In this document: positions 1 through 64,000 of the stretch, piece after piece
Layout: each line of letters opens with the position of its first letter
Numbering within the stretch: the first letter of the stretch is position 1
NCBI RefSeq assembly: GCF_000737575.1
Contig: NZ_CP006270.1
Span: 499,163 to 563,162, forward strand
Origin: Synechococcus sp. KORDI-49
GTDB lineage: Bacteria > Cyanobacteriota > Cyanobacteriia > PCC-6307 > Cyanobiaceae
Reading direction: 5' to 3'
DNA: 64,000 nt
Translations under genes and position numbers: made by a program
Notes under the pieces: model-generated
What the model saw: only the letters and a program-made list of their open reading frames with translations
What the model was told of the DNA's origin: nothing
Database searches by the model: none

Positions 1-680
1 CGACCACCGAATCCGATCACCCGACCCTGACGGTCATGGATCGGCACCATCACGCGATGGCGGAATCGGTCGTAGAACCCGTTGCCACCCTTGCGGGGCA
101 CCACGAGACCGGCCGCCTCCAGCACCTCTGGTGCCAGCCCCTCCACCTGCTGCAGATGGCTGAGCAGGCCATCCCATTGATCCGGAGCGTAGCCGAGTTG
201 AAACGCGTCCTGCGTCGCCGCGGACAATCCCCGCTTGGTCGTGAGATACGCCAGGGCCTCCTTGCCGGCAGGGCTCTGGAGTTGCGATCGAAACCAACCA
301 GAGGCCAGGGAAACAGCCCGCTGAAGCTTCTCGCGACGGGACAGCTGCTGACGCAGACGTTCCTGCTGAGGACCATCAACGGTCTCCACCGGCAGCTGAT
401 ATTTGCGAGCCAGCTCCAGCACCACGTCACTGAAGCTCTGGCGCTGGAACTCCATCAGGAACTTGATGGAGTTCCCACCCGCACCGCAGGAGAAGCAGTA
501 ATAGAACTGCTTCTGCGGCGACACGGTCATCGACGGCTTGCTGTCGTCGTGGAACGGGCAGATCCCGACGAACTCACGCCCCTTCTTCTTGAGAACAACG
601 TGCTCTCCCACCACATCGACGATGTCAGCGCGCTCCTTGACGGCGTCGATCGTGCGGGGGTGCAGGCGTGCGTTCACCAT
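1..680 (-). CDS. dnaG: DNA primase DnaG, N-terminal part (cut by window edge)
   Basis: Makes the RNA primers for replication. The reading frame starts at the ATG at 680 and runs off the left edge, so about 226 N-terminal residues are visible. They contain the CHC2 zinc finger near residues 38-65 (CPFH followed by CFSC in the FYYCFSCG context), which binds template DNA. After it comes the start of the primase core, ending near the VIGFGG motif. The opening MVNARLHPRTIDAVKE followed by ADIVDVVGEHV is typical of the family. The divergent gene starts at 842, leaving about 160 bases for both promoters. The TOPRIM and helicase-binding domains lie outside the window. Confidence 0.93.
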   Translation of the reverse strand, partial: MVNARLHPRTIDAVKERADIVDVVGEHVVLKKKGREFVGICPFHDDSKPSMTVSPQKQFYYCFSCGAGGNSIKFLMEFQRQSFSDVVLELARKYQLPVETVDGPQQERLRQQLSRREKLQRAVSLASGWFRSQLQSPAGKEALAYLTTKRGLSAATQDAFQLGYAPDQWDGLLSHLQQVEGLAPEVLEAAGLVVPRKGGNGFYDRFRHRVMVPIHDRQGRVIGFGG

Positions 681-841
681 GGGGCCATTCTGCGAAGTCA
701 CGCCCTGCCGTCCAGTGACGGATCCTGCAACCGCACGACAGGACAGGCGACCGGCAGGCACGTTAGGAGCAGGTTCGGCCTTGATCTCCACTCCGGAGGA
801 GGACCTTCAGAGGACGGAACCATCAGAGTGAGCCGACCGCC

Positions 842-1750
842 ATGTCCAGACGATTGGAACGATCGGAACGGATGAAGGCTGCCGCTGATCAACTCCGAGC
901 CGGCTTTGAGCTGTGCAGGCCCTGTGTTCTCAGCTCTCTGGCTTTCAGCCTGATGACCGTCTGCGTGAAGCAGCTGGGGGGACGGCTGCCCGTGGCGGAA
1001 GTGGTGCTGTGTCGCGCCCTGATCAGCGTGGTGCTCACCGCGGTGGGACTGAAACTGGCCAACGTCTCGCCCTGGGGAAAGCGACGAGGCCTGCTGCTGC
1101 TGCGAGGACTGTGCGGAAGCCTGGCCCTGCTCTGTTTCTTTGAGGCGATCACCGTGCTGCCGCTCGCCTCGGCCACCGTTCTTCAGTACACCTATCCAAC
1201 CTTCACGGCACTGGCAGCAGCCGTGTTCCTGGGGGAGCGGCTGCGCCGGAGCATCGTGCTGGCGGTGCTGCTGGGCTGGGGCGGAATCATGCTCGTCGCG
1301 CAGCCGGATTGGCTCAGCCGTGGGATGACCACACTGCCGATGACGGCGATCGTGATCGCTCTTGGTGGTGCCGTGTTCACAGCACTGGCCTACGTCTGTG
1401 TGCGCCGGCTCTCCAGCACGGAACACCCCCTGGTGATCATCCTCTACTTCCCGATGCTGTCTGTACCGCTCACCCTGCCGCTGGTGGCTCGTGAAGGCGT
1501 GATGCCCCTGGGAGCGGAGTGGATCTGGTTGCTTGGGGTTGGCGTGTTCACCCAGCTGGGACAGATCTGGGTGACGGAAGGGTTGAGCCGGATGCCGGCC
1601 GCGCGGGCGACATCGATCAACTATGTGCAGGTCGTGTTCGCTGCACTCTGGGGTTGGCTGGTCTTTTCGGAGTCCCTGAATGCTTGGGTGATCAGCGGAA
1701 GCATCCTCGTCCTGATTTCAACCCTGGTGAGCCTCGCCGCCAGACGCTGA
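842..1750 (+). CDS. EamA/DMT-superfamily transporter
   Basis: Inner-membrane permease of the drug/metabolite transporter superfamily, 302 residues, the usual size for two EamA repeats of five helices. The first repeat is visible around residues 25-155, with a FFEAITVLPLASATVLQYTYP stretch that matches the family signature (partners moving by FxAl..lp.a.a..l.yt.P). The second repeat follows from about residue 165 and ends in a hydrophobic helix. The substrate cannot be read from sequence; relatives export metabolites or amino acids. An alternative start is the ATG at 872, which would drop a charged N-terminal tail of ten residues. It is convergent with the lipoprotein gene 22 bases downstream, with no clear terminator between them. 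Confidence 0.85.
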   Translation: MSRRLERSERMKAAADQLRAGFELCRPCVLSSLAFSLMTVCVKQLGGRLPVAEVVLCRALISVVLTAVGLKLANVSPWGKRRGLLLLRGLCGSLALLCFFEAITVLPLASATVLQYTYPTFTALAAAVFLGERLRRSIVLAVLLGWGGIMLVAQPDWLSRGMTTLPMTAIVIALGGAVFTALAYVCVRRLSSTEHPLVIILYFPMLSVPLTLPLVAREGVMPLGAEWIWLLGVGVFTQLGQIWVTEGLSRMPAARATSINYVQVVFAALWGWLVFSESLNAWVISGSILVLISTLVSLAARR

Positions 1751-1772
1751 CGCCTTCCGGCAGATGGCCTCC

Positions 1773-2219
1773 TCAGGCATGCTCCAGGCCGAGAGGAAAC
1801 AGCTGCCACTGCTGCTCTCCAGGGGATGAGGCCAGTGGCCTGGCGAGAGACCAGCTGTCGCCCTGCTCCCCCCGTTCAAGAAACAGCTCGAAGGCGCTGT
1901 CGACCCGCATGCTGTCTCCCGGAAGCTGCCAGTCGAAAGAGCCGAGCAGATGCACGAGACGCGCCCCATCAAGCTTGATCTGCTCCTGCTGCTCGATCCG
2001 AACCCGCGAAACGCTGGGCACGTCGGTGGAGACGGGAAGATTCAGGCTCGAAGCAATCGCTGACTGCGTGATCACGATCTGCTGAGCCAATGCCTCGTTG
2101 ATGATCGACCTCGGCGGTTCATTGCCCAGGGAACAGGCCGTCAGCATGACGGTCATCAGGCACCAGAGACAGACCTGGCGAAGCTGACGCAGCATCCATC
2201 GAGAGCATGTGAGGACCAT
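1773..2219 (-). CDS. Small predicted lipoprotein, function unknown
   Basis: The start at 2219 gives 148 residues beginning with a basic stretch, then a hydrophobic segment ending in a lipobox (LTAC, Cys near residue 28). The mature protein should therefore be lipid-anchored after signal peptidase II processing. A longer frame extends upstream to 2444, but those residues are rich in Arg and Cys and would bury the signal peptide, so I reject that start. The mature part is mostly polar, with a QSAIASSLNLPVSTD segment and a C-terminal beta-rich region. I do not recognise the family. Many marine picocyanobacterial lipoproteins of this size are lineage-restricted. Confidence 0.65.
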   Translation of the reverse strand: MVLTCSRWMLRQLRQVCLWCLMTVMLTACSLGNEPPRSIINEALAQQIVITQSAIASSLNLPVSTDVPSVSRVRIEQQEQIKLDGARLVHLLGSFDWQLPGDSMRVDSAFELFLERGEQGDSWSLARPLASSPGEQQWQLFPLGLEHA

Positions 2220-2550
2220 GATTCCGGCCTGTCGCCGATGCACCTCCCTATCCAAGCAAGCCAAAGACACGGAGGAGCGCAAGACCGGACCGCCGCGAGC
2301 GATGCTCTCGGCAACGACAACATCAACAACGGGCCAAAAGCGACAACTTGACTTGACCAATCGAAACCGAAATAGACCACGGAAAGTCAACCAAATCCCC
2401 GAATCCTCCGGCGTGAAGGGATCAATCCGAATGGTCTGAATCAACGTTCAGGAAGAGCGCCCAGCAATCTGTGTCAAGCATCCGGGTCGATGCTCATCCA
2501 GCTTGATAAGAACGGGTCCTGGATTAGGGTGTCAGAAAGGGCAGATCAGG
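2220..2550. other. Intergenic region between divergent lipoprotein gene and ruvA
   Basis: About 330 bases with no convincing gene. It is more AT-rich than its surroundings, with runs such as gacaacttgacttgacc near 2341-2357, and should hold both divergent promoters. A TTG-initiated extension of the ruvA frame to 2503 is possible but is not needed to explain RuvA homology. No hairpin with a T-run was seen. Confidence 0.5.
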
Positions 2551-3189
2551 ATGCTCGGCTGGTTGAGCGGAACGATTCTTGCGACGTATCAGCGAGGCAA
2601 TCGTCATCTCATTGTTTTGAGATGTGGATCTGTCGGCTACGAAGTCAATGTTATCCAGCGTGATTGGAACGACATCACACAACACGAAGAGCGTGCTTAC
2701 TGGATTCACCAGGTTTGCCAGAACGACGACACAATCCTGTATGGATTCCAGTCTCTGAGCACGCGCGAACTGTTCCGCACCCTGATCAGTGTGAACGGTG
2801 TGGGGCCCCAGGTGGGACTGGCCCTGCTTCAGGAATGCAGTGTTGAAGATCTTGTCGATGCCATCATCGATGCCGATCTCAGCCTGTTGAGCCAAGCCCA
2901 GGGGGTGGGCCGGCGCACCGCGGAGCGGATCACGGTCGAGCTGCGCTCGACTCTGGAAAACCAGCGTGCATCCTTCCAGGAATCGGAGCCCGTGAAAGGC
3001 CAGGAGTCCAAGGGAGAGAGAGCCGTTCAGGACGGCGTCCCGGGGGATCTGGTCAACACCCTCAACGTGCTGGGTTACGAGAATTCCGAGATCCGTGCGG
3101 CGATCCGCGCCGTGAAGGACACGCTTCCCCCCGGGACAGGGGAGGACGCCTGGTTGCGGGCATGCCTGAAGCAGTTAAGCCTCCAGTGA
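2551..3189 (+). CDS. ruvA: Holliday junction branch migration protein RuvA
   Basis: Tetrameric four-way-junction-binding subunit of the RuvAB branch-migration motor, used in recombination and fork rescue. The ATG at 2551 gives 212 residues starting MLGWLSGTI, the expected N-terminal OB-fold. The two helix-hairpin-helix motifs are visible as LISVNGVGPQVGLALL (about residues 74-89) and LSQAQGVGRRTAERITVEL (about 112-130). A flexible linker and the RuvB-contacting third domain (LNVLGYENSEIRAAI) follow. A TTG further upstream would add 16 residues with no homology. rpsO follows after 50 bases on the same strand. Confidence 0.95.
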   Translation: MLGWLSGTILATYQRGNRHLIVLRCGSVGYEVNVIQRDWNDITQHEERAYWIHQVCQNDDTILYGFQSLSTRELFRTLISVNGVGPQVGLALLQECSVEDLVDAIIDADLSLLSQAQGVGRRTAERITVELRSTLENQRASFQESEPVKGQESKGERAVQDGVPGDLVNTLNVLGYENSEIRAAIRAVKDTLPPGTGEDAWLRACLKQLSLQ

Positions 3190-3239
3190 GGTCGACCCGG
3201 TAAGATGGTTGTTTGCAGCACAAGGGCTTTTACCCCCGC

Positions 3240-3509
3240 ATGTCGCTCGATACCACCGAAAAGCAGCAGCTGATCAACACGCATCAGACCCATGGCACCG
3301 ACACCGGCTCAGCCGAGGTTCAGGTGGCGATGCTCAGCGAGCGGATCAACCGTCTCAGCGGCCATCTGCAGCAGAACAAGCACGACTTCTCGTCCCGTCA
3401 GGGCTTGCTGAAGATGATCGGACGTCGGAAGCGGCTGCTCAGCTATGTGCGCAACAAGAGTGAACAGCGTTATTCCGACATCATCGGCAAGCTCGGCATC
3501 CGCGGCTGA
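3240..3509 (+). CDS. rpsO: 30S ribosomal protein S15
   Basis: Primary 16S rRNA-binding protein of the small-subunit platform. It has exactly the usual 89 residues when started at the ATG at 3240 ([12 protein letters not shown]). Family landmarks are the [19 protein letters not shown] block, the HKHDF-equivalent [20 protein letters not shown] and the terminal IIGKLGIRG. Nine more in-frame residues upstream can be discounted by comparison with the family length. It sits between ruvA and a PAM68-like gene whose ATG is only six bases after the stop, so co-transcription with the latter is likely. Confidence 0.97.
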
Positions 3510-3515
3510 AGTCTG

Positions 3516-3923
3516 ATGTCGGACCGGCGCAACCCGTTGCCCTTTGAGCCCAAGGGCGCAAAGGGGGAACGAAGCGAGAAGGCACAGGCAGCGCCGGCCG
3601 CACGCCAGGAAGCGATTCCACGCCCGATTGCCAATCGCATGGCGCGACGGGTTGCCGTGTTCACCGGTCTGCCATCACTGGCTGGCATGGGAGTTTTCGT
3701 CCTCAGCTACGTGCTGGTGACCCGGGGAATCGCAGACATTCCACCGGGTGTGACCCTGACAGGATCAGGCGCTCTGTTTCTTCTCGGTCTTGCAGGGCTG
3801 AGCTTCGGAGTGCTGACGACAAGCTGGGAGCCGCAGCCCGGATCTCTTCTGGGTCTTGAGAATCTGCGGCCCAACCTGCAGCGGATGCGTCAATCGATCC
3901 GAGCGCAGAAAGAAAAGGACTGA
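3516..3923 (+). CDS. PAM68-like photosystem II assembly protein (DUF3464)
   Basis: Thylakoid membrane protein of 135 residues. A basic, Pro/Ala-rich cytoplasmic N-terminus (about 1-42) precedes two transmembrane helices: the first in the VAVFTGLPSLAGMGVFVLSY region, the second around ALFLLGLAGLSFGVLTTSW. A polar C-terminus contains NLRPNLQRM. This order and the short loop between the helices match the PAM68 family, which helps early photosystem II assembly and may help insert chlorophyll into CP47. It is likely translated together with rpsO. Its end is six bases from the end of convergent dnaE. Confidence 0.85.
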   Translation: MSDRRNPLPFEPKGAKGERSEKAQAAPAARQEAIPRPIANRMARRVAVFTGLPSLAGMGVFVLSYVLVTRGIADIPPGVTLTGSGALFLLGLAGLSFGVLTTSWEPQPGSLLGLENLRPNLQRMRQSIRAQKEKD

Positions 3924-3929
3924 CGCAAC

Positions 3930-6900
3930 TCAGGCCGCAACCAACCGACCGCTGCATCGTGCGGAGAAGGCCATGGCCTGCAGCGATTCGGCTGCTGAAA
4001 CAGCATCCCGAACACAGAACTGAGGGCCAAGACGGACGTAACGGACCGATGGCCCCTGGCGCACCTCCGCCACCACCGGAACACGCACACCGAGCTCTTC
4101 GCGGTCGGGCCGGTGCTGCTGAAGGCACTCCCGTAACTTGTGCTGCACGGCGATGTCGCTGGCCTGATCCACCGGCAACTCCACCACTAGAAGCGTGAGA
4201 TCGTCGACGGCACGGCAGTCGTCCACAATCAGCTGAACTCGGTCATCTCGGCGGTCGACACCGGCCCAGATCAGCAATCGGGCCTCGGCCATCAGATGAT
4301 CCGACAGACGCGCGTAACTCTTCGGGAACACAACCGCTTCACAACTGCCGGTGAGATCCTCCAGCTGAAGAATCGCCATCCGGTCACCCTTGCGTGTGGT
4401 GACCTGGCGGAACTCACTGATCATGGCGATTGCGCTCACCTTGGCCTTGTCGGCCTGTTCTTCCAGGGATCCCAGACCGATCGGAGCCAGGAGGCTGGCC
4501 GACGGTGACAGCTGTTTGAGGGGATGGTCCGAGAGATAGAAGCCGACGAGATCCTTTTCGAGCCGCAGTTTCTCGGTCGGCGGATAGTCCGCCACCGGTG
4601 CCGCCTTGGGAGCAAGGCTGAGATCAGCGGGTGCATCAGCAGCATCCGCTGGGGCTGCCATCAGATCGAACAGGTTGCCTTGACCGCTGTCCCGATCCTT
4701 CGCCCGTGAGGAGGCCCAGTCGAGAAGCAGATCCAGATCAGCCATCAGCTGGGCCCGGTTGCCGTCGGGTTGAAGAGCATCCATGGCCCCGCAGTGAATC
4801 AGAGACTCAAGACCACGACGATTCAGCACCGACGATGGAATCCGGTCACACAGATCAGCGAGGCACTGGAACGGACCGTCCGACTCGCGAGAGGCGATCA
4901 ACTTCCGGATCGCACCATCGCCGAGATTGCGGACCGCCGACAGACCGAACAGGATCCGCTCGCCCGTGGGTGTGAAATCAATGCGGGACGCGTTCACATC
5001 CGGTGGGAGCACTTCGATGCCCATCGCATTGCAATTGGAGATGTAGCGCTGAACCTTGTCGGAGGCGCCGGCATTCACCGTCAGCAGAGCAGCCATGTAG
5101 GCCACCGGATAATGCGCCTTCAGATAAGCGGTCTGGTAGGTGACGGCCCCATAGGCCGTGGAATGGCTCTTGTTGAAGCAGTACTCGGCGAACAACACCA
5201 TCTGGTCGAACAACTCATCGGACACCTTCTCGTCAACGCCGCGTTCCGCTGCCCCCTTCACGAAGATGCCGCGATGCTTCTGCATCTCAGCCACCTTCTT
5301 CTTACCCATGGCCCGACGAAGAAGATCGGCCTGTCCCAGGGAATACCCCGCCAGATCCTGCGCGATGCGCATGATCTGCTCCTGGTAAACCATGATTCCG
5401 TAGGTCTCGCTGAGAATCGGCTCAAGGATCTTGTGAGCGAAATCAATCGCCTCACGTCCATGCTTGCGGTTGATGAACTTGGGAATCAATCCGGCATCCA
5501 ACGGTCCGGGCCGGTACAGGGCGAGGATCGAGGAGATGTCCTCCAGTGATGAGGGCTTGAGATCACGAACGATCTGACGCATCCCGCTCGACTCCAGCTG
5601 GAAGATCCCCTCGAGATCTCCCCGCGCCAGCAGTGCGAACGTCTCGGGATCCTGCGGAGGCAGACGGTCGGGATCGACGCGGGTCCCACTGCTCACCTCG
5701 ACCAGCTCAAGGGTCTTGTCGATCATCGTGAGGTTCTTGAGGCCGAGGAAATCCATCTTCAGCAGCCCCATCGACTCCACGTCCTCCATGAAGTACTGCG
5801 TGATCACCTGACCGTCGTTGTTCCGCTGCAGCGGCACCAATTCATCCAATGGATCCGCGGCGATGACGACACCGGCAGCGTGAACGCCGAATGTCTTGTT
5901 CGTTCCTTCGATGCGCATCGCCATGTCGACCCAGCGCTTCACCACCGGATCACCCTCGTATTTCTCGCGGAATTCGGGATTCGGGGATTCAGCACCAATC
6001 ATCGCCTTGAGCTTGGCGGGCTTTCCGCGCACCACGGGGATCAGCTTCGCCAGACGGTCGGCATCGCCGTAGGGGATGTCGAGCACACGGGCGACATCCT
6101 TGAGCACGGCCTTGGATGTCATCCGGTTGAAGGTGATGATCTGCGCCACCTTGTCCTCGCCGTAGCGCTCGGTGACGTAGTCGATCACCTCACCGCGGCG
6201 TTCGATGCAGAAATCCGTGTCGATATCAGGCATCGACTTGCGTTCGGGATTCAGGAAGCGTTCGAACAGCAGCCCGTTGCTGACCGGATCGATGTTGGTG
6301 ATCCCCAGGGCGTAGGCCACCAGTGAACCGGCGGCGGAACCGCGACCCGGGCCCACAGGGATGCTCTGTTCACGGGCGAAGCGGATGTAATCCCACACCA
6401 CCAGGAAATAGGTGGGAAATCCCATCTGCTCCATGATCTTGAGTTCATGGGCCATCCGATCGGCATAGGCGGGATCGATCGGGGACTCTGACGCCAGCTC
6501 CAGACGGTCCCGCAATCCCTGCTCCGTCACCTCGCGCAGGTAGGTGACGGACGTATGCCCCTCGGGAATCGGGAAACGGGGCATCTGGTATTTGCCGAGG
6601 ATGTCGTAGTCCTCAACCTTCTCGGCGACACGCACGGTGTTGCGGATCGCCTCCTCCACCACCTCGGGCTCAAGATGATCGACGAAGAGGCGACGCATCT
6701 CCTCCTCGGTCTTGATGTACTCGGTGCCGGTGTAGCGCAGCCGTTTCTCATCACTGATCAGCTTGCCGGTGAGCACGCAGAGCAGCGCGTCATGGGCTTC
6801 GACGTCCTGCTTACTCAGATAATGCGCATCGTTGGTGGCCACCAGCTGGATGCCCAGCTCCTTGGCGATCCGCACGATCTCAACATTGACGATGCGGTCT

Positions 6901-7451
6901 TCGGGGGAACCGTGATCCTGAATCTCCAGGTAGTAGTCGTCTCCGAACACCTCCTGATACCAGCGGGCCACATCACGGGCGACCTCAGGACGCCCGCGCA
7001 GAATCGCCTGGGCGATTTCACCGCCGAGACAGGCTGTGGCGATGATCAGCCCCTCGCTGTGCTGCTTGAGCAGCTGCTTGTCGATGCAGGCCCTGGAGAA
7101 GATTCCGCGGCCGCGCATCCCCCGCAGGTGACTGATGCTGGTGAGCTTCACCAGATTGCGGTAACCGGTGGCGTTCTTGGCAAGAACCACCAGGTGATAG
7201 CGCTTCTCCTTTTTCTGCTGAGGATCGTCGATCGAACCGTTGATCACATACATCTCATTGCCGATGATCGGCTTGAGATCCGTGCCCTTGCAGAGCTTCA
7301 GCAACTCGATGGCTCCGTACATCACACCGTGATCCGTCAGCGCAATGGCGGGCATGCCGAGCTCCCGGGCACGCTCGACCATGGAAGGCAGCTGCGAGGC
7401 GCCATCCAGAAGGCTGTAGTCGCTGTGGTTGTGAAGTGGTACGAATGCCAT
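3930..7451 (-). CDS. dnaE: DNA polymerase III subunit alpha
   Basis: Replicative polymerase of 1173 residues. The N-terminal PHP domain begins at [13 protein letters not shown] (residue 7 on). The polymerase core carries the acidic catalytic motif PDIDTDF near residue 407 and [19 protein letters not shown] shortly before it. A helix-hairpin-helix region and the C-terminal OB-fold ([17 protein letters not shown], around residue 1020) follow. The gene is whole, with no sign of an intein in this part of the chain, although several cyanobacterial dnaE genes are split by one. The divergence-free upstream gap to gatA is 70 bases, on the same strand, so the two are transcribed in opposite order (dnaE first, then gatA). 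Confidence 0.97.
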
Positions 7452-7501
7452 GGGGTCAGCCTAGGACCCAACGCAAGATCAAGCGTACGAACTGCACAGC
7501 C

Positions 7502-7519
7502 TCCACCAGATGTGGTGGA
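7502..7519. other. Perfect hairpin between dnaE start and gatA end
   Basis: A 7-base stem (TCCACCA / TGGTGGA) with a GATG loop lies just downstream of the gatA stop codon. No T-run follows on either strand, so this is not a standard intrinsic terminator. It could still stabilise the gatA transcript end. Confidence 0.3.
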
Positions 7520-7521
7520 AA

Positions 7522-8982
7522 TCAGGGAACCAGGCTGGCTTCGGGACGCTGAGAGAGCACGTCAGCAGCCTGCTCGTACTGGGAGGCCACCTGCAGAAGA
7601 CGCGCCTCATCCAGCACATTGCCGATCAGCTGAACGCCGATGGGAAGGCCGGCCTGGCTGAATCCGCAGGGAACACTGATGGCGGGCAGGCCGGCCAGGT
7701 TCACCGGAATCGTGAGCAGATCAGCCAGGTACATCGCCAGCGGATCATCGGCGTGGGCTCCACTCCGGAAAGCGGTGGTCGGTGCCGTCGGCGTGAGCAG
7801 CACATCCACGGACTGGAAGGCTGCATCAAAGTCGCGGCGAATCAAGGTGCGCACCTGCTGTGCCTTCCGGTAATACGCGTCGACGTAACCGGCGGAGAGC
7901 GCATAGGTTCCGATCAGGATGCGGCGCTGCACCTCGGCGCCGAATCCTTCGGCACGGCTGCGGGCCGTCATCGCGGCCAGACTTTCGGCGTCTTCGGCTC
8001 GGAAGCCGTATTTCACGCCGTCATACCGGGCCAGGTTGGCGGAGGCCTCGGACGGTGCGATCACGTAGTAGGTGGCGATTCCGTCGGTAAACCGCGGACA
8101 ACTCACCTCCACTAACTCGGCCCCCAGAGCCTCCAGCTGCGCAGCAGCGGCCTGGGTGGAGGCCTTCACTTCGGCATCCAGGCCCTCGGCGTCGAAGCAC
8201 TCGCGGATCACGCCCACTCTCAAGCCCTTGATCGACCGGTTGAGACCACTGCTGAAATCCGGAACCTCGGCGTTCAAACAGGTGGAATCACGCGGATCAG
8301 GGCCAGCGATCACCTGCAGCAACTCCGCGGCATCGGCAACGCTGGTGGCGAAGGGACCCACCTGATCCAGGGAGCTGGCGAACGCCACGAGCCCCCAGCG
8401 ACTGACCCTGCCGTAGGTGGGCTTGAGACCCACCACGCCGCAGAACGAAGCCGGCTGACGGATCGAGCCACCCGTATCCGAGCCGAGGGAAGCGACGCAG
8501 GCCCCCGTGGCGACAGCCGCCGCACTGCCGCCCGAGGATCCCCCGGGGACGTGATCGGTGTTCCACGGATTGCTTGTGGCACCGAACGCGGAGGTTTCCG
8601 TGGAGCCCCCCATGGCGAACTCGTCCAGGTTGGTCTTTCCGACCAGAACACCACCGGCGCGCCACAACCGTTCCGTGACAGCGGACTCGTAGGGCGGCAC
8701 GAAACTCTCCAGCATCCGGCTGGCGCAGGTGGTGGTCACACCCCGGGTGCAGAGGTTGTCCTTGATGGCGAGAGGGATTCCCGCCAGAGGTCCAAGCGCC
8801 TCCCCAGCGGAGCGGGCGAGATCGATGCGATCAGCATCGGCCCGGGCTCGATCCGCTGTGACGTCCACAAAGGCGTGGACCTCGTTCTCGGTCTTTGCCG
8901 CCCGCTGGAGATGCTCTTCGACAAGCTCACGAGCAGAGATCTCCCCGCTCTGCAGCTGCTGACGCCACGCGCTGATCGTCAT
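7522..8982 (-). CDS. gatA: Asp-tRNA(Asn)/Glu-tRNA(Gln) amidotransferase subunit A
   Basis: Glutaminase subunit of GatCAB. It releases ammonia that converts mischarged Glu-tRNA(Gln) or Asp-tRNA(Asn) to the correct species. At 486 residues it has the standard length. The amidase-signature triad is in place: Lys74 in LAIKDNLC, the serine in [10 protein letters not shown] (about 149) and Ser173 in [11 protein letters not shown]. The start ATG at 8982 gives the usual short helix [14 protein letters not shown]. No gatB or gatC is in the window, so the subunits are scattered in this genome, as in most cyanobacteria. Confidence 0.96.
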
Positions 8983-9023
8983 CGTCCCGGCTTCATGTCA
9001 GGGCGACGCTATCAGTCGTGTGA

Positions 9024-9269
9024 TCAGCCCTCAGCCGCGATGGTGAGCGGTTCGCCACGGCGGGTGCGCAGCAGGCTGTGACGGATGGACTGAGGCTGCT
9101 CCGAGCCGATGTCCTCGAGGAAGACACCCAGCTGATCCTCCAGACCCTTTCGGGAGAGAAAGGGGCCGAACCAGTAGGTGACGTCAGGGCCGCTCGTTTC
9201 GACTCGGGCCCACCAGGCCATTCCAAGTCCATTGGCAAGGCTGCGCAGCGGCCGGATCAAAGGACTCAT
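9024..9269 (-). CDS. DUF1816 domain protein
   Basis: Small protein of 81 residues when started at the ATG at 9269 (MSPLIRPLRS). The AWWARVETSGPDVTYWFGPF segment, followed by an EDQLGVFLEDIGSE helix and a terminal RRGEPLTIA strand, matches the DUF1816 pattern. That family is confined to cyanobacteria and related to the CpcD-like linker fold, but it has no settled function. A longer frame to 9353 adds an unconvincing Ser/Ile-rich stretch. It is flanked on the same strand by gatA and rlmB. Confidence 0.75.
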   Translation of the reverse strand: MSPLIRPLRSLANGLGMAWWARVETSGPDVTYWFGPFLSRKGLEDQLGVFLEDIGSEQPQSIRHSLLRTRRGEPLTIAAEG

Positions 9270-9324
9270 GGACCTTGAGATTCTCTGCGCATTTTGCACC
9301 GACCAGACCGAAAAAGATGTGATC

Positions 9325-10674
9325 TCAGGGAGATAGCTGGATGCTCTGATCAAAGTGAAGGTCCGCCTCCTCTGTTGGAGCGGACAGCGTCAGATCGATC
9401 CGTTGCTCCGGAGCAGCCTGGCTTGCATCCTTGGACTTGCGTCCCGGAGCCGTGTGTGGACGCACCACCGGCGGCGAGGGAGCCTGTCCGTGGATGTCCT
9501 TCATCCAGCTGCGGCGTGCCACTTCGTAAACGCAGAGCGCCGTTGCCACCGAGGCATTGAGGCTGGGCGTCACGCCCCGCAGGGGAATGCGGACCAGCTG
9601 ATCGCAATGGCGACGCGTCAGCAGAGAGAGCCCCTGGTCCTCTGAGCCGGTCACCAGAACGATCGGTCCGTCGAGGTCAGCATCCGTGAGGGTCACATCC
9701 CCCTCCGCCGCCAGGCCGATCACGCGATAACCGGAATCCTTGAGCTTCTCCAGAGACCTGTTGAGATTGACGACCCGGGCGACCGGCAGGTGCTCCAGGG
9801 CTCCGGCAGCCACCTTCGCCACCGACCCGGTGAGTCCGGCGCTGCGCCGCTGAGGCAGAACCAGACCATGGGCTCCCATCGCCTCCGCGGAGCGGACCAC
9901 GGCTCCGAGATTGTGAGGATCGGTCACCCCATCCAATGCCAGCAGCAGTGCGGGTTCACCAAGATCGGAACAGCCCTTGATCAGGCCATCGAGATCAAGG
10001 GTCTCCGCAGCAGCCGTCTGCAGAGCGATTCCCTGATGCACCGACCCACTGGTGATCTGGCCCAGCCGGGCCCAGGTCACCTCCTCGACGAGGACACCGG
10101 ATGCCTTCGCTTCTCGCAGCAATTGCAGGAACTTGGCGGAGCTGCGCATCTCGGGCGTGCACCAGATGCGATGGATGGGGCGACCGGATTCCAGGGCCGC
10201 CTGGCTGGCATGGCGCCCCCAGACCAGATCATCCGGCGGCGGAGAGGCTGCCGCCGCATCCGGGATCTCCTCCCGCTGACTGCGGACCGCCGCGCCCGGG
10301 GCGGAACCATGACGGGAGCGGATCGGGGGCTGGCGCCGCTCATCCACTGAGCGTCGACGCCCTTCCGGCCGCCTGCGATCCGCTGACCACTGGCCGTCGT
10401 CAGGGCGAAACTCCCTTCGCTGCGGGTCTCTGTCTCTGGTGCGTGGATTGACCACGCGGTTCTGATTGTCCGAGAAACGACGCTGCGGTCGTTCACCGGG
10501 TCGCGAAGCTCCAGGGCGACCGACACGGCCCTGCTCCCCCCGACGCTCACCCTCCCTTGGCCAGTCGCCGCGGTCGCGGGACTCGCTGCCGTTGACCGGA
10601 CGCCGACGTTCCCCCCGTCCCTGGCGACCATCGCGGGGGGGGCCACCGGAGCGGCGTTCAAAGCGAGGTGTCAT
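9325..10674 (-). CDS. rlmB: TrmH/SpoU-family rRNA 2'-O-methyltransferase (RlmB-like) with long basic N-terminus
   Basis: The conserved part begins at about residue 147 (DDLVWGRHASQAALES). It contains an L30e-like substrate-binding domain and then the knotted SPOUT methyltransferase domain with LDGVTDPHNLGAVVRSAE, VTGSEDQGLS and a final LNASVATALCVYE. These three motifs bind S-adenosylmethionine and RNA. RlmB methylates G2251 of 23S rRNA in E. coli. The first roughly 140 residues are low complexity, rich in Arg, Gly, Asp and Pro, and probably disordered and RNA-binding. Another short tail follows the catalytic domain. The ATG overlaps the end of mrnC by 17 bases, so the genes are coupled. Confidence 0.88.
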   Translation of the reverse strand: MTPRFERRSGGPPRDGRQGRGERRRPVNGSESRDRGDWPREGERRGEQGRVGRPGASRPGERPQRRFSDNQNRVVNPRTRDRDPQRREFRPDDGQWSADRRRPEGRRRSVDERRQPPIRSRHGSAPGAAVRSQREEIPDAAAASPPPDDLVWGRHASQAALESGRPIHRIWCTPEMRSSAKFLQLLREAKASGVLVEEVTWARLGQITSGSVHQGIALQTAAAETLDLDGLIKGCSDLGEPALLLALDGVTDPHNLGAVVRSAEAMGAHGLVLPQRRSAGLTGSVAKVAAGALEHLPVARVVNLNRSLEKLKDSGYRVIGLAAEGDVTLTDADLDGPIVLVTGSEDQGLSLLTRRHCDQLVRIPLRGVTPSLNASVATALCVYEVARRSWMKDIHGQAPSPPVVRPHTAPGRKSKDASQAAPEQRIDLTLSAPTEEADLHFDQSIQLSP

Positions 10675-11107
10675 GGGCGACAGAGGTGTGGGCGGACGGA
10701 GGACTCGGATCCGACCCGTCCGACTCCAGCGAATCCAGGAGCTGAGCGAGACGGGCTGGGTTGTTCAGAAACAGCCAGCCCACCATTGTCTCAAATCCTG
10801 TCGCCATTCCATAAACCGCTGCATCGCCGCGCCGGGGGCCACGACCGGCGCGGTTCCGACCACGACGCACCAGGTCGAGCTCACGGTCATCCAGCAGTGG
10901 CTCAAGCTGCTTGAGAGCACGGGCCTGAGCATCAGCACAGACCTGATCCACAACCGCACGGTGCAGAACATCGGCACGACCGGGACTGCGGCAGTGACGC
11001 AGGCGCTGATGCAGCTCCCAGACCGCATCCCCCAACCAGGCCAGCTGGAGAGGACCGAGTTCATCACCGCCGCCGGTGCCGGTCCACCCGTGGATCCAGT
11101 CGCTCAA
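10658..11107 (-). CDS. mrnC: Mini-ribonuclease III (MrnC)
   Basis: RNase III-like catalytic domain without a double-stranded RNA-binding domain, 149 residues. In Bacillus, Mini-III matures 23S rRNA. The LGPLQLAWLGDAVWELHQR segment carries the LGDAVxE signature with the catalytic Asp, and RGRNRAGRGPRRGDAAVYGMATGFETMVGWLFL carries the second conserved acidic patch. The tail after about residue 125 is Ser/Pro-rich and variable. It overlaps both neighbours (STAS protein by four bases, rlmB by 17). The pairing with an rRNA methyltransferase fits a role in 23S rRNA maturation. Confidence 0.88.
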   Translation of the reverse strand: MSDWIHGWTGTGGGDELGPLQLAWLGDAVWELHQRLRHCRSPGRADVLHRAVVDQVCADAQARALKQLEPLLDDRELDLVRRGRNRAGRGPRRGDAAVYGMATGFETMVGWLFLNNPARLAQLLDSLESDGSDPSPPSAHTSVAHDTSL

Positions 11108-11526
11108 GCCGCCAGCTGGCTGAGGGCGGTGGGCAGGTCGTCGACGAGATGCAGGAAGCCCTCAAGGCGCACCAGCTTCACGGTCTGGGTGACACGGGAG
11201 TTGCCGACCAGCTGAAAGGATCGCTTCGAATCGGTGCACTGTTTGGCCAGTTGCACCAGAGCGCCGAGACCGGATGAATCGAGGAAATCGATCTTGCTGA
11301 GGTCGATCACCGCCGGAAGGCTGCTGGCCTGAAGAACGTCTGCGACGTAGGCCATGAACTGCTTCTCCGAATAGGCATCAAGTTGCCCGGTGAAGTGGAA
11401 CACCAGACATCCGTCCCTCTGCTCGAAGCCGCCTCGGAGGGAGACGGTCAGTCGCTGCAATTCGCTGATGGGTTCAGCTCCCGGGAGACCTCTGGGCGAG
11501 ATTTTAGTGAGGCTGGACGGCGTCAA
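11104..11526 (-). CDS. STAS-domain protein (anti-sigma factor antagonist-like)
   Basis: The 140-residue protein has a variable N-terminus of about 35 residues and then a single STAS fold. The segment [21 protein letters not shown] contains the DSSG motif, where the serine is the usual phosphorylation site in SpoIIAA/RsbV-type antagonists. This suggests a partner-switching system, yet no anti-sigma kinase or phosphatase is nearby. The start is probably the TTG at 11526, giving a 4-base overlap with the carA stop. Several cyanobacterial STAS proteins of this type are encoded beside carA. Confidence 0.85.
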
Positions 11527-12695
11527 CCACCACTGGACCGCCGATCCGCCATCAAGGTCACGAACCTGGCGAAATGGTGGTCCGCGTCATGGGGGCCTGG
11601 ACTTGCTTCCGGGTGGTACTGGACACCGAAGACAGGTCGGTTGCGATGCGCGAGAGCCGCCACGGTGCGGTCGTTCAGATTCAGATGGGTGATCGCGATG
11701 CGGCTGCTGTCCAGGGACGCCGCATCAAGGGCAAATCCATGGTTCTGGCTGGTGATCTCCACCTGGCCATGCGTGCCGCAGGGATGATTGAGTCCTCGAT
11801 GGCCGTAGGTGAGCTTGAAGGTGCTGCCGCCGAGGGCCAAACCGAGGATCTGATGGCCCAGACAGATCCCGAACAGGGGCAGATCCGGCTGATCCAGCAA
11901 CTGGCGGGCCAGGCTGATTCCGCCGCAGACCGCGGCCGGATCCCCAGGACCGTTGGAGAGGAACACCCCTTCCGGGCGATGGTCCAACACGGTCTCCAGA
12001 TCGGTGCTGGCAGGAAGCACCGTGACGGCACAGCCATGGGCAGCAAGCCGATCCAGGATCGCCCGCTTGATGCCGAAATCGATCGCGACCACCCGGTAGC
12101 GCTCCTCAGGATTCGTCCTCAGCCGCTGATCGAAGCTCGCAGCGCAGGGGGACTGCCAGGCGTAGGGAGTCCGCGTGCTGACAGCGTCGGCGAGGTTCAG
12201 CCCTTCCATCGAAGGAGCCTGCTTCAGCTGCTGCATCAGTTCAGCCGGAGTACGACCGTCGCTCCCGATCACGCCGTTCATCGCACCGGCCTCGCGCAGA
12301 TGACGCACCAGTGCCCGGGTGTCCACACCGCAGATCCCGACCAGCCCATGGCCGACCATCCAGCTCTGGAGATCACCCGTGCTGCGCCAGTTGCTGGGAC
12401 ACGGCGACAGCTGTCGGGCGATCACTCCGCGTGCATGGGGCGTCTCCGCCTCCAGATCCTCTCCATTCACTCCCGTATTGCCCAGCTCGGGATAGGTGAA
12501 ACTCACCAGCTGCCCGGCATAGCTGGGATCCGTCAGCACCTCCTGGTAGCCGGTCATCCCGGTGTTGAACACCACCTCCCCGACAACCGATCCCCGCTTG
12601 CCGAAGGCATGGCCCGAAAGCACCGTGCCGTCCGCCAACACGAGATGGGCCTGCGCGGACGGAGAAACGGAGATCAAGGCAGCCAGCCGCAGCAC
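11523..12695 (-). CDS. carA: Carbamoyl-phosphate synthase small subunit
   Basis: Glutaminase subunit that feeds ammonia to CarB for arginine and pyrimidine synthesis. The 390-residue protein has the N-terminal CarA domain starting at [17 protein letters not shown] and the class I glutamine amidotransferase domain with the nucleophile in [11 protein letters not shown]. The His/Glu pair lies in [15 protein letters not shown] near the end. The start is a GTG at 12695; a later TTG would remove about six residues with little consequence. trpD ends nine bases upstream, so carA and trpD probably share a transcript. Confidence 0.95.
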
Positions 12696-12704
12696 ATCAC
12701 CTTC

Positions 12705-13751
12705 TTATTGTCCATCTCCATCGGCAAGGGCCCGCCGAAGGGCCTCCAGTCGCTGCCAGGGATGCCCCTGATCCAGGCTCTGGCGGGCCATGGCGGCACC
12801 GATACTGAAGTCCTGCTCCACTCCGGCAACCCAGAGCACCAGTGCTGTGTTGAGGGCGACCACGTCACGCTGAGCAGCATCTCCCTGGCCGCGCAGCACC
12901 TGTTCAAGGATGGTGCTGTTCATCGACAGATCCCCACCGCGGAGGGCTTCCAGAGGGGCCGATTCCAGTCCCAGCTGCTCGGCAGTGAGCGAGAGAGAGC
13001 GCACCTCACCCTTCTCGATCAGTCGCAACTGGTTGCTGCCGGCCAGCGAGGCTTCATCGAGACCGCCGGCGCCATGGACAACGATGGCCCGTTGAAGGCC
13101 GAGCCGCTGCAGGGCACCCGCCATCGGATCGAGCAGAGTGTCCCGAGCCACCCCAAGCACCTGGGCCTGGGGGCGCAGGGGGTTCACCAGGGGACCCAGC
13201 AGATTGAACACCGTGCGGACGCCGAGACTGCGACGCAGAGGCGCGAGGTTCACGAGGGCCGGATGCCAGGCAGGGGCGAACAGAAAAGTGATCCCCGTGC
13301 TGCGGAGCGCGTCAACGACCCGGGGCAGAGGGGCCTTCAACTGCAGACCGAGGCCTTCGAGCACGTCCGCTGATCCGACCTTGCCGCTCGCGCTGCGGTT
13401 GCCGTGCTTCGCCACCGAGACACCACACGCCGCTGCGGTGAAGGCCACGGCGGTGGAGATGTTGAAGGTATCGGCACCATCACCGCCGGTGCCGCAGGTG
13501 TCCACCATGGCCAGATCCGGCCGTTCACAGGGCAGCGGGCAGGCCTCGCGCAGAACGGATGCCATCGCCGCGAGCTCCTCCGCCACCATTCCCTTGGCCC
13601 GCAACCCGGCCAGGAAGGCACCGGTCTGCACGGGTGAAAGCTCTTCCGCCAGCCAGGCCCGCATCAGGGCTGTCGCCTCCGCGCTGCTCAGGTCTCCCCC
13701 CTGCAGCAGGCCATCCAGCAATGCGGACCAGGAAGGAGAGTGGGGCGACAT
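12705..13751 (-). CDS. trpD: Anthranilate phosphoribosyltransferase
   Basis: Second step of tryptophan synthesis, joining anthranilate to PRPP. I start at the ATG at 13751 ([16 protein letters not shown]), giving 348 residues, the family norm; a TTG three codons upstream is possible. The PRPP-binding loop [17 protein letters not shown] and the [18 protein letters not shown] block are intact. The anthranilate-binding segment [16 protein letters not shown] follows. It is monocistronic or leads a trpD-carA-STAS-mrnC-rlmB run. A strong terminator ends the preceding gene just upstream. Confidence 0.96.
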
Positions 13752-13768
13752 CGTGGGCAACCGGTGAC

Positions 13769-13798
13769 AAAAAAACCCGGGGTGCAGAGCACGCCGGG
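13769..13798 (-). terminator. Intrinsic terminator of the DUF3288 gene
   Basis: Read on the minus strand, a stem CCCGGCGTGC with loop TCT and arm GCACCCCGGG (one mismatch in ten) is followed by seven T residues. It lies 70 bases after the stop of the DUF3288 gene and just ahead of trpD, so trpD must have its own promoter or depend on readthrough. Confidence 0.85.
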
Positions 13799-13867
13799 CC
13801 AGGTGATGGGGACTCCACCACTATCACTCAAACGTCCAGAACCTGACCAGACCGGCTGCGCGGGTCT

Positions 13868-14179
13868 TCAGCCGGCATCGTTCTCTGTGGTGTCGAAGCC
13901 TGAACCGACGGCATCGTCCACAGCCTGGCCTGGACGGAAGCCACTCGCCCAGAGGCTGCGCACGCGGCTGTTCAGGTCGTCTCGCGTCAGCGACCACAGC
14001 GTCAGCAGCCGATCCAGGTCCCGTTGCAGATCTTCGGCTCCAGGGAAGCCGTCGTAGCGGATCAGCAAGCGAGCCAGATCGGTGAGGTCCCCGTCGCGGG
14101 GAGTCTCACGCGCCAGCAGTCGATCGACGTGATCGCGATCGATGGTGTGGAGCGGATGGCTCTGGGTGGGCTCGGACAT
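13868..14179 (-). CDS. DUF3288 family protein
   Basis: Cyanobacterial protein of 103 residues from the ATG at 14179 (MSEPTQSHPLHTIDRDHV). The QSHPL..DRDHVDRLL opening, the LARLLIRYDGFPGAEDLQRDL middle and the LTRDDLNSRVRSLWASG end agree with the DUF3288 pattern. It is mainly helical and soluble, with no signal peptide. Function is unknown. A longer reading frame to 14221 lacks family support. It is divergent from the ABC exporter at 14254. Confidence 0.78.
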   Translation of the reverse strand: MSEPTQSHPLHTIDRDHVDRLLARETPRDGDLTDLARLLIRYDGFPGAEDLQRDLDRLLTLWSLTRDDLNSRVRSLWASGFRPGQAVDDAVGSGFDTTENDAG

Positions 14180-14253
14180 CGACTCGGTTCCCGATTGCAC
14201 CAGCCTGACGCAATCGGCCACTGCCTAGGTTGTCGGCCTGCACGGGAGACGGC

Positions 14254-16011
14254 ATGGCCGCCATGCGCCTCGATCTGATCGGCCGCTATCTGCGACCTCA
14301 CCGGCGCACCGTGCTTCTGGGAGCTCTGGCGCTGGTGGTGGTCAACATCCTCAGCGTCACGATCCCCATGGAGGTGCGTCGCGTCATCGATGAGCTCCAG
14401 GACGGCTTCTCCTACGACCGTGTGCTGCGTCAGGCGGGCTGGATCGTGGTGCTCGCCACCACGATGGGAGGGGTGCGTCTGCTGTCGCGTCAGCTGGTGT
14501 TCGGCATCGGACGACAGGTGGAGGTGGAGCTGCGGCAGCGACTGTTCGACAACATGCTGAGGCAGGAGCCGGCCTGGGTTCAGTCCACCGGCAGCGGTGA
14601 GGTGATCAGCCGTGCCACCAGCGATGTCGAGAACATCCGGAGGCTGCTGGGTTTTGCGATTCTCAGCCTCACCAACACCGTTCTTGCCTACAGCTTCACC
14701 CTGCCGTTCATGCTTGCGATCGACCCCTGGTTGACGCTGGCAGCGGTTGGTCTCTACCCGCTGATGCTGGGCACCGTGCGGCTGTTCGGCGGGCGCATGA
14801 TGCGGCAGCAGAGGCGGCAGCAGGAGACCCTCTCCAGGCTGAGCGAGCTGATCCAGGAGGATCTCTCGGGCATCGGTGCCATCAAGATCTACGGGCAGGA
14901 GGTCTCCGAACAGGAGGCCTTCGCTTCACTCAACCGGCACTACCGGGACAGCGCCATCCGACTGGCCCGCACCCGGAGCACGCTGTTCCCGCTCCTCGAG
15001 GGCATCGCCTCGATCTCTCTGCTGCTGCTGCTCGCCCTGGGCAGTGGCCAGCTGGAGGCCGGCACCCTCAGCATCGGAGGTCTGGTGGCCCTGATCCTCT
15101 ATGTGGAACGGCTGGTGTTCCCCACCGCCCTGCTCGGCTTCACTCTGAACACCTTTCAAACAGGCCAGGTCAGCCTTGAGCGGGTCGAGGAACTGCTCCA
15201 GCGACAGCCCCTCATCCAGGACAGGGGGAATCATCAAGATCCCGGTCAGACGTCTGCGAGTGGACGGCTGGAAGCCCGCGGACTCTCTGTGCGCTACGAG
15301 GGCGCGGAGCGGGACACGCTCATCGACCTGAGCTTCAGCATCGAGCCCGGTGAGCTCGTCGCCATTGTCGGGCCGGTGGGCTGCGGCAAGACCACCCTCG
15401 CCCGTGCCTTCGGTCGCATGGTGCCGGTGCAGGAGGGCCAGCTCTTCCTGGATGGCATCGACGTCACCATGCTGCCCCTGGGCCGACTGCGGCGCGATGT
15501 GGCGATGGTTCCTCAGGAGGGGTTCCTGTTCACCAGCACCCTTGCGGACAATCTGCGTTACGGGGAGCCCGACGCCCCCGATGAACGGGTGGAGAAAGCC
15601 GCCGATCAGGCACGCCTGATCCAGGACGTCCGCGGCTTCCCGGATGGATTCAGCACGATCGTCGGGGAACGCGGAATCACCCTCAGCGGGGGCCAGAGAC
15701 AACGAACGGCACTCGGGCGAGCTCTGCTGGTTCCGGCTCCGGTGCTGGTGCTCGACGATGCCCTCGCCAGCGTCGACAACAACACGGCTGCCGCCATTCT
15801 GGCTTCGATCAGAGCCCAGGCTGATCGCACGATCGTGATGATCAGTCATCAGCTGTCCGCCGCTGCAGCCTGCGATCGCATCCTGGTGATGGACAACGGA
15901 CGGATCGTGCAGGTGGGGCACCACAACGATCTGATTCACGTCCCGGGGGTCTACCGAAGGCTGTGGGAGCGCGAGCAGGCCGCCGAGCAACTCGATGCCA
16001 TGGCTTTCTGA
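14254..16011 (+). CDS. ABC exporter, fused membrane and ATPase domains (MsbA/MDR type)
   Basis: Half-transporter of 585 residues that should act as a homodimer. Six transmembrane helices span about residues 15-300. The nucleotide-binding domain follows: Walker A VGPVGCGKTTLARAF, Q-loop MVPQEGFLF, signature LSGGQRQRTALGRALL, Walker B VLVLDDALASVD and the switch histidine in MISHQLSA. Substitution of E by D/A after Walker B (DDALAS) is common in this exporter group. The ATG at 14254 has a GGGAG ribosome-binding site six bases upstream; a TTG at 14230 is also open. The substrate may be lipid, peptide or drug and cannot be inferred from sequence. Confidence 0.9.
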   Translation: MAAMRLDLIGRYLRPHRRTVLLGALALVVVNILSVTIPMEVRRVIDELQDGFSYDRVLRQAGWIVVLATTMGGVRLLSRQLVFGIGRQVEVELRQRLFDNMLRQEPAWVQSTGSGEVISRATSDVENIRRLLGFAILSLTNTVLAYSFTLPFMLAIDPWLTLAAVGLYPLMLGTVRLFGGRMMRQQRRQQETLSRLSELIQEDLSGIGAIKIYGQEVSEQEAFASLNRHYRDSAIRLARTRSTLFPLLEGIASISLLLLLALGSGQLEAGTLSIGGLVALILYVERLVFPTALLGFTLNTFQTGQVSLERVEELLQRQPLIQDRGNHQDPGQTSASGRLEARGLSVRYEGAERDTLIDLSFSIEPGELVAIVGPVGCGKTTLARAFGRMVPVQEGQLFLDGIDVTMLPLGRLRRDVAMVPQEGFLFTSTLADNLRYGEPDAPDERVEKAADQARLIQDVRGFPDGFSTIVGERGITLSGGQRQRTALGRALLVPAPVLVLDDALASVDNNTAAAILASIRAQADRTIVMISHQLSAAAACDRILVMDNGRIVQVGHHNDLIHVPGVYRRLWEREQAAEQLDAMAF

Positions 16012-16078
16012 AGAAGTTGGAAGCTTGTGCCTCACACCATGGTCAAGGGGCTTAGCTGAGGAAACGCCAGAGCAGTTC

Positions 16079-16339
16079 ATGACCAGCAGCACTCCTTTCT
16101 CCGTGCGCTGCACCCTCACCTTCGGTGATATCTACGGCCAGGTGCTCGCCTGGATGGCTGTGATCTTCGTCAGCCTGGCTGCAGGCCTCGCCCTGATGGG
16201 CTCATCCCGTCCTCTGTTCGCGCTTGTCGGAGTTGGGCTGATCCTGGTGCTGAGCCTGCCGTTCCTTCTGTTCGCCTTTGTGACCACGCTGCTGAATCAC
16301 ATCCAGCTGGACCCCTCCGAACAGAACCAGACGACCTGA
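16079..16339 (+). CDS. Small two-helix membrane protein, unknown
   Basis: The ATG at 16079 gives 86 residues. A polar start (MTSSTPFSVRCTLTFGDIYG) is followed by two hydrophobic helices, roughly residues 22-42 and 48-68, separated by a short SSRPLF turn, and a polar tail. I do not recognise a named family, but the base composition and codon pattern match the neighbours. It lies 67 bases after the ABC exporter on the same strand and 32 bases before msrA, so it may be part of a short operon. A longer in-frame start exists at 15995 but would overlap the exporter. Confidence 0.6.
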   Translation: MTSSTPFSVRCTLTFGDIYGQVLAWMAVIFVSLAAGLALMGSSRPLFALVGVGLILVLSLPFLLFAFVTTLLNHIQLDPSEQNQTT

Positions 16340-16371
16340 ACAGCTTCGTCTGCCTAGGGTGACTTCTCTGA

Positions 16372-17100
16372 ATGATCCCTCCGATGCTTCCCTCCTGGCT
16401 CTCCCCGAGCGGCGGTTCACCCGACGTCGCCGAACCGGAGCGTCACGCTGTTCTGGGGACGCCTCTGCGCGCGCCCCTGCTCAGTGACCAGGAGGAGGCG
16501 ATCTTCGCCTGCGGATGTTTCTGGGGAGCGGAGAAGGGCTTCTGGCGCCTTCCGGGAGTCGTGAGCACGGCCGTCGGCTACGCGGGAGGTCAGGTGGAGT
16601 CTCCGACCTACCAACAGGTCTGCGGCGGTCGAACCGGTCACACCGAAGTGGTTCGGGTGGTGTGGAGCACCCCAGCGATTGACTTCAGCGATCTGCTCAA
16701 ACTCTTCTGGGAATGCCACGACCCGACCCAGGGGGATCGCCAGGGCAACGACACCGGAAGCCAGTACCGCTCCGCGATCTACACAACGACGGATCGGCAG
16801 ATGAGCCTGGCGCTGGCCAGCCGGGACGCCTACCAGCAGGCCCTGCAGGAGCGTGGCTTCGGAGCGATCACCACCGAGATCCAGGCGGATCGCACCTTCC
16901 ATTACGCCGAGCCCTACCACCAGCAATACCTGGCCAAGCCAGGCAGCCGTCCTTACTGCTCAGCGATGCCGACCGGGGCTGTTCTGAGCGGGTTCGACAA
17001 GGCGGACTATCGGTTGCCGCCGAGGGTCTGGGAGTCCTACGACTGGTCCATCAGCCACTGCGTGCTGCGGAGCGACAACAGTCCGATCAGACTGAACTGA
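16372..17100 (+). CDS. msrA: Peptide-methionine (S)-S-oxide reductase
   Basis: Repairs oxidised methionine. The 242-residue chain has a variable 40-residue N-terminus, then the catalytic ACGCFWGAEKGF motif with nucleophile Cys49. GYAGG and GRTGHTEVVRV follow, with the conserved GNDTGSQYRSAIY block further on. The family C-terminal YHQQYLAKPG is present. A YCSAMPTG segment carries another cysteine that could resolve the sulfenic intermediate. The start could be the ATG at 16372 or at 16384. The stop overlaps the next small gene (TGATG). Confidence 0.93.
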   Translation: MIPPMLPSWLSPSGGSPDVAEPERHAVLGTPLRAPLLSDQEEAIFACGCFWGAEKGFWRLPGVVSTAVGYAGGQVESPTYQQVCGGRTGHTEVVRVVWSTPAIDFSDLLKLFWECHDPTQGDRQGNDTGSQYRSAIYTTTDRQMSLALASRDAYQQALQERGFGAITTEIQADRTFHYAEPYHQQYLAKPGSRPYCSAMPTGAVLSGFDKADYRLPPRVWESYDWSISHCVLRSDNSPIRLN

Positions 17101-17264
17101 TGCCCGAAAGGCTCTCCGATCGTCAGGTGCTGCTGGCCCTGCTGCTGACCCTGATGCTGGTGTTCGGGCTGATCGTTCAGACCCGAACCCATCACGCCGA
17201 CCCCGCATCACCACTGCTCTGGCGTGAGCAACCGGCCACCGATCCCGGAACATTGCGGATCTGA
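17100..17264 (+). CDS. Small single-span membrane peptide, unknown
   Basis: The ATG at 17100 overlaps the msrA stop codon in a TGATG arrangement typical of translational coupling. The 54-residue product begins MPERLSDRQ and then has one strongly hydrophobic helix (VLLALLLTLMLVFGLIVQ) and a polar tail. I do not recognise a family. The coupling to msrA and plausible membrane topology are the only support; it could still be a chance frame. Confidence 0.5.
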   Translation: MPERLSDRQVLLALLLTLMLVFGLIVQTRTHHADPASPLLWREQPATDPGTLRI

Positions 17265-17333
17265 GCACGCCTCGGGGATCCGGTTGCGGTCAATGGCATC
17301 GTGTGGGGAATCCGCGCGTCGGACTGACCTCAC

Positions 17334-17711
17334 GTGACCGCTCCGCACGAGAGACACGAGCGCCGACAGCTGCATCCCCTGCCAAGGGGTCTGGTGGAGC
17401 TGTATGGACTGATCGCCGTTCTGGTGGTGCTGATTCCTGAATGGCTGGCCGATGGAACCCTCAACATCGGCCAGGCCACCGCACCGGTGGAAACGCTGCC
17501 GATGAGGGCGAGAGCCTGGAGAATTCTCCCCGAACTTCGCCTTGCCGCGATGTCCCTGCGGGAATTGCGGCGGCTGGCGCAGCAGCAGCGACTGGGGCAT
17601 TACGCAAGTCTGACCAGGGATCAGCTGACCTTCCATCTGCTGAAGCGGCTTCGCAGAGGGGAGAAACAACGAGCTTCCCGGCTGGGGGCAGGACGCCGGA
17701 ATGCCCTGTGA
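17334..17711 (+). CDS. Membrane-anchored protein with Rho_N/SAP-like motif, unknown
   Basis: A GTG start at 17334 gives 125 residues. One hydrophobic helix (LYGLIAVLVVLIPEWLADG, about residues 23-41) is followed by a soluble part. There, MSLRELRRLAQQQRLGHYASLTRDQLTFHLL resembles the small helix-extended-helix found at the N-terminus of transcription terminator Rho and in SAP-type DNA-binding modules. That makes a membrane-tethered nucleic-acid-binding protein possible. The gene ends 14 bases before the tRNA-Pro gene. No named family recognised. Confidence 0.55.
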   Translation: MTAPHERHERRQLHPLPRGLVELYGLIAVLVVLIPEWLADGTLNIGQATAPVETLPMRARAWRILPELRLAAMSLRELRRLAQQQRLGHYASLTRDQLTFHLLKRLRRGEKQRASRLGAGRRNAL

Positions 17712-17722
17712 TAACTTGCTTC

Positions 17723-17799
<77 letters not shown>

Positions 17800-17843
17800 T
17801 TCTTCCGTCCAGTCCCATGACCTGATTCCTCGATTCAGGCCAC

Positions 17844-17871
17844 GAGCCGGTGATCCCCGCCGGCTCTTTTT
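17844..17871 (+). terminator. Intrinsic terminator downstream of tRNA-Pro
   Basis: Perfect 7-base stem GAGCCGG/CCGGCTC with a short loop followed by TTTTT, 45 bases after the tRNA 3' end and in the correct orientation. Confidence 0.88.
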
Positions 17872-17889
17872 CATGGGTGCTCCCGACGC

Positions 17890-18525
17890 TCAGCGTCGGG
17901 GCAGGTGTGCGATCACGAGATGCCGCTGGGCATCGATCTTCAGCCAGCCTTCATCGCGAAGCAATCCGATGACCCGGGTCACGGTGACGCGGGTGGTGCT
18001 CAGGGCGCTGGCCATTTCCTGATGGGTCAGGCGCAGGTTGAGCCTCAGGCCGTCATCACAGGGCTGGCCGTAATCCTGGGCCAGGAGCTCCAGGAATCCA
18101 CGCACCCTCTCCTCCACGCGCCGCAGTCCGAGGAGGGCCAGCATGTACTCCGCCTGGCGGTAGCGGGCGGCAATGGCATCCATCATCGCGATCGCCAGCA
18201 GCGGGGACTGTTCCACCTCAGCGGTGGTCATGCACAGCAGGTCGCAGTCAGTCAGCGCGACAGCTTCATAGGCCTCGACGGTGCTGAGGGGTTCTCCGAA
18301 AGGTTCATTGGGGCCCGCCAGACCCAGCAGCAGCTCATCACCGTGAACTGACACTGCTCCGAGTTTGACCATGCCGCGCACCACCAGCCAGATGCTGTTC
18401 TTCAGAAGCGGAACAACACTTCCAGCGGTGAGATGCACCAGGTTGCGCTTCTGATAATTGCTTTCGAGAAGTCCCCTGAAGCCATCGCGCCGAGGTGAAA
18501 GCTCACGGGAGGGAATCGCAACCAT
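17890..18525 (-). CDS. CRP/FNR-family transcription regulator, PtrA-like
   Basis: 211 residues with an N-terminal cyclic-nucleotide-binding-like barrel (about 15-110), a dimerisation helix (YRQAEYMLALLGLRRVEERVRGFL) and a C-terminal winged helix-turn-helix. The recognition segment is LTHQEMASALSTTRVTVTRVIGLLRDEG, in which the R-x-T-V-T-R core is the NtcA/CRP DNA-reading helix. Two facts suggest PtrA, the phosphate-stress regulator described in marine Synechococcus: family membership and position directly downstream of pstS. A Pho-box-like pair lies 73 bases upstream, consistent with control by PhoB. NtcA itself normally sits elsewhere and is more conserved. Assignment to PtrA is inference. 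Confidence 0.85.
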   Translation of the reverse strand: MVAIPSRELSPRRDGFRGLLESNYQKRNLVHLTAGSVVPLLKNSIWLVVRGMVKLGAVSVHGDELLLGLAGPNEPFGEPLSTVEAYEAVALTDCDLLCMTTAEVEQSPLLAIAMMDAIAARYRQAEYMLALLGLRRVEERVRGFLELLAQDYGQPCDDGLRLNLRLTHQEMASALSTTRVTVTRVIGLLRDEGWLKIDAQRHLVIAHLPRR

Positions 18526-18539
18526 GGGGTGTTCCGCGG

Positions 18540-18556
18540 ATACAAGTGAAGTGTAT
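18540..18556. promoter_or_regulatory. Inverted repeat, possible operator of the CRP-family gene
   Basis: ATACA and TGTAT are separated by seven bases, 15-31 bases upstream of the ATG of the regulator gene. The spacing suits a dimeric helix-turn-helix protein, so autoregulation is possible. The half-sites are short and could occur by chance. Confidence 0.3.
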
Positions 18557-18597
18557 GGAGCACAACATCTGATCCAGGCAAAGGGCTGGGGGCCATT

Positions 18598-18616
18598 CGG
18601 TTAAGGGTGGTCTAAC
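18598..18616 (-). promoter_or_regulatory. Pho-box-like pair upstream of the CRP-family gene
   Basis: On the minus strand GTTAGACC and CTTAACCG stand 11 bases apart start to start, the PhoB half-site spacing. The second matches the same octamer found in the pstS promoter. The first is a weak match. Confidence 0.35.
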
Positions 18617-18666
18617 GCTTGTCCAAGAATGAGAAAAGGGAATCGGACCACGGCCGGAAGGTCAAT

Positions 18667-18692
18667 AAAAAAGAGGGCCCGAAGGCCCTCTT
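18667..18692 (-). terminator. Intrinsic terminator of pstS
   Basis: On the minus strand AAGAGGGCC, loop TTCG, GGCCCTCTT, followed by T residues. A UUCG-type tetraloop and a perfect 9-base stem make it strong. It lies about 46 bases after the pstS stop. Confidence 0.9.
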
Positions 18693-18737
18693 GGTGATGA
18701 ACAAGACATCTCCCGAGGGAGCTGTTTCAGCTCAGAA

Positions 18738-19712
18738 TCACTGACCGATTTTGCTCACAGCGGCCTTGGCCTTGGCCAGGATGTCGCCCTTCAGGGGAAC
18801 AAAGCCCAGGGAAGGAGCCACGTTCTGAGCCTTGCTGCTCAGCATGTAGTTGAAGGCGTCTTGGACCACCTTGGCCTTGCCGCCGTTGCCGGTTTTGTAA
18901 GCCAGCACCCAGGTGAGGGTGGCGATGGGGTATGCGCCCTTGGCGGTGGGGTTGGGGTTCTTGCCAGCCAGATCCTTGTCGAGGGTGATGCCGTTCAGAG
19001 CACGGGCACCTGCAGCCACGGAGGGCTTCAGGAACTCACCGGACTTGTTCTGCAGAGCAGCGGCGACGACGTTGCCCTTGATGTAGGACTGGTTGACGTA
19101 ACCGATGGCGCCCAGGCGGTTCTGGATCACACCGGCGACACCGGAGTTGCCCTTGGCGCCGACGCCAGCAGGCCACTTGACGGATTTACCGGTACCCAGG
19201 GTCCAGGTGCTGGAGAAGGCCTGCATGGAGTTGGTGAAGGCCTTGGTGGTTCCGGATCCATCGGAACGGTGCACCCAGGTGATGGTGCCGGGCTGACAGC
19301 CGAGGTCTTGCCAGTTCCTGATTTTGCCCATGGCGACCTTGACGGCCTGCTCCTGGGTCAGCTTCAGATCGCAACCGGGCTTGTTGTACCCGAAGGCGAT
19401 GGTGCCACCGACCATGGGGATCTGAACGACGCCGCGCTTGACCTTGGCCATGTCCTTCTTCTTCATCGGGTCATCCGATGCACCGAAGTTCACGGTCTGG
19501 TCGATGAAAGCCTTGCGGCCGGAACCGGAACCAACAGCCTGGTAGTTGACCTGAGGACCACCTTCCTTGGCCAGAGTGGCGAACCAACGCTGATAAATCT
19601 TGGCGGGGAAAGATGCACCGGCACCGTTCAGCTTTTCAGCAGCGGATGCAGACATGCCAGCCCCAAGGGCGAGCACGGAAGAGAAGAGAAGAGCCTTCTT
19701 AGCGAAGCTCAT
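18738..19712 (-). CDS. pstS: Phosphate ABC transporter substrate-binding protein (PstS/SphX type)
   Basis: Periplasmic phosphate receptor, 324 residues. A signal peptide (MSFAKKALLFSSVLALGAGM, cleavage after SASA) precedes LNGAGASFPAKIYQRWF, which opens the family. Phosphate-contacting loops are visible as GSGSGRKAFI, GASDDPM and RSDGSGTTKAF. No pstA, pstB or pstC is adjacent, so this is a stand-alone high-affinity receptor gene, as commonly seen in marine picocyanobacteria with several pstS copies. A Pho-box-like triplet lies 45-74 bases upstream, and a strong terminator follows. The gene for a CRP/FNR regulator is next on the same strand. Confidence 0.95.
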   Translation of the reverse strand: MSFAKKALLFSSVLALGAGMSASAAEKLNGAGASFPAKIYQRWFATLAKEGGPQVNYQAVGSGSGRKAFIDQTVNFGASDDPMKKKDMAKVKRGVVQIPMVGGTIAFGYNKPGCDLKLTQEQAVKVAMGKIRNWQDLGCQPGTITWVHRSDGSGTTKAFTNSMQAFSSTWTLGTGKSVKWPAGVGAKGNSGVAGVIQNRLGAIGYVNQSYIKGNVVAAALQNKSGEFLKPSVAAGARALNGITLDKDLAGKNPNPTAKGAYPIATLTWVLAYKTGNGGKAKVVQDAFNYMLSSKAQNVAPSLGFVPLKGDILAKAKAAVSKIGQ

Positions 19713-19756
19713 GAGAGGCCTAGGGAGAAACTGGCGACCTAGGAGTAGCTAATCAG

Positions 19757-19786
19757 CGATAGATACGTCGTTAGGGAACGGTTAAG
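19757..19786 (-). promoter_or_regulatory. Pho-box-like triple repeat in the pstS promoter
   Basis: On the minus strand CTTAACCG, CCTAACGA and ATCTATCG follow one another with exact 3-base spacers (11-base periodicity). The first two match the cyanobacterial PhoB/SphR octamer well and the third weakly. It ends 45 bases before the pstS ATG, suitable for an activator replacing the -35 element. Confidence 0.7.
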
Positions 19787-19838
19787 GATCTACGAATTCC
19801 CAGGAGCGGAGTAGGTTCTTGCTCGTTTCAACGTTGAC

Positions 19839-20117
19839 TCAGCACCGGCCGTTGGTGTGATCCGAGGTCTTTGCTGTCTGTAATCGGGTGGACACTGAAT
19901 AGCAATCAAGCCAACGGTTGACCCGCTGTCGATGAGTCGGAGGGACCTCCTCGATCAGTTGCGACAACTCCTGGGCACCCATCCGACGCAAGGCGCGGAC
20001 ATCAACATGCCAGAGAGCCTCCGCTTCCCTGATCAGGCGAGCCCAGGTGCGTACCTGCTGCCATTGACGCAGGCGACAGCGCAGGGGTCGGGTCTGATGG
20101 TGGATGAAAGCGGCCAT
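19839..20117 (-). CDS. Conserved-looking hypothetical, Arg/Trp-rich
   Basis: Starting at the ATG at 20117 the frame codes for 92 residues (MAAFIHHQTRPLRCRLRQWQ). The chain is basic and helix-prone, with REAEALWHVDVRALRRMGAQELSQ and a WLDCYSVSTRLQTA end. No known domain was recognised. It fills the space between the pstS promoter and the exonuclease gene on the same strand, and no competing frame looks better. A longer start to 20294 is unlikely. It could be a small regulator or a non-coding stretch. Confidence 0.45.
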   Translation of the reverse strand: MAAFIHHQTRPLRCRLRQWQQVRTWARLIREAEALWHVDVRALRRMGAQELSQLIEEVPPTHRQRVNRWLDCYSVSTRLQTAKTSDHTNGRC

Positions 20118-20199
20118 GGCAACACCCTGATCAAGCCGACGGCCCTGATCTGAAAACACCCCAGTGGCTTCGGAGTGCTGAAGCAAAAGCGTTGAGTTG

Positions 20200-20973
20200 T
20201 CAGGCAGACAGGCGGTCTGGAACGACCTCCACCGGCACGACAGCGAAAGGAAGCTCGGCCTCTTCACGACGGGTGAGCCTGCGGGTCCAGGCACCCTTCA
20301 CCGGATCATTCCAGCGGAACCCTGCCTCGCGGGCGAGATGACGATCATCGAAGGACACCCTGGCGCGCACCAGGCGTCGCGGCTCCAGAGCTTGGGCGAT
20401 CAACTGCTCGAGATCTTCACAGCGCTGAAACACCTCAGCCAGATAGATGCAGTCCGTCAGGGCCCGGTGAGCCGCCCACACCGGAATGCCGTAGGCGAGT
20501 GCGAGATCCCGCACCGACGGACGTGCACGGAGCTGACGCTCGGCAGGCCAGCGCACATCCTCCATGGTGCAGAGCCACGGATGGGACACCGCGGGAAGAA
20601 GACCCTGGCCGAACCACTGTCGATCAAAGGCGGCGTTGTGAGCCACGAGCAGATCGGCTGCCTCGAGAAGGCTCTGGAAATACCGCATCGCCTCCTTCCA
20701 TGGCTGGGGCAGGCGCGTCACAGCCGCGGGAATGCGATTGATGACCTCGGCGGCGTTGCTCTCCACGGGCAGCAGAAAGGACTGCTGGGCGAGAACGGCC
20801 CGGGACGGAACCGAGAACAGAATCACCCCCAGCTCGAGACACTGATCCAGCTCCGGATCCAGTCCCGTCGTCTCGGTGTCGATGATCAGCAGAGACGTCG
20901 GTCCTGCAGGCCCGGGATCAGGGTCGGAGAACCCTCCGAGCAGATCCAGCTGACCAGAGGCGAGATCTCCCAT
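20200..20973 (-). CDS. DnaQ-type 3'-5' exonuclease (DEDDh)
   Basis: Exonuclease of the DNA polymerase III epsilon superfamily, 257 residues. Motif I is IIDTETTGLDPE (about 29-40), motif II HNAAFDRQWF, and motif III HRALTDCIYLAEVF with the His and Asp of DEDDh enzymes. The final 60 residues (SFDDRHLAREAGFRWNDPVKG and on) form an extra domain like those seen on some cyanobacterial exonucleases, possibly nucleic-acid binding. It may proofread for DnaE, which lacks a proofreading module, or act in repair or RNA turnover. Divergent from prxQ with an 84-base gap. Confidence 0.85.
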   Translation of the reverse strand: MGDLASGQLDLLGGFSDPDPGPAGPTSLLIIDTETTGLDPELDQCLELGVILFSVPSRAVLAQQSFLLPVESNAAEVINRIPAAVTRLPQPWKEAMRYFQSLLEAADLLVAHNAAFDRQWFGQGLLPAVSHPWLCTMEDVRWPAERQLRARPSVRDLALAYGIPVWAAHRALTDCIYLAEVFQRCEDLEQLIAQALEPRRLVRARVSFDDRHLAREAGFRWNDPVKGAWTRRLTRREEAELPFAVVPVEVVPDRLSA

Positions 20974-21057
20974 TCCGACAAGCCTTGCAGAATGATCTGA
21001 TTGTCACTCCCGGGGCAAGCGCCCGATTCCTAGGCTCATCGCTGCGGAAGTGTCTGA

Positions 21058-21522
21058 ATGTCCCTCGGTGTCGGTGACCGGATCCCCACCTTCGAACTGG
21101 CGGATCAGAACGGCGATCGCCACTCCAGCGCCTCACTGGGGGGACGCAGCCTGGTGCTGTTCTTCTATCCGAAGGACGACACCCCGGGATGCACCCTGCA
21201 GGCCTGCAGCTTCCGAGACAATCACTCCGAGCTTCGGGAGCTGGGCGCTCTGGTCTGGGGGGTCAGCGGCGATGACACCATCAGCCATCGTCGATTCGCC
21301 AACCGCCACAACCTGCCTTTCCCACTCCTCAGTGATCCCGGCAACACGCTGCGCCGGCGCTTCGGAGTGCCCCGCAGCATGGGTCTGTTCCCAGGCCGGG
21401 TGACTTACGTGATCGACGGAGACGGACTCATCCGGCATCGGTTCGACAACCTGCTGGATGGTCCAGCCCATGTCCGTGAGGCGCATCGCATCCTGAACGA
21501 CCTGGCCGGATCACGGGCATGA
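21058..21522 (+). CDS. prxQ: Peroxiredoxin, BCP/PrxQ type
   Basis: Thiol peroxidase of 154 residues that removes hydrogen and alkyl peroxides with electrons from thioredoxin. The active-site segment LFFYPKDDTPGCTLQAC has the peroxidatic Cys45 and, five residues later, the resolving Cys50, the spacing that defines PrxQ. The FPLLSDPG and TYVIDGDGLIRH strands match the thioredoxin fold. The stop overlaps the ATG of the DUF1350 gene by four bases, so they are coupled. Confidence 0.92.
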   Translation: MSLGVGDRIPTFELADQNGDRHSSASLGGRSLVLFFYPKDDTPGCTLQACSFRDNHSELRELGALVWGVSGDDTISHRRFANRHNLPFPLLSDPGNTLRRRFGVPRSMGLFPGRVTYVIDGDGLIRHRFDNLLDGPAHVREAHRILNDLAGSRA

Positions 21523-22253
21523 GTGACACCTGGCGTCAGCTGGGATCGATCTGGCAGCTCAGGCCCCCCCGTCCGCGGGCGCTGGTCGAGTTCATCGGCG
21601 GCAGCTATCTGGCGGCCACGCCGCAGTTGAGCTATCGGCGTCTTCTGGAAGGTCTGGTAGCCCGAGACGTCGCGGTTCATGCCTGGTCGTACGTCCCGGG
21701 CTTCGACCATCAGAGCCAGGCACGCCAGGCCTGGAGCGATCTGCGAACAGCCCGTCGCCACCTCGAGGAGCGCAGCGGCCGGCTGCCACCGCCGCTGCGC
21801 CTCGGCCACAGCCTGGGTTGCAAACTGCACCTGCTGGCTCCCGATGGCGGCCGCGGCAGCTGTGGGCTGGTCGCCCTCAGTTTCAACAACTTCGAAGCGG
21901 ATCGATCCATTCCCCTGCTCGGAGACATCGCCCCACGCCTGGGAGTGGAGACGGAATTCAGCCCGGGACCGGCGGAGACCCTGCGGCTGATCAGCCGCCA
22001 CTATCTGCAACCGCGCAATCTGGTGGTGCGCTTCGGCAGCGATGGGCTCGACCAGAGTGAAGAGCTGATTCCGGCACTGAATCAGCGCAGCGACGATGCC
22101 ACGGTGTTCCAGCAGCTTCCTGGGGACCACCTGACCCCAGCCAGCGCCGGACTTCGGCGCAGCCTGCTGGGGGCCTGGGCCGATGATCCGAAGCGGGCCG
22201 CCGTGCTGAGCAGGCTCACGACGACTGTCGCCGAATGGACGATGCCCGATTGA
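21519..22253 (+). CDS. DUF1350 family protein (alpha/beta-hydrolase-like)
   Basis: 244 residues. The LVEFIGGSYLAATPQLSYRRLLEGL opening, VPGFDHQSQA and RLGHSLGCKLHLLAP match DUF1350, a family found in cyanobacteria and plastids. The GHSLG segment resembles the nucleophile elbow of alpha/beta hydrolases, with the serine in place, and PGDHLTPAS near residue 205 could supply the catalytic histidine. The substrate is unknown. Coupled to prxQ upstream; its stop is adjacent to the stop of convergent acs. Confidence 0.8.
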   Translation: MSDTWRQLGSIWQLRPPRPRALVEFIGGSYLAATPQLSYRRLLEGLVARDVAVHAWSYVPGFDHQSQARQAWSDLRTARRHLEERSGRLPPPLRLGHSLGCKLHLLAPDGGRGSCGLVALSFNNFEADRSIPLLGDIAPRLGVETEFSPGPAETLRLISRHYLQPRNLVVRFGSDGLDQSEELIPALNQRSDDATVFQQLPGDHLTPASAGLRRSLLGAWADDPKRAAVLSRLTTTVAEWTMPD

Positions 22254-24227
22254 TCAGGCGCGCAGGCGGTCCAGCACGGAGCGGTCCTCCAGGGTGCTGG
22301 TGTCGCCGCTGACCTCCTGACCTGCCGCCAGGGCACGCAGGATCCGACGCATGATCTTGCCGCTGCGGGTTTTCGGCAAAGCATCGCTGCAGCGAATCTC
22401 ATCCGGCCGTGCGATCGGGCCGATCTCCGATCCCACATGCGCTCTGAGCTGCTTGATCAGATCACCCGACGACTCGCGCCCCGCCTCCAGGGTGACGAAA
22501 GCAACGATGCCCTCACCCTTGAGGTCATCGGGACGCCCCACGACAGCGGCTTCCGCCACCGCGGGATGGCTCACCAGAGCTGACTCGATTTCCATCGTGC
22601 CGAGGCGGTGACCGGAGACGTTGATCACGTCATCCACCCGGCCCATCACCCAGAAATAACCGTCGGCATCGCGGCGAGCACCATCGCCAGCGAAATAGAG
22701 GTACGACCCATCCGCGGGGCGGATGTGCTCCCAGTAGCTCTCGCGAAAGCGCTGAGGGTTGCCATGCACCGTGCGCATCATTCCGGGCCAGGGGGTCCGC
22801 ACCGCCAGATACCCACCTTCATCAGGCCCGCAGCTGTTGCCTTCGGCATCGACGATGTCGGCCTGAATGCCTGGCAGCGGCAGGGTGGCGGATCCCGGCT
22901 TGGTGGGGGTAGCGCCCGGGAGGGGGCTGATCATCACCCCACCGGTTTCCGTCTGCCACCAGGTGTCGACAATCGGGCAGCGGTTGCCACCGATCACGTC
23001 TCGGTACCACATCCAGGCCTCGGGATTGATCGGCTCTCCCACCGTTCCCAGCAGACGCAGGCTGCTCATGTCGAATTGATCCGGCACGTCCCTGCCGTTC
23101 TTCATGAAGGCTCGGATCGCCGTGGGGGCGGTGTAGAAGATCGTGATCCCATGCTTCTGGATCAGCTCCCAGAAGGCCCCGGGCTTGGAGGGGCGCGGCG
23201 CTCCCTCGTACATCACCGTGGTGGCGCCGTTGGACAGCGGGCCGTAGACGATGTAGCTGTGGCCGGTGATCCAACCCACATCAGCCGTACACCAGAAGAC
23301 ATCCTCATCCCGGATGTCGAAGATCCACTGGAAGGTGAGGTGAGCCCAGAGGTTGTAGCCGGCAGTGGTGTGCACCACCCCCTTCGGCTTGCCGGTGGAA
23401 CCGGAGGTGTAGAGCACAAACAGCCGGTCTTCACTGGCCATCGGTTCAGCTGGGCAGACGTTGCTCTGCCCAGCCACCAGCTCATGCCACCACAGGTCAC
23501 GGCCTTCCACCATCTCGACCGGTTGCTTGGTGCGCTGCACCACCAGAACTCCGCTCACCGACGGACAGGCACCACCGGCGAGAGCGGCATCCACAGCCGG
23601 TTTCAGGGAGACGGGCTTGTCCTTGCGGAATCCGCCGTCTGCCGTGATCACCGCCTTGACCTCCCCGTCGATCAGCCGATCCCGCAGAGCCTCGGCAGAG
23701 AAGCCACCGAAGACCACGGAATGCGGGGCACCGATGCGAGCGCAGGCGAGCATGGCGATGGCCGCTTCTGGAACCATCGGCATGTAGAGGGCCACCAGAT
23801 CGCCCTTGCCGATTCCCATCGCCCGCAGAGCGTTCGCGGCCTTGCACACCTCAGCGTGCAGTTCGCTGTAAGTGAAACGCCGGACATCGCCGGGCTCTCC
23901 CTCCCAGATCAATGCCGTCTTGGCCGCGGTGGGACCCTCGAGGTGTCGGTCCAGACAGTTGAAGGAAAGATTGGTGGTGCCGCCCTCGAACCAGCGGGCG
24001 AACGGGGCATCGCTCCAATCGAGAACGGTGTGAAAGGGCTCGAACCAGTGCAGCTCCCGACGCGCCGCATCTCCCCAGAAGCTGTCGGGATCTTGCTTGG
24101 CCGCCTCCGCCATCGACCGATAGGCCTCGAGGCTGCCGATCCGCGCACCGGAAGCCAGCTCCGCCGGTGGGTCGAAGACTCTCTGCTCCTGAAGCACGCT
24201 TTCGATGGTTGTCTTGGAGTCGGTCAC
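22254..24227 (-). CDS. acs: Acetyl-coenzyme A synthetase
   Basis: Activates acetate to acetyl-CoA through acetyl-AMP. At 657 residues the length is standard. The adenylation core motif [19 protein letters not shown] lies around residue 275. WWQTETGG and the [20 protein letters not shown] hinge follow. The conserved [11 protein letters not shown] near residue 624 holds the lysine controlled by acetylation in related enzymes. The gene is alone on the minus strand, with about 100 bases to the divergent HAD hydrolase gene for promoters. Confidence 0.96.
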
Positions 24228-24330
24228 AGCAGGCGAGGACAGCGCAGCTCGCCCCGCAGGCTAAAGAGGTCATCGCCTCACGATCCGGCTCCCGTATCAA
24301 ACCGTCGGCAAGTTCCCCTGCCCCGAATGA

Positions 24331-24999
24331 ATGATGGTGATGCCATCCCGTCCCCTGGCCTGTCTGTTCGATCTGGATGGTCTGCTGCTCGACACCGAGC
24401 CACTGCACAGCAGGGGCTGGTCCGATGCAGCGGCCCATTTCGGCGGGAACCTGAACAGCGAACAGCTGCAGCAGCTCAAGGGACGGCGTCGGCATGACTG
24501 CGCTCGGCAGGTGAGTGCATGGCTGCCCGAACCGGTGGATCCGGACACTCTTCTCGCGGTTCAGCAGCCGATCGTGCGGCAGCTGCTGCCCGAGGCCAGG
24601 GCTATGCCCGGAGCGGAAGCATTGGTGCAGTACTGCCATCAAGCTGGAATCGCCATGGCTCTGGTCACCAGCAGCGCTGAGAAGTCGGTGCTGTTCAAGT
24701 CAGCTCCCCATCCCTGGCTGACGCAGATCGGGATGCGGGTCTACGGAGATGATCCGGAGCTGAGCGCAGGGAAGCCTGATCCAGCGCCGTTCCAACTCGG
24801 CGCCGCAAGGCTGGGCATTCCCGTTGACCGTTGCTGGGCCCTGGAGGATTCCCAGGCAGGAACGGCATCGGCACTGGCCGCGGGGTGCCAGGTCTGGACG
24901 CTGAACGAATCACTGGGTACGTCGGAGATCGACGGAAACCCCGCTCGGATCAACAGCCTTGAGATTGTGCTCGAAACCTTGATCAGTACAGGCGACTGA
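24331..24999 (+). CDS. HAD-superfamily hydrolase (beta-phosphoglucomutase-like)
   Basis: 222-residue phosphatase or mutase. Motif I is FDLDGLLLDTEPLH with the nucleophile Asp and general acid Asp. The cap domain follows (about 20-85), then motif II VTSSAEKS, and motif III/IV GKPDPAPFQLGAARL and CWALEDSQAG. These place it in the PGMB/GS1 group of sugar-phosphate enzymes; the precise substrate is not readable. Several ATGs cluster at the start (24331, 24334, 24343). Its end overlaps the convergent sds gene by 17 bases. Confidence 0.85.
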   Translation: MMVMPSRPLACLFDLDGLLLDTEPLHSRGWSDAAAHFGGNLNSEQLQQLKGRRRHDCARQVSAWLPEPVDPDTLLAVQQPIVRQLLPEARAMPGAEALVQYCHQAGIAMALVTSSAEKSVLFKSAPHPWLTQIGMRVYGDDPELSAGKPDPAPFQLGAARLGIPVDRCWALEDSQAGTASALAAGCQVWTLNESLGTSEIDGNPARINSLEIVLETLISTGD

Positions 25000-25954
25000 G
25001 CACGAAATCAGGCAACTCCAGCAGTGCGCGTTTGCAATCCGATTCCGGCAGCCAGGCAAGAGACTCCCGGGATTCGCGGGCGAAGGTCTCAGCCAGTTCA
25101 CGGCTGCGTTCGATCGCACGGGAGGAGCGCACCATGGCGAGAGCGTCCTGTAGATCCGTTTCGCCGCTGAATTCCCGCTGGATAAGTGGTTTCAGACCCG
25201 GCTGTTCCTCCATGGCATAGAAGGTGGGAGCCGTGAGATAGCCGCTGGCCAGATCACTGGCAGCAGGCTTTCCGAGCTGCTGGTCGCTGCCGGTGAAATC
25301 AAGGATGTCGTCAACCACCTGGAAGGCGAGCCCGAGCTGACGACCGAACTGGTAAAGGCTGTCGAGCTGGATTTCATTGCAGCCACTCAGCACCCCCGCG
25401 GCACGGGAACTGTTGGCAATCAGCGAAGCGGTTTTGCAGTAGCTCTTCTCGAGATAGGTCTCGAAACCCTGAGCCGTGTCGTACCGGAACAGACCTTGCT
25501 TCACCTCACCGTCCGCCAGATCCATGATCACCCGGCTGAGCAGTTTCACGACGTCGAGATCGTCGAGATTGGCCAGATGCCAGCTGGCCTGTGCAAAAAG
25601 AAAGTCTCCGGCGAGAACAGCGACCCTGGCATCGAAGCGGCTGTGGACGGTGGCCACACCACGCCGCGTGGACGCTTCATCCACGACATCGTCATGCACC
25701 AGTGACGCGGTGTGGATCATCTCGGTGATCTCCGCCAGTCGGCGATGGCGGGGGGACAACTCGCCACCGGCCGCCAGAGAACGCGAGATCAGCAACACGA
25801 TCCCAGGCCGGAGTCGCTTGCCTCCCGCACTGAAGAGATGTTCTGCAGCAGCCTGAAGAATCGGATGACCGGCTCCGATCAGACTGCGCAGGTCTCCGAG
25901 CAGGGTCTCGAGATCCTTCTCGACCGGTTCCAGCAGCTCGGTGACGGTGATCAT
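24983..25954 (-). CDS. sds: Long-chain all-trans polyprenyl (solanesyl-type) diphosphate synthase
   Basis: Makes the isoprenoid tail of plastoquinone and phylloquinone by repeated condensation of isopentenyl diphosphate. The ATG at 25954 (MITVTELLEPVEKDLETLL) gives 323 residues; the frame continues upstream, but those residues lie in the region before murI and have no homology. The first aspartate-rich motif is DDVVD (88-92) and the second DDILD (215-219), with GGKRLRP as the substrate-binding loop. The quinone link fits with menB and menD later in the window. murI ends 22 bases upstream. Confidence 0.92.
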   Translation of the reverse strand: MITVTELLEPVEKDLETLLGDLRSLIGAGHPILQAAAEHLFSAGGKRLRPGIVLLISRSLAAGGELSPRHRRLAEITEMIHTASLVHDDVVDEASTRRGVATVHSRFDARVAVLAGDFLFAQASWHLANLDDLDVVKLLSRVIMDLADGEVKQGLFRYDTAQGFETYLEKSYCKTASLIANSSRAAGVLSGCNEIQLDSLYQFGRQLGLAFQVVDDILDFTGSDQQLGKPAASDLASGYLTAPTFYAMEEQPGLKPLIQREFSGETDLQDALAMVRSSRAIERSRELAETFARESRESLAWLPESDCKRALLELPDFVLSRLY

Positions 25955-25976
25955 GAAACCCCTCGGCGCCGAGATC

Positions 25977-26780
25977 CTAGTGGCCCTTCTCTCGGGACCG
26001 CAGCACGACCTCATGGACCAGAGGCCGCTCTCCAAGCCAGGGAGCGGCACGATCCGCGAAACCCTCGCCATCCGCCGTGACGCAGAAGCGGCAGCGTTCC
26101 AAAGCCGATCGGCCTGAGCTCAGCGGTTGCGCCGTCCCGAGGACGGCATCGAGTTCCCGGGCCACCCCCACCGCAGGATCGATCAGCTCGACGGTCTCCG
26201 GCAGCAGCTCCGTCAGCAGCGGTGCCAGCAGGGGGTAGTGGGTGCAGCCCAGCACGATCGAGTCAACGGAGGCCTCCAGCAGCGGAGCGAGATAGGTCTC
26301 GGCGGCCTCTCTGAGCTCAGTGCAGGCAAAGTCCCCCCGTTCGATCAACGGCACGAAGGAGGGGCAGGCCTGCTCCACCACCAGCGTGCCCGGACGCGTC
26401 GCCTCGATGCAGCTGCGGTAGACGCCGGAGGCCGCCGTTGCAGCGGTTGCCAGCACGCCCACCCGGGAGGTCCGCACCATGGAGGACGCCGCTTCAATCA
26501 ACCCGATCACCGGTCCCGCCGCGACCGCTTCCGCCACATCCTTCGCCAGGGCATTGGTGGTGTTGCAGGCCATCACCACCGTTGAGACCTGTTGATCCCG
26601 CAGCCATCCCACCACTTCAGCGGCGATCTGGCGGAGCTCCTGGACGTCACGACCGCCGTAGGGAACACGGGCCGTATCTCCCAGATAGATGCAGCTGACG
26701 GCACCGTGGCGTTCAAGCACCCGCCTCAGCACCGTGAGACCTCCAAGGCCACTGTCGAACAGACCGAGCAGCGGCTTCAT
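25977..26780 (-). CDS. murI: Glutamate racemase
   Basis: Supplies D-glutamate for peptidoglycan. The 267-residue protein carries the two catalytic cysteines: Cys72 in VVMACNTTNAL and Cys179 in LGCTHYPLL. The FDSGLGGLTVLR opening holds the catalytic Asp and Ser. It overlaps the amidase gene upstream by four bases and precedes sds, forming an amidase-murI-sds run on the minus strand. Confidence 0.96.
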   Translation of the reverse strand: MKPLLGLFDSGLGGLTVLRRVLERHGAVSCIYLGDTARVPYGGRDVQELRQIAAEVVGWLRDQQVSTVVMACNTTNALAKDVAEAVAAGPVIGLIEAASSMVRTSRVGVLATAATAASGVYRSCIEATRPGTLVVEQACPSFVPLIERGDFACTELREAAETYLAPLLEASVDSIVLGCTHYPLLAPLLTELLPETVELIDPAVGVARELDAVLGTAQPLSSGRSALERCRFCVTADGEGFADRAAPWLGERPLVHEVVLRSREKGH

Positions 26781-27871
26781 CGCACCTCCCGGTTGAGGTA
26801 GTTGAGAATCCCTGCCGCCAGAGCCAGAGACAGGCGTCGTCGATGGGCCGCCTGGGCGAGCCGCGGAGCATCGATCTCACCGGTGACGAAACCCATCTCC
26901 ACCAGGGCGGAGGGCATCGTGGAACGCCGGATCACGAAGAAACGTCCCCGACGCACGCCCCGGTCGGGAGTGCCTGGAGAGACATCCATCATCTGCTGCT
27001 GCAGGTAGCCAGCCAGACGTCCGGAACGGGGATCTGAAAAGAAAAACGTCTCGATCCCGTTCACGTCGGGACGATCCATGCTGAGGGCATTCGCATGGAT
27101 GCTGACCAGCACGTTCGCGGCGGAGCGATTGGCGAGGTGAACCCTGGGAGGGAGATCCACATCCACTTCGGAACTGCGGGTCAGCCGAACATCGACACCT
27201 CTTGCCCGCAGCAGAGCTGCCACCTGCAACGAGACATCCAGCACCACATCCGTCTCCCGCAGACCGCCAATGCCGACGGCACCGGGATCAGGCCCCCCGT
27301 GACCTGGATCAATCACCACCCGGTAGCGGTTGAGGGGAACCATCGGCAGACCTGAGGGATCAACCGGCGTCCTGCTGGGCGCGAAGCGTCCGGTGGGTCT
27401 CCAGGCCGTGGCCCGACCACTGAGATCTCCCTCCCCCAGATCAGCCAGACCCTGGGTGGGCAAGCCGGTGAAGGCCAGCTCCCAGCGATCCGGAGCAGTA
27501 CCTCGCAACTGGAGCTGAGCTGGATCGAGCTCCACACCTGGGCGGAATTCGATCACCAGCCGCGTTGCACCGGACCGTGGTTTTCCAAGACGGATCTCCT
27601 TGACGGCGCCACGACCGAGCAGCTTGCGCGGGAAGCGAAGCTCACCGGGAAAGTCGATCCAGACCCGCGTGCCGCGGCCGTCACTCGGTTCCTGATAGAA
27701 GGCCTCCAGCCGTGCATTGCGAGCGGTGCGCAGCTGCAGCGTGCCTCGCTCGGTGAATGCCCAGGCGGACAAGGCGCTGGCTGCCCTGGCCGGCAGCGAC
27801 GGCAGCAGCAACGCCAACTGGAGCGCCGCTGCCACCAGGCAGGAGATTCGGCGGGATGACGCCGCTGCCAT
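26777..27871 (-). CDS. N-acetylmuramoyl-L-alanine amidase (AmiC type)
   Basis: Secreted zinc amidase that cuts the bond between MurNAc and L-Ala to separate cells. The 364-residue precursor has a signal peptide (hydrophobic to about residue 35), an AMIN-like beta domain (roughly 40-150) and an Amidase_3 domain. The zinc ligands are visible in VVIDPGHGGPDPGAVG, LRETDVVLDVSL (the Glu) and VSIHANAL. The catalytic Glu is in SALVEMGFVTGE. It overlaps murI by four bases, tying cell-wall synthesis to turnover. Confidence 0.92.
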   Translation of the reverse strand: MAAASSRRISCLVAAALQLALLLPSLPARAASALSAWAFTERGTLQLRTARNARLEAFYQEPSDGRGTRVWIDFPGELRFPRKLLGRGAVKEIRLGKPRSGATRLVIEFRPGVELDPAQLQLRGTAPDRWELAFTGLPTQGLADLGEGDLSGRATAWRPTGRFAPSRTPVDPSGLPMVPLNRYRVVIDPGHGGPDPGAVGIGGLRETDVVLDVSLQVAALLRARGVDVRLTRSSEVDVDLPPRVHLANRSAANVLVSIHANALSMDRPDVNGIETFFFSDPRSGRLAGYLQQQMMDVSPGTPDRGVRRGRFFVIRRSTMPSALVEMGFVTGEIDAPRLAQAAHRRRLSLALAAGILNYLNREVR

Positions 27872-27876
27872 CGGAC

Positions 27877-28698
27877 TCAGAACAGAGCTGGCTGACGATG
27901 ACGCAGGCTCGGCATCTGCGCACGGATGTGTCCGACGTGGGCGGAGTTGACCGGAGCGACGGCGGCTCCGGGCTGGACACCGGCATCAGCAAGCACCGTT
28001 CCCCAGGGGTCGATGACCATGGCGTGACCATGGCTCTGACGCCGCCCGTAGTGAAGTCCGGTCTGAGCCGGAGCCAGCACATAGGCCGTGTTTTCGATCG
28101 CACGGGCCTGGAGCAGTACCTGCCAGTGGTCCTTGCCGGTGAAGGCCGTGAAGGCGGCGGGGATCATCAGCAGGTCGGCGCCGGCATCGGCGAGGTGGCG
28201 ATAGAGCTCAGGGAAGCGCACGTCGTAACAGATGGACACCCCCAGCCGACAGAGACCGGGCACGTCCACCACTGGAGGTCGTTCCCCTCCGGCATCAACC
28301 GTCGCCGACTCCCGGTAGGTGTTGCCGTCCGGAAGATCGACGTCAAACAGATGGATCTTGTCGTACCTCGCCAGGAGCTGGCCGTCACGATCCACCAGCT
28401 CAGCCCGGTTCAGGGTGCGCTGCCCATCGCCGACCGGGACCGGGAAGCCCCCTCCCAGCAGCGTCACCTGATAGCGACGCGCCATGGTCACCAGAAACCG
28501 GCTGCACTGCTCCGCCAGGGTCGGTGCCAACTCGAGACGGCGGGCATCGTCCCCCATGAACGCGAAGTTCTCCGGAAGACCCACCAGCTCGGCACCGCGT
28601 CGTGCTGCCAGATCGATCTGCTCCTCGGCCGCCGTGAAATTGGCCTCCGGGTCCTGACTGCTCGTGAGCTGCACGGCAGCCGCCAGGAAATCGTTCAC
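27877..28698 (-). CDS. Carbon-nitrogen hydrolase, Nit1/Nit2 type
   Basis: Nitrilase-superfamily amidase of 273 residues with the Glu-Lys-Cys triad: Glu in GLPENFAFMGDD, Lys in YDKIHLFDVDLPDG, Cys in GVSICYDVRFPELYR. The LFDVDLPDG segment and the length point to the Nit branch that hydrolyses deaminated glutathione, a repair reaction, or omega-amides. It ends five bases before the amidase gene starts, so it may be first in that operon. Confidence 0.87.
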   Translation of the reverse strand: MNDFLAAAVQLTSSQDPEANFTAAEEQIDLAARRGAELVGLPENFAFMGDDARRLELAPTLAEQCSRFLVTMARRYQVTLLGGGFPVPVGDGQRTLNRAELVDRDGQLLARYDKIHLFDVDLPDGNTYRESATVDAGGERPPVVDVPGLCRLGVSICYDVRFPELYRHLADAGADLLMIPAAFTAFTGKDHWQVLLQARAIENTAYVLAPAQTGLHYGRRQSHGHAMVIDPWGTVLADAGVQPGAAVAPVNSAHVGHIRAQMPSLRHRQPALF

Positions 28699-28732
28699 GA
28701 TCCCACCTCTGTGAGCGCGACTTTAGAGCCGC

Positions 28733-29464
28733 TCATGCGGCCTTCAGAACGCCTGGTTCGATCTGAGTCGGAACGACGCTGATCTGGTCGAGACCAGCGC
28801 AGCAGCGGAAATCGGCATCGTGGTCGCCGAGACCGATCAGGCGCTGACCATGGCTCGCGATGCGCAGGCAGGCTTCCGGGTCTTGCCTCCAGTTCTGCCA
28901 GAGGGCGATGGCAGCGGAGAGCTCATCGTTGGCGATCACGGTGGCTGCCGGGTCCCGTTCCGTCAGAAGGGCACCAAGGGCTCCTGCCGCCAGGGAATCC
29001 TCCAGGGAGTACGAGCCCTCCCAGCCGCTGCCCACAATCGCAACCGAAGCGGGCCGCTTCTCCAACAGCCGCTCTGCCACCGCTTCGCGGTTGGGCAGAG
29101 CAGCCGTGACCAGCAAGGGGACATCGCGGACGCGATCCAGAGCCCGCGTGCCGTTTGTGGTGCTCATGAACAGACGCTTGCCGGCCACCGTCTCGGGCAG
29201 CACGGCCACGGGTGAATTCCCGAGATCGAAGCCAGGCAGTGTCTGCCCGCCGCGCTCTCCCACCCGCAGTCGGGAGGATTCGGGCCAGAGGTCGGCCGCC
29301 TGACGGAGATCCTCGAGGTCCGCGAAGGCCTGCACCGCTTCAGCACCGTTCTGGAGAGCCCAGGCGATGGTGGTGGTGGCCCGGAGAACATCGATCACGA
29401 CCGCCGCCTCGGGCCGGACGTCCGCCGGCATCTCGGCAGGCACATGGAAGTAGGAGATCTGCAT
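28733..29464 (-). CDS. comB: 2-phosphosulfolactate phosphatase family protein
   Basis: 243 residues from the ATG at 29464 ([13 protein letters not shown]). The pattern [28 protein letters not shown] and [19 protein letters not shown] is that of ComB, a magnesium-dependent phosphatase first described in coenzyme M synthesis. Cyanobacteria do not make coenzyme M, so here it may serve sulfolactate metabolism or another 2-phospho acid. It is divergent from ubiD. A much longer antisense frame spans both genes and is not real. Confidence 0.88.
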
Positions 29465-29527
29465 GGCCACGCTGGGATTCGGCGTGCGACACAGTACCGA
29501 GACCGACAGCGCAGCACCGTCGCCTTC

Positions 29528-31090
29528 ATGCCTCTGTTCCAGACCGGCCCGGCAACCCGTGACCTGCGCGGCTTCCTTGAGCTGCTCGATCAACGCGGTC
29601 AGCTGCGTCGCATCACCGCTCCGGTGGATCCGGATCTGGAACTGGCGGCGATTGCTGACCGGGTGCTGGCCCAGGGAGGTCCGGCGCTGCTGTTCGAGAA
29701 CGTGATCGGCTCCTCCATGCCTGTGGCGGTGAACACGCTCGGGACCGTCGAACGGGTGGTGTGGAGCATGGGTCTTGAGCGGGCCGAGCAGCTCGAGGAA
29801 CTCGGGGAACGGCTCGCCCTGTTGCAGCAACCCAGACCACCCAAAGGCCTTGGGGAAACCAAACGCTTCGCCAGGGTGTTCTGGGATCTGGTGAAGGCTC
29901 GTCCGGATCGGGATCTGATGCCGCCCTGCCGGCAGCAGGTCTTCCAGGGCGACGCGGTGAATCTCGACAGCATCCCGCTGATCCGCCCCTGGCCCGGAGA
30001 TGCCGGTGGGGTGATCACCCTCGGGCTGGTGATCACCAAGGACCCTGAGACAGGTGTGCCGAATGTGGGCGTCTACCGCCTTCAGAAGCAGTCGGTGAAC
30101 TCCATGACGGTGCACTGGCTGAGCGTGCGCGGTGGGGCTCGCCATCTGCGCAAGGCCGCCGCGATGGGCAGGAAGCTTGAAGTGGCTGTGGCCATCGGCG
30201 TCCACCCCCTGCTGGTGATGGCAGCGGCCACACCGATCCCTGTGCAGCTGAGCGAATGGCTGTTCGCGGGGATCTATGCCGGTGAAGGCGTCCGGCTGAC
30301 CCCCTGCAAGACGATCGACCTTCAGGTGCCCAGCCACAGCGAGGTGGTGCTGGAGGGAACGATCACCCCCGGGGAGGTGCTGCCGGACGGCCCCTTCGGC
30401 GATCACATGGGGTTCTACGGGGGCGTGGAGGACTCCCCTTTGGTGCGCTTCCACTGCATGACGCAGCGACGGGATCCCGTCTTCCTCACCACCTTCAGCG
30501 GCCGTCCTCCCAAGGAGGAAGCGATGCTCGCCATCGCCCTGAACCGGATCTACACACCGATCCTGCGCCAGCAGATCCCGGAGATCACCGATTTCTTCCT
30601 GCCGATGGAGGCGCTCAGCTACAAGCTGGCGGTGCTCTCCATCGACAAGGCCTATCCAGGCCAGGCCAAACGCGCGGCCATGGCCTTCTGGAGCGCATTG
30701 CCTCAGTTCACTTACACGAAGTTCGTGGTGGTGGTGGATCGACACATCAATGTGCGCGACCCGCGCCAGGTGGTCTGGGCGATCGCAGCTCAGGTCGACC
30801 CTCAGCGTGATCTGTTCACCCTTGCGGACACCCCCTTCGACAGCCTGGATTTCGCCAGCGAACAGCTGGGGCTGGGGGGACGTCTGGCCATCGATGCCAC
30901 CACCAAGGTCGGACCGGAGAAGAATCACGACTGGGGGGAACCGCTCAGCCGTCCGGCATCGCTGGAGCAGCGGGTCTCGGAGCGATGGCACGAGCTGGGA
31001 CTCGATGACCTGGGGCAGTCCGAACCGGATCCGAGCCTGTTCGGCTATGCCCTGGATCGATTGATGCAGCGGCTCAGCATCGCCCCATAG
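29528..31090 (+). CDS. ubiD: UbiD-family decarboxylase
   Basis: Prenylated-FMN-dependent carboxy-lyase, 520 residues from the ATG at 29528. Core motifs include [15 protein letters not shown], the conserved [18 protein letters not shown] segment and the catalytic E-R-E region with [14 protein letters not shown]. The C-terminal [21 protein letters not shown] strand is typical. In cyanobacteria this enzyme is thought to decarboxylate 4-hydroxy-3-solanesylbenzoate on the way to plastoquinone. That fits with sds about 4 kb away. aroA follows after 28 bases. Confidence 0.92.
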
Positions 31091-31118
31091 GATCAACGGT
31101 CGCTGTTTCCCCGAAGTC

Positions 31119-32444
31119 TTGAGCGCGACCGGCAGCCCGTCCACCCCCCGTGTGCTGCCGGCTGGAGGCAGCCTCTCCGGCCGGGTGACGGTGCCCGGGG
31201 ACAAGTCCATCTCTCACCGCTCACTGCTGTTCGGGGCCATTGCCGAAGGCACGACAACCATCGAAGGACTGCTGCCGGCCGAGGACCCGCTGAGCACCGC
31301 AGCCTGCCTGCGGGCCATGGGAGTCGCCATCAGTCCGATCACCCCTGGCGCCACCGTCACGGTGCAGGGAGTCGGCCTCGAAGGCCTTCAGGAGCCGTCG
31401 GTGATCCTCGACTGCGGCAATTCCGGCACCAGCATGCGGCTGATGCTCGGACTGCTGGCCGGTCGGAGCGGTCGGCATTTCATCCTGGATGGCGATGCCT
31501 CACTGCGGCGTCGCCCGATGCGACGGGTGGGCCAGCCCCTCTCGGCCATGGGCGCTGAGGTGCGAGGACGTGACAGCGGCAATCTCGCTCCCCTGGCCGT
31601 GCAGGGACGACAGCTGAAAGGCACGGTGATCGGCACGCCAGTCGCCAGCGCTCAGGTGAAATCCGCTCTGCTGCTGGCCGCTCTGACCGCGGACGGTCCG
31701 ACCACGGTGATCGAACCGGCCCAGTCGAGAGATCACAGCGAACGCATGCTGCGGGCCTTCGGTGCCGATCTCGAGGTGGATGGGGAAATGGGACGGCACA
31801 TCACGGTCAGGCCCGGTGCCAATTTGCGGGGCCAGTCAGTGGTGGTGCCGGGAGACATCAGCTCGGCCGCGTTCTGGCTGGTGGCTGGGTCGCTTGTGCC
31901 CGGTGCCGATCTCACCATCGAGAATGTCGGGCTCAATCCGACGCGCACCGGCATCCTCGAGGTTCTGGAACAGATGCAGGCCCGCATCGAGGTGCTCAAC
32001 CGCCGGGATGTGGCGGGTGAACCGGTCGGCGATCTCAGAGTGCGTCAGGCGCCGCTCCAGCCCTTTGAATTCGGGGAATCGATCATGCCGCGACTGGTGG
32101 ACGAGGTGCCGATCCTCAGCGTCGCCGCCTGCTTCTGCGCCGGCGAAAGCCGCATCAGCGGAGCCTCGGAACTGCGGGTGAAGGAAACCGACCGGCTGGC
32201 GGTGATGGCCAGACAGCTGAGAGCGATGGGAGCGGACATCGACGAACATGAGGACGGCATGACCATTCGCGGAGGCCGTCCTCTGCAGGGCACCGCTCTC
32301 GACAGTGAGACCGATCACAGAGTGGCGATGAGCCTGGCGGTGGCAGCCATGCTGGCGAGCGGAGACTCAACCCTGGCCCGGAGTGAAGCCGCGGCCGTGT
32401 CCTACCCGACCTTCTGGGACGACCTTGCCCGACTGCGCAGCTGA
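31119..32444 (+). CDS. aroA: 3-phosphoshikimate 1-carboxyvinyltransferase (EPSP synthase)
   Basis: Sixth step of the shikimate pathway. The 441-residue chain starts with a TTG at 31119; no ATG or GTG fits. Landmarks are [16 protein letters not shown], the [15 protein letters not shown] loop that binds shikimate 3-phosphate, and the [12 protein letters not shown] block near the end. The active-site glycine context (LDCGNSGT) suggests which class of EPSP synthase it is, but this was not tested. The 3' end overlaps the next gene by about 20 bases. Confidence 0.95.
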
Positions 32445-33342
32445 CCTCGGAGAACTGCACGCCTATCCCACGGCGGACGGCAGCTTCAGCCTGCAGAGCG
32501 ACCGTTTCGGCGAGGCCTTTCACAACTCAGCAGGAGCCCGCAACGAAGCCCAGGCGAAATTCGCCTTGCCGGCTCAGCTCGAGCGATTCCGAGAGGGGAC
32601 ACCGCTCCGAGTGCTCGATGTCTGCGTCGGTCTCGGCTACAACAGCGCCGTGGTGCTGGAAGCGCTGCCGACACCACCTCCTGAGCTGGAGTGGTGTGGG
32701 CTGGAACTGGACCATCGCCCTCTGGATCTGGCCCTGGCCCGGCAGGACTTCCGCAGCAGCTGGTCGGCATCCGTCCTTCAGGTGCTGGAGCAGATCCGCG
32801 ATCACGGCAGTTGGCGTCAAGGAGGCAGCAACGGCAGGCTGCTCTGGGGAGACGCCCGGACCATGCTGGGCCAGATCCCCGGCAGACAGAGCTTCGATCT
32901 CATCCTTCAGGACGCCTTCTCACCCCAGCGCTGTCCGGAGCTGTGGAGTGAGGAGTTCCTGGCTGGCCTGGCCGGGCGTCTGGCTGCCGGCGGACGTCTG
33001 CTCACCTACAGCCGATCGGCGGCGGTGCGGGCCAGCCTGCGACGGAACGGTCTGATGCTGTTCTCGCTGCTGCCGGCCCCGGGCGAACGGCCGGGCTGGA
33101 GCAGCGGCACGATGGCCGTGCGCCCGGGAGCGCCGATTCCTGATGGGGGGCCGGGCTGGAGAGCTCTGTCGCTGATGGAGGAAGAGCATCTCCACACCCG
33201 CGCCGCCGTGCCCTTCCGGGATCCCAGCGGCACCGACGACAGCGCTGCCATCCTGCGGCGCCGGAGCATGGAACAGGACGGATGCAGCCTCGAGCCGACC
33301 AACGCCTGGCAGCGGCGCTGGCGGCAGGACTCCACCGGCTGA
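32425..33342 (+). CDS. MnmC-like tRNA methyltransferase domain protein (DUF752)
   Basis: SAM-dependent methyltransferase, 305 residues. The [24 protein letters not shown] opening and the SAM site [19 protein letters not shown] resemble the MnmC methylase domain, which finishes 5-methylaminomethyl-2-thiouridine in the tRNA wobble position. [22 protein letters not shown] is the MnmC hallmark segment. It lacks the FAD-dependent oxidase half. The start is uncertain: a TTG at 32425 inside the aroA end has a GGGA stretch before it, and a GTG at 32383 is also open. Confidence 0.8.
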
Positions 33343-33378
33343 TCCCGGTAGATTCCGGCCGTTTCGATCACGCCCGAC

Positions 33379-34734
33379 ATGCTTGCCGTTGCTGTTCTGG
33401 CCGCTGGAAAGGGCACTCGCATGAAGAGCGCTCTGCCGAAGGTTCTGCAGCCTCTGGCGGGAGCCACCCTGGTGGAGCGGGTTCTGGCCAGTGCCCGGAC
33501 GCTGCAGCCCGAACGACGGCTGTTGATCGTGGGTCACCAGGCTGAACGGGTGGAGGAGAAGCTGAGCCCGATCGGCGGTCTGGAGTTCGTTCTGCAGCAA
33601 CCCCAGAACGGCACAGGTCACGCCGTGCAGCAGCTGCTGCCGGTGCTGAAGGGCTTCGAAGGGGAACTGCTGGTGCTCAACGGCGATGTACCGCTGCTAC
33701 GCCCGGAAACGATCGAGTCCCTGGTGAACGGTCATCGGAACAGCGGCGCCGACGTCACGCTTCTGACGGCTCGGCTTTCGGATCCCACCGGCTACGGCCG
33801 CGTCTTCGCTGATGAAACGGGACAGGTCAGCGGCATCATCGAGCATCGCGACTGCACTGAGGAGCAGCGCAGCAACACCCTCACCAACGCAGGCATCTAC
33901 TGCTTCAACTGGCAAGCGCTGGAGGGGGTGCTGCCGCAGCTGAGCACCGATAACGACCAGGGAGAGCTGTACCTGACCGACACCGTGGCGATGCTGCCAC
34001 GGGCCATGCATTTGGAAGTGGCGGATCCCGATGAAGTGAACGGCATCAACAACCGCAGACAGCTGGCGCAGTGCGAAGCGGTGCTTCAACAGCGGCTCAG
34101 GGAGCACTGGATGGCGGAGGGGGTCACCTTCGTCGATCCGGACAGCTGCACCCTGAGTGAGGACTGCCGGTTCGGGAGAGATGTGGTGATCGAACCCCAG
34201 ACCCATCTGAGGGGATCCTGCCGAATCGGAGACAACTGCCGTCTGGGACCAGGTTCGCTGCTGGAGAATGCCGATCTCGGAGACGCCGTGACCGTTCTGC
34301 ATTCGGTGGTGCGAGAGGCGACCGTGGCGGACGACGTCAGCATCGGCCCGTTCGCCCATCTCCGACCGGCGGCTGAGATCGGCAAGGGCTGCCGCATCGG
34401 CAACTTCGTTGAGGTGAAGAAGAGTCAGATCGGAGCTGGCAGCAAGGTGAATCACCTCAGCTACATCGGCGACGCGAGCCTTGGCGACAACGTCAACGTT
34501 GGGGCCGGCACGATCACCGCCAACTACGACGGCGTTCGGAAGCACCGCACGGTGATCGGCGACGGCAGCAAGACCGGGGCCAATTCCGTGCTGGTGGCTC
34601 CGTTGTCTCTGGGGAAGGAGGTGACGGTCGCAGCCGGTTCGACTATCACCAAGGATGTGTCGGATGGTGCCCTCGCCATCGGACGCTCCCGCCAGATGAA
34701 CAAGGAGGGCTGGAGCCGCAGCTCCGGAGACTGA
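33379..34734 (+). CDS. glmU: Bifunctional UDP-N-acetylglucosamine pyrophosphorylase / glucosamine-1-phosphate acetyltransferase
   Basis: Makes UDP-GlcNAc for peptidoglycan and lipopolysaccharide. The 451-residue protein has the N-terminal nucleotidyltransferase domain with [17 protein letters not shown] at residues 4-20, and a C-terminal left-handed beta-helix built from hexapeptide repeats (from about residue 250). The helix includes the acetyl-CoA site around [22 protein letters not shown] and [21 protein letters not shown]. Both halves are complete. The next gene starts 15 bases later. Confidence 0.97.
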
Positions 34735-34749
34735 CTCCACACCATCCAC

Positions 34750-36057
34750 ATGCCTTCGACCCTGGTTCTGAACGCCGATTCCAGCGTCTGTCCCGCGCTC
34801 GGGACCTGGATCGGCAACAACGCCGAGCTGCTGAAAGGGTTTTCGTTGCTCATCGCCGAGGACGTGCTGGCGGAACTGTCCAAGCGCAACACCCTGGGCC
34901 AGCTCTCGATCACCTCCTGCCGAGGCATCCGCAGCGGCGGTGACATCGAGATGGCCGCCACGATCCTGAAGGGAGAGATCAGCGGACTGATCCACTTCCC
35001 CTCGCCCACGGGCGAGCGGGCCGGAGATGTGCTGTCGGAACCCCTGGTGCGTGCAGCCCTGCTCAATGATCTGCCGATCGCCCTGAATCCCGCCTCCGCT
35101 TCCGCACTGGTGCGGGGCATCAAGGGCAGCCGGCGGGGCTATCTGATCTTCAATCCCGTGGCCGGCCAGGGGGACCCCGTCAGCGAACTGGCCGAGATCC
35201 GCAGTTATCTCGAACCCCAGATCATGCTTCAGATCTGGATGACCCAACCCAATCTCGACCCCGCCCAGCAGGCCAGGGAACTGATCCAGGAGATCAAGGC
35301 CTTCGAGCAGCAGGGGGAAGGCGAATCGCTGATCATCGCTTCCGGAGGTGACGGAACCGTCGGAGCCGTCGCCAGTGCTCTGGCGGACAGTGACATCCCC
35401 CTCGGCATCATTCCCCGTGGAACGGCGAACGCCTTCTCAGTCGCCCTCGGCATCCCAACGGGAGTGAAGGCCGCCTGCACCAATCTGCTGCTGGGCAACA
35501 CACGCCTGGTGGACGTCGCCATGTGCAACGACCAGCCGATGATCCTGCTCTCCGGCCTCGGATTCGAGGCGGGAATGGTGAACAAGGCAAGCCGTGAACT
35601 GAAGAACATCCTCGGGCCGATGGCCTACATCTTCTCGGGAGCGCGTCAGCTGGTGGACCAGCAGCCGTTCAAGGCGACCTTACGGATCGACGGCGAGGAA
35701 TATCACCTCGAAGCCAGTGCCATCACCGTGGCCAACGCCGCACCCGCGACCTCCGTGATGGCCCAGGGCTTCGGCCAGGTGATCCCCGACGACGGTCTTC
35801 TCGAGGTGATCGTCGCCTCCCCGAAAGACCGCATCAGTGGGTTTTCGGTTCTGTCGAGCCTGGCCTGGTCGGCGATCGTCAGCAACACCGCCAACCACGA
35901 CAACATCGCCTGTTTCCGGACCCGCCAGATCGAGGTTGAACTGGAGGAGACTCAGAAGCTGGTGGTGGATGGGGAGATTCTTGACGCCGACAAGATGACG
36001 GTGTCCGTCAAACCGGGAGCCCTGCAGGTGGTGGCTCCGATCCGCCTGAAACCTTGA
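34750..36057 (+). CDS. Methylglyoxal-synthase-like domain fused to diacylglycerol-kinase-type lipid kinase
   Basis: 435 residues in two modules. Residues 1-125 look like methylglyoxal synthase (SCRGIRSGGDIEMAATILKG and LIHFPSPTGER). From residue 130 a YegS/DAGK catalytic domain follows: LIFNPVAGQG, ASGGDGTVGAVASAL (GGDGT at 199-203), GIIPRGTANAFSVALGIP and GFEAGMVNKA. The kinase half would phosphorylate a lipid or sphingoid alcohol at the membrane. In the first half, the GGD aspartate is kept but the His-Asp-Pro-Asp segment of true methylglyoxal synthases is replaced, so it may be regulatory. It shares four bases with the downstream phosphoesterase gene. Confidence 0.85.
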   Translation: MPSTLVLNADSSVCPALGTWIGNNAELLKGFSLLIAEDVLAELSKRNTLGQLSITSCRGIRSGGDIEMAATILKGEISGLIHFPSPTGERAGDVLSEPLVRAALLNDLPIALNPASASALVRGIKGSRRGYLIFNPVAGQGDPVSELAEIRSYLEPQIMLQIWMTQPNLDPAQQARELIQEIKAFEQQGEGESLIIASGGDGTVGAVASALADSDIPLGIIPRGTANAFSVALGIPTGVKAACTNLLLGNTRLVDVAMCNDQPMILLSGLGFEAGMVNKASRELKNILGPMAYIFSGARQLVDQQPFKATLRIDGEEYHLEASAITVANAAPATSVMAQGFGQVIPDDGLLEVIVASPKDRISGFSVLSSLAWSAIVSNTANHDNIACFRTRQIEVELEETQKLVVDGEILDADKMTVSVKPGALQVVAPIRLKP

Positions 36058-37613
36058 ACCTCGCCAGCGACCCCACCATCCAGCGCAAGATCACCCGGAT
36101 GGCGGAGCGGGTGCGCTGGAAACAGCCGGCGCTGACCAGCCGGGGCATCGACCAGACACGCCTGGTGCTCGAGCCGGATGGGGATCAGCCCGGACAAGAG
36201 GACCCGTTCCACTTTCTGGTGCTCGGGGACAGCGGCACCGGCCGTCACCGCTTCCACAGCCCTCCGAGGCGGATCGCCGAACGGCTGCTACCCCACAAGC
36301 CGGATGCGGCCTTTCTGCTTCACACAGGTGATGTGGTCTATCTGGTGGGAGCAGCGGATCAGTACCGCGACAATTTTCTGCGCCCCTATCGGGAATGGCT
36401 CCAGGACGGAGAGCAATGGTCCAGCCTGAGCCATGAGGGGATGGTGTTCAACCAGCCGTTCCTCCCGGTTCCCGGCAATCACGACTACTACGACCTCTCC
36501 TTCCCTGTGGCGCTGGTGGCAGGTCTGACCCTGCCCCTGCGCCGTCATCTGCAGTGGTTCCACGATGTCGACGCCGGCTGGCGCGGCTCAGGCCAGGGAG
36601 AGGTCTATGCCCAGGCGTTCATGGATGTGCTCCACCAGCTGCCTCCCTCCCGACTCGAGCAGCATCTCGAGACCCACTACGACGCCGTGTGGGACGGACA
36701 TCGCTGCCTCCACTACCGGCCGGGACGGCTCACCCGCCTGCCAAACCGTTATTACCGATTCCGCCATGCAGGGGTCGACGTCTTCGCGATCGACTCCAAC
36801 ACGCTGATCTCGCCCGTGGCGCCATCGCAGGATCGCCGCAGCCTGCAACAGGAGCTGCAGGCCTGCGAACACCAACAGAATCACGTCTACCAGTCTCTGG
36901 CCAGTGGTGGTGTTGATGAGGAGAGCCGCGATGCTCTGCTCGATGAACTGGAGACACTCCAGGAGTCGATTCTGGATCTGCGCCGCCGGATCGGGCAGGG
37001 GGCGACCGTGGACGAAGCCCAGCTGAAGTGGCTGAAGGACGGCTTGATCGCCTCGCATCGGGACCCGACGGTGCGGGGAAGAATCCTGACCATGCACCAC
37101 CCTCCGTACGTCACCGAAGCGACCAAGTGGACCCAGGCCGACACCATGGCGATCCGCCTGCGGCTCCGGCAGGTGCTGGATGGCGTCGCCGCATCGCTGG
37201 GCGACACCATGGCCGCAGCGGCTCCTGTGGACCTGGTGCTCAGCGGTCACGCCCACTGCCTGGAGGTGCTGCGCACCCACGACACCGGCCACGCGGACAG
37301 TGGAATCCACTGGGTCATCTGCGGCGGCAGCGGCTATGGCCTGCGCAGTCAGCGCCGCGAGGGAGCACGACTGATGGAAATGAATGACGACGGCAGCGAG
37401 AAGCACGTAGCCAGCAGCGATCTCTACATCGGAAAGGATTGGCCGCCGGCGGAAGGACGCCATGCCTACAGCGGTCTGCGGGTGGACATCGCGGCAGGAC
37501 GTCCGCTGACGATCCGACTGACCCCGCTGGTGTCCTGCAGGGCTGATCGAGGCTGGAGCGATCAGGTCCTCGAGACGATCACCCTTTCAGGCCCGTCACA
37601 CCGAAGGCAGTAA
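36054..37613 (+). CDS. Metallophosphoesterase of purple-acid-phosphatase type
   Basis: 519 residues from a TTG that overlaps the previous stop codon. The metal-ligand set reads LVLGDSGTGRH, TGDVVYLVG, VPGNHDYYDLSF, ILTMHHPPYVTEATKW and SGHAHCLEVL. That GDxG / GDxxY / GNHD / xxxH / GHxH set belongs to purple acid phosphatases and relatives, not to plain MPEs. A large insert (about 190-330) is predicted helical. No signal peptide is evident, so it may act in the cytoplasm on phosphoesters or polyphosphate. Its end overlaps convergent murF by 18 bases. Confidence 0.82.
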   Translation: MNLASDPTIQRKITRMAERVRWKQPALTSRGIDQTRLVLEPDGDQPGQEDPFHFLVLGDSGTGRHRFHSPPRRIAERLLPHKPDAAFLLHTGDVVYLVGAADQYRDNFLRPYREWLQDGEQWSSLSHEGMVFNQPFLPVPGNHDYYDLSFPVALVAGLTLPLRRHLQWFHDVDAGWRGSGQGEVYAQAFMDVLHQLPPSRLEQHLETHYDAVWDGHRCLHYRPGRLTRLPNRYYRFRHAGVDVFAIDSNTLISPVAPSQDRRSLQQELQACEHQQNHVYQSLASGGVDEESRDALLDELETLQESILDLRRRIGQGATVDEAQLKWLKDGLIASHRDPTVRGRILTMHHPPYVTEATKWTQADTMAIRLRLRQVLDGVAASLGDTMAAAAPVDLVLSGHAHCLEVLRTHDTGHADSGIHWVICGGSGYGLRSQRREGARLMEMNDDGSEKHVASSDLYIGKDWPPAEGRHAYSGLRVDIAAGRPLTIRLTPLVSCRADRGWSDQVLETITLSGPSHRRQ

Positions 37614-38945
37614 CGGCAGCAGACGTTCCAGGGCGACACCGCGGCTGGCCTTCAGCAGCACCACATCACCGGATTGGAGCCAATGCCGCAACGGCTCGGC
37701 GGCAGCGTCCGGCCTCGACACCACCGCAAGGCGATCAAGCGATGCTGCGGCCGCTGCCATGGCGGCGGCCTCGGGATCTGCCGCGACAACCACGAGTCCG
37801 TCCAGTTTCAGCTCCGCAGCCCGGGCTGCCACAGCGGCATGAAGCTCAACACTGCGGTCACCGAGTTCCAGCATCGTTCCCAGCACGGCGAAGCGACGGC
37901 CGGGCTGAACGGCCAGCAACTCAAGAGCGGCCAGGACAGCCTCCGGCGAAGCGTTGTAGGACTCATCGAGAACCGTGAGCCCGCCCTGACGCAGACGCCG
38001 ATTGCGGCCGCCGGGAACGCTCACTTGCAGATCCTCCAGAGCCTCATCGGCAACACCCAGCTCCCGGGCCACAGCGACGGCGAGCAGCAGGTTGCGGGCG
38101 TTGTGGCGCCCCTGCAGCGGCAGAGACAGGGAATGGCCGTCAAACATCAGGTGCTCCGCGGAGACCTCACCGGTCAGATCAGCTGCCGCCGTGGCATCCC
38201 CCTCCAGGCGGACCCGCAGCACACGGCCTGTCCAGACCTCAGCCAGCGCCGTTTCCAGAAGAGGATCCCCAGCGGGAATCACGACGACGCCATCGGGATG
38301 GAGGGCGGCCGTGATCTCGCACTTGGCGGCAGCAATGGCCTCACGACTGCCGAGACGTCCGATGTGGGCCGTGCCGATGTTCGTGATCACCGCGAGACCA
38401 GGCTCGGCGCATCGCGACAGACGTGCGATCTCCCCAGGCCCACGCATGCCCATCTCCACCACGACAGCGCCGTGGGCTGCCGTGGTCTCCAGCAGCGTCA
38501 GCGGTACGCCGATGTCGTTGTTGTTGTTGCCTTCACTGGCCATCACCGGCCCCAGGGACGACAGCGTCGCCCGGATCAGTTCGCGGGTGGTGGTCTTGCC
38601 CGCGGAACCCGTCACCGCCACCACCGGCAGGTCCAGGGCAAGACGATGCTGACGGGCCAGCTGCTGGTAGGCATCGAGAGTGTCATCGACACGCCAGTGC
38701 AGCAGTCCCTCAGGCAGGGGCTGATTCCAGCTTCTGGACACCACGGCGGCCTGAGCTCCGCTGGCACTGATCTGCTCCAGAAACGCATGGCCATCGAAAC
38801 GTTCTCCCACCAGGGGAACGAAGAACCCGCCGGTCTGCATCCGGCGGCTGTCCGTGACGATCGAGCCAACCGTCTGCTGCGGGTCCAGGGATGCCCCCCG
38901 AGGCTGTCCCCAGAGATCGATCAACTGCTGAATCCGCAGAGTCAT
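37596..38945 (-). CDS. murF: UDP-N-acetylmuramoyl-tripeptide--D-alanyl-D-alanine ligase
   Basis: Adds the D-Ala-D-Ala dipeptide in the cytoplasmic phase of peptidoglycan synthesis. The 449-residue protein has the Mur ligase ATP loop VAVTGSAGKTTTRELI at about 110-123. An upstream substrate domain contains DSRRMQTGGFFVPL, and the central EGNNNNDIGVPLTLL segment is a MurF hallmark. The C-terminal domain includes DESYNASPEAVLAAL. The ATG overlaps the stop of the Pro-rich membrane protein gene by four bases. Confidence 0.95.
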   Translation of the reverse strand: MTLRIQQLIDLWGQPRGASLDPQQTVGSIVTDSRRMQTGGFFVPLVGERFDGHAFLEQISASGAQAAVVSRSWNQPLPEGLLHWRVDDTLDAYQQLARQHRLALDLPVVAVTGSAGKTTTRELIRATLSSLGPVMASEGNNNNDIGVPLTLLETTAAHGAVVVEMGMRGPGEIARLSRCAEPGLAVITNIGTAHIGRLGSREAIAAAKCEITAALHPDGVVVIPAGDPLLETALAEVWTGRVLRVRLEGDATAAADLTGEVSAEHLMFDGHSLSLPLQGRHNARNLLLAVAVARELGVADEALEDLQVSVPGGRNRRLRQGGLTVLDESYNASPEAVLAALELLAVQPGRRFAVLGTMLELGDRSVELHAAVAARAAELKLDGLVVVAADPEAAAMAAAAASLDRLAVVSRPDAAAEPLRHWLQSGDVVLLKASRGVALERLLPLLPSV

Positions 38946-39640
38946 GCCGAGGCGGGGATGTCGTAGAGGATCATGCCGACGCCAACCCGGGCTGAGCGCC
39001 CGAGGAGACGGTCTTCCGCATCGACCAGACGCAGCTGCTCGTAGCCCAGCTCATTGCTGCGTTGCTGCCAGTCCTCTGCCAGCTGCTTTCGCATGGCCAG
39101 AGGCACGGCAGACCAGCGATCGGACAGCTCCAGCACTAGCTGGAGCGCCTGCCCATCCGGTCGGGCCGAGACCAGCAGCTGGCTGGGGGCGTCCGGTCCC
39201 AGCAGAAGCTCAAGCAGTGGATCCAGAGACGGCACAACAGGAGGCTTTTCAGTAACGCTCTCCGCCGGCGGCGCGACGGGAGGCGCGGTGAGTGAGGGGG
39301 GTGAGGGGGGTGCTGAGGGGGGTGCTGAGGGGGGTGCTGAGGGGGGTGCTGAGGGGATCTCGCTGGACGGAACCGCTCTCGGATCAGGCGGGGGATTGCC
39401 GGCAAGGCTGCGCGTGAAACGCCCGGGCAGCAGCAGCACCAACCCCAACAGCAGCACCAGAAGGAGCGGCCAGAACCAGGGGGCCAACTCCTGAGGCCAG
39501 AAGCCGGGAACGGACAGATCGCCCTCTCGATTACGACGCCAGACCTCCTGAAGCCGCAACCTCAGATCCGCCGCCATCGACCGCAGGTTGCGGGCGAACT
39601 CACGCCATGGACTGACGTAGGGGGCCGGCAGATTGGGCAA
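38942..39640 (-). CDS. Single-span membrane protein with Pro/Ser/Ala repeat, coupled to murF
   Basis: 232 residues. A cytoplasmic N-terminus of about 50 residues (RSMAADLRLRLQEVWRRNREG) precedes a strong transmembrane helix (WPLLLVLLLGLVLLL, about 60-75). A proline-rich linker of tandem PPSA units (about 98-115) and a globular C-terminal domain with LLVSARPDGQALQLVLELSD follow. The shape is that of a membrane-tethered periplasmic protein on a flexible wall-spanning linker. It is coupled to murF by a 4-base overlap and is next to glgA (two bases apart). No named family recognised; a role in cell-wall assembly is a guess from position. Confidence 0.65.
   Translation of the reverse strand: MPNLPAPYVSPWREFARNLRSMAADLRLRLQEVWRRNREGDLSVPGFWPQELAPWFWPLLLVLLLGLVLLLPGRFTRSLAGNPPPDPRAVPSSEIPSAPPSAPPSAPPSAPPSPPSLTAPPVAPPAESVTEKPPVVPSLDPLLELLLGPDAPSQLLVSARPDGQALQLVLELSDRWSAVPLAMRKQLAEDWQQRSNELGYEQLRLVDAEDRLLGRSARVGVGMILYDIPASA
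39304..39356. repeat. 12-base tandem repeat coding for Pro-Pro-Ser-Ala units
   Basis: Four near-identical copies of GGTGCTGAGGGG lie in the linker of the Pro-rich protein. The repeat is in phase, so copy-number change would lengthen or shorten the linker without a frameshift. Confidence 0.85.
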
Positions 39641-39642
39641 GA

Positions 39643-41205
39643 TCAGCTGCGACGGCCGAACAGCCGGTTGAGCGGGTTACGCGGCTGCTCCGATGGAGAC
39701 TCTGCTGCTGGTGCCAGTTCCGCTGGCGCCGGATCCTTCTGAGGTGCGCTCTTGTCTGCGGCGCTCCGGGACGGATCGGCATCCTGTCCCAGGGACAACT
39801 GCTCCACCATCGCCGCATCCGGAGTGGGGGTCTTGATACCGCACACATCGCGGTACATCGCGTCGTACTGCACAGCGGAACGATCCCAGCTGTAGTCCTG
39901 GGTCATGCCGCGGATCTGCAGCTGGTTCCAGCTGCTGCGATGGCGGTAGGCCTCCCAGGTCCGCACCAGTGCTGTGTAGAAGTCGACCGGTTCGAAACGA
40001 TCGAAACAGAAGCCGGTGCCGGCGTCAGCTGCCGGGTCATGGGGGGGAACCGTATCCACCAGACCACCCACCTTGCGCACCACCGGAACGGAGCCATAGC
40101 GCATGGCATAGAGCTGACTGATGCCGCAGGGCTCAAAGCGGCTCGGCATCAGGAAGGAATCGCTGCCGGCGTAGATGAGCCGCGAGAGATCGTCGTCATA
40201 CGTGAGGAAGACAGCGCAGCGACCGGGATGACGGGAGGCCAGCTGCCACAGGCCTGATTCCAGCCCCCGGTCGCCGGTGCCGAGCACCACGATCTGGGAA
40301 TCGGTGTAAGCCAGCAGGCGATCGGCGACCTGAAGCAGCAGATCGACCCCCTTCTGATCGACCAGGCGACTCACCATGCCGAGCACAAAGGCGTTGTCAC
40401 GCACTTCCAGCCCCATGCGCTCCTGGAGAACGCGCTTGCATTCCGCCTTGCCGGAGAGATCCTCGGCGCTGTAGTTGGCGGGAAGAGCCCTGTCCGTGGC
40501 GGGATCCCAGGCTTTGAGATCGATTCCGTTGAGGATGCCGCGCAGTTTGCCGGAGACGAAATTCAGCAGTCCGTCGAGTCTCTCGCCGTATTCGGCCGTG
40601 CGGATCTCCTGGGCATAGGTCGGAGAGACCGCATTCACACGATCGGCATAGAGCAGCGCCGCTGCCATCGTGTGATCTCCCTGCATGTACCAGGGGCACC
40701 AGGTGATGCGATCCAGCTTCCAGCGCCAGGGTCCCTGGTACTTGAGGTTGTGGATCGTGAAGACCGTGCTGATCTCCGGGTCCTGGTGCATCCACACCGG
40801 AATCATGCCGGTGTGCCAGTCATGGCAGTGAAGCACCTGAGGCTTCCAGACATTCCAGGCGAACTCGGCGGCAGCGCTGGCGAAGAAGGTGAATCGCCAG
40901 TCTTCATCCTCACCGCCGTAGATCCGCTCGGGATCGAACACGGGATGCCCCACCAGATAGATGGTCAGGCCGTTGGAGGGATGGCGGGTTTCGTAGACAG
41001 CGAACTCGGTGCCCATCGTCTGGGCGCGCCAGATCGGCTCATCCGGGATCGCGAGCTTGCTCCAGAGCTTCCCGTAGCCCGGAATGATCAGCCGCACATC
41101 GTGCCCGAGTCGGGTCAGAGCCGGGGGCAGCGAACCGACGACATCGCCCATCCCGCCCACCTTGATCATCGGGGCGCATTCGGCGGCGGCGAACAGGATG
41201 CGCAT
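39643..41205 (-). CDS. glgA: Glycogen synthase (ADP-glucose type)
   Basis: GT5 glycosyltransferase that extends alpha-1,4-glucan from ADP-glucose. The ATG at 41205 ([24 protein letters not shown]) gives 520 residues, with the KVGGMGDV donor-binding loop near residue 15. The EPCGIS segment ([20 protein letters not shown]) and the final GTGFCFD region are the C-terminal donor site. An extra tail of about 45 residues, rich in Ser, Ala and Pro, follows the catalytic domain. A longer start at 41262 is unsupported. Confidence 0.94.
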
Positions 41206-41272
41206 CGATGGACTTCCGACTTGGCGCGGCGACTTTAGGGGCAACCCCGGCCCGCGCTGCATGCTCCGGCCG

Positions 41273-41818
41273 TCACGGCAGCACCGTCACCGGTGTTCCG
41301 AGATTCACCTGCCGGTAGAGGGATCGCACATCTTCGTTGTACAGACGCACACAGCCATGGGAGATCGCACGCCCCACGGTCCAGCGATGCGGGGTGCCGT
41401 GAAAACCGGTGGTGGTGCAACCCTCGATCGTGATCCAGGTTTCACCGTCGTGGGCATCACGCCCGAGGCAATCGCGATGGAAGGCGATCCAGTGGCTGCC
41501 GAGGGGATTATCAGGCCCCTGCTCCTCCACGCGCTCTCCGGTGACCGGATGAACCCAGATCGGTTGGTCGATCTTCTCCATCACCCGGAAGCGACCGGTG
41601 GGGGTCTCCCAGCCGGGCATACCGACAGCCACGGGGAAGGCGCTGCGCAAACCGCCGTTCTCGAGGAGCAGCAGCCGACGGCGACCGCGCAGCATCACGA
41701 TGTGACGCTCCTTTTTCTGCAGCAGATCCGAAGGCAGTGATGCCAGTGCCGCCATGACCGAATCCATCGACGCTGACCGCAGCAGCGGAGCCGGATCCGG
41801 GGGCGTCAGTGGAAGCAT
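41273..41818 (-). CDS. L,D-transpeptidase (YkuD/ErfK type)
   Basis: Cross-links peptidoglycan peptides by a cysteine mechanism, or anchors proteins to it. The 181-residue chain has [14 protein letters not shown], a conserved [26 protein letters not shown] block with the catalytic His/Cys pair, and a beta-sandwich end (NLGTPVTVL). No classical signal peptide is visible. Export could use a different signal, the start could be misplaced, or the enzyme may act from another position. It is followed six bases upstream on the strand by menB. Confidence 0.85.
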
Positions 41819-41823
41819 CGACG

Positions 41824-42693
41824 TCAGGGTAACCAGCCAGTCCCGGAAAAATCAGGGGGGCGTTTGCCGAGGAACGCATCACGCCCCTCCTGCGCTTCAT
41901 CGGTCCGGTAGAAGAGGTGGGTGGCCTGTCCGGCCAGCTCCTGGATGCCGGCCAGCCCATCGGTTTCGGCGTTGAAGGCGGCCTTGAGACAACGAATCGC
42001 CGTGGGACTGTGCTGCAGCACCTCCCGGGCCCAGCGCGCCCCTTCCGCCTCCAGCTCCTCCAGAGGCACCACAGCATTCACCAGCCCCATCCTCAGGGCT
42101 TCTTCAGCGCCGTAGCGACGACAGAGGAACCAGATCTCGCGCGCTTTGCGCTGGCCGACCACCCGGGCCAGAAAGCCGGCGCCGTAACCGCCGTCGAAGC
42201 TGCCCACCTTTGGACCGGTCTGCCCGAAAACGGCGTTGTCAGCAGCCAGGCTGAGATCGCACAGCAGATGCAGCACCTGACCGCCCCCCATGGCATACCC
42301 GGCTACCAGGGCGATCACCACCTTCGGCAGGCTGCGGATGATCCGCTGGAGATCGAGCACATTCAGTCGCGGAAGGCCGTCCTCCCCCACGTAACCGCCG
42401 TCGCCGCGCACGCTCTGGTCACCGCCGGCGCAGAAGGCGTGGACCCCGTCCTGGGACGGCCCCGCTCCTGTGAACAGCACCACGCCGATCTCCCGCTCAT
42501 CGCGGACACGACTGAAGGCATCGCAGAGCTCCACCACCGTCTGCGGCCGGAAGGCATTGCGTTTGGCCGGCCGGTTGATGGCGATGCGGGCGATGCCTTC
42601 ATCGCAGCGGTCGACAAGGATGTCCGTGTAGGTGCCCCAGGGCTGCCACGCGACGATCGATTCACCGGGAAGAACCCGCCGCGCCAGGGACAT
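41824..42693 (-). CDS. menB: 1,4-dihydroxy-2-naphthoyl-CoA synthase
   Basis: Crotonase-family enzyme that closes the second ring of the naphthoquinone head, here for phylloquinone of photosystem I. The 289-residue protein contains [30 protein letters not shown] (oxyanion hole) and [16 protein letters not shown]. The [22 protein letters not shown] segment is characteristic of MenB. It starts five bases after the menD stop, forming a menD-menB operon on the minus strand. Confidence 0.96.
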
Positions 42694-42698
42694 CGGCT

Positions 42699-44372
42699 TC
42701 AGAGCGTCATCGCCTCATTCTGAGCAGCGGAGTGCAGCTGTTGGCGCAGAACCGCATCGCCGCGTCGATCCGTGCAGGCCCGCAGCAGCGCGGGGCCCTG
42801 TTGCGCCAGACCCCAGTCCAGGGCGTCATGCAGATCCTCCAGACAGCTGAGAGCCCGCCCGGGAATGCCATGGGCCGCAGCCAGTGCCAGCGGATCGACC
42901 CGCTGTGGCATGGCGAACAGCTGATCGAATCGCTCCTCGCCCTGCTGCTGGATGTCCAGCTGCTGGAAAATTCCACCGCCGCCGTTGTCGATGAGGATCA
43001 CCAGCAACGGTGGCCCGTCAGGACCGCCGTGAAGCCAGCCGTTGGCGTCGTGCAGCAGGGCCAGATCACCCGTGAGCAGCACCATTGGTCCCAGCGACCA
43101 GGCCAGTCCCATGGCCAGCGACAGGGTGCCGTCGATGCCGGAAGCACCGCGGAAGCTGAAACATCGGCGATCAGCCCCACCCTTACCGCTCCACAGCATC
43201 CAGTCCCGGACGGGGGAGCTGGCCGCCAGCATCACAGGCAGACCGCTGGGCAGCAGCTGACCCAGGGCGCGGGCGAGCGCGGGCTCAGTCACAGCCCCCC
43301 TGCAGGGAAGAAGCTCATCCAGCAGGGCGCCGAGACGATGGTCCGGCTCCGCCCAGGCGGTGCTCAGACCAGCCCGTCCGGGGGACTGCTGAGCCAGCCA
43401 GGCCTCCATCCCCCCGCTCCACGGCGCGGCTCGGCCGAGCGGGTCGAGCGGACGGGCATCGCCTTCACTGATCAGCACCTGAGGCCCCCTGGCGGCAGCA
43501 AGCCAGCGTTCCAGCGCCCGACTGGCAGGCATGCTTCCCAGACGCAGCACCTGCAGATCACTGCCGCCGTGGAACTGATCGAGCAGCAGCGGCCAGTGAT
43601 GCACCCGACCGGGCCACTCCACCGGCAGAGCGGCCAGCGGATCGGCCAGAAGAGGCCAGCCGCTGCGCTCCAACCAATCCGCGAGCGCACCGCGATACCC
43701 CGCCAGATCGGTGCTCAGTCCCCGCCATGGTCCTGCCACCACAACGCCCGCCTTTGCGGGATCCAGGGCCGGAGCTGAGGCCTCCGGCGGATCAACGGTG
43801 GTGGTGCTTTCGGCGACGCCCACTGCAGGAGCAGAAGGGTTTCGCAACCCGCACAGCACCTGCTGCTGATCGGGGAGGGCGGCGTGGAGCGGCTCCTCGA
43901 ACGGGATGTTCAGATGAACCGGACCGGGAGGTTGACCGGCCTGCCCCTGGGCATGGCGCCATCCCCGTAAAGCCAGACGATCGATGTCGGCAGCTGAAGC
44001 AGCGTGCAGACCAGTCGGGGCGATGTTGCCGACCCAGCGGCAGGCAGGATTCAGAAACTGCTCCTGGTTAACGGTCTGATTCGCTCCGCAGTTCTTGAGC
44101 CGTTCCGGTCGATCGGCCGTGAGCAGCAGCAGCGGCTGACAGCTGCGATCGGCCTCGACGGCGGCTGGCAGCAGATTGGCGACCGCTGTGCCCGAGGTGG
44201 TCACCACCGCCACGGACCTGCCGGCCGCCGTCGCCATCCCGAGGGCGAGGAAGGCTGCCGATCGCTCATCAATCGCCGTGAACAGCTGCAGCATTCCCTG
44301 CGACGCCATCAGGCCCGACGCCGTCGCCAGAGAACCGGAACGACTGCCTGGACAGAGCACCAAACGCCGCAA
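42699..44372 (-). CDS. menD: 2-succinyl-5-enolpyruvyl-6-hydroxy-3-cyclohexene-1-carboxylate synthase
   Basis: Thiamine-diphosphate enzyme of phylloquinone synthesis. The part shown starts at the TTG at 44372 ([16 protein letters not shown]), which is inside the normal family N-terminus. It covers 557 residues including [15 protein letters not shown] and the ThDP site [14 protein letters not shown] with [12 protein letters not shown]. In-frame coding-like sequence continues upstream to about 44480 ([18 protein letters not shown] is typical MenD), but it has no ATG, GTG or TTG before a stop at 44481-44483. The true start may be a rarer codon such as CTG, or there is an error or frameshift. Confidence 0.9.
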
Positions 44373-44524
44373 CCCCTGACCGTGCAGGGCGCGGAGCAGG
44401 CCAAGAGCCGCTTCGAGGTTGGCGCGGGCAACCGACAGTGCAGGAGAGCACCACTGCAGGAATCCTGCTGCAGCACCATCTCATCCGTCCCTGATCCAAG
44501 CCCACCCGATGCGAGGGTGCGGCC

Positions 44525-45148
44525 ATGAGTCCCTCCCCGTCCCCACCGGATCGCCCCCGCGAGGGTGGTTTCTGGCGCAGCCTGATCCTCTGGGCCCTCC
44601 TGGCGCTGCTGATCCGATGGCTGGTGGTCGAGCCCCGCTGGATCCCCTCCGGATCGATGCTCCCCACGTTGCAGCTGCAGGACAGAATCCTGGTGGAGAA
44701 GATCCGACCTCCCCTGGAACAGCAGCGGGGTCGGCAGCTGCCTCTGAACAGCATCGTGGTGTTCGCGCCACCTGCTCAGCTGGTGGACGCCGGGTACGAC
44801 GCCTCCGCCGCGCTGATCAAGCGCTTGGTGGGGCATCCGGGCGACCAGCTGGAAGTACGCGACGGCCTCCTGATCCGCAACGGTGAGCCCGTTCCGGAGC
44901 CCTGGCTGGATGAGCCGATCACCTACGCCATGGCACCGGTGACCGTGCCGGATCATCAGCTCTGGGTGATGGGCGATAACCGCAACGCAAGCCTGGATTC
45001 CCATCTCTGGGGTCCGCTGCCGGAAGCGAACGTGATCGGCACTGCGATCTGGCGGTACTGGCCCCTGAATCGCTTCGGACCGATTCGGTTCTCCACCACC
45101 GACGGAATCGAATCGAACTCTGAGGCTGGGGTAGGGTCAGGGCCGTGA
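44525..45148 (+). CDS. lepB: Signal peptidase I
   Basis: Membrane protease that removes signal peptides of exported proteins. The 207-residue chain has one N-terminal transmembrane helix (about 18-35), then the catalytic serine in PSGSMLPTL (Ser44) and the general-base lysine in AALIKRLVGHPGD (Lys99). VMGDNRNASLDSHLWGPL is the last conserved box. It is divergent from menD, so the region 44373-44524 serves both. A second LepB is common in cyanobacteria but is not in the window. Confidence 0.95.
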   Translation: MSPSPSPPDRPREGGFWRSLILWALLALLIRWLVVEPRWIPSGSMLPTLQLQDRILVEKIRPPLEQQRGRQLPLNSIVVFAPPAQLVDAGYDASAALIKRLVGHPGDQLEVRDGLLIRNGEPVPEPWLDEPITYAMAPVTVPDHQLWVMGDNRNASLDSHLWGPLPEANVIGTAIWRYWPLNRFGPIRFSTTDGIESNSEAGVGSGP

Positions 45149-45163
45149 TGCAGATAACACGGG

Positions 45164-45517
45164 ATGTTTAACCCCGAGTTCCTGACCACCGATAACAACG
45201 ACGGTCAAGCGGGGAACAGCCTGATCCAGTATCTGCAGGAACAGTCTCCAGACACCCTTCAGAGGGTCGCGAAATCAGCGAGCGGCGAGATCCAGGACAT
45301 CATCCGCCACAACGTTCAGGGACTGCTGGGGATGCTCCCCGGCGAGCACTTTGAGGTGAAAGTCACCTCCAACAGGGAGAACCTGGCCAACATGCTGGCC
45401 TCGGCGATGATGACCGGTTACTTCCTGCGCCAGATGGAGCAGCGAAAGGAACTGGAGGAAACGCTGTTCGCCGATGATCAGATGGCGATCGAGCCCGACG
45501 ACCAACTCAACCTCTGA
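45164..45517 (+). CDS. DUF760 family protein
   Basis: 117 residues starting MFNPEFLTTDNND. The central IQDIIRHNVQGLLGMLPGEHFEVKVTSNRENLANMLASAMMTGYFLRQ region matches DUF760, a family of cyanobacteria and plastids. In plants, relatives are small soluble plastid proteins. Function here is unknown. It is on the same strand as lepB with a 15-base gap and overlaps the convergent DUF4336 gene by 11 bases. Confidence 0.8.
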   Translation: MFNPEFLTTDNNDGQAGNSLIQYLQEQSPDTLQRVAKSASGEIQDIIRHNVQGLLGMLPGEHFEVKVTSNRENLANMLASAMMTGYFLRQMEQRKELEETLFADDQMAIEPDDQLNL

Positions 45518-46688
45518 GCTGCGGATCCGTCGGGACCACGCCGAGCTTCAGCAGACGCTGATCGATTGAGCTCAGAAACGCCCAGTTCGCATCACTGGGT
45601 GCCCAAGTGTCTGTGTTGAGCTGTGAGCAGAGCTCATCGGAGCGTTGGGGGCTGAAGGCAATCGGAGCGCTGTAGTGCGCTGGCACAAGCCACCGCATCC
45701 CATCGAGTCTCCCGATCTGCTGAAGCCATTGCAGGAAGGTCTCCAAGGCGCGCGGCAGCACGAGTCGTTCCACCACGGGCGCCACCTGAAGGAGAGGTTG
45801 ATGGTCTCCGATCAGCCCCATGGCCGCGTCCTGCCAGCCCTGCCGCCATCGGAATGGATAGAGGCCGAAGTGAGCGCGGGCAGTCCGTAAACCAGGCCGG
45901 AAGGCATGGCGGAGCAGCTCGGAAATCGGGGGAACCTCGAGCGGCTCCGGCCGCAGATAGGAAGCGAACAGCACCAAACGGGCCCAGCCCCGCCGCCGCG
46001 CCTCGGGCGTATCGAGGAGCGGCTCGTCACCCCGTTCCCTGGCGTGGAACAGCAACGGCGTTGGATCGAGATCAAACAGAGCCGGTGGCTCAGCCGAAAT
46101 GCCAACCAACGCATCGGTCACCATCAAGGCACCGGAAGGGCGGTGAAAACAGCTGATCTCTTGAAAGCGACCAACACCAAGATCGAGCGGTCCAAGCGTG
46201 ATCCACTCACACACGTCGCCATGGGGGACGCCATCGTCGAGCAACACCTTGGTGCGGTGTGCTGGAACGCCCAACCAGGACAAGGGCAACTGCACCGGGA
46301 AACTCCATTGACCGGGGCACACCCAAATTTCCGCATCCGGGAAGGCGCGGGCCAGGGGGCCGAGGGGCAGCTTGTGCTCCAGGCCGGAGGCGGTGGGGAG
46401 CACGATCGTGCGCACCGGGCCGTGCTGCTGTTCAAGGCCAGCAATGGCCTGACGAAGCTCACCGGTGGGCGGCAGTGGATTCACCAACATCAGCCCGCCG
46501 GGCACCTTGGCCACGGTGAGCCGCACCGGCACGGCCACGTAATACACCCCCTGCAGCTGCTCCAGGCTCCAGAGCTGGCCAGGGATCAGCTCACTGAACA
46601 CCGTGCGACGGCGGCCAAAGGGATAAAGCGGCAGCAGCGGCCACCACGGCCAGCGTTGGCTGGCTGCTTGAGAACCGCTTGCAGCCAA
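45507..46688 (-). CDS. DUF4336 family protein (metallo-beta-lactamase-like fold)
   Basis: 393 residues. After an SQRWPWWPLLPLYPFGRRRT opening comes a soluble domain with VFSELIPGQLWSLEQLQGVYYVAVPVRLTVAKV. The LPTASGLEHKLPLGPLARAFP segment matches DUF4336, a cyanobacterial and plant family distantly related to metallo-beta-lactamases. The canonical HxHxDH metal motif is not intact, so hydrolase activity is doubtful. It overlaps the convergent DUF760 gene. Confidence 0.72.
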   Translation of the reverse strand: MAASGSQAASQRWPWWPLLPLYPFGRRRTVFSELIPGQLWSLEQLQGVYYVAVPVRLTVAKVPGGLMLVNPLPPTGELRQAIAGLEQQHGPVRTIVLPTASGLEHKLPLGPLARAFPDAEIWVCPGQWSFPVQLPLSWLGVPAHRTKVLLDDGVPHGDVCEWITLGPLDLGVGRFQEISCFHRPSGALMVTDALVGISAEPPALFDLDPTPLLFHARERGDEPLLDTPEARRRGWARLVLFASYLRPEPLEVPPISELLRHAFRPGLRTARAHFGLYPFRWRQGWQDAAMGLIGDHQPLLQVAPVVERLVLPRALETFLQWLQQIGRLDGMRWLVPAHYSAPIAFSPQRSDELCSQLNTDTWAPSDANWAFLSSIDQRLLKLGVVPTDPQLRG

Positions 46689-46722
46689 CCCATCAACGCA
46701 GGTTCAAAGATTCTGCACAGGA

Positions 46723-47271
46723 GTGGCGCGATGCGGAGAACGCAGATGCCGACAGAATGATTCCAACCATTCCGGACGCTTGACCCTGAGGCCGCTGCGC
46801 AACCTTGTGATCCATCTGCTGGCTTGCCTTGCGATCGTGGGTCTTGGGGCGGCAGACGTGTCTGCCTGTATCGAAGGTCTTGAGTGGGGCATGACGCTGG
46901 ATCAAGTCACAGCACACCTCGGCGAAATCCGTCAGGCAGGCCCCGATCAACCGCAGAAGTATCAGGCGCTGAACGCACGCCTCGATGAAATCCCAGTGGT
47001 CCAGTCAACGTTTGAACTGAGTCCCGGCACCGGCTTGAGGTCGTTGGCCTACGAGTTTGAGGTGAGCGATATGACCGAAGTGCTGGCAGGCCTTCGTCAT
47101 CGCTATGGGCAGCCGTTGAGCATGAGCATCGACGATCGCCAGGTCAACCAACAGTTGTGGGTCTGGAATACCGGTGACGATCTGATCACAGCCGTGAACA
47201 GCACCTCCATGGGACGCCATCAATTCCTCATCTCCTACCGACCCAGTCGACTTCGACCCAACAATCTCTGA
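46723..47271 (+). CDS. Secreted small protein, unknown
   Basis: The frame opens with a GTG at 46723 and codes for up to 182 residues. A TTG at 46780 would start just before an evident signal peptide (LRPLRNLVIHLLACLAIVGLG, cleavage near ADVSA), giving 163 residues. The mature part begins CIEGLEWGMTLDQVTAHLG, a pattern seen in small exported proteins that bind substrates by a helix-strand repeat, but I cannot name a family. A ribosome-binding site AGGAG lies just before an unrelated nine-residue ORF at 46731-46760, so leader-peptide control is a remote possibility. Confidence 0.6.
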   Translation: MARCGERRCRQNDSNHSGRLTLRPLRNLVIHLLACLAIVGLGAADVSACIEGLEWGMTLDQVTAHLGEIRQAGPDQPQKYQALNARLDEIPVVQSTFELSPGTGLRSLAYEFEVSDMTEVLAGLRHRYGQPLSMSIDDRQVNQQLWVWNTGDDLITAVNSTSMGRHQFLISYRPSRLRPNNL

Positions 47272-47399
47272 ATCCCTTTCACGCAAAAAACCGCGCGTTG
47301 CTAGACGACGACCCGCGAGTCCGTAGCCCGAACCTTGACCATGCGCCCGGTGACGCTCTGCGCATCGCGGTGGACAGGGGGCCATCCCAACCACCAGAA

Positions 47400-47414
47400 T
47401 GAGAACGATTCCCA
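47400..47414. promoter_or_regulatory. Candidate Zur box upstream of the CobW-like operon
   Basis: TGAGAACGATTCCCA matches the 7-1-7 pattern TGANAATNATTNTCA at ten of twelve defined positions and lies about 50 bases before the CobW-like start. It is less symmetric than the two palindromes at 56937 and 62275. Confidence 0.5.
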
Positions 47415-47462
47415 CTAGAGAAGGGCTGTCGTCCCCCCACCCGACGGCGGATGCTGGAGACC

Positions 47463-48242
47463 ATGAGCACAACCTGGTTGATCTCAGGTCCGCCGGGGTG
47501 CGGGAAAACCACCTGGATCCTCAACACACTGCGCGAGCATCCGGGTCCCTGCGGATACCTGCGTCTGAAGGGCACGAGCCAAGAAGGCCTCGAGCAGGGT
47601 TGTGATGCCGGCATCGACCGGACCTGGCTGCAGGACCAGATCCCATCGCTTGAGGACCTCTCGACTCCACAGCCCAGCCCCGCTGCGGCTGATCGGATCA
47701 ACCTGATTGAGCTGCAGCAATTCCAGGCCCCGCCGGAGGGAGCCCCCGAGGCCATCGACCCAGCCATCCGATCGCAACTGGACACCCTCCAGCTGAGACC
47801 GGACCGATGCCTCCATTTCGGCCGTGATCCGGAGTTACCCGGCCAGGACACGCTGGCGTTCAACAGGCTGGAGGCCTGGAGCCTCAGCCTCCACAACAGT
47901 GTCTGGGACCCCAACAGCCTCAGCAGCTTCTGGTTCGAGCTGGTGAATGGTGCCTATGGCGACGTCTACCGCGCCAAGGCATTGATGAATCTCCCCGACG
48001 GCCGTGCCTTCTTCTGCAACTGGATGGTGAGTCAACAGGGCTCGCAGTTTCTGCCCCTGGAGAGGGTGGAGCCACCCCATGGCCGACCCAAACGCTCGTC
48101 GGAGCTGGTGGTGCAGGGCAAAGCTCTCAATGGCATCGGCATCCAGACCACCATCGACGATTGCCTGATCAGTGATGACGTGCTGGAAATGCATCAGGCC
48201 CCGATGCGCGACCAGCAACCCGAGACCACCCTCACCCGATGA
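47463..48242 (+). CDS. CobW/COG0523-like P-loop protein, shortened
   Basis: The ATG at 47463 (GGAG ribosome-binding site just upstream) gives 259 residues: MSTTWLISGPPGCGKTTWIL with the Walker A loop at about 8-16. The C-terminal third (GAYGDVYRAKALMNLPDGRAFFCNW and SELVVQGKALNGIGIQTTIDDCL) resembles the CobW C-terminal domain. Between them the GTPase domain is about 100 residues short. The GCxxC-type metal motif and an NKxD guanine motif are missing. CobW-family proteins deliver zinc or cobalt to client enzymes, and several are zinc-starvation genes. This one may bind nucleotide without the full GTP cycle. It is coupled to the next gene by a 4-base overlap. Confidence 0.62.
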   Translation: MSTTWLISGPPGCGKTTWILNTLREHPGPCGYLRLKGTSQEGLEQGCDAGIDRTWLQDQIPSLEDLSTPQPSPAAADRINLIELQQFQAPPEGAPEAIDPAIRSQLDTLQLRPDRCLHFGRDPELPGQDTLAFNRLEAWSLSLHNSVWDPNSLSSFWFELVNGAYGDVYRAKALMNLPDGRAFFCNWMVSQQGSQFLPLERVEPPHGRPKRSSELVVQGKALNGIGIQTTIDDCLISDDVLEMHQAPMRDQQPETTLTR

Positions 48243-49063
48243 CGCCCATGGCCCACGCCGTGATCTCATGCCTCCACGCCAACCTGGCAGCCGTTGAGGC
48301 TGTGCTGGAGGACATCGATCGGCAGGGAATTGAAACGATCACCTGCCTTGGAGATCTGGTGGGTTACGGCCCCCAACCGAATGAAGTGGTGCAGCTCGTG
48401 AGGGAACGCGCCATCCCCACCTGCCAGGGCTGCTGGGATGAAGACATCATCGATGGCCTTAATGCCTGCGAATGCAGCTACCCCTCGCAACTGGCGGAAC
48501 GGCGAGGCCACCGGGCGCATCACTGGACCGCTGAACAGATGACGGACGAGAACAAAGCCTTCCTGGCCAGCCTTCCGATGACCCTGAGGCGCGACCGGCT
48601 GCTGTTCGTTCACGGCAGCCCGAACAGTCAGCACGAATATCTGCTGCCAGACATGAGTGCTTTTGCGGCGCTGGAGCGGGTCGAAACCGCCGGAGCGGAC
48701 ACGCTGTTCTGCGGCCATACCCACCAGCCCTATGTGCGCGAACTGAGTGGTGGATCGATCCGGGTGACCGTGGAACAGGCCGGCAGCGAGGGGGCCACGG
48801 AACAGGAACTGACCCTGCCGATGCGCCGCATCGTCAACGCGGGATCCGTGGGTGAGCCCCGCCATGGCGACACCAAGGCGACGTATGTGATCCACAACGA
48901 CACCAGTGGTGAGGTGACGATCCGTGAGGTGGAGTACGACGTGGCGAAAACCTGTCAGGCCATCGTCGATGCCGGCCTGCCTGAGGTGTTCGCCTGGCGG
49001 CTGAGCCATGGTTTCGAATATGCCGAGCGGGCCGACGACGCCAGCCACGTGTGTGAGCGCTGA
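48239..49063 (+). CDS. Metallophosphoesterase-family protein with Cys-substituted metal ligands
   Basis: 274 residues on the YfcE/DR1281-like fold. The usual metal-binding DxH is SCLHANLAAVEAVL (Asp replaced by Cys) and the GNHD box is QGCWDEDIIDGL (Asn to Cys, His to Trp). The other motifs, CLGDLVGYGPQPNEVV, LFVHGSPNS and CGHTHQPYV, are normal. The replacement by two cysteines suggests a changed metal or a binding rather than catalytic role. The ATG at 48239 overlaps the CobW-like stop; a second ATG is nine bases on. The next gene overlaps it by one base. Confidence 0.82.
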   Translation: MTPMAHAVISCLHANLAAVEAVLEDIDRQGIETITCLGDLVGYGPQPNEVVQLVRERAIPTCQGCWDEDIIDGLNACECSYPSQLAERRGHRAHHWTAEQMTDENKAFLASLPMTLRRDRLLFVHGSPNSQHEYLLPDMSAFAALERVETAGADTLFCGHTHQPYVRELSGGSIRVTVEQAGSEGATEQELTLPMRRIVNAGSVGEPRHGDTKATYVIHNDTSGEVTIREVEYDVAKTCQAIVDAGLPEVFAWRLSHGFEYAERADDASHVCER

Positions 49064-49767
49064 TGGAACGCTGGGCTCTGGTCAGTGGACTGCGCGGTGA
49101 TCTGGATCTCTATGAGCGGATTCAACGCGACCTCTCAACGCAACGGGGCGTCGAAAGTCTGTTCGTGCTGGGGGATCTGATCGGCCCTGAGCGCAACTGC
49201 GATGCCTTGCTGGAGCGATTGCGCCAGCCCAAACGCGGTGATCTCAAGCCCGACTGCATCTATGGATGGTGGGAGGAGCAGCTGCTGGCCGAACGGGGAT
49301 ACCGCGGTGATCAGAACGCACAGGTGCTGCGCCGGGAGCATGGCGACGATGCCGTCGACGCACTGCTCAAAGCTGTTGATGAACGCCATCTCCCGTGGCT
49401 TGCCTCCCTGCAGTTCGGCTTCATCGAACTGGATTGCGCCCTGATCCATGGCAGCTCCGCCGACATCGGCGATCGGCTGACAAGCGAAACGTCGCCTCTC
49501 ATCCTTCTGGATCGCCTCACCCGGCTGGATGTGAACCGCCTGTTCACCGCCCGCAGCGGTCAACAGTTCCGCCTGGAACTGACCGGTGGTGCCATTCAAT
49601 CGCATGTGAAAGACACAGCCGGCGAACAGCAGCAGGAACAGGCCGTTCCCAAACGCAGCGTGATCGGCATCGGCCAGGGAGCCGCCTTCTCGCTGTACGA
49701 CCCCGCCACGGATCGACTCGACTTCATGAGAGCTGGAGACCCCTGCGTGACCCCGCGCCGGACTTGA
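49063..49767 (+). CDS. Degenerate metallophosphoesterase-fold protein (likely non-catalytic)
   Basis: 234 residues aligned along the same fold as the preceding gene (MERWALVSGLRGDLDLYERI, LFVLGDLIGPERNCDALLERL, LIHGSSADIG). Only the GDLIG box and an HGS box remain; DxH has become GLR, GNHD has become GWWEE and the GHTH box is gone. It is therefore probably a partner subunit of the upstream protein that arose by duplication. It starts at the base where its neighbour ends, consistent with tight coupling and stoichiometric synthesis. Confidence 0.65.
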   Translation: MERWALVSGLRGDLDLYERIQRDLSTQRGVESLFVLGDLIGPERNCDALLERLRQPKRGDLKPDCIYGWWEEQLLAERGYRGDQNAQVLRREHGDDAVDALLKAVDERHLPWLASLQFGFIELDCALIHGSSADIGDRLTSETSPLILLDRLTRLDVNRLFTARSGQQFRLELTGGAIQSHVKDTAGEQQQEQAVPKRSVIGIGQGAAFSLYDPATDRLDFMRAGDPCVTPRRT

Positions 49768-49852
49768 TGCGCAGATGAAGATCCCCGAAGCCTTCAACCC
49801 CCAGGTGCCGGAACAGATCCGGCAGGATCGACACATAGATGTCCGCCGAACA

Positions 49853-50092
49853 ATGCGAGGGTCTGCCATCAACGCCGTTCTGACGGTGCCGACAGCTCTT
49901 TCACTTCTGTTCATCGCGCCGTTGCTGACCATCGGCCCGGCTCACGGCCACGGCAAAGGGATCTACGAAAGCCGGAGCGAGGCTAAGAAGCGCGCTGAAG
50001 AGATCGGCTGCTCCACGGTTCATCAGAACAACGGGAAGTGGATGCCCTGCGCGGATGAGCAGGAACTGCACCGGCAGTTGCGAAAGCACTAA
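49853..50092 (+). CDS. Small secreted DUF3721 protein
   Basis: The ATG at 49853 gives 79 residues: a signal peptide (MRGSAINAVLTVPTALSLLF, cleavage near AHG), then GHGKGIYESRSEAKKRAEEIGCSTVHQNNGKWMPCADEQELHRQ, the DUF3721 pattern. Two cysteines (GCS, PCAD) and several histidines stand in the mature part, suiting metal or disulfide binding. A longer start at 49775 is open. The stop overlaps the next gene. Members of this family are typical of marine picocyanobacteria; their role is unknown. Confidence 0.7.
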   Translation: MRGSAINAVLTVPTALSLLFIAPLLTIGPAHGHGKGIYESRSEAKKRAEEIGCSTVHQNNGKWMPCADEQELHRQLRKH

Positions 50093-50367
50093 TGGATCAC
50101 CGCAACACCTCCCGCCAGCGTCAGGCCCGCCGACTGCACCGGTGGGTCGTACCGATCGCCGCAGCTCCACTGCTGCTGACAGCGGCGACCGGTTCGCTCT
50201 ACAGCCTTCTGCTGGAGATGAACATCGATGCCTTCTGGTTGCTCAAGATTCACACCGGAAACTTCGGCCCCTTGAATCTGCAGCCGGTCTACCCGGTGCT
50301 GCTCGGTGCCCTCACCATCATCGTGACCGGATCAGGTCTGCTGATGCTGCTCAGGCCTGCACGCTGA
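50092..50367 (+). CDS. Small PepSY-associated-like membrane protein
   Basis: 91 residues from an ATG overlapping the preceding stop (TAATG). A basic N-terminus (RQRQARRLHRWVVPIAAAP) leads into two transmembrane helices, about 20-42 and 68-87, with SLLLEMNIDAFWLLKIHTGNFG between. The RxLHRW and LKxHTG arrangement recalls the helix pairs of PepSY-associated membrane proteins, often linked to iron or other metal uptake, but no periplasmic PepSY domain is present. Its 3' end overlaps the convergent gene by 17 bases. Confidence 0.55.
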   Translation: MDHRNTSRQRQARRLHRWVVPIAAAPLLLTAATGSLYSLLLEMNIDAFWLLKIHTGNFGPLNLQPVYPVLLGALTIIVTGSGLLMLLRPAR

Positions 50368-50665
50368 AATCCAGCACCAGATCCCCCACGTCATCCCGGC
50401 TGATCACAAAACCGAAGCCATCGACACGGCCTCTCCACTCACCGGCATCGCTGTCTCCCTCCAGTCCCGTCGACTCTTCCACGGTGTGTCCGAAGAGAAC
50501 GGCAAAACAATGGGCCGCCACCTGGGCCGCCTGATCGGCATCCATGTCGTCGAGTTCATGGGCCTCCAACGGACCACCCTCCAGCAGCTCGGAGTCGATC
50601 ACATTGCCTCTGCCGAGATCGGCCACCAGGGCCTGAAGCCCGTCTGGAGCCGTGATGTCACCCAT
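50351..50665 (-). CDS. Acidic protein, unknown
   Basis: 104 residues from the ATG at 50665 (MGDITAPDGLQALVADLGRG). The chain is acidic and shows helix-strand patterns such as ADQAAQVAAHCFAVLFGHTVEE and GRVDGFGFVISRDDVGDLVLDF. I do not recognise a family. It could be a small soluble enzyme partner. It lies between the PepSY-like gene (convergent) and rsmE, which ends 24 bases upstream on the same strand. Confidence 0.5.
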   Translation of the reverse strand: MGDITAPDGLQALVADLGRGNVIDSELLEGGPLEAHELDDMDADQAAQVAAHCFAVLFGHTVEESTGLEGDSDAGEWRGRVDGFGFVISRDDVGDLVLDFSVQA

Positions 50666-50689
50666 GGGTCGTCGTCGTCAACGCCTTCA

Positions 50690-51403
50690 TCATCCCCAAC
50701 CCAGGGCCAGCGCCGCCGTCAGAGCCGTGTCGACACTGAGTAAGCGCTCCCCGAGATGCACCGGCCGGGCGATCACCGCCTGGGCCAGATCCAGTTCAAA
50801 CGGCACGAAGCCTCCCTCGGGGCCGATCATCACCACCGCAGGCCCATCGGCCGCACTGCTCAGAGCCTGGGGCGATCCCATCTCGGCGATCAGGCAGGGA
50901 CGACCGGAGCAGATCTCCACCAAACGGTCCTCGACGAAGGGACGAAACAATCTGTGCTGGTGCACCCGGGGCGCGACGGTGTCGCAGGAGCGCTCCATCC
51001 CAGCCAGCAGAGCCTCCTCGACCTTGTCGCCTGCCAGCAGGGGGGACTGCCAGAAGCTTTTCTCCACCCGGGCACTGTTGATCAGATGCAGATCCGACAC
51101 CCCGAACTCCGCCACCGTGCGCAGAATCCGGCGCAGCATCTTCGGCCTTGGCAAGGCCAGAACGATCTCGAACCGATGGCGCCTCGGTGGTGGTTCGCGC
51201 GTCTGAACCGCAAGCTCGACCGTCGCAGCATCCATGGCCACCACCCGACCTGTGCCCAGAGCACCATCGCGGATGCCGACCCTGAGCGTGTCACCGAGGT
51301 TCGGTTTGAGGAGCTCAAGGATGTGAACCGCCCGCCGATCACGCAGCAGCACGGTGGTGTCATCCAGCCAGCAATCCTGGGGACCGAGGAGAATGACGTT
51401 CAC
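50690..51403 (-). CDS. rsmE: 16S rRNA (uracil(1498)-N(3))-methyltransferase
   Basis: SPOUT-fold methyltransferase that modifies U1498 in the decoding region. The 237-residue chain has an N-terminal PUA-like domain (HILELLKPNLGDTLRVGIRDG) and the knotted domain with LALPRPKMLRRILRTVAEFGV. MIGPEGGFVPFELDLAQA and LGERLLSVDTALTAALALG form the cofactor pocket. It runs on the minus strand between unknown genes. Confidence 0.93.
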   Translation of the reverse strand: MNVILLGPQDCWLDDTTVLLRDRRAVHILELLKPNLGDTLRVGIRDGALGTGRVVAMDAATVELAVQTREPPPRRHRFEIVLALPRPKMLRRILRTVAEFGVSDLHLINSARVEKSFWQSPLLAGDKVEEALLAGMERSCDTVAPRVHQHRLFRPFVEDRLVEICSGRPCLIAEMGSPQALSSAADGPAVVMIGPEGGFVPFELDLAQAVIARPVHLGERLLSVDTALTAALALGWG

Positions 51404-51433
51404 CGCCTCAGCACCCGGCGCAGCGACGACCGC

Positions 51434-51778
51434 TCAGCAGTGCTCGAAGATTCCGACCTGAGACGGCGGCACTCCACCGGCGACTCTGTTGGCGCAATAG
51501 GCCGCATCCGCCTCCTGCATGGCCTCCCGATCCTCCTGGAACCAGCAGCCGTACATCAGATTCAGGATGCGATCCACATCGAGCTCCCGCTCAGCCACGT
51601 CCTGCCACAACCGACGACTGAGTTCCTCATCCGCCAGCTGGAACTGAGCACGAGCCAGGTTGCGTGCAGAGGAGAAATAGAGATCCTGCTCGTGATCCCT
51701 GGTGCTCTGATAGCGCAGGAGTGTGGTCTGGATGGCCTGGAGAAATGCCACGGGCAGCGTTGCCTGTTTGTTCAGCAT
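51434..51778 (-). CDS. Small helical protein, unknown
   Basis: 114 residues from the ATG at 51778 (MLNKQATLPVAFLQAIQTTLLRYQ). The sequence is strongly helix-forming and acidic, with ARNLARAQFQLADEELSRRLWQDVAE and a Cys-containing tail (ADAAYCANRVAGG and EHC at the end). I do not recognise a family. It is placed 75 bases after the last HupE-like gene of the DUF3604 operon, so it could be the operon's final member. Confidence 0.5.
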   Translation of the reverse strand: MLNKQATLPVAFLQAIQTTLLRYQSTRDHEQDLYFSSARNLARAQFQLADEELSRRLWQDVAERELDVDRILNLMYGCWFQEDREAMQEADAAYCANRVAGGVPPSQVGIFEHC

Positions 51779-51852
51779 GAGTAGCGAGCGCTACCAGAGC
51801 AATCGGTATTAACGCTGGTTGAAGAGAAGATCGATCCGGCCACCGTTGCTGA

Positions 51853-52398
51853 TCACCCCCTGAACTGCAGGCCCAACGTGAGCAATCCCGCGGCAGCGAT
51901 CCAGCTGCCGACCACCCGCAGAGAGATGCGGACCCACTCGCGGTGGCTGACGGAGGTCTGCGCACTCACCAGGGCGGCGAGCACCGAAAGAGCACTGACA
52001 ACCCCGAGCAGATCAAGAGACAGTGGCCCCTCAAGGGCCATGGTGCTGCCATTGCCGAGGCCGAACAGCAGACCGCTGAGGGCGGACAGAACAGCAAGCC
52101 ATCGCGGCTGCATACGCCACTGCAGTGCCACCAGACATCCGATCGCCGTGAACCAGAGGATGCTGATCGTTTCGAGGGAATCCCCAAGGGCCAGCACCTG
52201 TCCCAGGCATCCTCCGAGCCACCAGCTCAGGGGCAGCACCAGCAGCAGCATGCGCCCCCCAGCCTGCCCCTGCTGACCTGACAGCAGCGACAGGCCCAGC
52301 ACCAGCAGCAGATCCGCCGGCGTGATCAACAGATGGGCGATGCCGTCATAGAACCCGCCGAAACCGGTTTCCATCAGGTGGGCGAACAAGGGCGACAT
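51853..52398 (-). CDS. HupE/UreJ-like membrane protein (third of operon)
   Basis: 181 residues with about six hydrophobic helices. The FGGFYDGIAHLLITPADLLLVLGLSLLSG opening resembles the HupE/UreJ metal-binding signature, with Asp18, His22 and Asp29 arranged around the first helices, though it lacks the full HPxxGxDH string. The rest is hydrophobic and Leu-rich. HupE/UreJ proteins are associated with uptake of nickel or cobalt, and here perhaps zinc. It follows the HupE gene by three bases and is co-transcribed. Confidence 0.65.
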   Translation of the reverse strand: MSPLFAHLMETGFGGFYDGIAHLLITPADLLLVLGLSLLSGQQGQAGGRMLLLVLPLSWWLGGCLGQVLALGDSLETISILWFTAIGCLVALQWRMQPRWLAVLSALSGLLFGLGNGSTMALEGPLSLDLLGVVSALSVLAALVSAQTSVSHREWVRISLRVVGSWIAAAGLLTLGLQFRG

Positions 52399-52401
52399 CG
52401 G

Positions 52402-52989
52402 TCAGATCTGAAGCAGAAACCAGACACCACTGATGGTGATCGCAGCGCCGATCAGCTGCACCAGTCGGCGGCCCACAGGCCATCGACGCAGCTCACCCAG
52501 CAGGATGCCCACCAGATGCAGCAGCCCTGTGGCGGCGACAAACGCCAGGCTGAACAACAGAGCATTGGCTCCATCCGGCAGTTCACGGCCGTGCGCATAA
52601 CCGTGGAACAAAGCGAACACCCCCACGAGGGCCAGCGCCACGCCAAGGGGAACACGCCGTTCCAGCGCCACCAGCAGCCCCAGCACCATGCCCGAGATCG
52701 CGATTCCAACTTCCACGCCGGGCAGAGGCAGTCCCAGCAATCCGATCAGACCACCGAGCGCCATCACCATCGGGAAAGCCACCGGCAGCAGCCAGATTGC
52801 CGGAGCGGCCAGCACCGCTCCCCAAAGGCCGACAGCAACCATCGCCACGACGTGATCGAGTCCGGTGACGGGATGCAGCAAGCCTGAGAGCAGGCTGCCG
52901 GCACCACCACTCTCCACATGCGCGCGGGCGGCGGGAGCGAGCGTGATCATCAAACCCAGCAGCAGGGCCATACGGCGGGTCATCGTCAA
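52402..52989 (-). CDS. HupE/UreJ family metal permease
   Basis: 195 residues, with a signal-like start (MTMTRRMALLLGLMITLAPAARAH) and six membrane helices. HPVTGLDHVVAMVAVGLWGA (His39, Asp45, His46) is the family metal site and FALFHGYAHG (His129, His133) the second. The family imports nickel or cobalt in relation to hydrogenase and urease. In this operon next to a DUF3604 protein and under a Zur-type palindrome, zinc is also plausible. The ATG overlaps the preceding HupE_2-like gene by four bases. Confidence 0.85.
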   Translation of the reverse strand: MTMTRRMALLLGLMITLAPAARAHVESGGAGSLLSGLLHPVTGLDHVVAMVAVGLWGAVLAAPAIWLLPVAFPMVMALGGLIGLLGLPLPGVEVGIAISGMVLGLLVALERRVPLGVALALVGVFALFHGYAHGRELPDGANALLFSLAFVAATGLLHLVGILLGELRRWPVGRRLVQLIGAAITISGVWFLLQI

Positions 52990-53999
52990 CCTCCTGGCAG
53001 AAACAACGCGGTGGTGTGCTCAAGGGTCCAGAAGGCCCCGGCAACCCCCACCGCATAACCGGGAAGGCGCACTGCCCACTGGGGCCAGTGAATCTCGAGT
53101 TGTCGAAAGGAGCGCTTCAGAGCAAGCACCAGAAACACGAAGACGTCCTGGCCGATCTCGATGCCGATGTTGAACAGCAGCAGCGCCAGCAGCAGCTCGC
53201 CGCGGGGCAAGCCCAGATCAGCGAGACCGCTTGCGTAGCCGAAGCCGTGGATCAGACCGAACCCGAACGCCACCACCCAGGGACGACGGATGGTGAAGCT
53301 GCTTTGCCCCCGCCAGGTGCGGACCACCTCAACACCCATGAACAGAATCGACAGGGCGATGGCCGCATTGAGAGGCGGCGCCGGGACACGCATCACCCCG
53401 ATCGCCGCCACCGACAACGTGACGCTGTTGGCGACCGTGAAGGCCGTGATTGTTTTGAACAACGTCCAGCCATCCCTGACGATCAGCAGCAACGCCAGCA
53501 CGAAGAGCAGGTGATCCACACCGAGCAGGATGTGCTCGATACCCAGGCGCAGATAGGTGATGGCACTGGTCTGTTGCGCATCGCTGCTGATCGCTCCGAT
53601 CAGCGCCTCCCCCTTCTCCGGTTGGATGAGGATGGTTTCCGGCCCTGATGAATCCAGGGACGTCACGCGCAGCAGCACCTCCGTGCCGACAGCGCGCAAT
53701 CCGTCAATGCTCACGAGCCGTCCCTGGAGAGACGTCTCACAGGAGAGTTGCGCTGTGTACACCAGGGCGCGACGCTCCAGCCGTGCATCCAGACTGCCCT
53801 CGGTGGCGCAATCGTCAGGGAATCGAGGAGCCAGAGGCAACCTTGCACCGCGCTGCAGGGGCAGTTTCCAGATCACGTCATACACCTGGGGAGCTGTTTC
53901 CTCGAGTTCGAGGTAGCCGGGCATCAACTCATGACCCAACACCACGCCGGGCCAGAGGAAGCCGAAGCAAAGCAGCAGGGGCCAGATTCGACGGATCAC
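52986..53999 (-). CDS. HupE/UreJ_2 family membrane protein with periplasmic N-domain
   Basis: 337 residues. A signal peptide is followed by HELMPGYLELEETAPQVYDVIWKLP and a soluble, probably periplasmic, beta-sandwich domain to about residue 145. The membrane part carries LRLGIEHILLGVDHLLFVLALLL (His156, Asp162, His163) and FGFGLIHGFGYASGLADLGLP (His251), the family metal sites. In the FTxAHS box the usual His is Asn191 (FTVANS). The ATG overlaps the parvulin stop by four bases. It is the biggest HupE-type protein of the operon. Confidence 0.85.
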   Translation of the reverse strand: MIRRIWPLLLCFGFLWPGVVLGHELMPGYLELEETAPQVYDVIWKLPLQRGARLPLAPRFPDDCATEGSLDARLERRALVYTAQLSCETSLQGRLVSIDGLRAVGTEVLLRVTSLDSSGPETILIQPEKGEALIGAISSDAQQTSAITYLRLGIEHILLGVDHLLFVLALLLIVRDGWTLFKTITAFTVANSVTLSVAAIGVMRVPAPPLNAAIALSILFMGVEVVRTWRGQSSFTIRRPWVVAFGFGLIHGFGYASGLADLGLPRGELLLALLLFNIGIEIGQDVFVFLVLALKRSFRQLEIHWPQWAVRLPGYAVGVAGAFWTLEHTTALFLPGG

Positions 54000-54853
54000 G
54001 GAGTCAACTCCGGTCGACGCACGCTGTAGCCGTTCAACAAGCGCTCATAGGCATCATCCTGGTATCGGCGAAGCTTGTCTTGAAACCAGTCGCGAGTGAC
54101 CTCTGCGCGGATGTCATCGAGCTCGGGAATCGCCCCCTTTGCAACAGACTCCACCCGAACCAGATGGCGACCGTAAGCCGATTCGATCGGCCCGGTCCAT
54201 CGCCCCTGGGCCTGACTGAGCAGTGCATCCGTGAAGGTGGAGCCGAACAACGCGACGAGATCCTTGCGTGAGAGGTCGGTCCAGTTATCGGCGAGATCGA
54301 TGGGGTCACCGAGGCCGTTGAGCTCCATCTCCTGGTCTTGATTGTTCAACAGCAGAAGCGCGGCCTGCGCATCGTCCGCAAGGGAATCACCGCGTTGTTG
54401 CGGATCAAAGAAGACATGGCGGAACGACACCACTGCATCGGTGCGGTATTGCTTGGAATTGGCGGTGAAGTAGGCCTCAAGCTCAGACTCTGCCGGCGCC
54501 TTGTTGGGGAACTGACTCTCATTCAGGAACTCCATCTTCTGTCGAAGACGCCTCCGGATGATTGTGTCGTTCTGATCAAGCCCGAGCTTCATCGCTTCGC
54601 GCACATAGACCTCGGTGCGGACTTCGTCATCGATCAGGGCCTGAAGCTCCTCCTTGGAGGGAGCACGCTGCCACGTGAGAGCGAATTGACTGACCATGCC
54701 CGACGCCTGATCGTCGGTGATCACAATCTCAGCAGCGATTGGTTGCTGAGATGGTCTCAACGCGGCATTGACGACAAACAGACTCGCTCCAATCAGTAGA
54801 AATTGAACAACAGGCTCCCGAAGCAAGGATCGCCATTGTTGAAACTTAGCCAT
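53996..54853 (-). CDS. Membrane-anchored parvulin-type peptidyl-prolyl isomerase (PpiC/SurA-like)
   Basis: The ATG at 54853 (MAKFQQWRSLLREPVVQFLL) gives 285 residues: one N-terminal transmembrane anchor, a SurA-N-like helical region (ALIDDEVRTEVYVREAMKLGL, about 60-110), then a PPIase-like region (FRHVFFDPQQRG and GPIESAYGRHLVRVES). The GPIESxxGxHLVRV segment is a parvulin hallmark. It would assist folding of an exported protein, perhaps the DUF3604 lipoprotein or the HupE_2 domain. The frame can also start at a GTG at 54877, which would add eight residues. The next gene overlaps by four bases. Confidence 0.82.
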   Translation of the reverse strand: MAKFQQWRSLLREPVVQFLLIGASLFVVNAALRPSQQPIAAEIVITDDQASGMVSQFALTWQRAPSKEELQALIDDEVRTEVYVREAMKLGLDQNDTIIRRRLRQKMEFLNESQFPNKAPAESELEAYFTANSKQYRTDAVVSFRHVFFDPQQRGDSLADDAQAALLLLNNQDQEMELNGLGDPIDLADNWTDLSRKDLVALFGSTFTDALLSQAQGRWTGPIESAYGRHLVRVESVAKGAIPELDDIRAEVTRDWFQDKLRRYQDDAYERLLNGYSVRRPELTP

Positions 54854-54900
54854 AGAAATATTCAGGGCGGAGATCACTCCCCGCCCACATCTACAAGCGA

Positions 54901-56820
54901 TCAGGACGGGTTATACCAGACAGGACTGGAGAAGGCTCTTTCCTGATGGCTGTAGGGCAGATCCTGAGGCATTTCTGCATAGTTATCGAATCTCTTCCGA
55001 TCAAAGGCCAACCAGGTTGGAGTGGGAATTTCCAACACCCTCACGTAGTAGAAAGCTCTCTGGCTGGGATCAAAGTCGGGGTCGGTCCAGGAGCCGCTCA
55101 GTGACGCTGCCCCGATGTTGTTTTTGAAGGTGGCTTCTTTCTCGTCCACCGTGTTTCCGACGGACGGGATGGAGCCATCGTCGGCCTGAACTCTCTTGTC
55201 TGGGTCCGACCAGGTGACGTTGTAGATCTTTTCATCCGTGGTTCCGTCGGCCTTCAGCCAACCCTTGACCATCTGAATACGGTCAAGATTGGCTCCATCG
55301 GGATCTCTAAGCGCCTTGATCTGGAACGTTGGAGCCTTGCCTTCCGGTGCCTGACTCAGATCCCCACCCATCGGGACCCCCTTCAAACAGGCCGCTTTTG
55401 ACCAGTTTTTAGCAGCAAGCTCACTGCCATCGAAATCGAAGCCTCCATACATCTGCACGGAAAGCAGCGTTCCAGTTGTGCCGAATACCTCCTTACGCTC
55501 CATGGCATCAAACAAACCTTCTCGGGTGTTTTCCGATGCCCAAACACCAGCGAGGCCCGAAGAGCCAATCTGGTAGTTGTACATATCGAAGGCCTTGTCC
55601 GTTGCGGATTGCAAGAGGAACTTTTTCCAGCGGTCCTTGGAAGGTTCTGAAGTGAACGCTTTTCCGAAGAAAGCGTCTTCATCGGTGGTGACCAGGGAGG
55701 TGTGGCTGTCCGTGGCACCGATCACACCGAACTTGAACGGGTTGACACCCTCAAGCTGATCCTGCAACTCAAGGCCCCTGCGCAGGCCAGGACGGACGTA
55801 CTCATACCGCATCATCTCTTTTGTAGGAGCCTTGAATGCGCCGAGATTGGAGTTGTCCAACAACCAGAAATCGGCAAATTCATCATTGGGCGACAGCAGG
55901 GGATGGGCTTCGCTGTGGCCTTTGATCTGAGTGATTTCAAAGAGGGGCTCCCGCTTCTGCCTGCGGCGTGCGTAATCAGCATCGATCGGCTGATTGGTCT
56001 CCTGGTGACGCGGCAGGAACATCGTTCCGCTGGACAGGTTGCCGTTATGCGGAATGGCGATGGCACGTCCTCCGGTCTTGTTTTCATAGCCATCCATGAA
56101 GGTCCACAGATCCTCAACATCCTCCGAGTCGTAAGCCGAGAACGGAGTGATCTGTTCAGCACGATCCTTGCCATCACGGAGGATCACAACCCGGTGCAGG
56201 TTTCCACCGCCAGGCTGACTTGTCCATTCGAAGCCGACCAGTGCTGTGAAGACCCCTGGCTTGTTGTTGGCCTCAGCACTGTCGAGATTGGCCCCCCACT
56301 CACTCGCAGAGAACTCCTTGGGGAGCTTCTTGGAGGTTCCAAGGGCTACACCCCGGATGAACTCAGAAGCGGCCTCAACACCCTTCCCTTCTTTAACGAG
56401 ATCATGAAGCCTCTTCCCGAAATCGTCATTGATCAAGCCCTCGTCGGAACGTTCAATGGCCTGCTGAAGGCCAATACTCTCGGCGTGATCAGCAACAACG
56501 ATGAAATCATGCGGGCGTCGCAATTGAACTTCTTCGCCGATACTTGAGGTGACCTTCTTTCCTTGAGCGAATTCATACGCCACATCACGATCGAGTTTAT
56601 TACCAAACATTCCGGCGTCTGGTGACGCACTGGTGTGGAGGTGTGTGTCGCCGAAATAAGGACGATCTCCCGCCAGGCATTCAGGGGACTGGTCTGCACT
56701 GACAACCTCAGCGCCATCCACCTTGCTGGTGTCGGAAGTGGATGTATCCACACTCGAGCAGGAGGCCAGCAGAGGCTGCAGAGCAAGAGCAGACGCTGCG
56801 ACCAGCAGATGTACGCGCAC
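54901..56820 (-). CDS. DUF3604 lipoprotein
   Basis: The GTG at 56820 with a GAGG ribosome-binding site gives 639 residues: signal peptide VRVHLLVAASALALQPLL, a lipobox LASC, then a Ser/Thr/Asp-rich linker. The DUF3604 domain begins near residue 45 with GDRPYFGDTHLHTSASPDAG, where DTHLHTS is a PHP-like metal motif. EVQLRRPHDFIVVADHAESIG and GVIGATDSHTSLV supply other putative ligands. The upstream frame to 56964 runs through the palindrome and is not coding. DUF3604 is uncharacterised; its PHP-like motifs suggest a metal-dependent phosphoesterase outside the cytoplasm. It is first in the operon leading to the parvulin and HupE genes. Confidence 0.82.
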   Translation of the reverse strand: MRVHLLVAASALALQPLLASCSSVDTSTSDTSKVDGAEVVSADQSPECLAGDRPYFGDTHLHTSASPDAGMFGNKLDRDVAYEFAQGKKVTSSIGEEVQLRRPHDFIVVADHAESIGLQQAIERSDEGLINDDFGKRLHDLVKEGKGVEAASEFIRGVALGTSKKLPKEFSASEWGANLDSAEANNKPGVFTALVGFEWTSQPGGGNLHRVVILRDGKDRAEQITPFSAYDSEDVEDLWTFMDGYENKTGGRAIAIPHNGNLSSGTMFLPRHQETNQPIDADYARRRQKREPLFEITQIKGHSEAHPLLSPNDEFADFWLLDNSNLGAFKAPTKEMMRYEYVRPGLRRGLELQDQLEGVNPFKFGVIGATDSHTSLVTTDEDAFFGKAFTSEPSKDRWKKFLLQSATDKAFDMYNYQIGSSGLAGVWASENTREGLFDAMERKEVFGTTGTLLSVQMYGGFDFDGSELAAKNWSKAACLKGVPMGGDLSQAPEGKAPTFQIKALRDPDGANLDRIQMVKGWLKADGTTDEKIYNVTWSDPDKRVQADDGSIPSVGNTVDEKEATFKNNIGAASLSGSWTDPDFDPSQRAFYYVRVLEIPTPTWLAFDRKRFDNYAEMPQDLPYSHQERAFSSPVWYNPS

Positions 56821-57220
56821 AGGAACCTCTGTGTCATAAACATCCGTCTTGTAGCAGTTAACACTGACTGGGACCGGCGAACTGGGATGCAAAGGCAGCA
56901 AAAACATCCACAAACGCTTTAATTGGACCAAAATAGCGAGAATGATAATCATTCTTGCAGTCATGGTTCATCGTTTGTGCCTAGCTGCCAACTCTTTGAA
57001 CTATCACTCAGGATGGAAAGGAGATCACCATCTCCAAGGCAGGACAACATCTGCATCGAGCTCATTCCTCCCAGCCCGGATGACATCTGCCGAATCAAGA
57101 TGATTTCCTGGGGAGTGCGATCAACCGTGCCTTCATCACCATCAACGTGCAATGCCACACACCCGGTGTTGCAATTCCCCATGGAGCTGAGAAGATCACC
57201 ACTGTTTCAACGGGCATGGC
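56821..57220. other. Divergent promoter region between DUF3604 and UPF0718 operons
   Basis: 400 bases without a firm gene. The half near 56870-56965 is AT-rich and contains the Fur/Zur palindrome. The part from 56965 to 57220 would be a long leader for the permease; short frames there (for example one reading INRAFITINVQCHTPGVAIPHG at 57113-57177) look like coding sequence but have no start, so they may be a remnant. No terminator or RNA gene recognised. Confidence 0.5.
56937..56957. promoter_or_regulatory. Fur/Zur-type palindrome in divergent promoter
   Basis: AGAATGATAATCATTCT at 56939-56955 is a perfect 8-1-8 palindrome, with nine of ten pairs matching when extended to 56937-56957. It contains the ATGATAATCAT core of Fur-family boxes. 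It is 118-137 bases upstream of the DUF3604 start and about 265 bases upstream of the permease start. Confidence 0.7.
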
Positions 57221-58177
57221 GTGGAACGGTTGGCCACCGCCTGGGCAATCTTTCAGGGTTTGCTGCTGGAAGCGATTCCGTTTCTGCTGCTTGGGGTGCT
57301 GATCGCCGGTCTGGCGCGCTGGCTGGTGCCTCAGAGCGCCTGGGTCAGCCGCTTGCCCAGCAACCCGTTGCTGGCTCCGATCACCGGCGCACTGATGGGA
57401 TTCGCCCTGCCGGCCTGTGAATGCGGCAACGTTCCGGTGGCTCGCCGCCTGCTCGCCAGTGGTGCACCCCTGGGAACCGGCTTCGGCTTCCTGTTCGCTG
57501 CACCGGTGCTGAATCCGATTGTTCTGGCCAGCACCTGGGCTGCCTTTCCCGATCAACCCTGGCTGCTGATCGCCAGACCTGCCGGGGCGTTTCTGCTGGC
57601 GATCCTGCTGAGCCTGCTGCTGGCACAACTCCCCGAGTCGCAGCTGCTGGAAACGGCGTTGTTAAGCGAACGACGTCTCAGTCAGCCGCTGCGCAACCTG
57701 GACCTGTTGCAGCGGGGCAGCGGCCTGATCGGTACGCCGCTGCCAGCCAACGCGGCACCGAGAGCGCAGCGTCCGTCGCCGCGGGACGTGCTGGATCAGA
57801 GCAGTCGGGAGTTCCTGGATCTGCTCGCCCTGCTGGTGCTGGGATGCGTCATCGCCGCCGCCGTGCAGACCTGGTTGCCCCGCAGCTGGTTGCTGGAGAT
57901 CGGTGGCGCCCCGACGGCCTCGATCCTGGCCCTGATGGTGCTGGCGGTGGTGGTGTCGGTGTGCTCAAGCGTGGATGCCTTTCTCGCCCTCGGTTTCGCC
58001 GCCCAGGTGACCCCGGGTGCGCTGCTGGCCTTCCTGCTGTTGGGACCGGTGGTTGACCTCAAACTGGCTGGACTGTTCACGGTGCTGATGCGGCCCCGCG
58101 CCATCGCGATCACGGCCGTCGCTGCCAGCCTTGGGGTGTTGCTGATCGGTCAGTGGGTCAACCTGTGGCAGCTGTGA
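57221..58177 (+). CDS. UPF0718/DUF318 family permease
   Basis: 318 residues from the GTG at 57221 (VERLATAWAIFQGLLLEAIPFLLLG), with about eight membrane helices in two groups around a cytoplasmic linker (roughly 150-190). The GFALPACECGNVPVARRLLASGAPLG segment carries the paired cysteines of the family and LNPIVLASTWAAF follows; VSVCSSVDAFLALGF is the second half's equivalent. Relatives export arsenic compounds (ArsP) or, when paired with DUF1980 proteins, appear in zinc-regulated loci. The next gene, a DUF1980 type, starts 13 bases downstream. Confidence 0.85.
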   Translation: MERLATAWAIFQGLLLEAIPFLLLGVLIAGLARWLVPQSAWVSRLPSNPLLAPITGALMGFALPACECGNVPVARRLLASGAPLGTGFGFLFAAPVLNPIVLASTWAAFPDQPWLLIARPAGAFLLAILLSLLLAQLPESQLLETALLSERRLSQPLRNLDLLQRGSGLIGTPLPANAAPRAQRPSPRDVLDQSSREFLDLLALLVLGCVIAAAVQTWLPRSWLLEIGGAPTASILALMVLAVVVSVCSSVDAFLALGFAAQVTPGALLAFLLLGPVVDLKLAGLFTVLMRPRAIAITAVAASLGVLLIGQWVNLWQL

Positions 58178-58190
58178 TCCGGAGGTTGAG

Positions 58191-58844
58191 ATGACACGCG
58201 GCCTGCTGTTGATCCTGTGGGGGTGGATGGTGCTGTGGAGCGTGCTCAGCGGCCGCCTGGATCTGCTCCTGCGCGGCATTTTTCATTCCCTGGTCGGTGC
58301 TTCCGGACTGGCCTTGCTTCTCGCCGGCGTGATGGTGATGATCCGCAACCGCCGTCAGCGGGACGTACACCGCTGGCCCTGGCTGGTGAGCGCTGTCGTC
58401 GCTGGGCTGGTGCTGCTGATGCCGCCGAACCCATCCTTCAGTGATCTCGCGAACAACCGTCCCCAGGGGCTGCCTGAACCACCGGAGCTGGCCTTCGTGC
58501 TGCCACCGGAACAGCGCAGCCTCACCGAATGGGTGCGCCTGCTGCGCAGCCAGCCCGATCCCGATCTTGTCGCCGGCAATCCGCTGAACATCAGCGGTTT
58601 CGTCTGGAGTCAACCCGACGGTCCACCGTTGATCGCCAGGCTCACCGTGCGCTGCTGCCTGGCCGACGCGACCCCTTCAGGTCTGCCGGTGGCCTGGCCA
58701 GCCGACGCCGAACCGAAAGCCAACCAGTGGTTGGCGATCCAGGGGACCATGGCGGTGGAAACCCGCCATGGCGAACGCATTGCCGTAGTGGTGCCGACAA
58801 CCATCACAACCATCCCCCGCCCCAAGCGGCCATTGGAGCCTTGA
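58191..58844 (+). CDS. TIGR03943/DUF1980 family protein
   Basis: 217 residues. The N-terminus has two or three membrane helices (about 4-50 and 62-78). The soluble part has NPLNISGFVWS and the family box LTVRCCLADATPSGLPV with Cys155, Cys156 and Asp159, suited to metal binding. This is the usual partner of UPF0718 permeases, and together they are a predicted metal permease. The stop overlaps the TTG of the next gene by four bases. Confidence 0.82.
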   Translation: MTRGLLLILWGWMVLWSVLSGRLDLLLRGIFHSLVGASGLALLLAGVMVMIRNRRQRDVHRWPWLVSAVVAGLVLLMPPNPSFSDLANNRPQGLPEPPELAFVLPPEQRSLTEWVRLLRSQPDPDLVAGNPLNISGFVWSQPDGPPLIARLTVRCCLADATPSGLPVAWPADAEPKANQWLAIQGTMAVETRHGERIAVVVPTTITTIPRPKRPLEP

Positions 58845-60160
58845 CCGGTCGTCTCCCATTTCTGTTGGTACTCGCGGCCGCACTGGTGCTGATTCAGCAG
58901 CAGGTGCTGCTGCGTCGATCACCACGGTTGGTGACCCTGAGCCAACAGCAGATTCATTCAGGCAGCGCGGCCCTCGATCTGCGCTTCAGCCGGCCGATGC
59001 ACCGCAACAACGTCAGCTCCGAAAGCCGGCTGGTCCCCGCCCTGAACCACCGCTGGCTCGGAACCAACAACCCTCTGCGATTGGTGATCGACGCCGACCA
59101 GGTGATTGCTGGCCCGCTGAAGCTCGAGCTGGCTGGACGCGACCAGCGTCTGAATCCGATGGCGACCCAGACCTGGTGGTGGGAACCCCGTCCGTGGTTG
59201 CTGGTGACGCGGCAGGTGGACGACGGGGAGCAGCTTCAGCTTCTGGATCATGACGGGAGCTGGAAACCACTCAGCCCGGTGTGGAAGCGCATCACCAAGC
59301 TGACGCCGATCGGAAACGGACAGGGCGTCGCCATGGTGAGCAGCGATGGCGAAGGCGGGGAGCGAATCTGGCTGCGACATCTCACCCAGCAGAGCCTGGC
59401 CCGACGGCGCGAGGAGTTGAAACCACCTGAGCCTGAGCAACTTGAGTTGCTGGCGGAGAAAGAAGTGCTCTTCGGTCATCTGAGCAGCAACCTCAATGGC
59501 GATCTGCTGCTGCAGACCGGTGGATTCTTCCCTGGCAGTGAACGGGTCGAGCTGATCAAAGCCGATGGGAAGCGGCAGAAGCTGAGTCAGATCTCCTCGG
59601 GTCCGATGGAGCTGATTCCAGCCGGAGGCGGTCTCGTTGTGCCCTCGTATGACAACCTCAGCCTTCGCCCTCTGGTCGACAACGGCCGTCCTCCGCAATC
59701 CCTCCCCGGCAGTCGCGAACTGGGAGCCTTCTGTGCCGCCTCCGGACGGGCCGTGCTCATCCGCCACTGGCCCGATTACCGCCGCTCGATCGAGCTCGTG
59801 ATTCCAGGCCTCGCTCCGCGGCAGCTGTGGTTAGGGGAGAAGGCGGTGCTGGGGGTTGCCTGCGACGGCAGCGGCGAACGCATCTGGGCGGTGCTGGGGG
59901 AGTGGACTGGTGATCGCGGGGTTCACACAATCCTGCTGATCGATGGAGCAGGAACACAACTGAAACAGCAGCCGCTGGAACCGTGGTCGATGAAAGGAGG
60001 CACTCCGGTGCAGTTCGATCCCGTCAGCCGGCAGCTGCTGCTGACGGTGTTGCAACCAGACCGACGCGAGACCCATCCCGCCCTGATGGATGCCGACACC
60101 CTTCAGTGGCGGAAGATCCTGCCGGTCGATGTGGGGGAAGCCCAGTGGCTGTCCCCCTGA
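58841..60160 (+). CDS. Exported or membrane-anchored protein of unknown family, coupled to the permease pair
   Basis: The TTG at 58841 overlaps the DUF1980 stop and gives 439 residues. A hydrophobic N-terminal segment (LPFLLVLAAALVLIQQQ) would insert or be cleaved. Residues about 50-110 (ALDLRFSRPMHRNN, ELAGRDQRLNP) resemble an Ig-like bacterial adhesion fold, and the rest has repeated strand patterns with WEPRPWLLVTRQV and GERIWAVLGEW, reminiscent of a beta-propeller. I recognise no family. Its tight coupling with the metal permease pair suggests a periplasmic partner of that pair. Confidence 0.6.
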   Translation: MTGRLPFLLVLAAALVLIQQQVLLRRSPRLVTLSQQQIHSGSAALDLRFSRPMHRNNVSSESRLVPALNHRWLGTNNPLRLVIDADQVIAGPLKLELAGRDQRLNPMATQTWWWEPRPWLLVTRQVDDGEQLQLLDHDGSWKPLSPVWKRITKLTPIGNGQGVAMVSSDGEGGERIWLRHLTQQSLARRREELKPPEPEQLELLAEKEVLFGHLSSNLNGDLLLQTGGFFPGSERVELIKADGKRQKLSQISSGPMELIPAGGGLVVPSYDNLSLRPLVDNGRPPQSLPGSRELGAFCAASGRAVLIRHWPDYRRSIELVIPGLAPRQLWLGEKAVLGVACDGSGERIWAVLGEWTGDRGVHTILLIDGAGTQLKQQPLEPWSMKGGTPVQFDPVSRQLLLTVLQPDRRETHPALMDADTLQWRKILPVDVGEAQWLSP

Positions 60161-60166
60161 CACGGA

Positions 60167-61291
60167 TCAGAAGGTGAAACTCATGCCGGTGCCGATGTGG
60201 TGCTGCCAGCCTTCACCCCAACCGGGAGCATCCGTGCCGCTATAGGTCGGCTGCCAGTGAGCGAACAGATTGGCATCGCCAACAGGCACTAAAAGCTCGA
60301 TTTCACCGGCGAAGTCGGTGCGCTGATCGAGTCCTGAGTAACTGCCGGGGGTGTAGAAGCGAGGCCCAGCTTCGATCGAGACATTGATCTGATCCGACCC
60401 GATCGTGAAGCCGACGCCGACGCGCGGATCGGTGTAATTACCGATCCAGACGCCATCAGATTCCCATCCCTGTCGGTGCTCAACAGACAGGAACACTCCA
60501 TTGACGAGATCTTCCAGTCCGTCACCCAGGCCGAAGTTCACATCTCCGTCACCCAGAGCCCAGAGCACTTTGGCTCCGATCTCGTTCTTCAGGCCCTGCA
60601 CATCGTCTCCCTGATCCTCAGTGACGAAATAGGGCTTCCAATCAACGGAGAAACTCAGGCGATCGTTCGGGGCATAACGGACCTGCAGGTAGCCGCGTAC
60701 GTCCGCTCGCTGGAAGTCGGTGTCTCCATGCCCGTGGTCATGGCCTTCATGGGCATGTTCCCCGTGGTCATGGTCGTCATGGTCATCGTCGTGATCGGCA
60801 TGGTCGTCATGCTCCTCACCTTCATGCTCGTCATGCTCCTCACCCTCATGCTCGTCATGCTCCTCACCCTCATGCTCGTCATGCTCCTCACCCTCATGCT
60901 CGTCATGCTCTTCACCCTCATGCTCGTCATGGTCGTCATGCTCCTCGTGGTCGTCATGGTAGGCATGGACCTTGCCGTAGAAATGCTCGGCCTCTCCCCA
61001 GACGAGCGTCGGTCCCACAGCGGCCTCAATGGACAGACTGCCGCCATTGCCAAGGCCCCACTCGAAGACGCCTCCGAACAGAGCATCGACGGCGTAGTGC
61101 TTGGGGCTGTCCTCCAGGTTGGTATCGAAGCCACCGTGAGCTTCGACCGTGATCAGCGGTGTGAAATCGAATTCACCGGCTTCGAGAGCGTCCTCACCGC
61201 CTCCGCCATGGGACCCGTGGGCCAGAGCCGAAGGAGCAGGAAACAGAGGGAGCAGCAGCAGGGCCAGCAGCAGGGAACGGGAGCGGAACAT
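60167..61291 (-). CDS. Outer-membrane-like beta-barrel protein with His/Asp/Glu-rich repeat loop
   Basis: 374 residues. A signal peptide (MFRSRSLLLALLLLPLFPAPSALA) precedes GSHGGGGEDALEAGEFDFTPLITVEAHGGFDTN, alternating strands typical of a barrel, and the chain ends in HHIGTGMSFTF, an aromatic-ended last strand like outer-membrane proteins. Residues 109-190 are acidic and His-rich, with five tandem HDEHEGEE units (121-160) and HDDHDHGEHAHEGHDHGHGD after them. Such stretches bind zinc or nickel reversibly. It lies 49 bases after znuA on the same strand, so it should be Zur-controlled with it. It may capture zinc at the surface or in the periplasm. Confidence 0.72.
   Translation of the reverse strand: MFRSRSLLLALLLLPLFPAPSALAHGSHGGGGEDALEAGEFDFTPLITVEAHGGFDTNLEDSPKHYAVDALFGGVFEWGLGNGGSLSIEAAVGPTLVWGEAEHFYGKVHAYHDDHEEHDDHDEHEGEEHDEHEGEEHDEHEGEEHDEHEGEEHDEHEGEEHDDHADHDDDHDDHDHGEHAHEGHDHGHGDTDFQRADVRGYLQVRYAPNDRLSFSVDWKPYFVTEDQGDDVQGLKNEIGAKVLWALGDGDVNFGLGDGLEDLVNGVFLSVEHRQGWESDGVWIGNYTDPRVGVGFTIGSDQINVSIEAGPRFYTPGSYSGLDQRTDFAGEIELLVPVGDANLFAHWQPTYSGTDAPGWGEGWQHHIGTGMSFTF
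60812..60931. repeat. 24-base tandem repeat (five copies) coding for HDEHEGEE
   Basis: Five in-phase copies of a 24-base unit inside the His-rich protein. Changes in copy number would alter the number of metal-binding histidines and keep the frame. Confidence 0.9.
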
Positions 61292-61340
61292 GAGACGTTG
61301 GGTGGAGGAGAACAGACGAGGACGGGTGGATATCGATCAA

Positions 61341-62261
61341 CTAGGGAATGGCGGACCAGCGCTGAGCGAGTTTCTCGGCAGCGCCCCGATCACAGCGACC
61401 GCCCTGGCCGTTCACGATCGTGCAGATGTTCAACGTCGCTGTTGAGACAGCGGTTTGCCCCGAGGCCACGCCCTCTCCATAGAGAGGTGTCTTGGCGATC
61501 GGCAATCCGGTGCTGCGGCTGATGCGACGCAGTGTTTTGTTGGCAGGAAGAGACGGCGTGAAGATCACCTCGGCACCGGATGCCTTCACCGCGACCGTGA
61601 TCGTCTGAAAACTGGACGGTCGCAGAACACCTCCGGTGGTGTAGCTGTCCAGCATCGAAATCTCCTTGAGACCGTATCGACTGGCCAGATGGCTGTAGGT
61701 CTGGTGATCGGTCACAAGAACACGCTTGGCCGCCGGCAATCCGGAGAACTGAGCACCTGCCCAGCCGCCGAGGGCAACGAACACAGCCTTGGCTTTCGCC
61801 GCACGGGCACCCAGCGCTGCACGCTCTGCCTGTGGCAGCAATGGGGCCATGCTGTTCGCCACAACGGTGACCATCGCTGCGGAATTGGCAGGGTCGTGCC
61901 AGATGTGCGGGTCGTTGCCCTTGTACCTCGGAAGAGCGACGTTTCCGACCGCCACCACCTTCCCGGAGGTGGTGATTTTTGAGGCGGAGGGAGTCAGGCC
62001 GAATCCGTTGTGGAGAACGAGATCAGCCTTGGCGAGCGCCTGTCGGTCGCTGGGCTTCAACCGATATCCATGCGGGTCGCCACCCGGCGGGATCAGACAG
62101 GTGACAGCGGCCGCCGATGACGCCAGGGTGCGGGTGATGTCACAGAGCGTGCCATCCACGGCCACAACCGTGAGCTGTGCGGCCCGCGCCGGGAGACATG
62201 ACGCGAAGACCGCCAGGACTCCGCCGGCAAGGACTGTTCGCGACCAGAACCGAGCAGACAA
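61341..62261 (-). CDS. znuA: Zinc ABC transporter substrate-binding protein
   Basis: Periplasmic zinc receptor, about 306 residues from a TTG at 62261 (LSARFWSRTVLAGGVLAVFA, signal peptide ending near PARA). The frame continues upstream through the Zur palindrome, which argues against those longer starts. Zinc ligands are expected in PGGDPHGYRL (His64), NDPHIWHDP (His119) and VLVTDHQTYSHLASRYG (His186/191), with a partner acidic residue near the end. The flexible His-rich loop found in many ZnuA proteins is absent. The neighbour gene for the His-rich barrel protein is co-transcribed. Divergent from znuC. Confidence 0.9.
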   Translation of the reverse strand: MSARFWSRTVLAGGVLAVFASCLPARAAQLTVVAVDGTLCDITRTLASSAAAVTCLIPPGGDPHGYRLKPSDRQALAKADLVLHNGFGLTPSASKITTSGKVVAVGNVALPRYKGNDPHIWHDPANSAAMVTVVANSMAPLLPQAERAALGARAAKAKAVFVALGGWAGAQFSGLPAAKRVLVTDHQTYSHLASRYGLKEISMLDSYTTGGVLRPSSFQTITVAVKASGAEVIFTPSLPANKTLRRISRSTGLPIAKTPLYGEGVASGQTAVSTATLNICTIVNGQGGRCDRGAAEKLAQRWSAIP

Positions 62262-62274
62262 ATGAAAATCACGC

Positions 62275-62289
62275 TGAGAATGATTATCA
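62275..62289. promoter_or_regulatory. Zur box between znuA and znuC
   Basis: TGAGAATGATTATCA is an inverted repeat (7-1-7) that fits the cyanobacterial Zur pattern TGANAATNATTNTCA at every defined position. It lies 14 bases before the znuA start and 68 bases before the znuC start, so one site could control both directions. Confidence 0.8.
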
Positions 62290-62356
62290 TTTTGCAAGTC
62301 TTCCGGATCTCTGCAACCCTTGGTTCGCCGCCTCAGCAAGTGAACCATCACCACCC

Positions 62357-63058
62357 GTGACACCTCACGCCTTGACCACTGACAACCGCCTCCAGGCCAG
62401 CGACATCTGCTTCAGCTACGGCGGGCGTCAGGTGATCAACCATGTCGATCTGGACCTCTGCCCAGGCACACTCACGGCTCTGGTCGGGCCGAACGGGGCT
62501 GGAAAGTCCACCCTGCTCCACCTGCTCCAGGGACGTCTTGTGGCCAGCGGTGGACACGTGGTCTGCGGATGCAGCGTTGCCCTGATGCCTCAGCGGGCCG
62601 CGATCGACTGGACCTTCCCGATCACGGTCAGCGACATGGTGAACCTGGGTCGCAATGGAGCACGTCGTCGAACTGGCGGACCGAGCTGCCACGACCTGCT
62701 CGAACGGGTCGGCATGGCAGAGATGGCGTCCCGGCGTCTGAGCCAGTTGTCCGGTGGTCAGCAGCAACGGGTGTTGCTCGCCCGGGCTCTGATGCAGAAC
62801 TCGGGGGTGTTGCTGCTGGATGAGCCCTGCAGCGCCATCGATCCCCCCACCCGTGAACATCTCCTCGGCGTGATGCGTCAACAGGCCGAATCCGGTCAGA
62901 CTCTGCTGGTGAGCAGCCATGACTGGGGCAGCGCTCTCGACAGTTACGACCGCGTGGTCGTGCTCGATGGATCGGTGCTCGCCAGCGGCAGCCCGGCAGA
63001 TGTGCGCGCCAAGCTCTCCGACCTGACTTGCATGATGGGAAGCCACTGCTGTGAATGA
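62357..63058 (+). CDS. znuC: Zinc ABC transporter ATP-binding protein
   Basis: ATPase that drives zinc import through ZnuB. The GTG at 62357 gives 233 residues. Walker A is LVGPNGAGKSTLLHLLQ (about 43-59), the signature LSQLSGGQQQRVLLARALM (about 135-153), and Walker B VLLLDEPCSAIDPPT, followed by the switch His in LVSSHDWG. The VALMPQRAAIDWTFPITVSDMVNLG segment is the Q-loop region of metal-type importers. The 3' end overlaps znuB by eight bases. A frame extending upstream lacks homology. Confidence 0.93.
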   Translation: MTPHALTTDNRLQASDICFSYGGRQVINHVDLDLCPGTLTALVGPNGAGKSTLLHLLQGRLVASGGHVVCGCSVALMPQRAAIDWTFPITVSDMVNLGRNGARRRTGGPSCHDLLERVGMAEMASRRLSQLSGGQQQRVLLARALMQNSGVLLLDEPCSAIDPPTREHLLGVMRQQAESGQTLLVSSHDWGSALDSYDRVVVLDGSVLASGSPADVRAKLSDLTCMMGSHCCE

Positions 63059-63824
63059 GCTCGACCTCTGGTGGCTGACGCCACTGCTGCTCGCCCTGCT
63101 GATCGGGCTGATCTGCCCGGCCACCGGATCACTGCTGATCACTCAGAGACGCATCCTGCTGGCCAATCTGATGGCCCATTCGATGCTGCCGGGGCTCGTG
63201 CTGGCCTTGGCCTTCAACCTGGATCCCACCATCGGTGGCCTGATCAGCGGTCTGATCGGAGCCTTGCTGGCCGAACGTCTCAGTCAGCGCTTCAAGGGAC
63301 GGGAGGAGGGAGCGATGAACACCGTTCTGGCGGGATTCACGGCCCTCGGCGTGCTGCTGGTGCCCCTGCTGCAGGCACGCGTCGATCTGGAAACCGTGCT
63401 GTTCGGTGATCTTCTGGCCGCAGGCAGCAACGACCTGATCCGCACCGCCATCGCCGCTCTGGCACTGCTGATGCTGCTGTTCGTCCACTACCGGGATCTT
63501 GTTTTTCTCGGGGTGGATCCCGAGGGAGCGGTCGCGGCCCGAAGGCCGGTCACTCAAATTCGTTTTCTCGCCATCGTGATCACCGCACTGGTGGTGATCA
63601 GTGCCATCACCGCCGTCGGCATCGTGCTGGTGATCGGCCTGCTCTGCGCTCCAGTGCTTGTGCATGTGGAGCGCAGCCGCAGCCTGAGCGATCTGATGCT
63701 GCGCTCCGCCGGCACCGGCCTGCTTCTCTGTGGGGGCGGAATGATGCTTGCGGTTGCTGGTGATTTACCGCCAGGCCCTCTGATCGGCGTGCTGTGCGTG
63801 ACGCTGCTGTTGATCAGGCGGTGA
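63051..63824 (+). CDS. znuB: Zinc ABC transporter permease
   Basis: Inner-membrane channel of the importer, 257 residues from a GTG at 63051, with seven or more hydrophobic helices. Family traits include GLICPATGSLLITQRRILLANLMAHSMLPGL, the cytoplasmic coupling helix in EEGAMNTVLAGFTALGV, and IGLLCAPVLVHVERSRS near the end. It ends one base before the stop of a possible 26-residue minus-strand peptide. With znuA and znuC it makes a complete importer. Confidence 0.93.
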   Translation: MNELDLWWLTPLLLALLIGLICPATGSLLITQRRILLANLMAHSMLPGLVLALAFNLDPTIGGLISGLIGALLAERLSQRFKGREEGAMNTVLAGFTALGVLLVPLLQARVDLETVLFGDLLAAGSNDLIRTAIAALALLMLLFVHYRDLVFLGVDPEGAVAARRPVTQIRFLAIVITALVVISAITAVGIVLVIGLLCAPVLVHVERSRSLSDLMLRSAGTGLLLCGGGMMLAVAGDLPPGPLIGVLCVTLLLIRR

Positions 63825-63905
63825 TCAGGGATTCAGTCCAGGCAGGATTTTCAGAAGAACCCAGACACTGATCACGATGACCAGCAGCACATAAGCCTCT
63901 TCCAT
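63825..63905 (-). CDS. Possible 26-residue single-helix membrane peptide
   Basis: The ATG at 63905 begins MEEAYVLLVIVISVWVLLKI and ends LPGLNP: one transmembrane helix with an acidic start. It resembles small photosystem or cytochrome subunits in architecture but not in sequence. There is no clear ribosome-binding site, so it may be chance. It is too short for routine gene calling. Confidence 0.3.
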   Translation of the reverse strand: MEEAYVLLVIVISVWVLLKILPGLNP

Positions 63906-64000
63906 GGGGCATTCATCACTGATCAAGTTTCAGTTTGACGGTTTCGCTGGCAACGGAAACGATTGTCGTCAGCTCACCATGGCAAACCATCCACCCAGGA
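63906..64000. other. Right edge: no complete gene seen
   Basis: On the minus strand a frame is open from the edge to a stop at 63916-63918, ending SVASETVKLKLDQ. It could be the tail of a gene that starts outside the window, 10 bases before the 26-residue peptide. On the plus strand an ATG at 63979 opens a frame that the edge cuts after seven residues. Neither is secure. Confidence 0.2.

Follow-up and report, generated by a model that had tools for sequence, protein, structure and literature searches.

Why does Synechococcus sp. KORDI-49 carry, beside its znu importer genes, a five-gene operon with three HupE-type proteins, and which metal does it serve? The operon lies on the minus strand at 51853-56820 of the window (the whole analysed stretch of 64,000 nucleotides) and encodes a DUF3604 lipoprotein, a parvulin, HupE1, HupE2 and HupE3. 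The features referred to below are as follows.

54901-56820, minus strand: DUF3604 lipoprotein (PF12228, E 3.1e-219; 639 aa from GTG 56820)
53996-54877, minus strand: membrane-anchored parvulin of the SurA/PrsA type (Rotamase_2, E 5.1e-13)
52986-53999, minus strand: HupE1, HupE_UreJ_2 with an extra outer domain (PF13795, E 3.2e-44)
52402-52989, minus strand: HupE2, canonical HupE_UreJ permease (PF04955, E 1e-54)
51853-52398, minus strand: HupE3, divergent HupE_UreJ protein (PF04955, E 1.8e-11)
56939-56955, no strand: predicted Zur box of the operon, AGAATGATAATCATTCT (core 12/12; 14/16 specified bases; inner 14 with 0 mismatches)
57221-58177, plus strand: ArsP_1-type permease that opens the conserved znu cluster and lies outside the insert (PF03773, E 3.1e-59)
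61341-62363, minus strand: ZnuA (PF01297, E 1.1e-42)
62177-63058, plus strand: znuC (metal ABC permease families)
63051-63824, plus strand: znuB (metal ABC permease families)
62277-62293, no strand: Zur box between znuA and znuC (full consensus 15/16)

The preliminary description of five minus-strand genes with 4-base overlaps or gaps of 3-47 bases is borne out by the coordinates and the family matches. From DUF3604 to HupE3 the coordinates give a gap of 23 bases, two overlaps of 4 and a gap of 3, and the first gap becomes 47 if the first ATG is used as the parvulin start. The DUF3604 reading frame stays open upstream as far as ATG 56964; translation from GTG 56820, with AGAGG five bases 5' of it, yields a lipobox signal, LLASC (both by eye). 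No sigma-70-like promoter was found for the operon by scan. The absence of adjoining hydrogenase or urease genes, also proposed earlier, holds for the 15 neighbour proteins scanned for families on both sides (45507-51778 and 57221-63824).

The Fur/Zur palindrome reported before the first gene is present at 56939-56955, with 118 bases separating it from GTG 56820, and is of the Zur type. Scored against the Zur consensus published for cyanobacteria (NTNANAATGATNATCATTNTNAN, 16 specified bases), the operon box has 2 mismatches and the znu box 1. The complete core of the consensus occurs genome-wide only in these two boxes, 5.3 kb apart. For the 14-base inner pattern with ≤1 mismatch, 0.01 sites are expected in the window and 2 were found; across the 2.59-Mb genome these same two are the only sites, both with 0 mismatches, and at ≤2 mismatches there are 5 sites genome-wide, against 0 with the reversed pattern. 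With the full consensus at ≤3 mismatches, 8 sites are found genome-wide (reversed pattern, 2), one of which (821696-821716) ties with the operon box at 2 mismatches, but its mismatches fall in the core. Three FUR-family genes are encoded in the genome, and the Zur candidate among them (L222) bears LDHCPIHG like SynZur (comparison by eye, with the SynZur primer quoted from the accessible part of PMC9337993). In another genome of the genus (G377) a near-identical box precedes a ZnuA-like gene. Control of the operon by Zur, as predicted from the box, is highly probable, and the operon looks to be under apparently the same zinc-sensing switch as the znu importer.

A Fur (iron) reading of the box was tried and set aside. 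No AATGAGAATCATT site was found in the window at 0 mismatches, a weak test since this Fur form was derived from sites seen in the genome scan and not from a paper, and with 1 mismatch only the two Zur boxes match.

The ArsP_1-type permease that begins the znu cluster is kept in 30 of 34 genus genomes and in 19/19 of the near-complete ones. SynZur binds the orthologous znu promoter in Synechococcus WH8102, according to the accessible part of PMC9337993, and the Zur regulon described there for that strain (synw0968-0973) has the same znu genes and the same box type, whereas the five-gene operon is an addition in KORDI-49. Genus relatives have the znu cluster and lack both the operon and its box: 33 of the 34 genus genomes, and 18 of the 19 that are near-complete, lack HupE1, and in G338 and G370 a stretch of 772 bp separates RsmE from ArsP, the operon and the box both being absent. 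Given this distribution, a block of roughly 5 kb would most simply have been inserted beside the znu cluster.

HupE1 consists of a signal peptide, a beta-sandwich outer domain beginning at His23 (cleavage site by eye) and a HupE_UreJ_2 permease, which is the architecture of the anglerases. His23 is present in 42/43 aligned rows and preceded by Ala in 38/43; the metal-site residues H156, D162, H163, H251, N277 and E281 are invariant (43/43). In the accessible text of Franco Cairo et al. 2025 (PMC12537917), HupE/UreJ-2 anglerases are proposed as metal capture-and-uptake proteins, and Ang-1/Ang-2 anglerases share with HupE1 the signal peptide, N-terminal His, beta-sandwich and C-terminal PF13795, although the HupE1 outer domain is shorter than Ang-1 (about 115 residues ahead of the membrane part, versus about 175). 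In the structure model of HupE1 (pLDDT 90.6), and among the families listed by the fold search, the fold nearest to the outer domain is that of the zinc-binding proteins ZrgA (Z 9.7 over 103 residues; Foldseek E 3.3e-3, probability 1.00) and PA4063 (Z 9.2). The Z range to these two, 8.7-9.7, is above unrelated rows; for Ang-1 (9GCE) Z is 7.7 (rmsd 3.0 over 101), where unrelated rows reach 7.4. As described in the accessible part of PMC9820375, ZrgA is a separate protein that serves an ABC transporter and has a conserved disulfide as well as a loop rich in histidine, whereas in KORDI-49 the domain forms one protein with a HupE permease. Two HupE1 cysteines resembling the ZrgA disulfide are each found in only 24/43 rows. 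The link to ZrgA and Ang-1 is one of folds, since PDB sequence searches detected no kinship of HupE1 to RbAng-1a or ZrgA, and the modelled likeness to ZrgA does not by itself show kinship. The outer domain matches no Pfam family, even at E up to 10. HupE1 probably fishes metal ions from outside.

HupE2 contains both H-P-x-x-G-x-D-H and H-G-x-x-H-G-x-E, which we take to be the HupE/UreJ motifs (also read from the alignment). Its H39, P40, G43, D45, H46, H129, G130, H133, G134 and E136 are present in 29/29 rows, and His24, directly behind an AxA site, in 28/29. HupE3 lacks the canonical motifs (by eye) and keeps its own D18, H22 and D29 in 30/30 rows. The earlier reading that two of the three HupE-type proteins have clear metal sites thus agrees with the alignments, in which the HupE1 and HupE2 motifs are invariant. 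As a canonical member of PF04955, HupE2 resembles the HupE/UreJ nickel/cobalt permeases (PMC2667541 and PMC4284471, accessible parts) and has the family's metal-site residues, but has a Zur box in place of a cobalamin riboswitch or a hydrogenase/urease context.

The parvulin has one N-terminal hydrophobic segment, and its profile matches SurA at 1.6e-10. H154 and H238 are its candidate active-site histidines, presumably at the two catalytic positions; over 37 rows the first position is H in 15, Q in 21 and E in 1, and the second is H in 36. In the survey of homologous operons, a membrane parvulin accompanies nearly every full-length HupE1 copy.

On balance, these features favour reading the operon as a gained, Zur-repressed and ATP-independent metal-acquisition set. 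Under zinc starvation, Zur would come off the box at 56939-56955, allowing transcription of the operon along with znuABC. The N-terminal histidine domain of HupE1 would capture a periplasmic metal ion and hand it on to the HupE-type membrane channel of the same protein, with HupE2 and HupE3 as companion subunits or parallel channels. Because the parvulin nearly always accompanies the HupE1 outer domain, it may fold or assemble the extracytoplasmic parts, above all that domain. DUF3604, with the fold and conserved ligands described below, would be a PHP-type metallohydrolase, probably acting outside the cytoplasm on a ligand that carries phosphate or carboxylate. The roles of DUF3604 and the parvulin in the operon are guesses. 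Zinc is the most likely metal, at about even confidence, and nickel, cobalt or copper in its place is possible at a clearly lower level.

Such a replacement could amount to a zinc-sparing metal swap, in which the operon would bring in nickel, cobalt or copper instead of zinc, letting zinc enzymes run on another metal during zinc scarcity. The Zur box tells when the genes are expressed and not which metal they carry, HupE proteins are described as nickel/cobalt permeases (PMC2667541 and PMC4284471, accessible parts), and RbAng-1a, the single Ang-1 domain tested in the accessible part of PMC12537917, binds copper (Kd 74 nM) and nickel (220 nM) and is slightly destabilised by zinc. However, the model of the HupE1 outer domain is nearer to zinc-binding ZrgA and PA4063 than to Ang-1, and two solitary HupE genes elsewhere in the genome already respond to cobalamin, each lying behind a cobalamin riboswitch, from which the operon copies are thus wired apart. 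The swap is rather unlikely.

The preferred reading, a metal-acquisition set, can also be set against one in which the main product is DUF3604 itself, as an extracytoplasmic, phosphoesterase-like PHP hydrolase for zinc starvation that the parvulin and HupE proteins mature or supply with metal. DUF3604 is first in the operon, and its model (pLDDT 88.9) has a PHP fold and a C-terminal beta-sandwich. Residues about 52-450 share the fold of the PHP metallophosphoesterases 2ANU (Z 17.7 over 207 residues) and 3E38 (Z 16.9 over 235); the protein differs from these in being a secreted lipoprotein with the beta-sandwich and 16% identity, and PDB sequence searches found no relative. With H60, H62, D105, D111, H112, E198, H209, H258, D371 and H373 present in 36/36 rows, it is a putative PHP-fold metallohydrolase with candidate metal ligands. 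DUF3604 is above the cut-off in 3 of 244 cyanobacterial genomes (G000, G141 and G225), all of which also carry HupE1. Nevertheless, 36/81 HupE1 rows have no DUF3604 in the flank (some flanks end at contig edges), a second DUF3604 in the KORDI-49 genome stands without the other four genes, and a HupE importer would carry metal away from a periplasmic enzyme, all of which makes this reading improbable.

Results of the survey count against the preferred reading and bear on how far a zinc role may extend. An association with znu genes across bacteria, raised in the preliminary description, did not hold: the flanks of 82 homologous rows yielded neither ZnuA nor ZnuB, and the Zur box is absent upstream of 9/9 other operons of the same cyanobacterial family with upstream DNA examined. 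When 194 upstream stretches were scanned for forms of the Zur, Fur and NikR sites, no convincing match emerged; the best were one in L065, differing at 1 of 12 positions from a Zur form of Gammaproteobacteria, and one in L049, differing at 2 of 12 from a NikR form. The idea that every operon of this kind serves zinc was therefore set aside, on a test that is weak because regulator motifs differ among phyla. Service of urease or hydrogenase by the HupE proteins was likewise rejected, as neither motifs nor families of these enzymes were seen near the operons: no urease-like or hydrogenase-like motifs in the flanks of the 82 rows (a crude motif test), and no such families among the 25 commonest of 102 and of 130 neighbour Pfam families, from two tallies of 107 and 105 proteins that together covered 212 of the 310 neighbours selected, where single cases may be missed. 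In IMG/VR, 9 stretches fit a pattern and 2 encode a relative (phage carriage).

That the operon is unrelated to zinc, having landed in an insertion-prone gap by znu with an incidental box or one that controls the divergent ArsP gene, would fit the family operons without znu neighbours or Zur boxes, the different large ORF present in the same gap in L167, L169, L170 and L171, and the tied full-consensus rank of the box, but is improbable given the 0.01 inner-pattern sites expected per window, a core matched genome-wide only here and at znu, and the lack of any comparable palindrome before ArsP in 8/8 operon-free relatives.

The preliminary proposal of a candidate metal-uptake set is supported by the Zur-type box, the anglerase architecture of HupE1 and the lack of a urease or hydrogenase link. 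Its further suggestion, that DUF3604 could remove metal or phosphate from a carrier folded by the PPIase, is a guess beside the PHP fold with candidate metal ligands and the SurA/PrsA-like nature of the parvulin. A fuller reading, distinctly more speculative, is a zinc importer of several parts that works without ATP and differs from both ZnuABC and ZIP. In it, a His capture domain-HupE fusion, two more HupE subunits, a foldase on which the capture domain depends and an extracytoplasmic PHP hydrolase that frees metal from organic ligands would form one block under Zur beside znuABC. Literature searches found no paper on the five-gene operon, within a coverage that leaves out most subscription papers, and none joining HupE/UreJ with zinc/Zur or peptidyl-prolyl, where the spaced phrase used may miss the slashed form. 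PMC10957091 has 0 mentions of HupE, isomerase, PpiC or DUF3604, and the accessible main text of PMC12537917 has 0 matches to 'isomerase' or 'PPIase'.

The name anglerase dates from 2025 and was based on metal binding in vitro, on structures and on gene neighbourhoods; section 8 of PMC12537917, in its accessible form, gives no regulator telling which metal they serve in vivo. An anglerase-like copy under a predicted Zur box is such an in vivo clue, and the predicted trigger is a lack of zinc. The survey adds two partners unmentioned in that section as accessible, a membrane parvulin and the DUF3604 family; HupE2/HupE3 partners and a Zur box, found here, are also unmentioned there. The uncharacterised DUF3604 family becomes testable as part of metal nutrition. 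Zinc is very scarce in the open ocean, and additional zinc equipment in particular strains would matter for which Synechococcus do well in which waters.

The five minus-strand genes at 51853-56820 are tightly packed, and the coordinates, gaps and domain calls of the preliminary description were all borne out. The genes and the palindrome before them are:

54901-56820, minus strand: DUF3604 lipoprotein, first in transcription order
53996-54877, minus strand: parvulin, second
52986-53999, minus strand: HupE1, third
52402-52989, minus strand: HupE2, fourth
51853-52398, minus strand: HupE3, fifth
56939-56955: palindrome AGAATGATAATCATTCT, predicted Zur box of the operon

The DUF3604 reading frame is open upstream beyond the GTG at 56820, which has AGAGG 5 bases upstream and a short lipoprotein signal ending LLASC (by eye). 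G+C content is 55% in DUF3604, 57% in the parvulin gene, 62-65% in the HupE genes and 63% in the window. About 3.6 kb from the operon end lies a metal-chaperone-like gene (47451-48242, plus strand). Its product is of P-loop type by eye and matches CobW_C at 21.3 bits, a little short of the Pfam cut-off of 22; next after it, at 48239, comes a calcineurin-like phosphoesterase.

The palindrome, previously described as a Fur/Zur site, is of the Zur type. The cyanobacterial Zur box consensus is NTNANAATGATNATCATTNTNAN (PMC9337993), and a 14-base inner pattern, the consensus minus its two outer specified bases, was scanned over the whole genome (2,585,813 bases). With at most one mismatch, only the operon box and the box between znuA and znuC (62277-62293) are found, both with 0 mismatches. 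With at most two there are 5 genome sites, against 0 for the backward pattern, and 0.01 inner-pattern matches are expected from shuffles of the window. The 16 specified bases together are less sharp: the znu box has 1 mismatch and the operon box 2, a site at genome position 821696-821716 also has 2, but in the core, and up to three mismatches yield 8 genome sites vs 2 for the reversed pattern. In Synechococcus WH8102 the znu cluster is reported to be under control of its Zur (PMC9337993). Three FUR-family genes are present in the genome studied here, one with a SynZur-like LDHCPIHG, and in another genome of the genus (G377, locus L190) a perfect inner Zur box, AGAATGATTATCATTCT at 1501, lies between a ZnuA-like gene (29% identity to ZnuA) and a GTPase gene, COG0523-like by eye. 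Control of the operon by Zur is a prediction, and a probable one.

In the neighbouring znu cluster of the genus, an ArsP_1 permease and TIGR03943 form a pair (57221-58844, plus strand). A His-rich secreted protein (60167-61291, minus strand), with no Pfam family above cut-off, adjoins znuA in all eight genus genomes compared; its position suggests that it is the counterpart of synw0972, an uncharacterised WH8102 gene repressed by Zur.

The operon lies between RsmE and ArsP. In the window 5,817 bp separate these two, vs 772 bp in G338 and G370, the genomes nearest by ArsP protein (92 and 94% identity); the extra length is about that of the operon. The ArsP-to-ZnuB cluster is kept without the operon in 8/8 genus genomes compared (TIGR03943 is uncalled in one, L171), and no palindrome comparable to the operon box precedes ArsP in any of the eight genus genomes without the operon. 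Within the genus, 33 of 34 genomes lack HupE1, as do 18 of 19 that are near-complete. Across the family, 11 of 400 Cyanobiaceae genomes have it, seven of them from one other genus, that of WH7803. The whole five-gene set adjoins pgk in one genome of that genus (G225) and in G141 (pgk by eye), and a second, solitary DUF3604 of the window's genome stands at the pgk place (L011:8309-10360). In the HupE1 tree (28 rows), the window copy falls within a picocyanobacterial clade (7 rows, 100/99), with G303 nearest at weak support (89/76). In the DUF3604 tree (29 rows), the operon's DUF3604 sits on a long branch of 0.68, next to the WH7803 type and to the second copy from its own genome (99/98). The nearest relative differs between the trees. 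The operon was thus gained by, or moved within, the window lineage. The gap beside ArsP is insertion-prone, because other genus members (L167, L169, L170 and L171) have a 1,200-1,300-aa ORF there, 5-oxoprolinase-like by eye. In G303, the surroundings of the same operon (L022, 976-12005) include several frames for DUF3604 and also a DUF1254/DUF1214 protein.

The AlphaFold2 model of HupE1 is good (mean pLDDT 90.6) and consists of a signal helix, a beta-sandwich (approximately residues 28-133) and membrane helices. The best eight Foldseek chains are all Vibrio cholerae ZrgA (E 3.3e-3 to 3.9e-2, probability 1.00). With VIA-align, the outer domain matches ZrgA (Z 9.7), PA4063 (Z 9.2) and 9GCE (Z 7.7), which is the Ang-1 domain from a HupE/UreJ-2 protein with Cu bound. 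As unrelated rows begin at Z 7.4, right below 9GCE, the ZrgA and PA4063 matches are distinct, whereas the 9GCE match alone would not be. ZrgA and PA4063 are described as zinc binders (PMC9820375). HupE1 shares the architecture of the anglerases, which are HupE/UreJ-2 permeases whose capture domain carries an N-terminal His (PMC12537917), and its His23 follows the signal peptide in 42/43 rows. Its outer domain is shorter than theirs and has no detectable sequence kinship to 9GCE. One anglerase domain, RbAng-1a, likewise has ZrgA as its DALI top match; its reported Kd is 74 nM for Cu and 220 nM for Ni, whereas Zn slightly destabilises it (PMC12537917). Two HupE1 cysteines, invariant in 5 close rows but each present in only 24/43 wider rows, recall the ZrgA disulfide. 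The DUF3604 model (pLDDT 88.9) has a PHP fold and a C-terminal beta-sandwich, and matches 2ANU (Z 17.7, rmsd 3.2 over 207) and 3E38 (Z 16.9 over 235); ten candidate His/Asp/Glu ligands are conserved in 36/36 rows.

Partner genes were surveyed in 82 non-independent rows recruited by likeness to HupE1 (78 loci plus four more; L023 and L048 come from a single contig). HupE1 is found in 81, parvulin in 69, DUF3604 in 45, HupE2 in 29 and HupE3 in 30. Among the 12 rows with HupE1 and no parvulin, two have HupE1 at the edge of a contig. In the other ten the match to the query begins no earlier than residue 108, so most of the outer domain is missing; thus outer domain and parvulin co-occur in these HupE1-recruited, non-independent rows. 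Parvulin is on the strand opposite to HupE1 in 7/69 rows. It is SurA/PrsA-like, and its second active-site His is kept in 36/37 rows; at the first position 15 rows have H, 21 have Q and one has E. With the first His so often replaced, the protein may serve as a chaperone that lacks isomerase activity. The main text of PMC12537917 has no match to "isomerase" or "PPIase". Operon surroundings are varied, the top family accounting for at most 3/107 and 4/105 scanned neighbour proteins in two tallies. At L098:6297-8495, a DUF4331-like protein (by eye) lies near a short HupE_UreJ_2 protein without the outer domain.

No zinc tie of the operon was found outside the window's genome. A box with at most two mismatches was found upstream of the operon in none of nine other HupE1-bearing family genomes (fetched stretches; nine of ten scanned, G556 left out). 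Co-occurrence with znu across bacteria, which the preliminary description had looked to, did not emerge: the flanks of the 82 rows yielded neither ZnuA nor ZnuB. RbAng-1a, too, favours metals other than zinc. The genome has two more PF04955 genes, at genome positions 76573 and 2442979, both preceded by cobalamin riboswitches (58.4 and 37.3 bits, above the gathering score):

L014:6343-6504: cobalamin riboswitch before a solitary hupE gene
L015:6759-6906: cobalamin riboswitch before a solitary hupE gene

These are in line with the cobalt role reported for hupE of marine cyanobacteria (PMC4284471). Together with the predicted Zur box, they therefore give one genome two signals, B12 for the solitary HupE genes and, as predicted, Zur for the operon. 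Whether zinc is the operon's substrate is about an even call; a substrate that substitutes for zinc is a more doubtful prospect. We lean slightly towards a new arrangement of known parts, in which a permease operon of the anglerase type has come under a predicted Zur switch. The simplest reading is that the divalent metal handled by the operon differs by host, and that the window lineage put it under a zinc switch.
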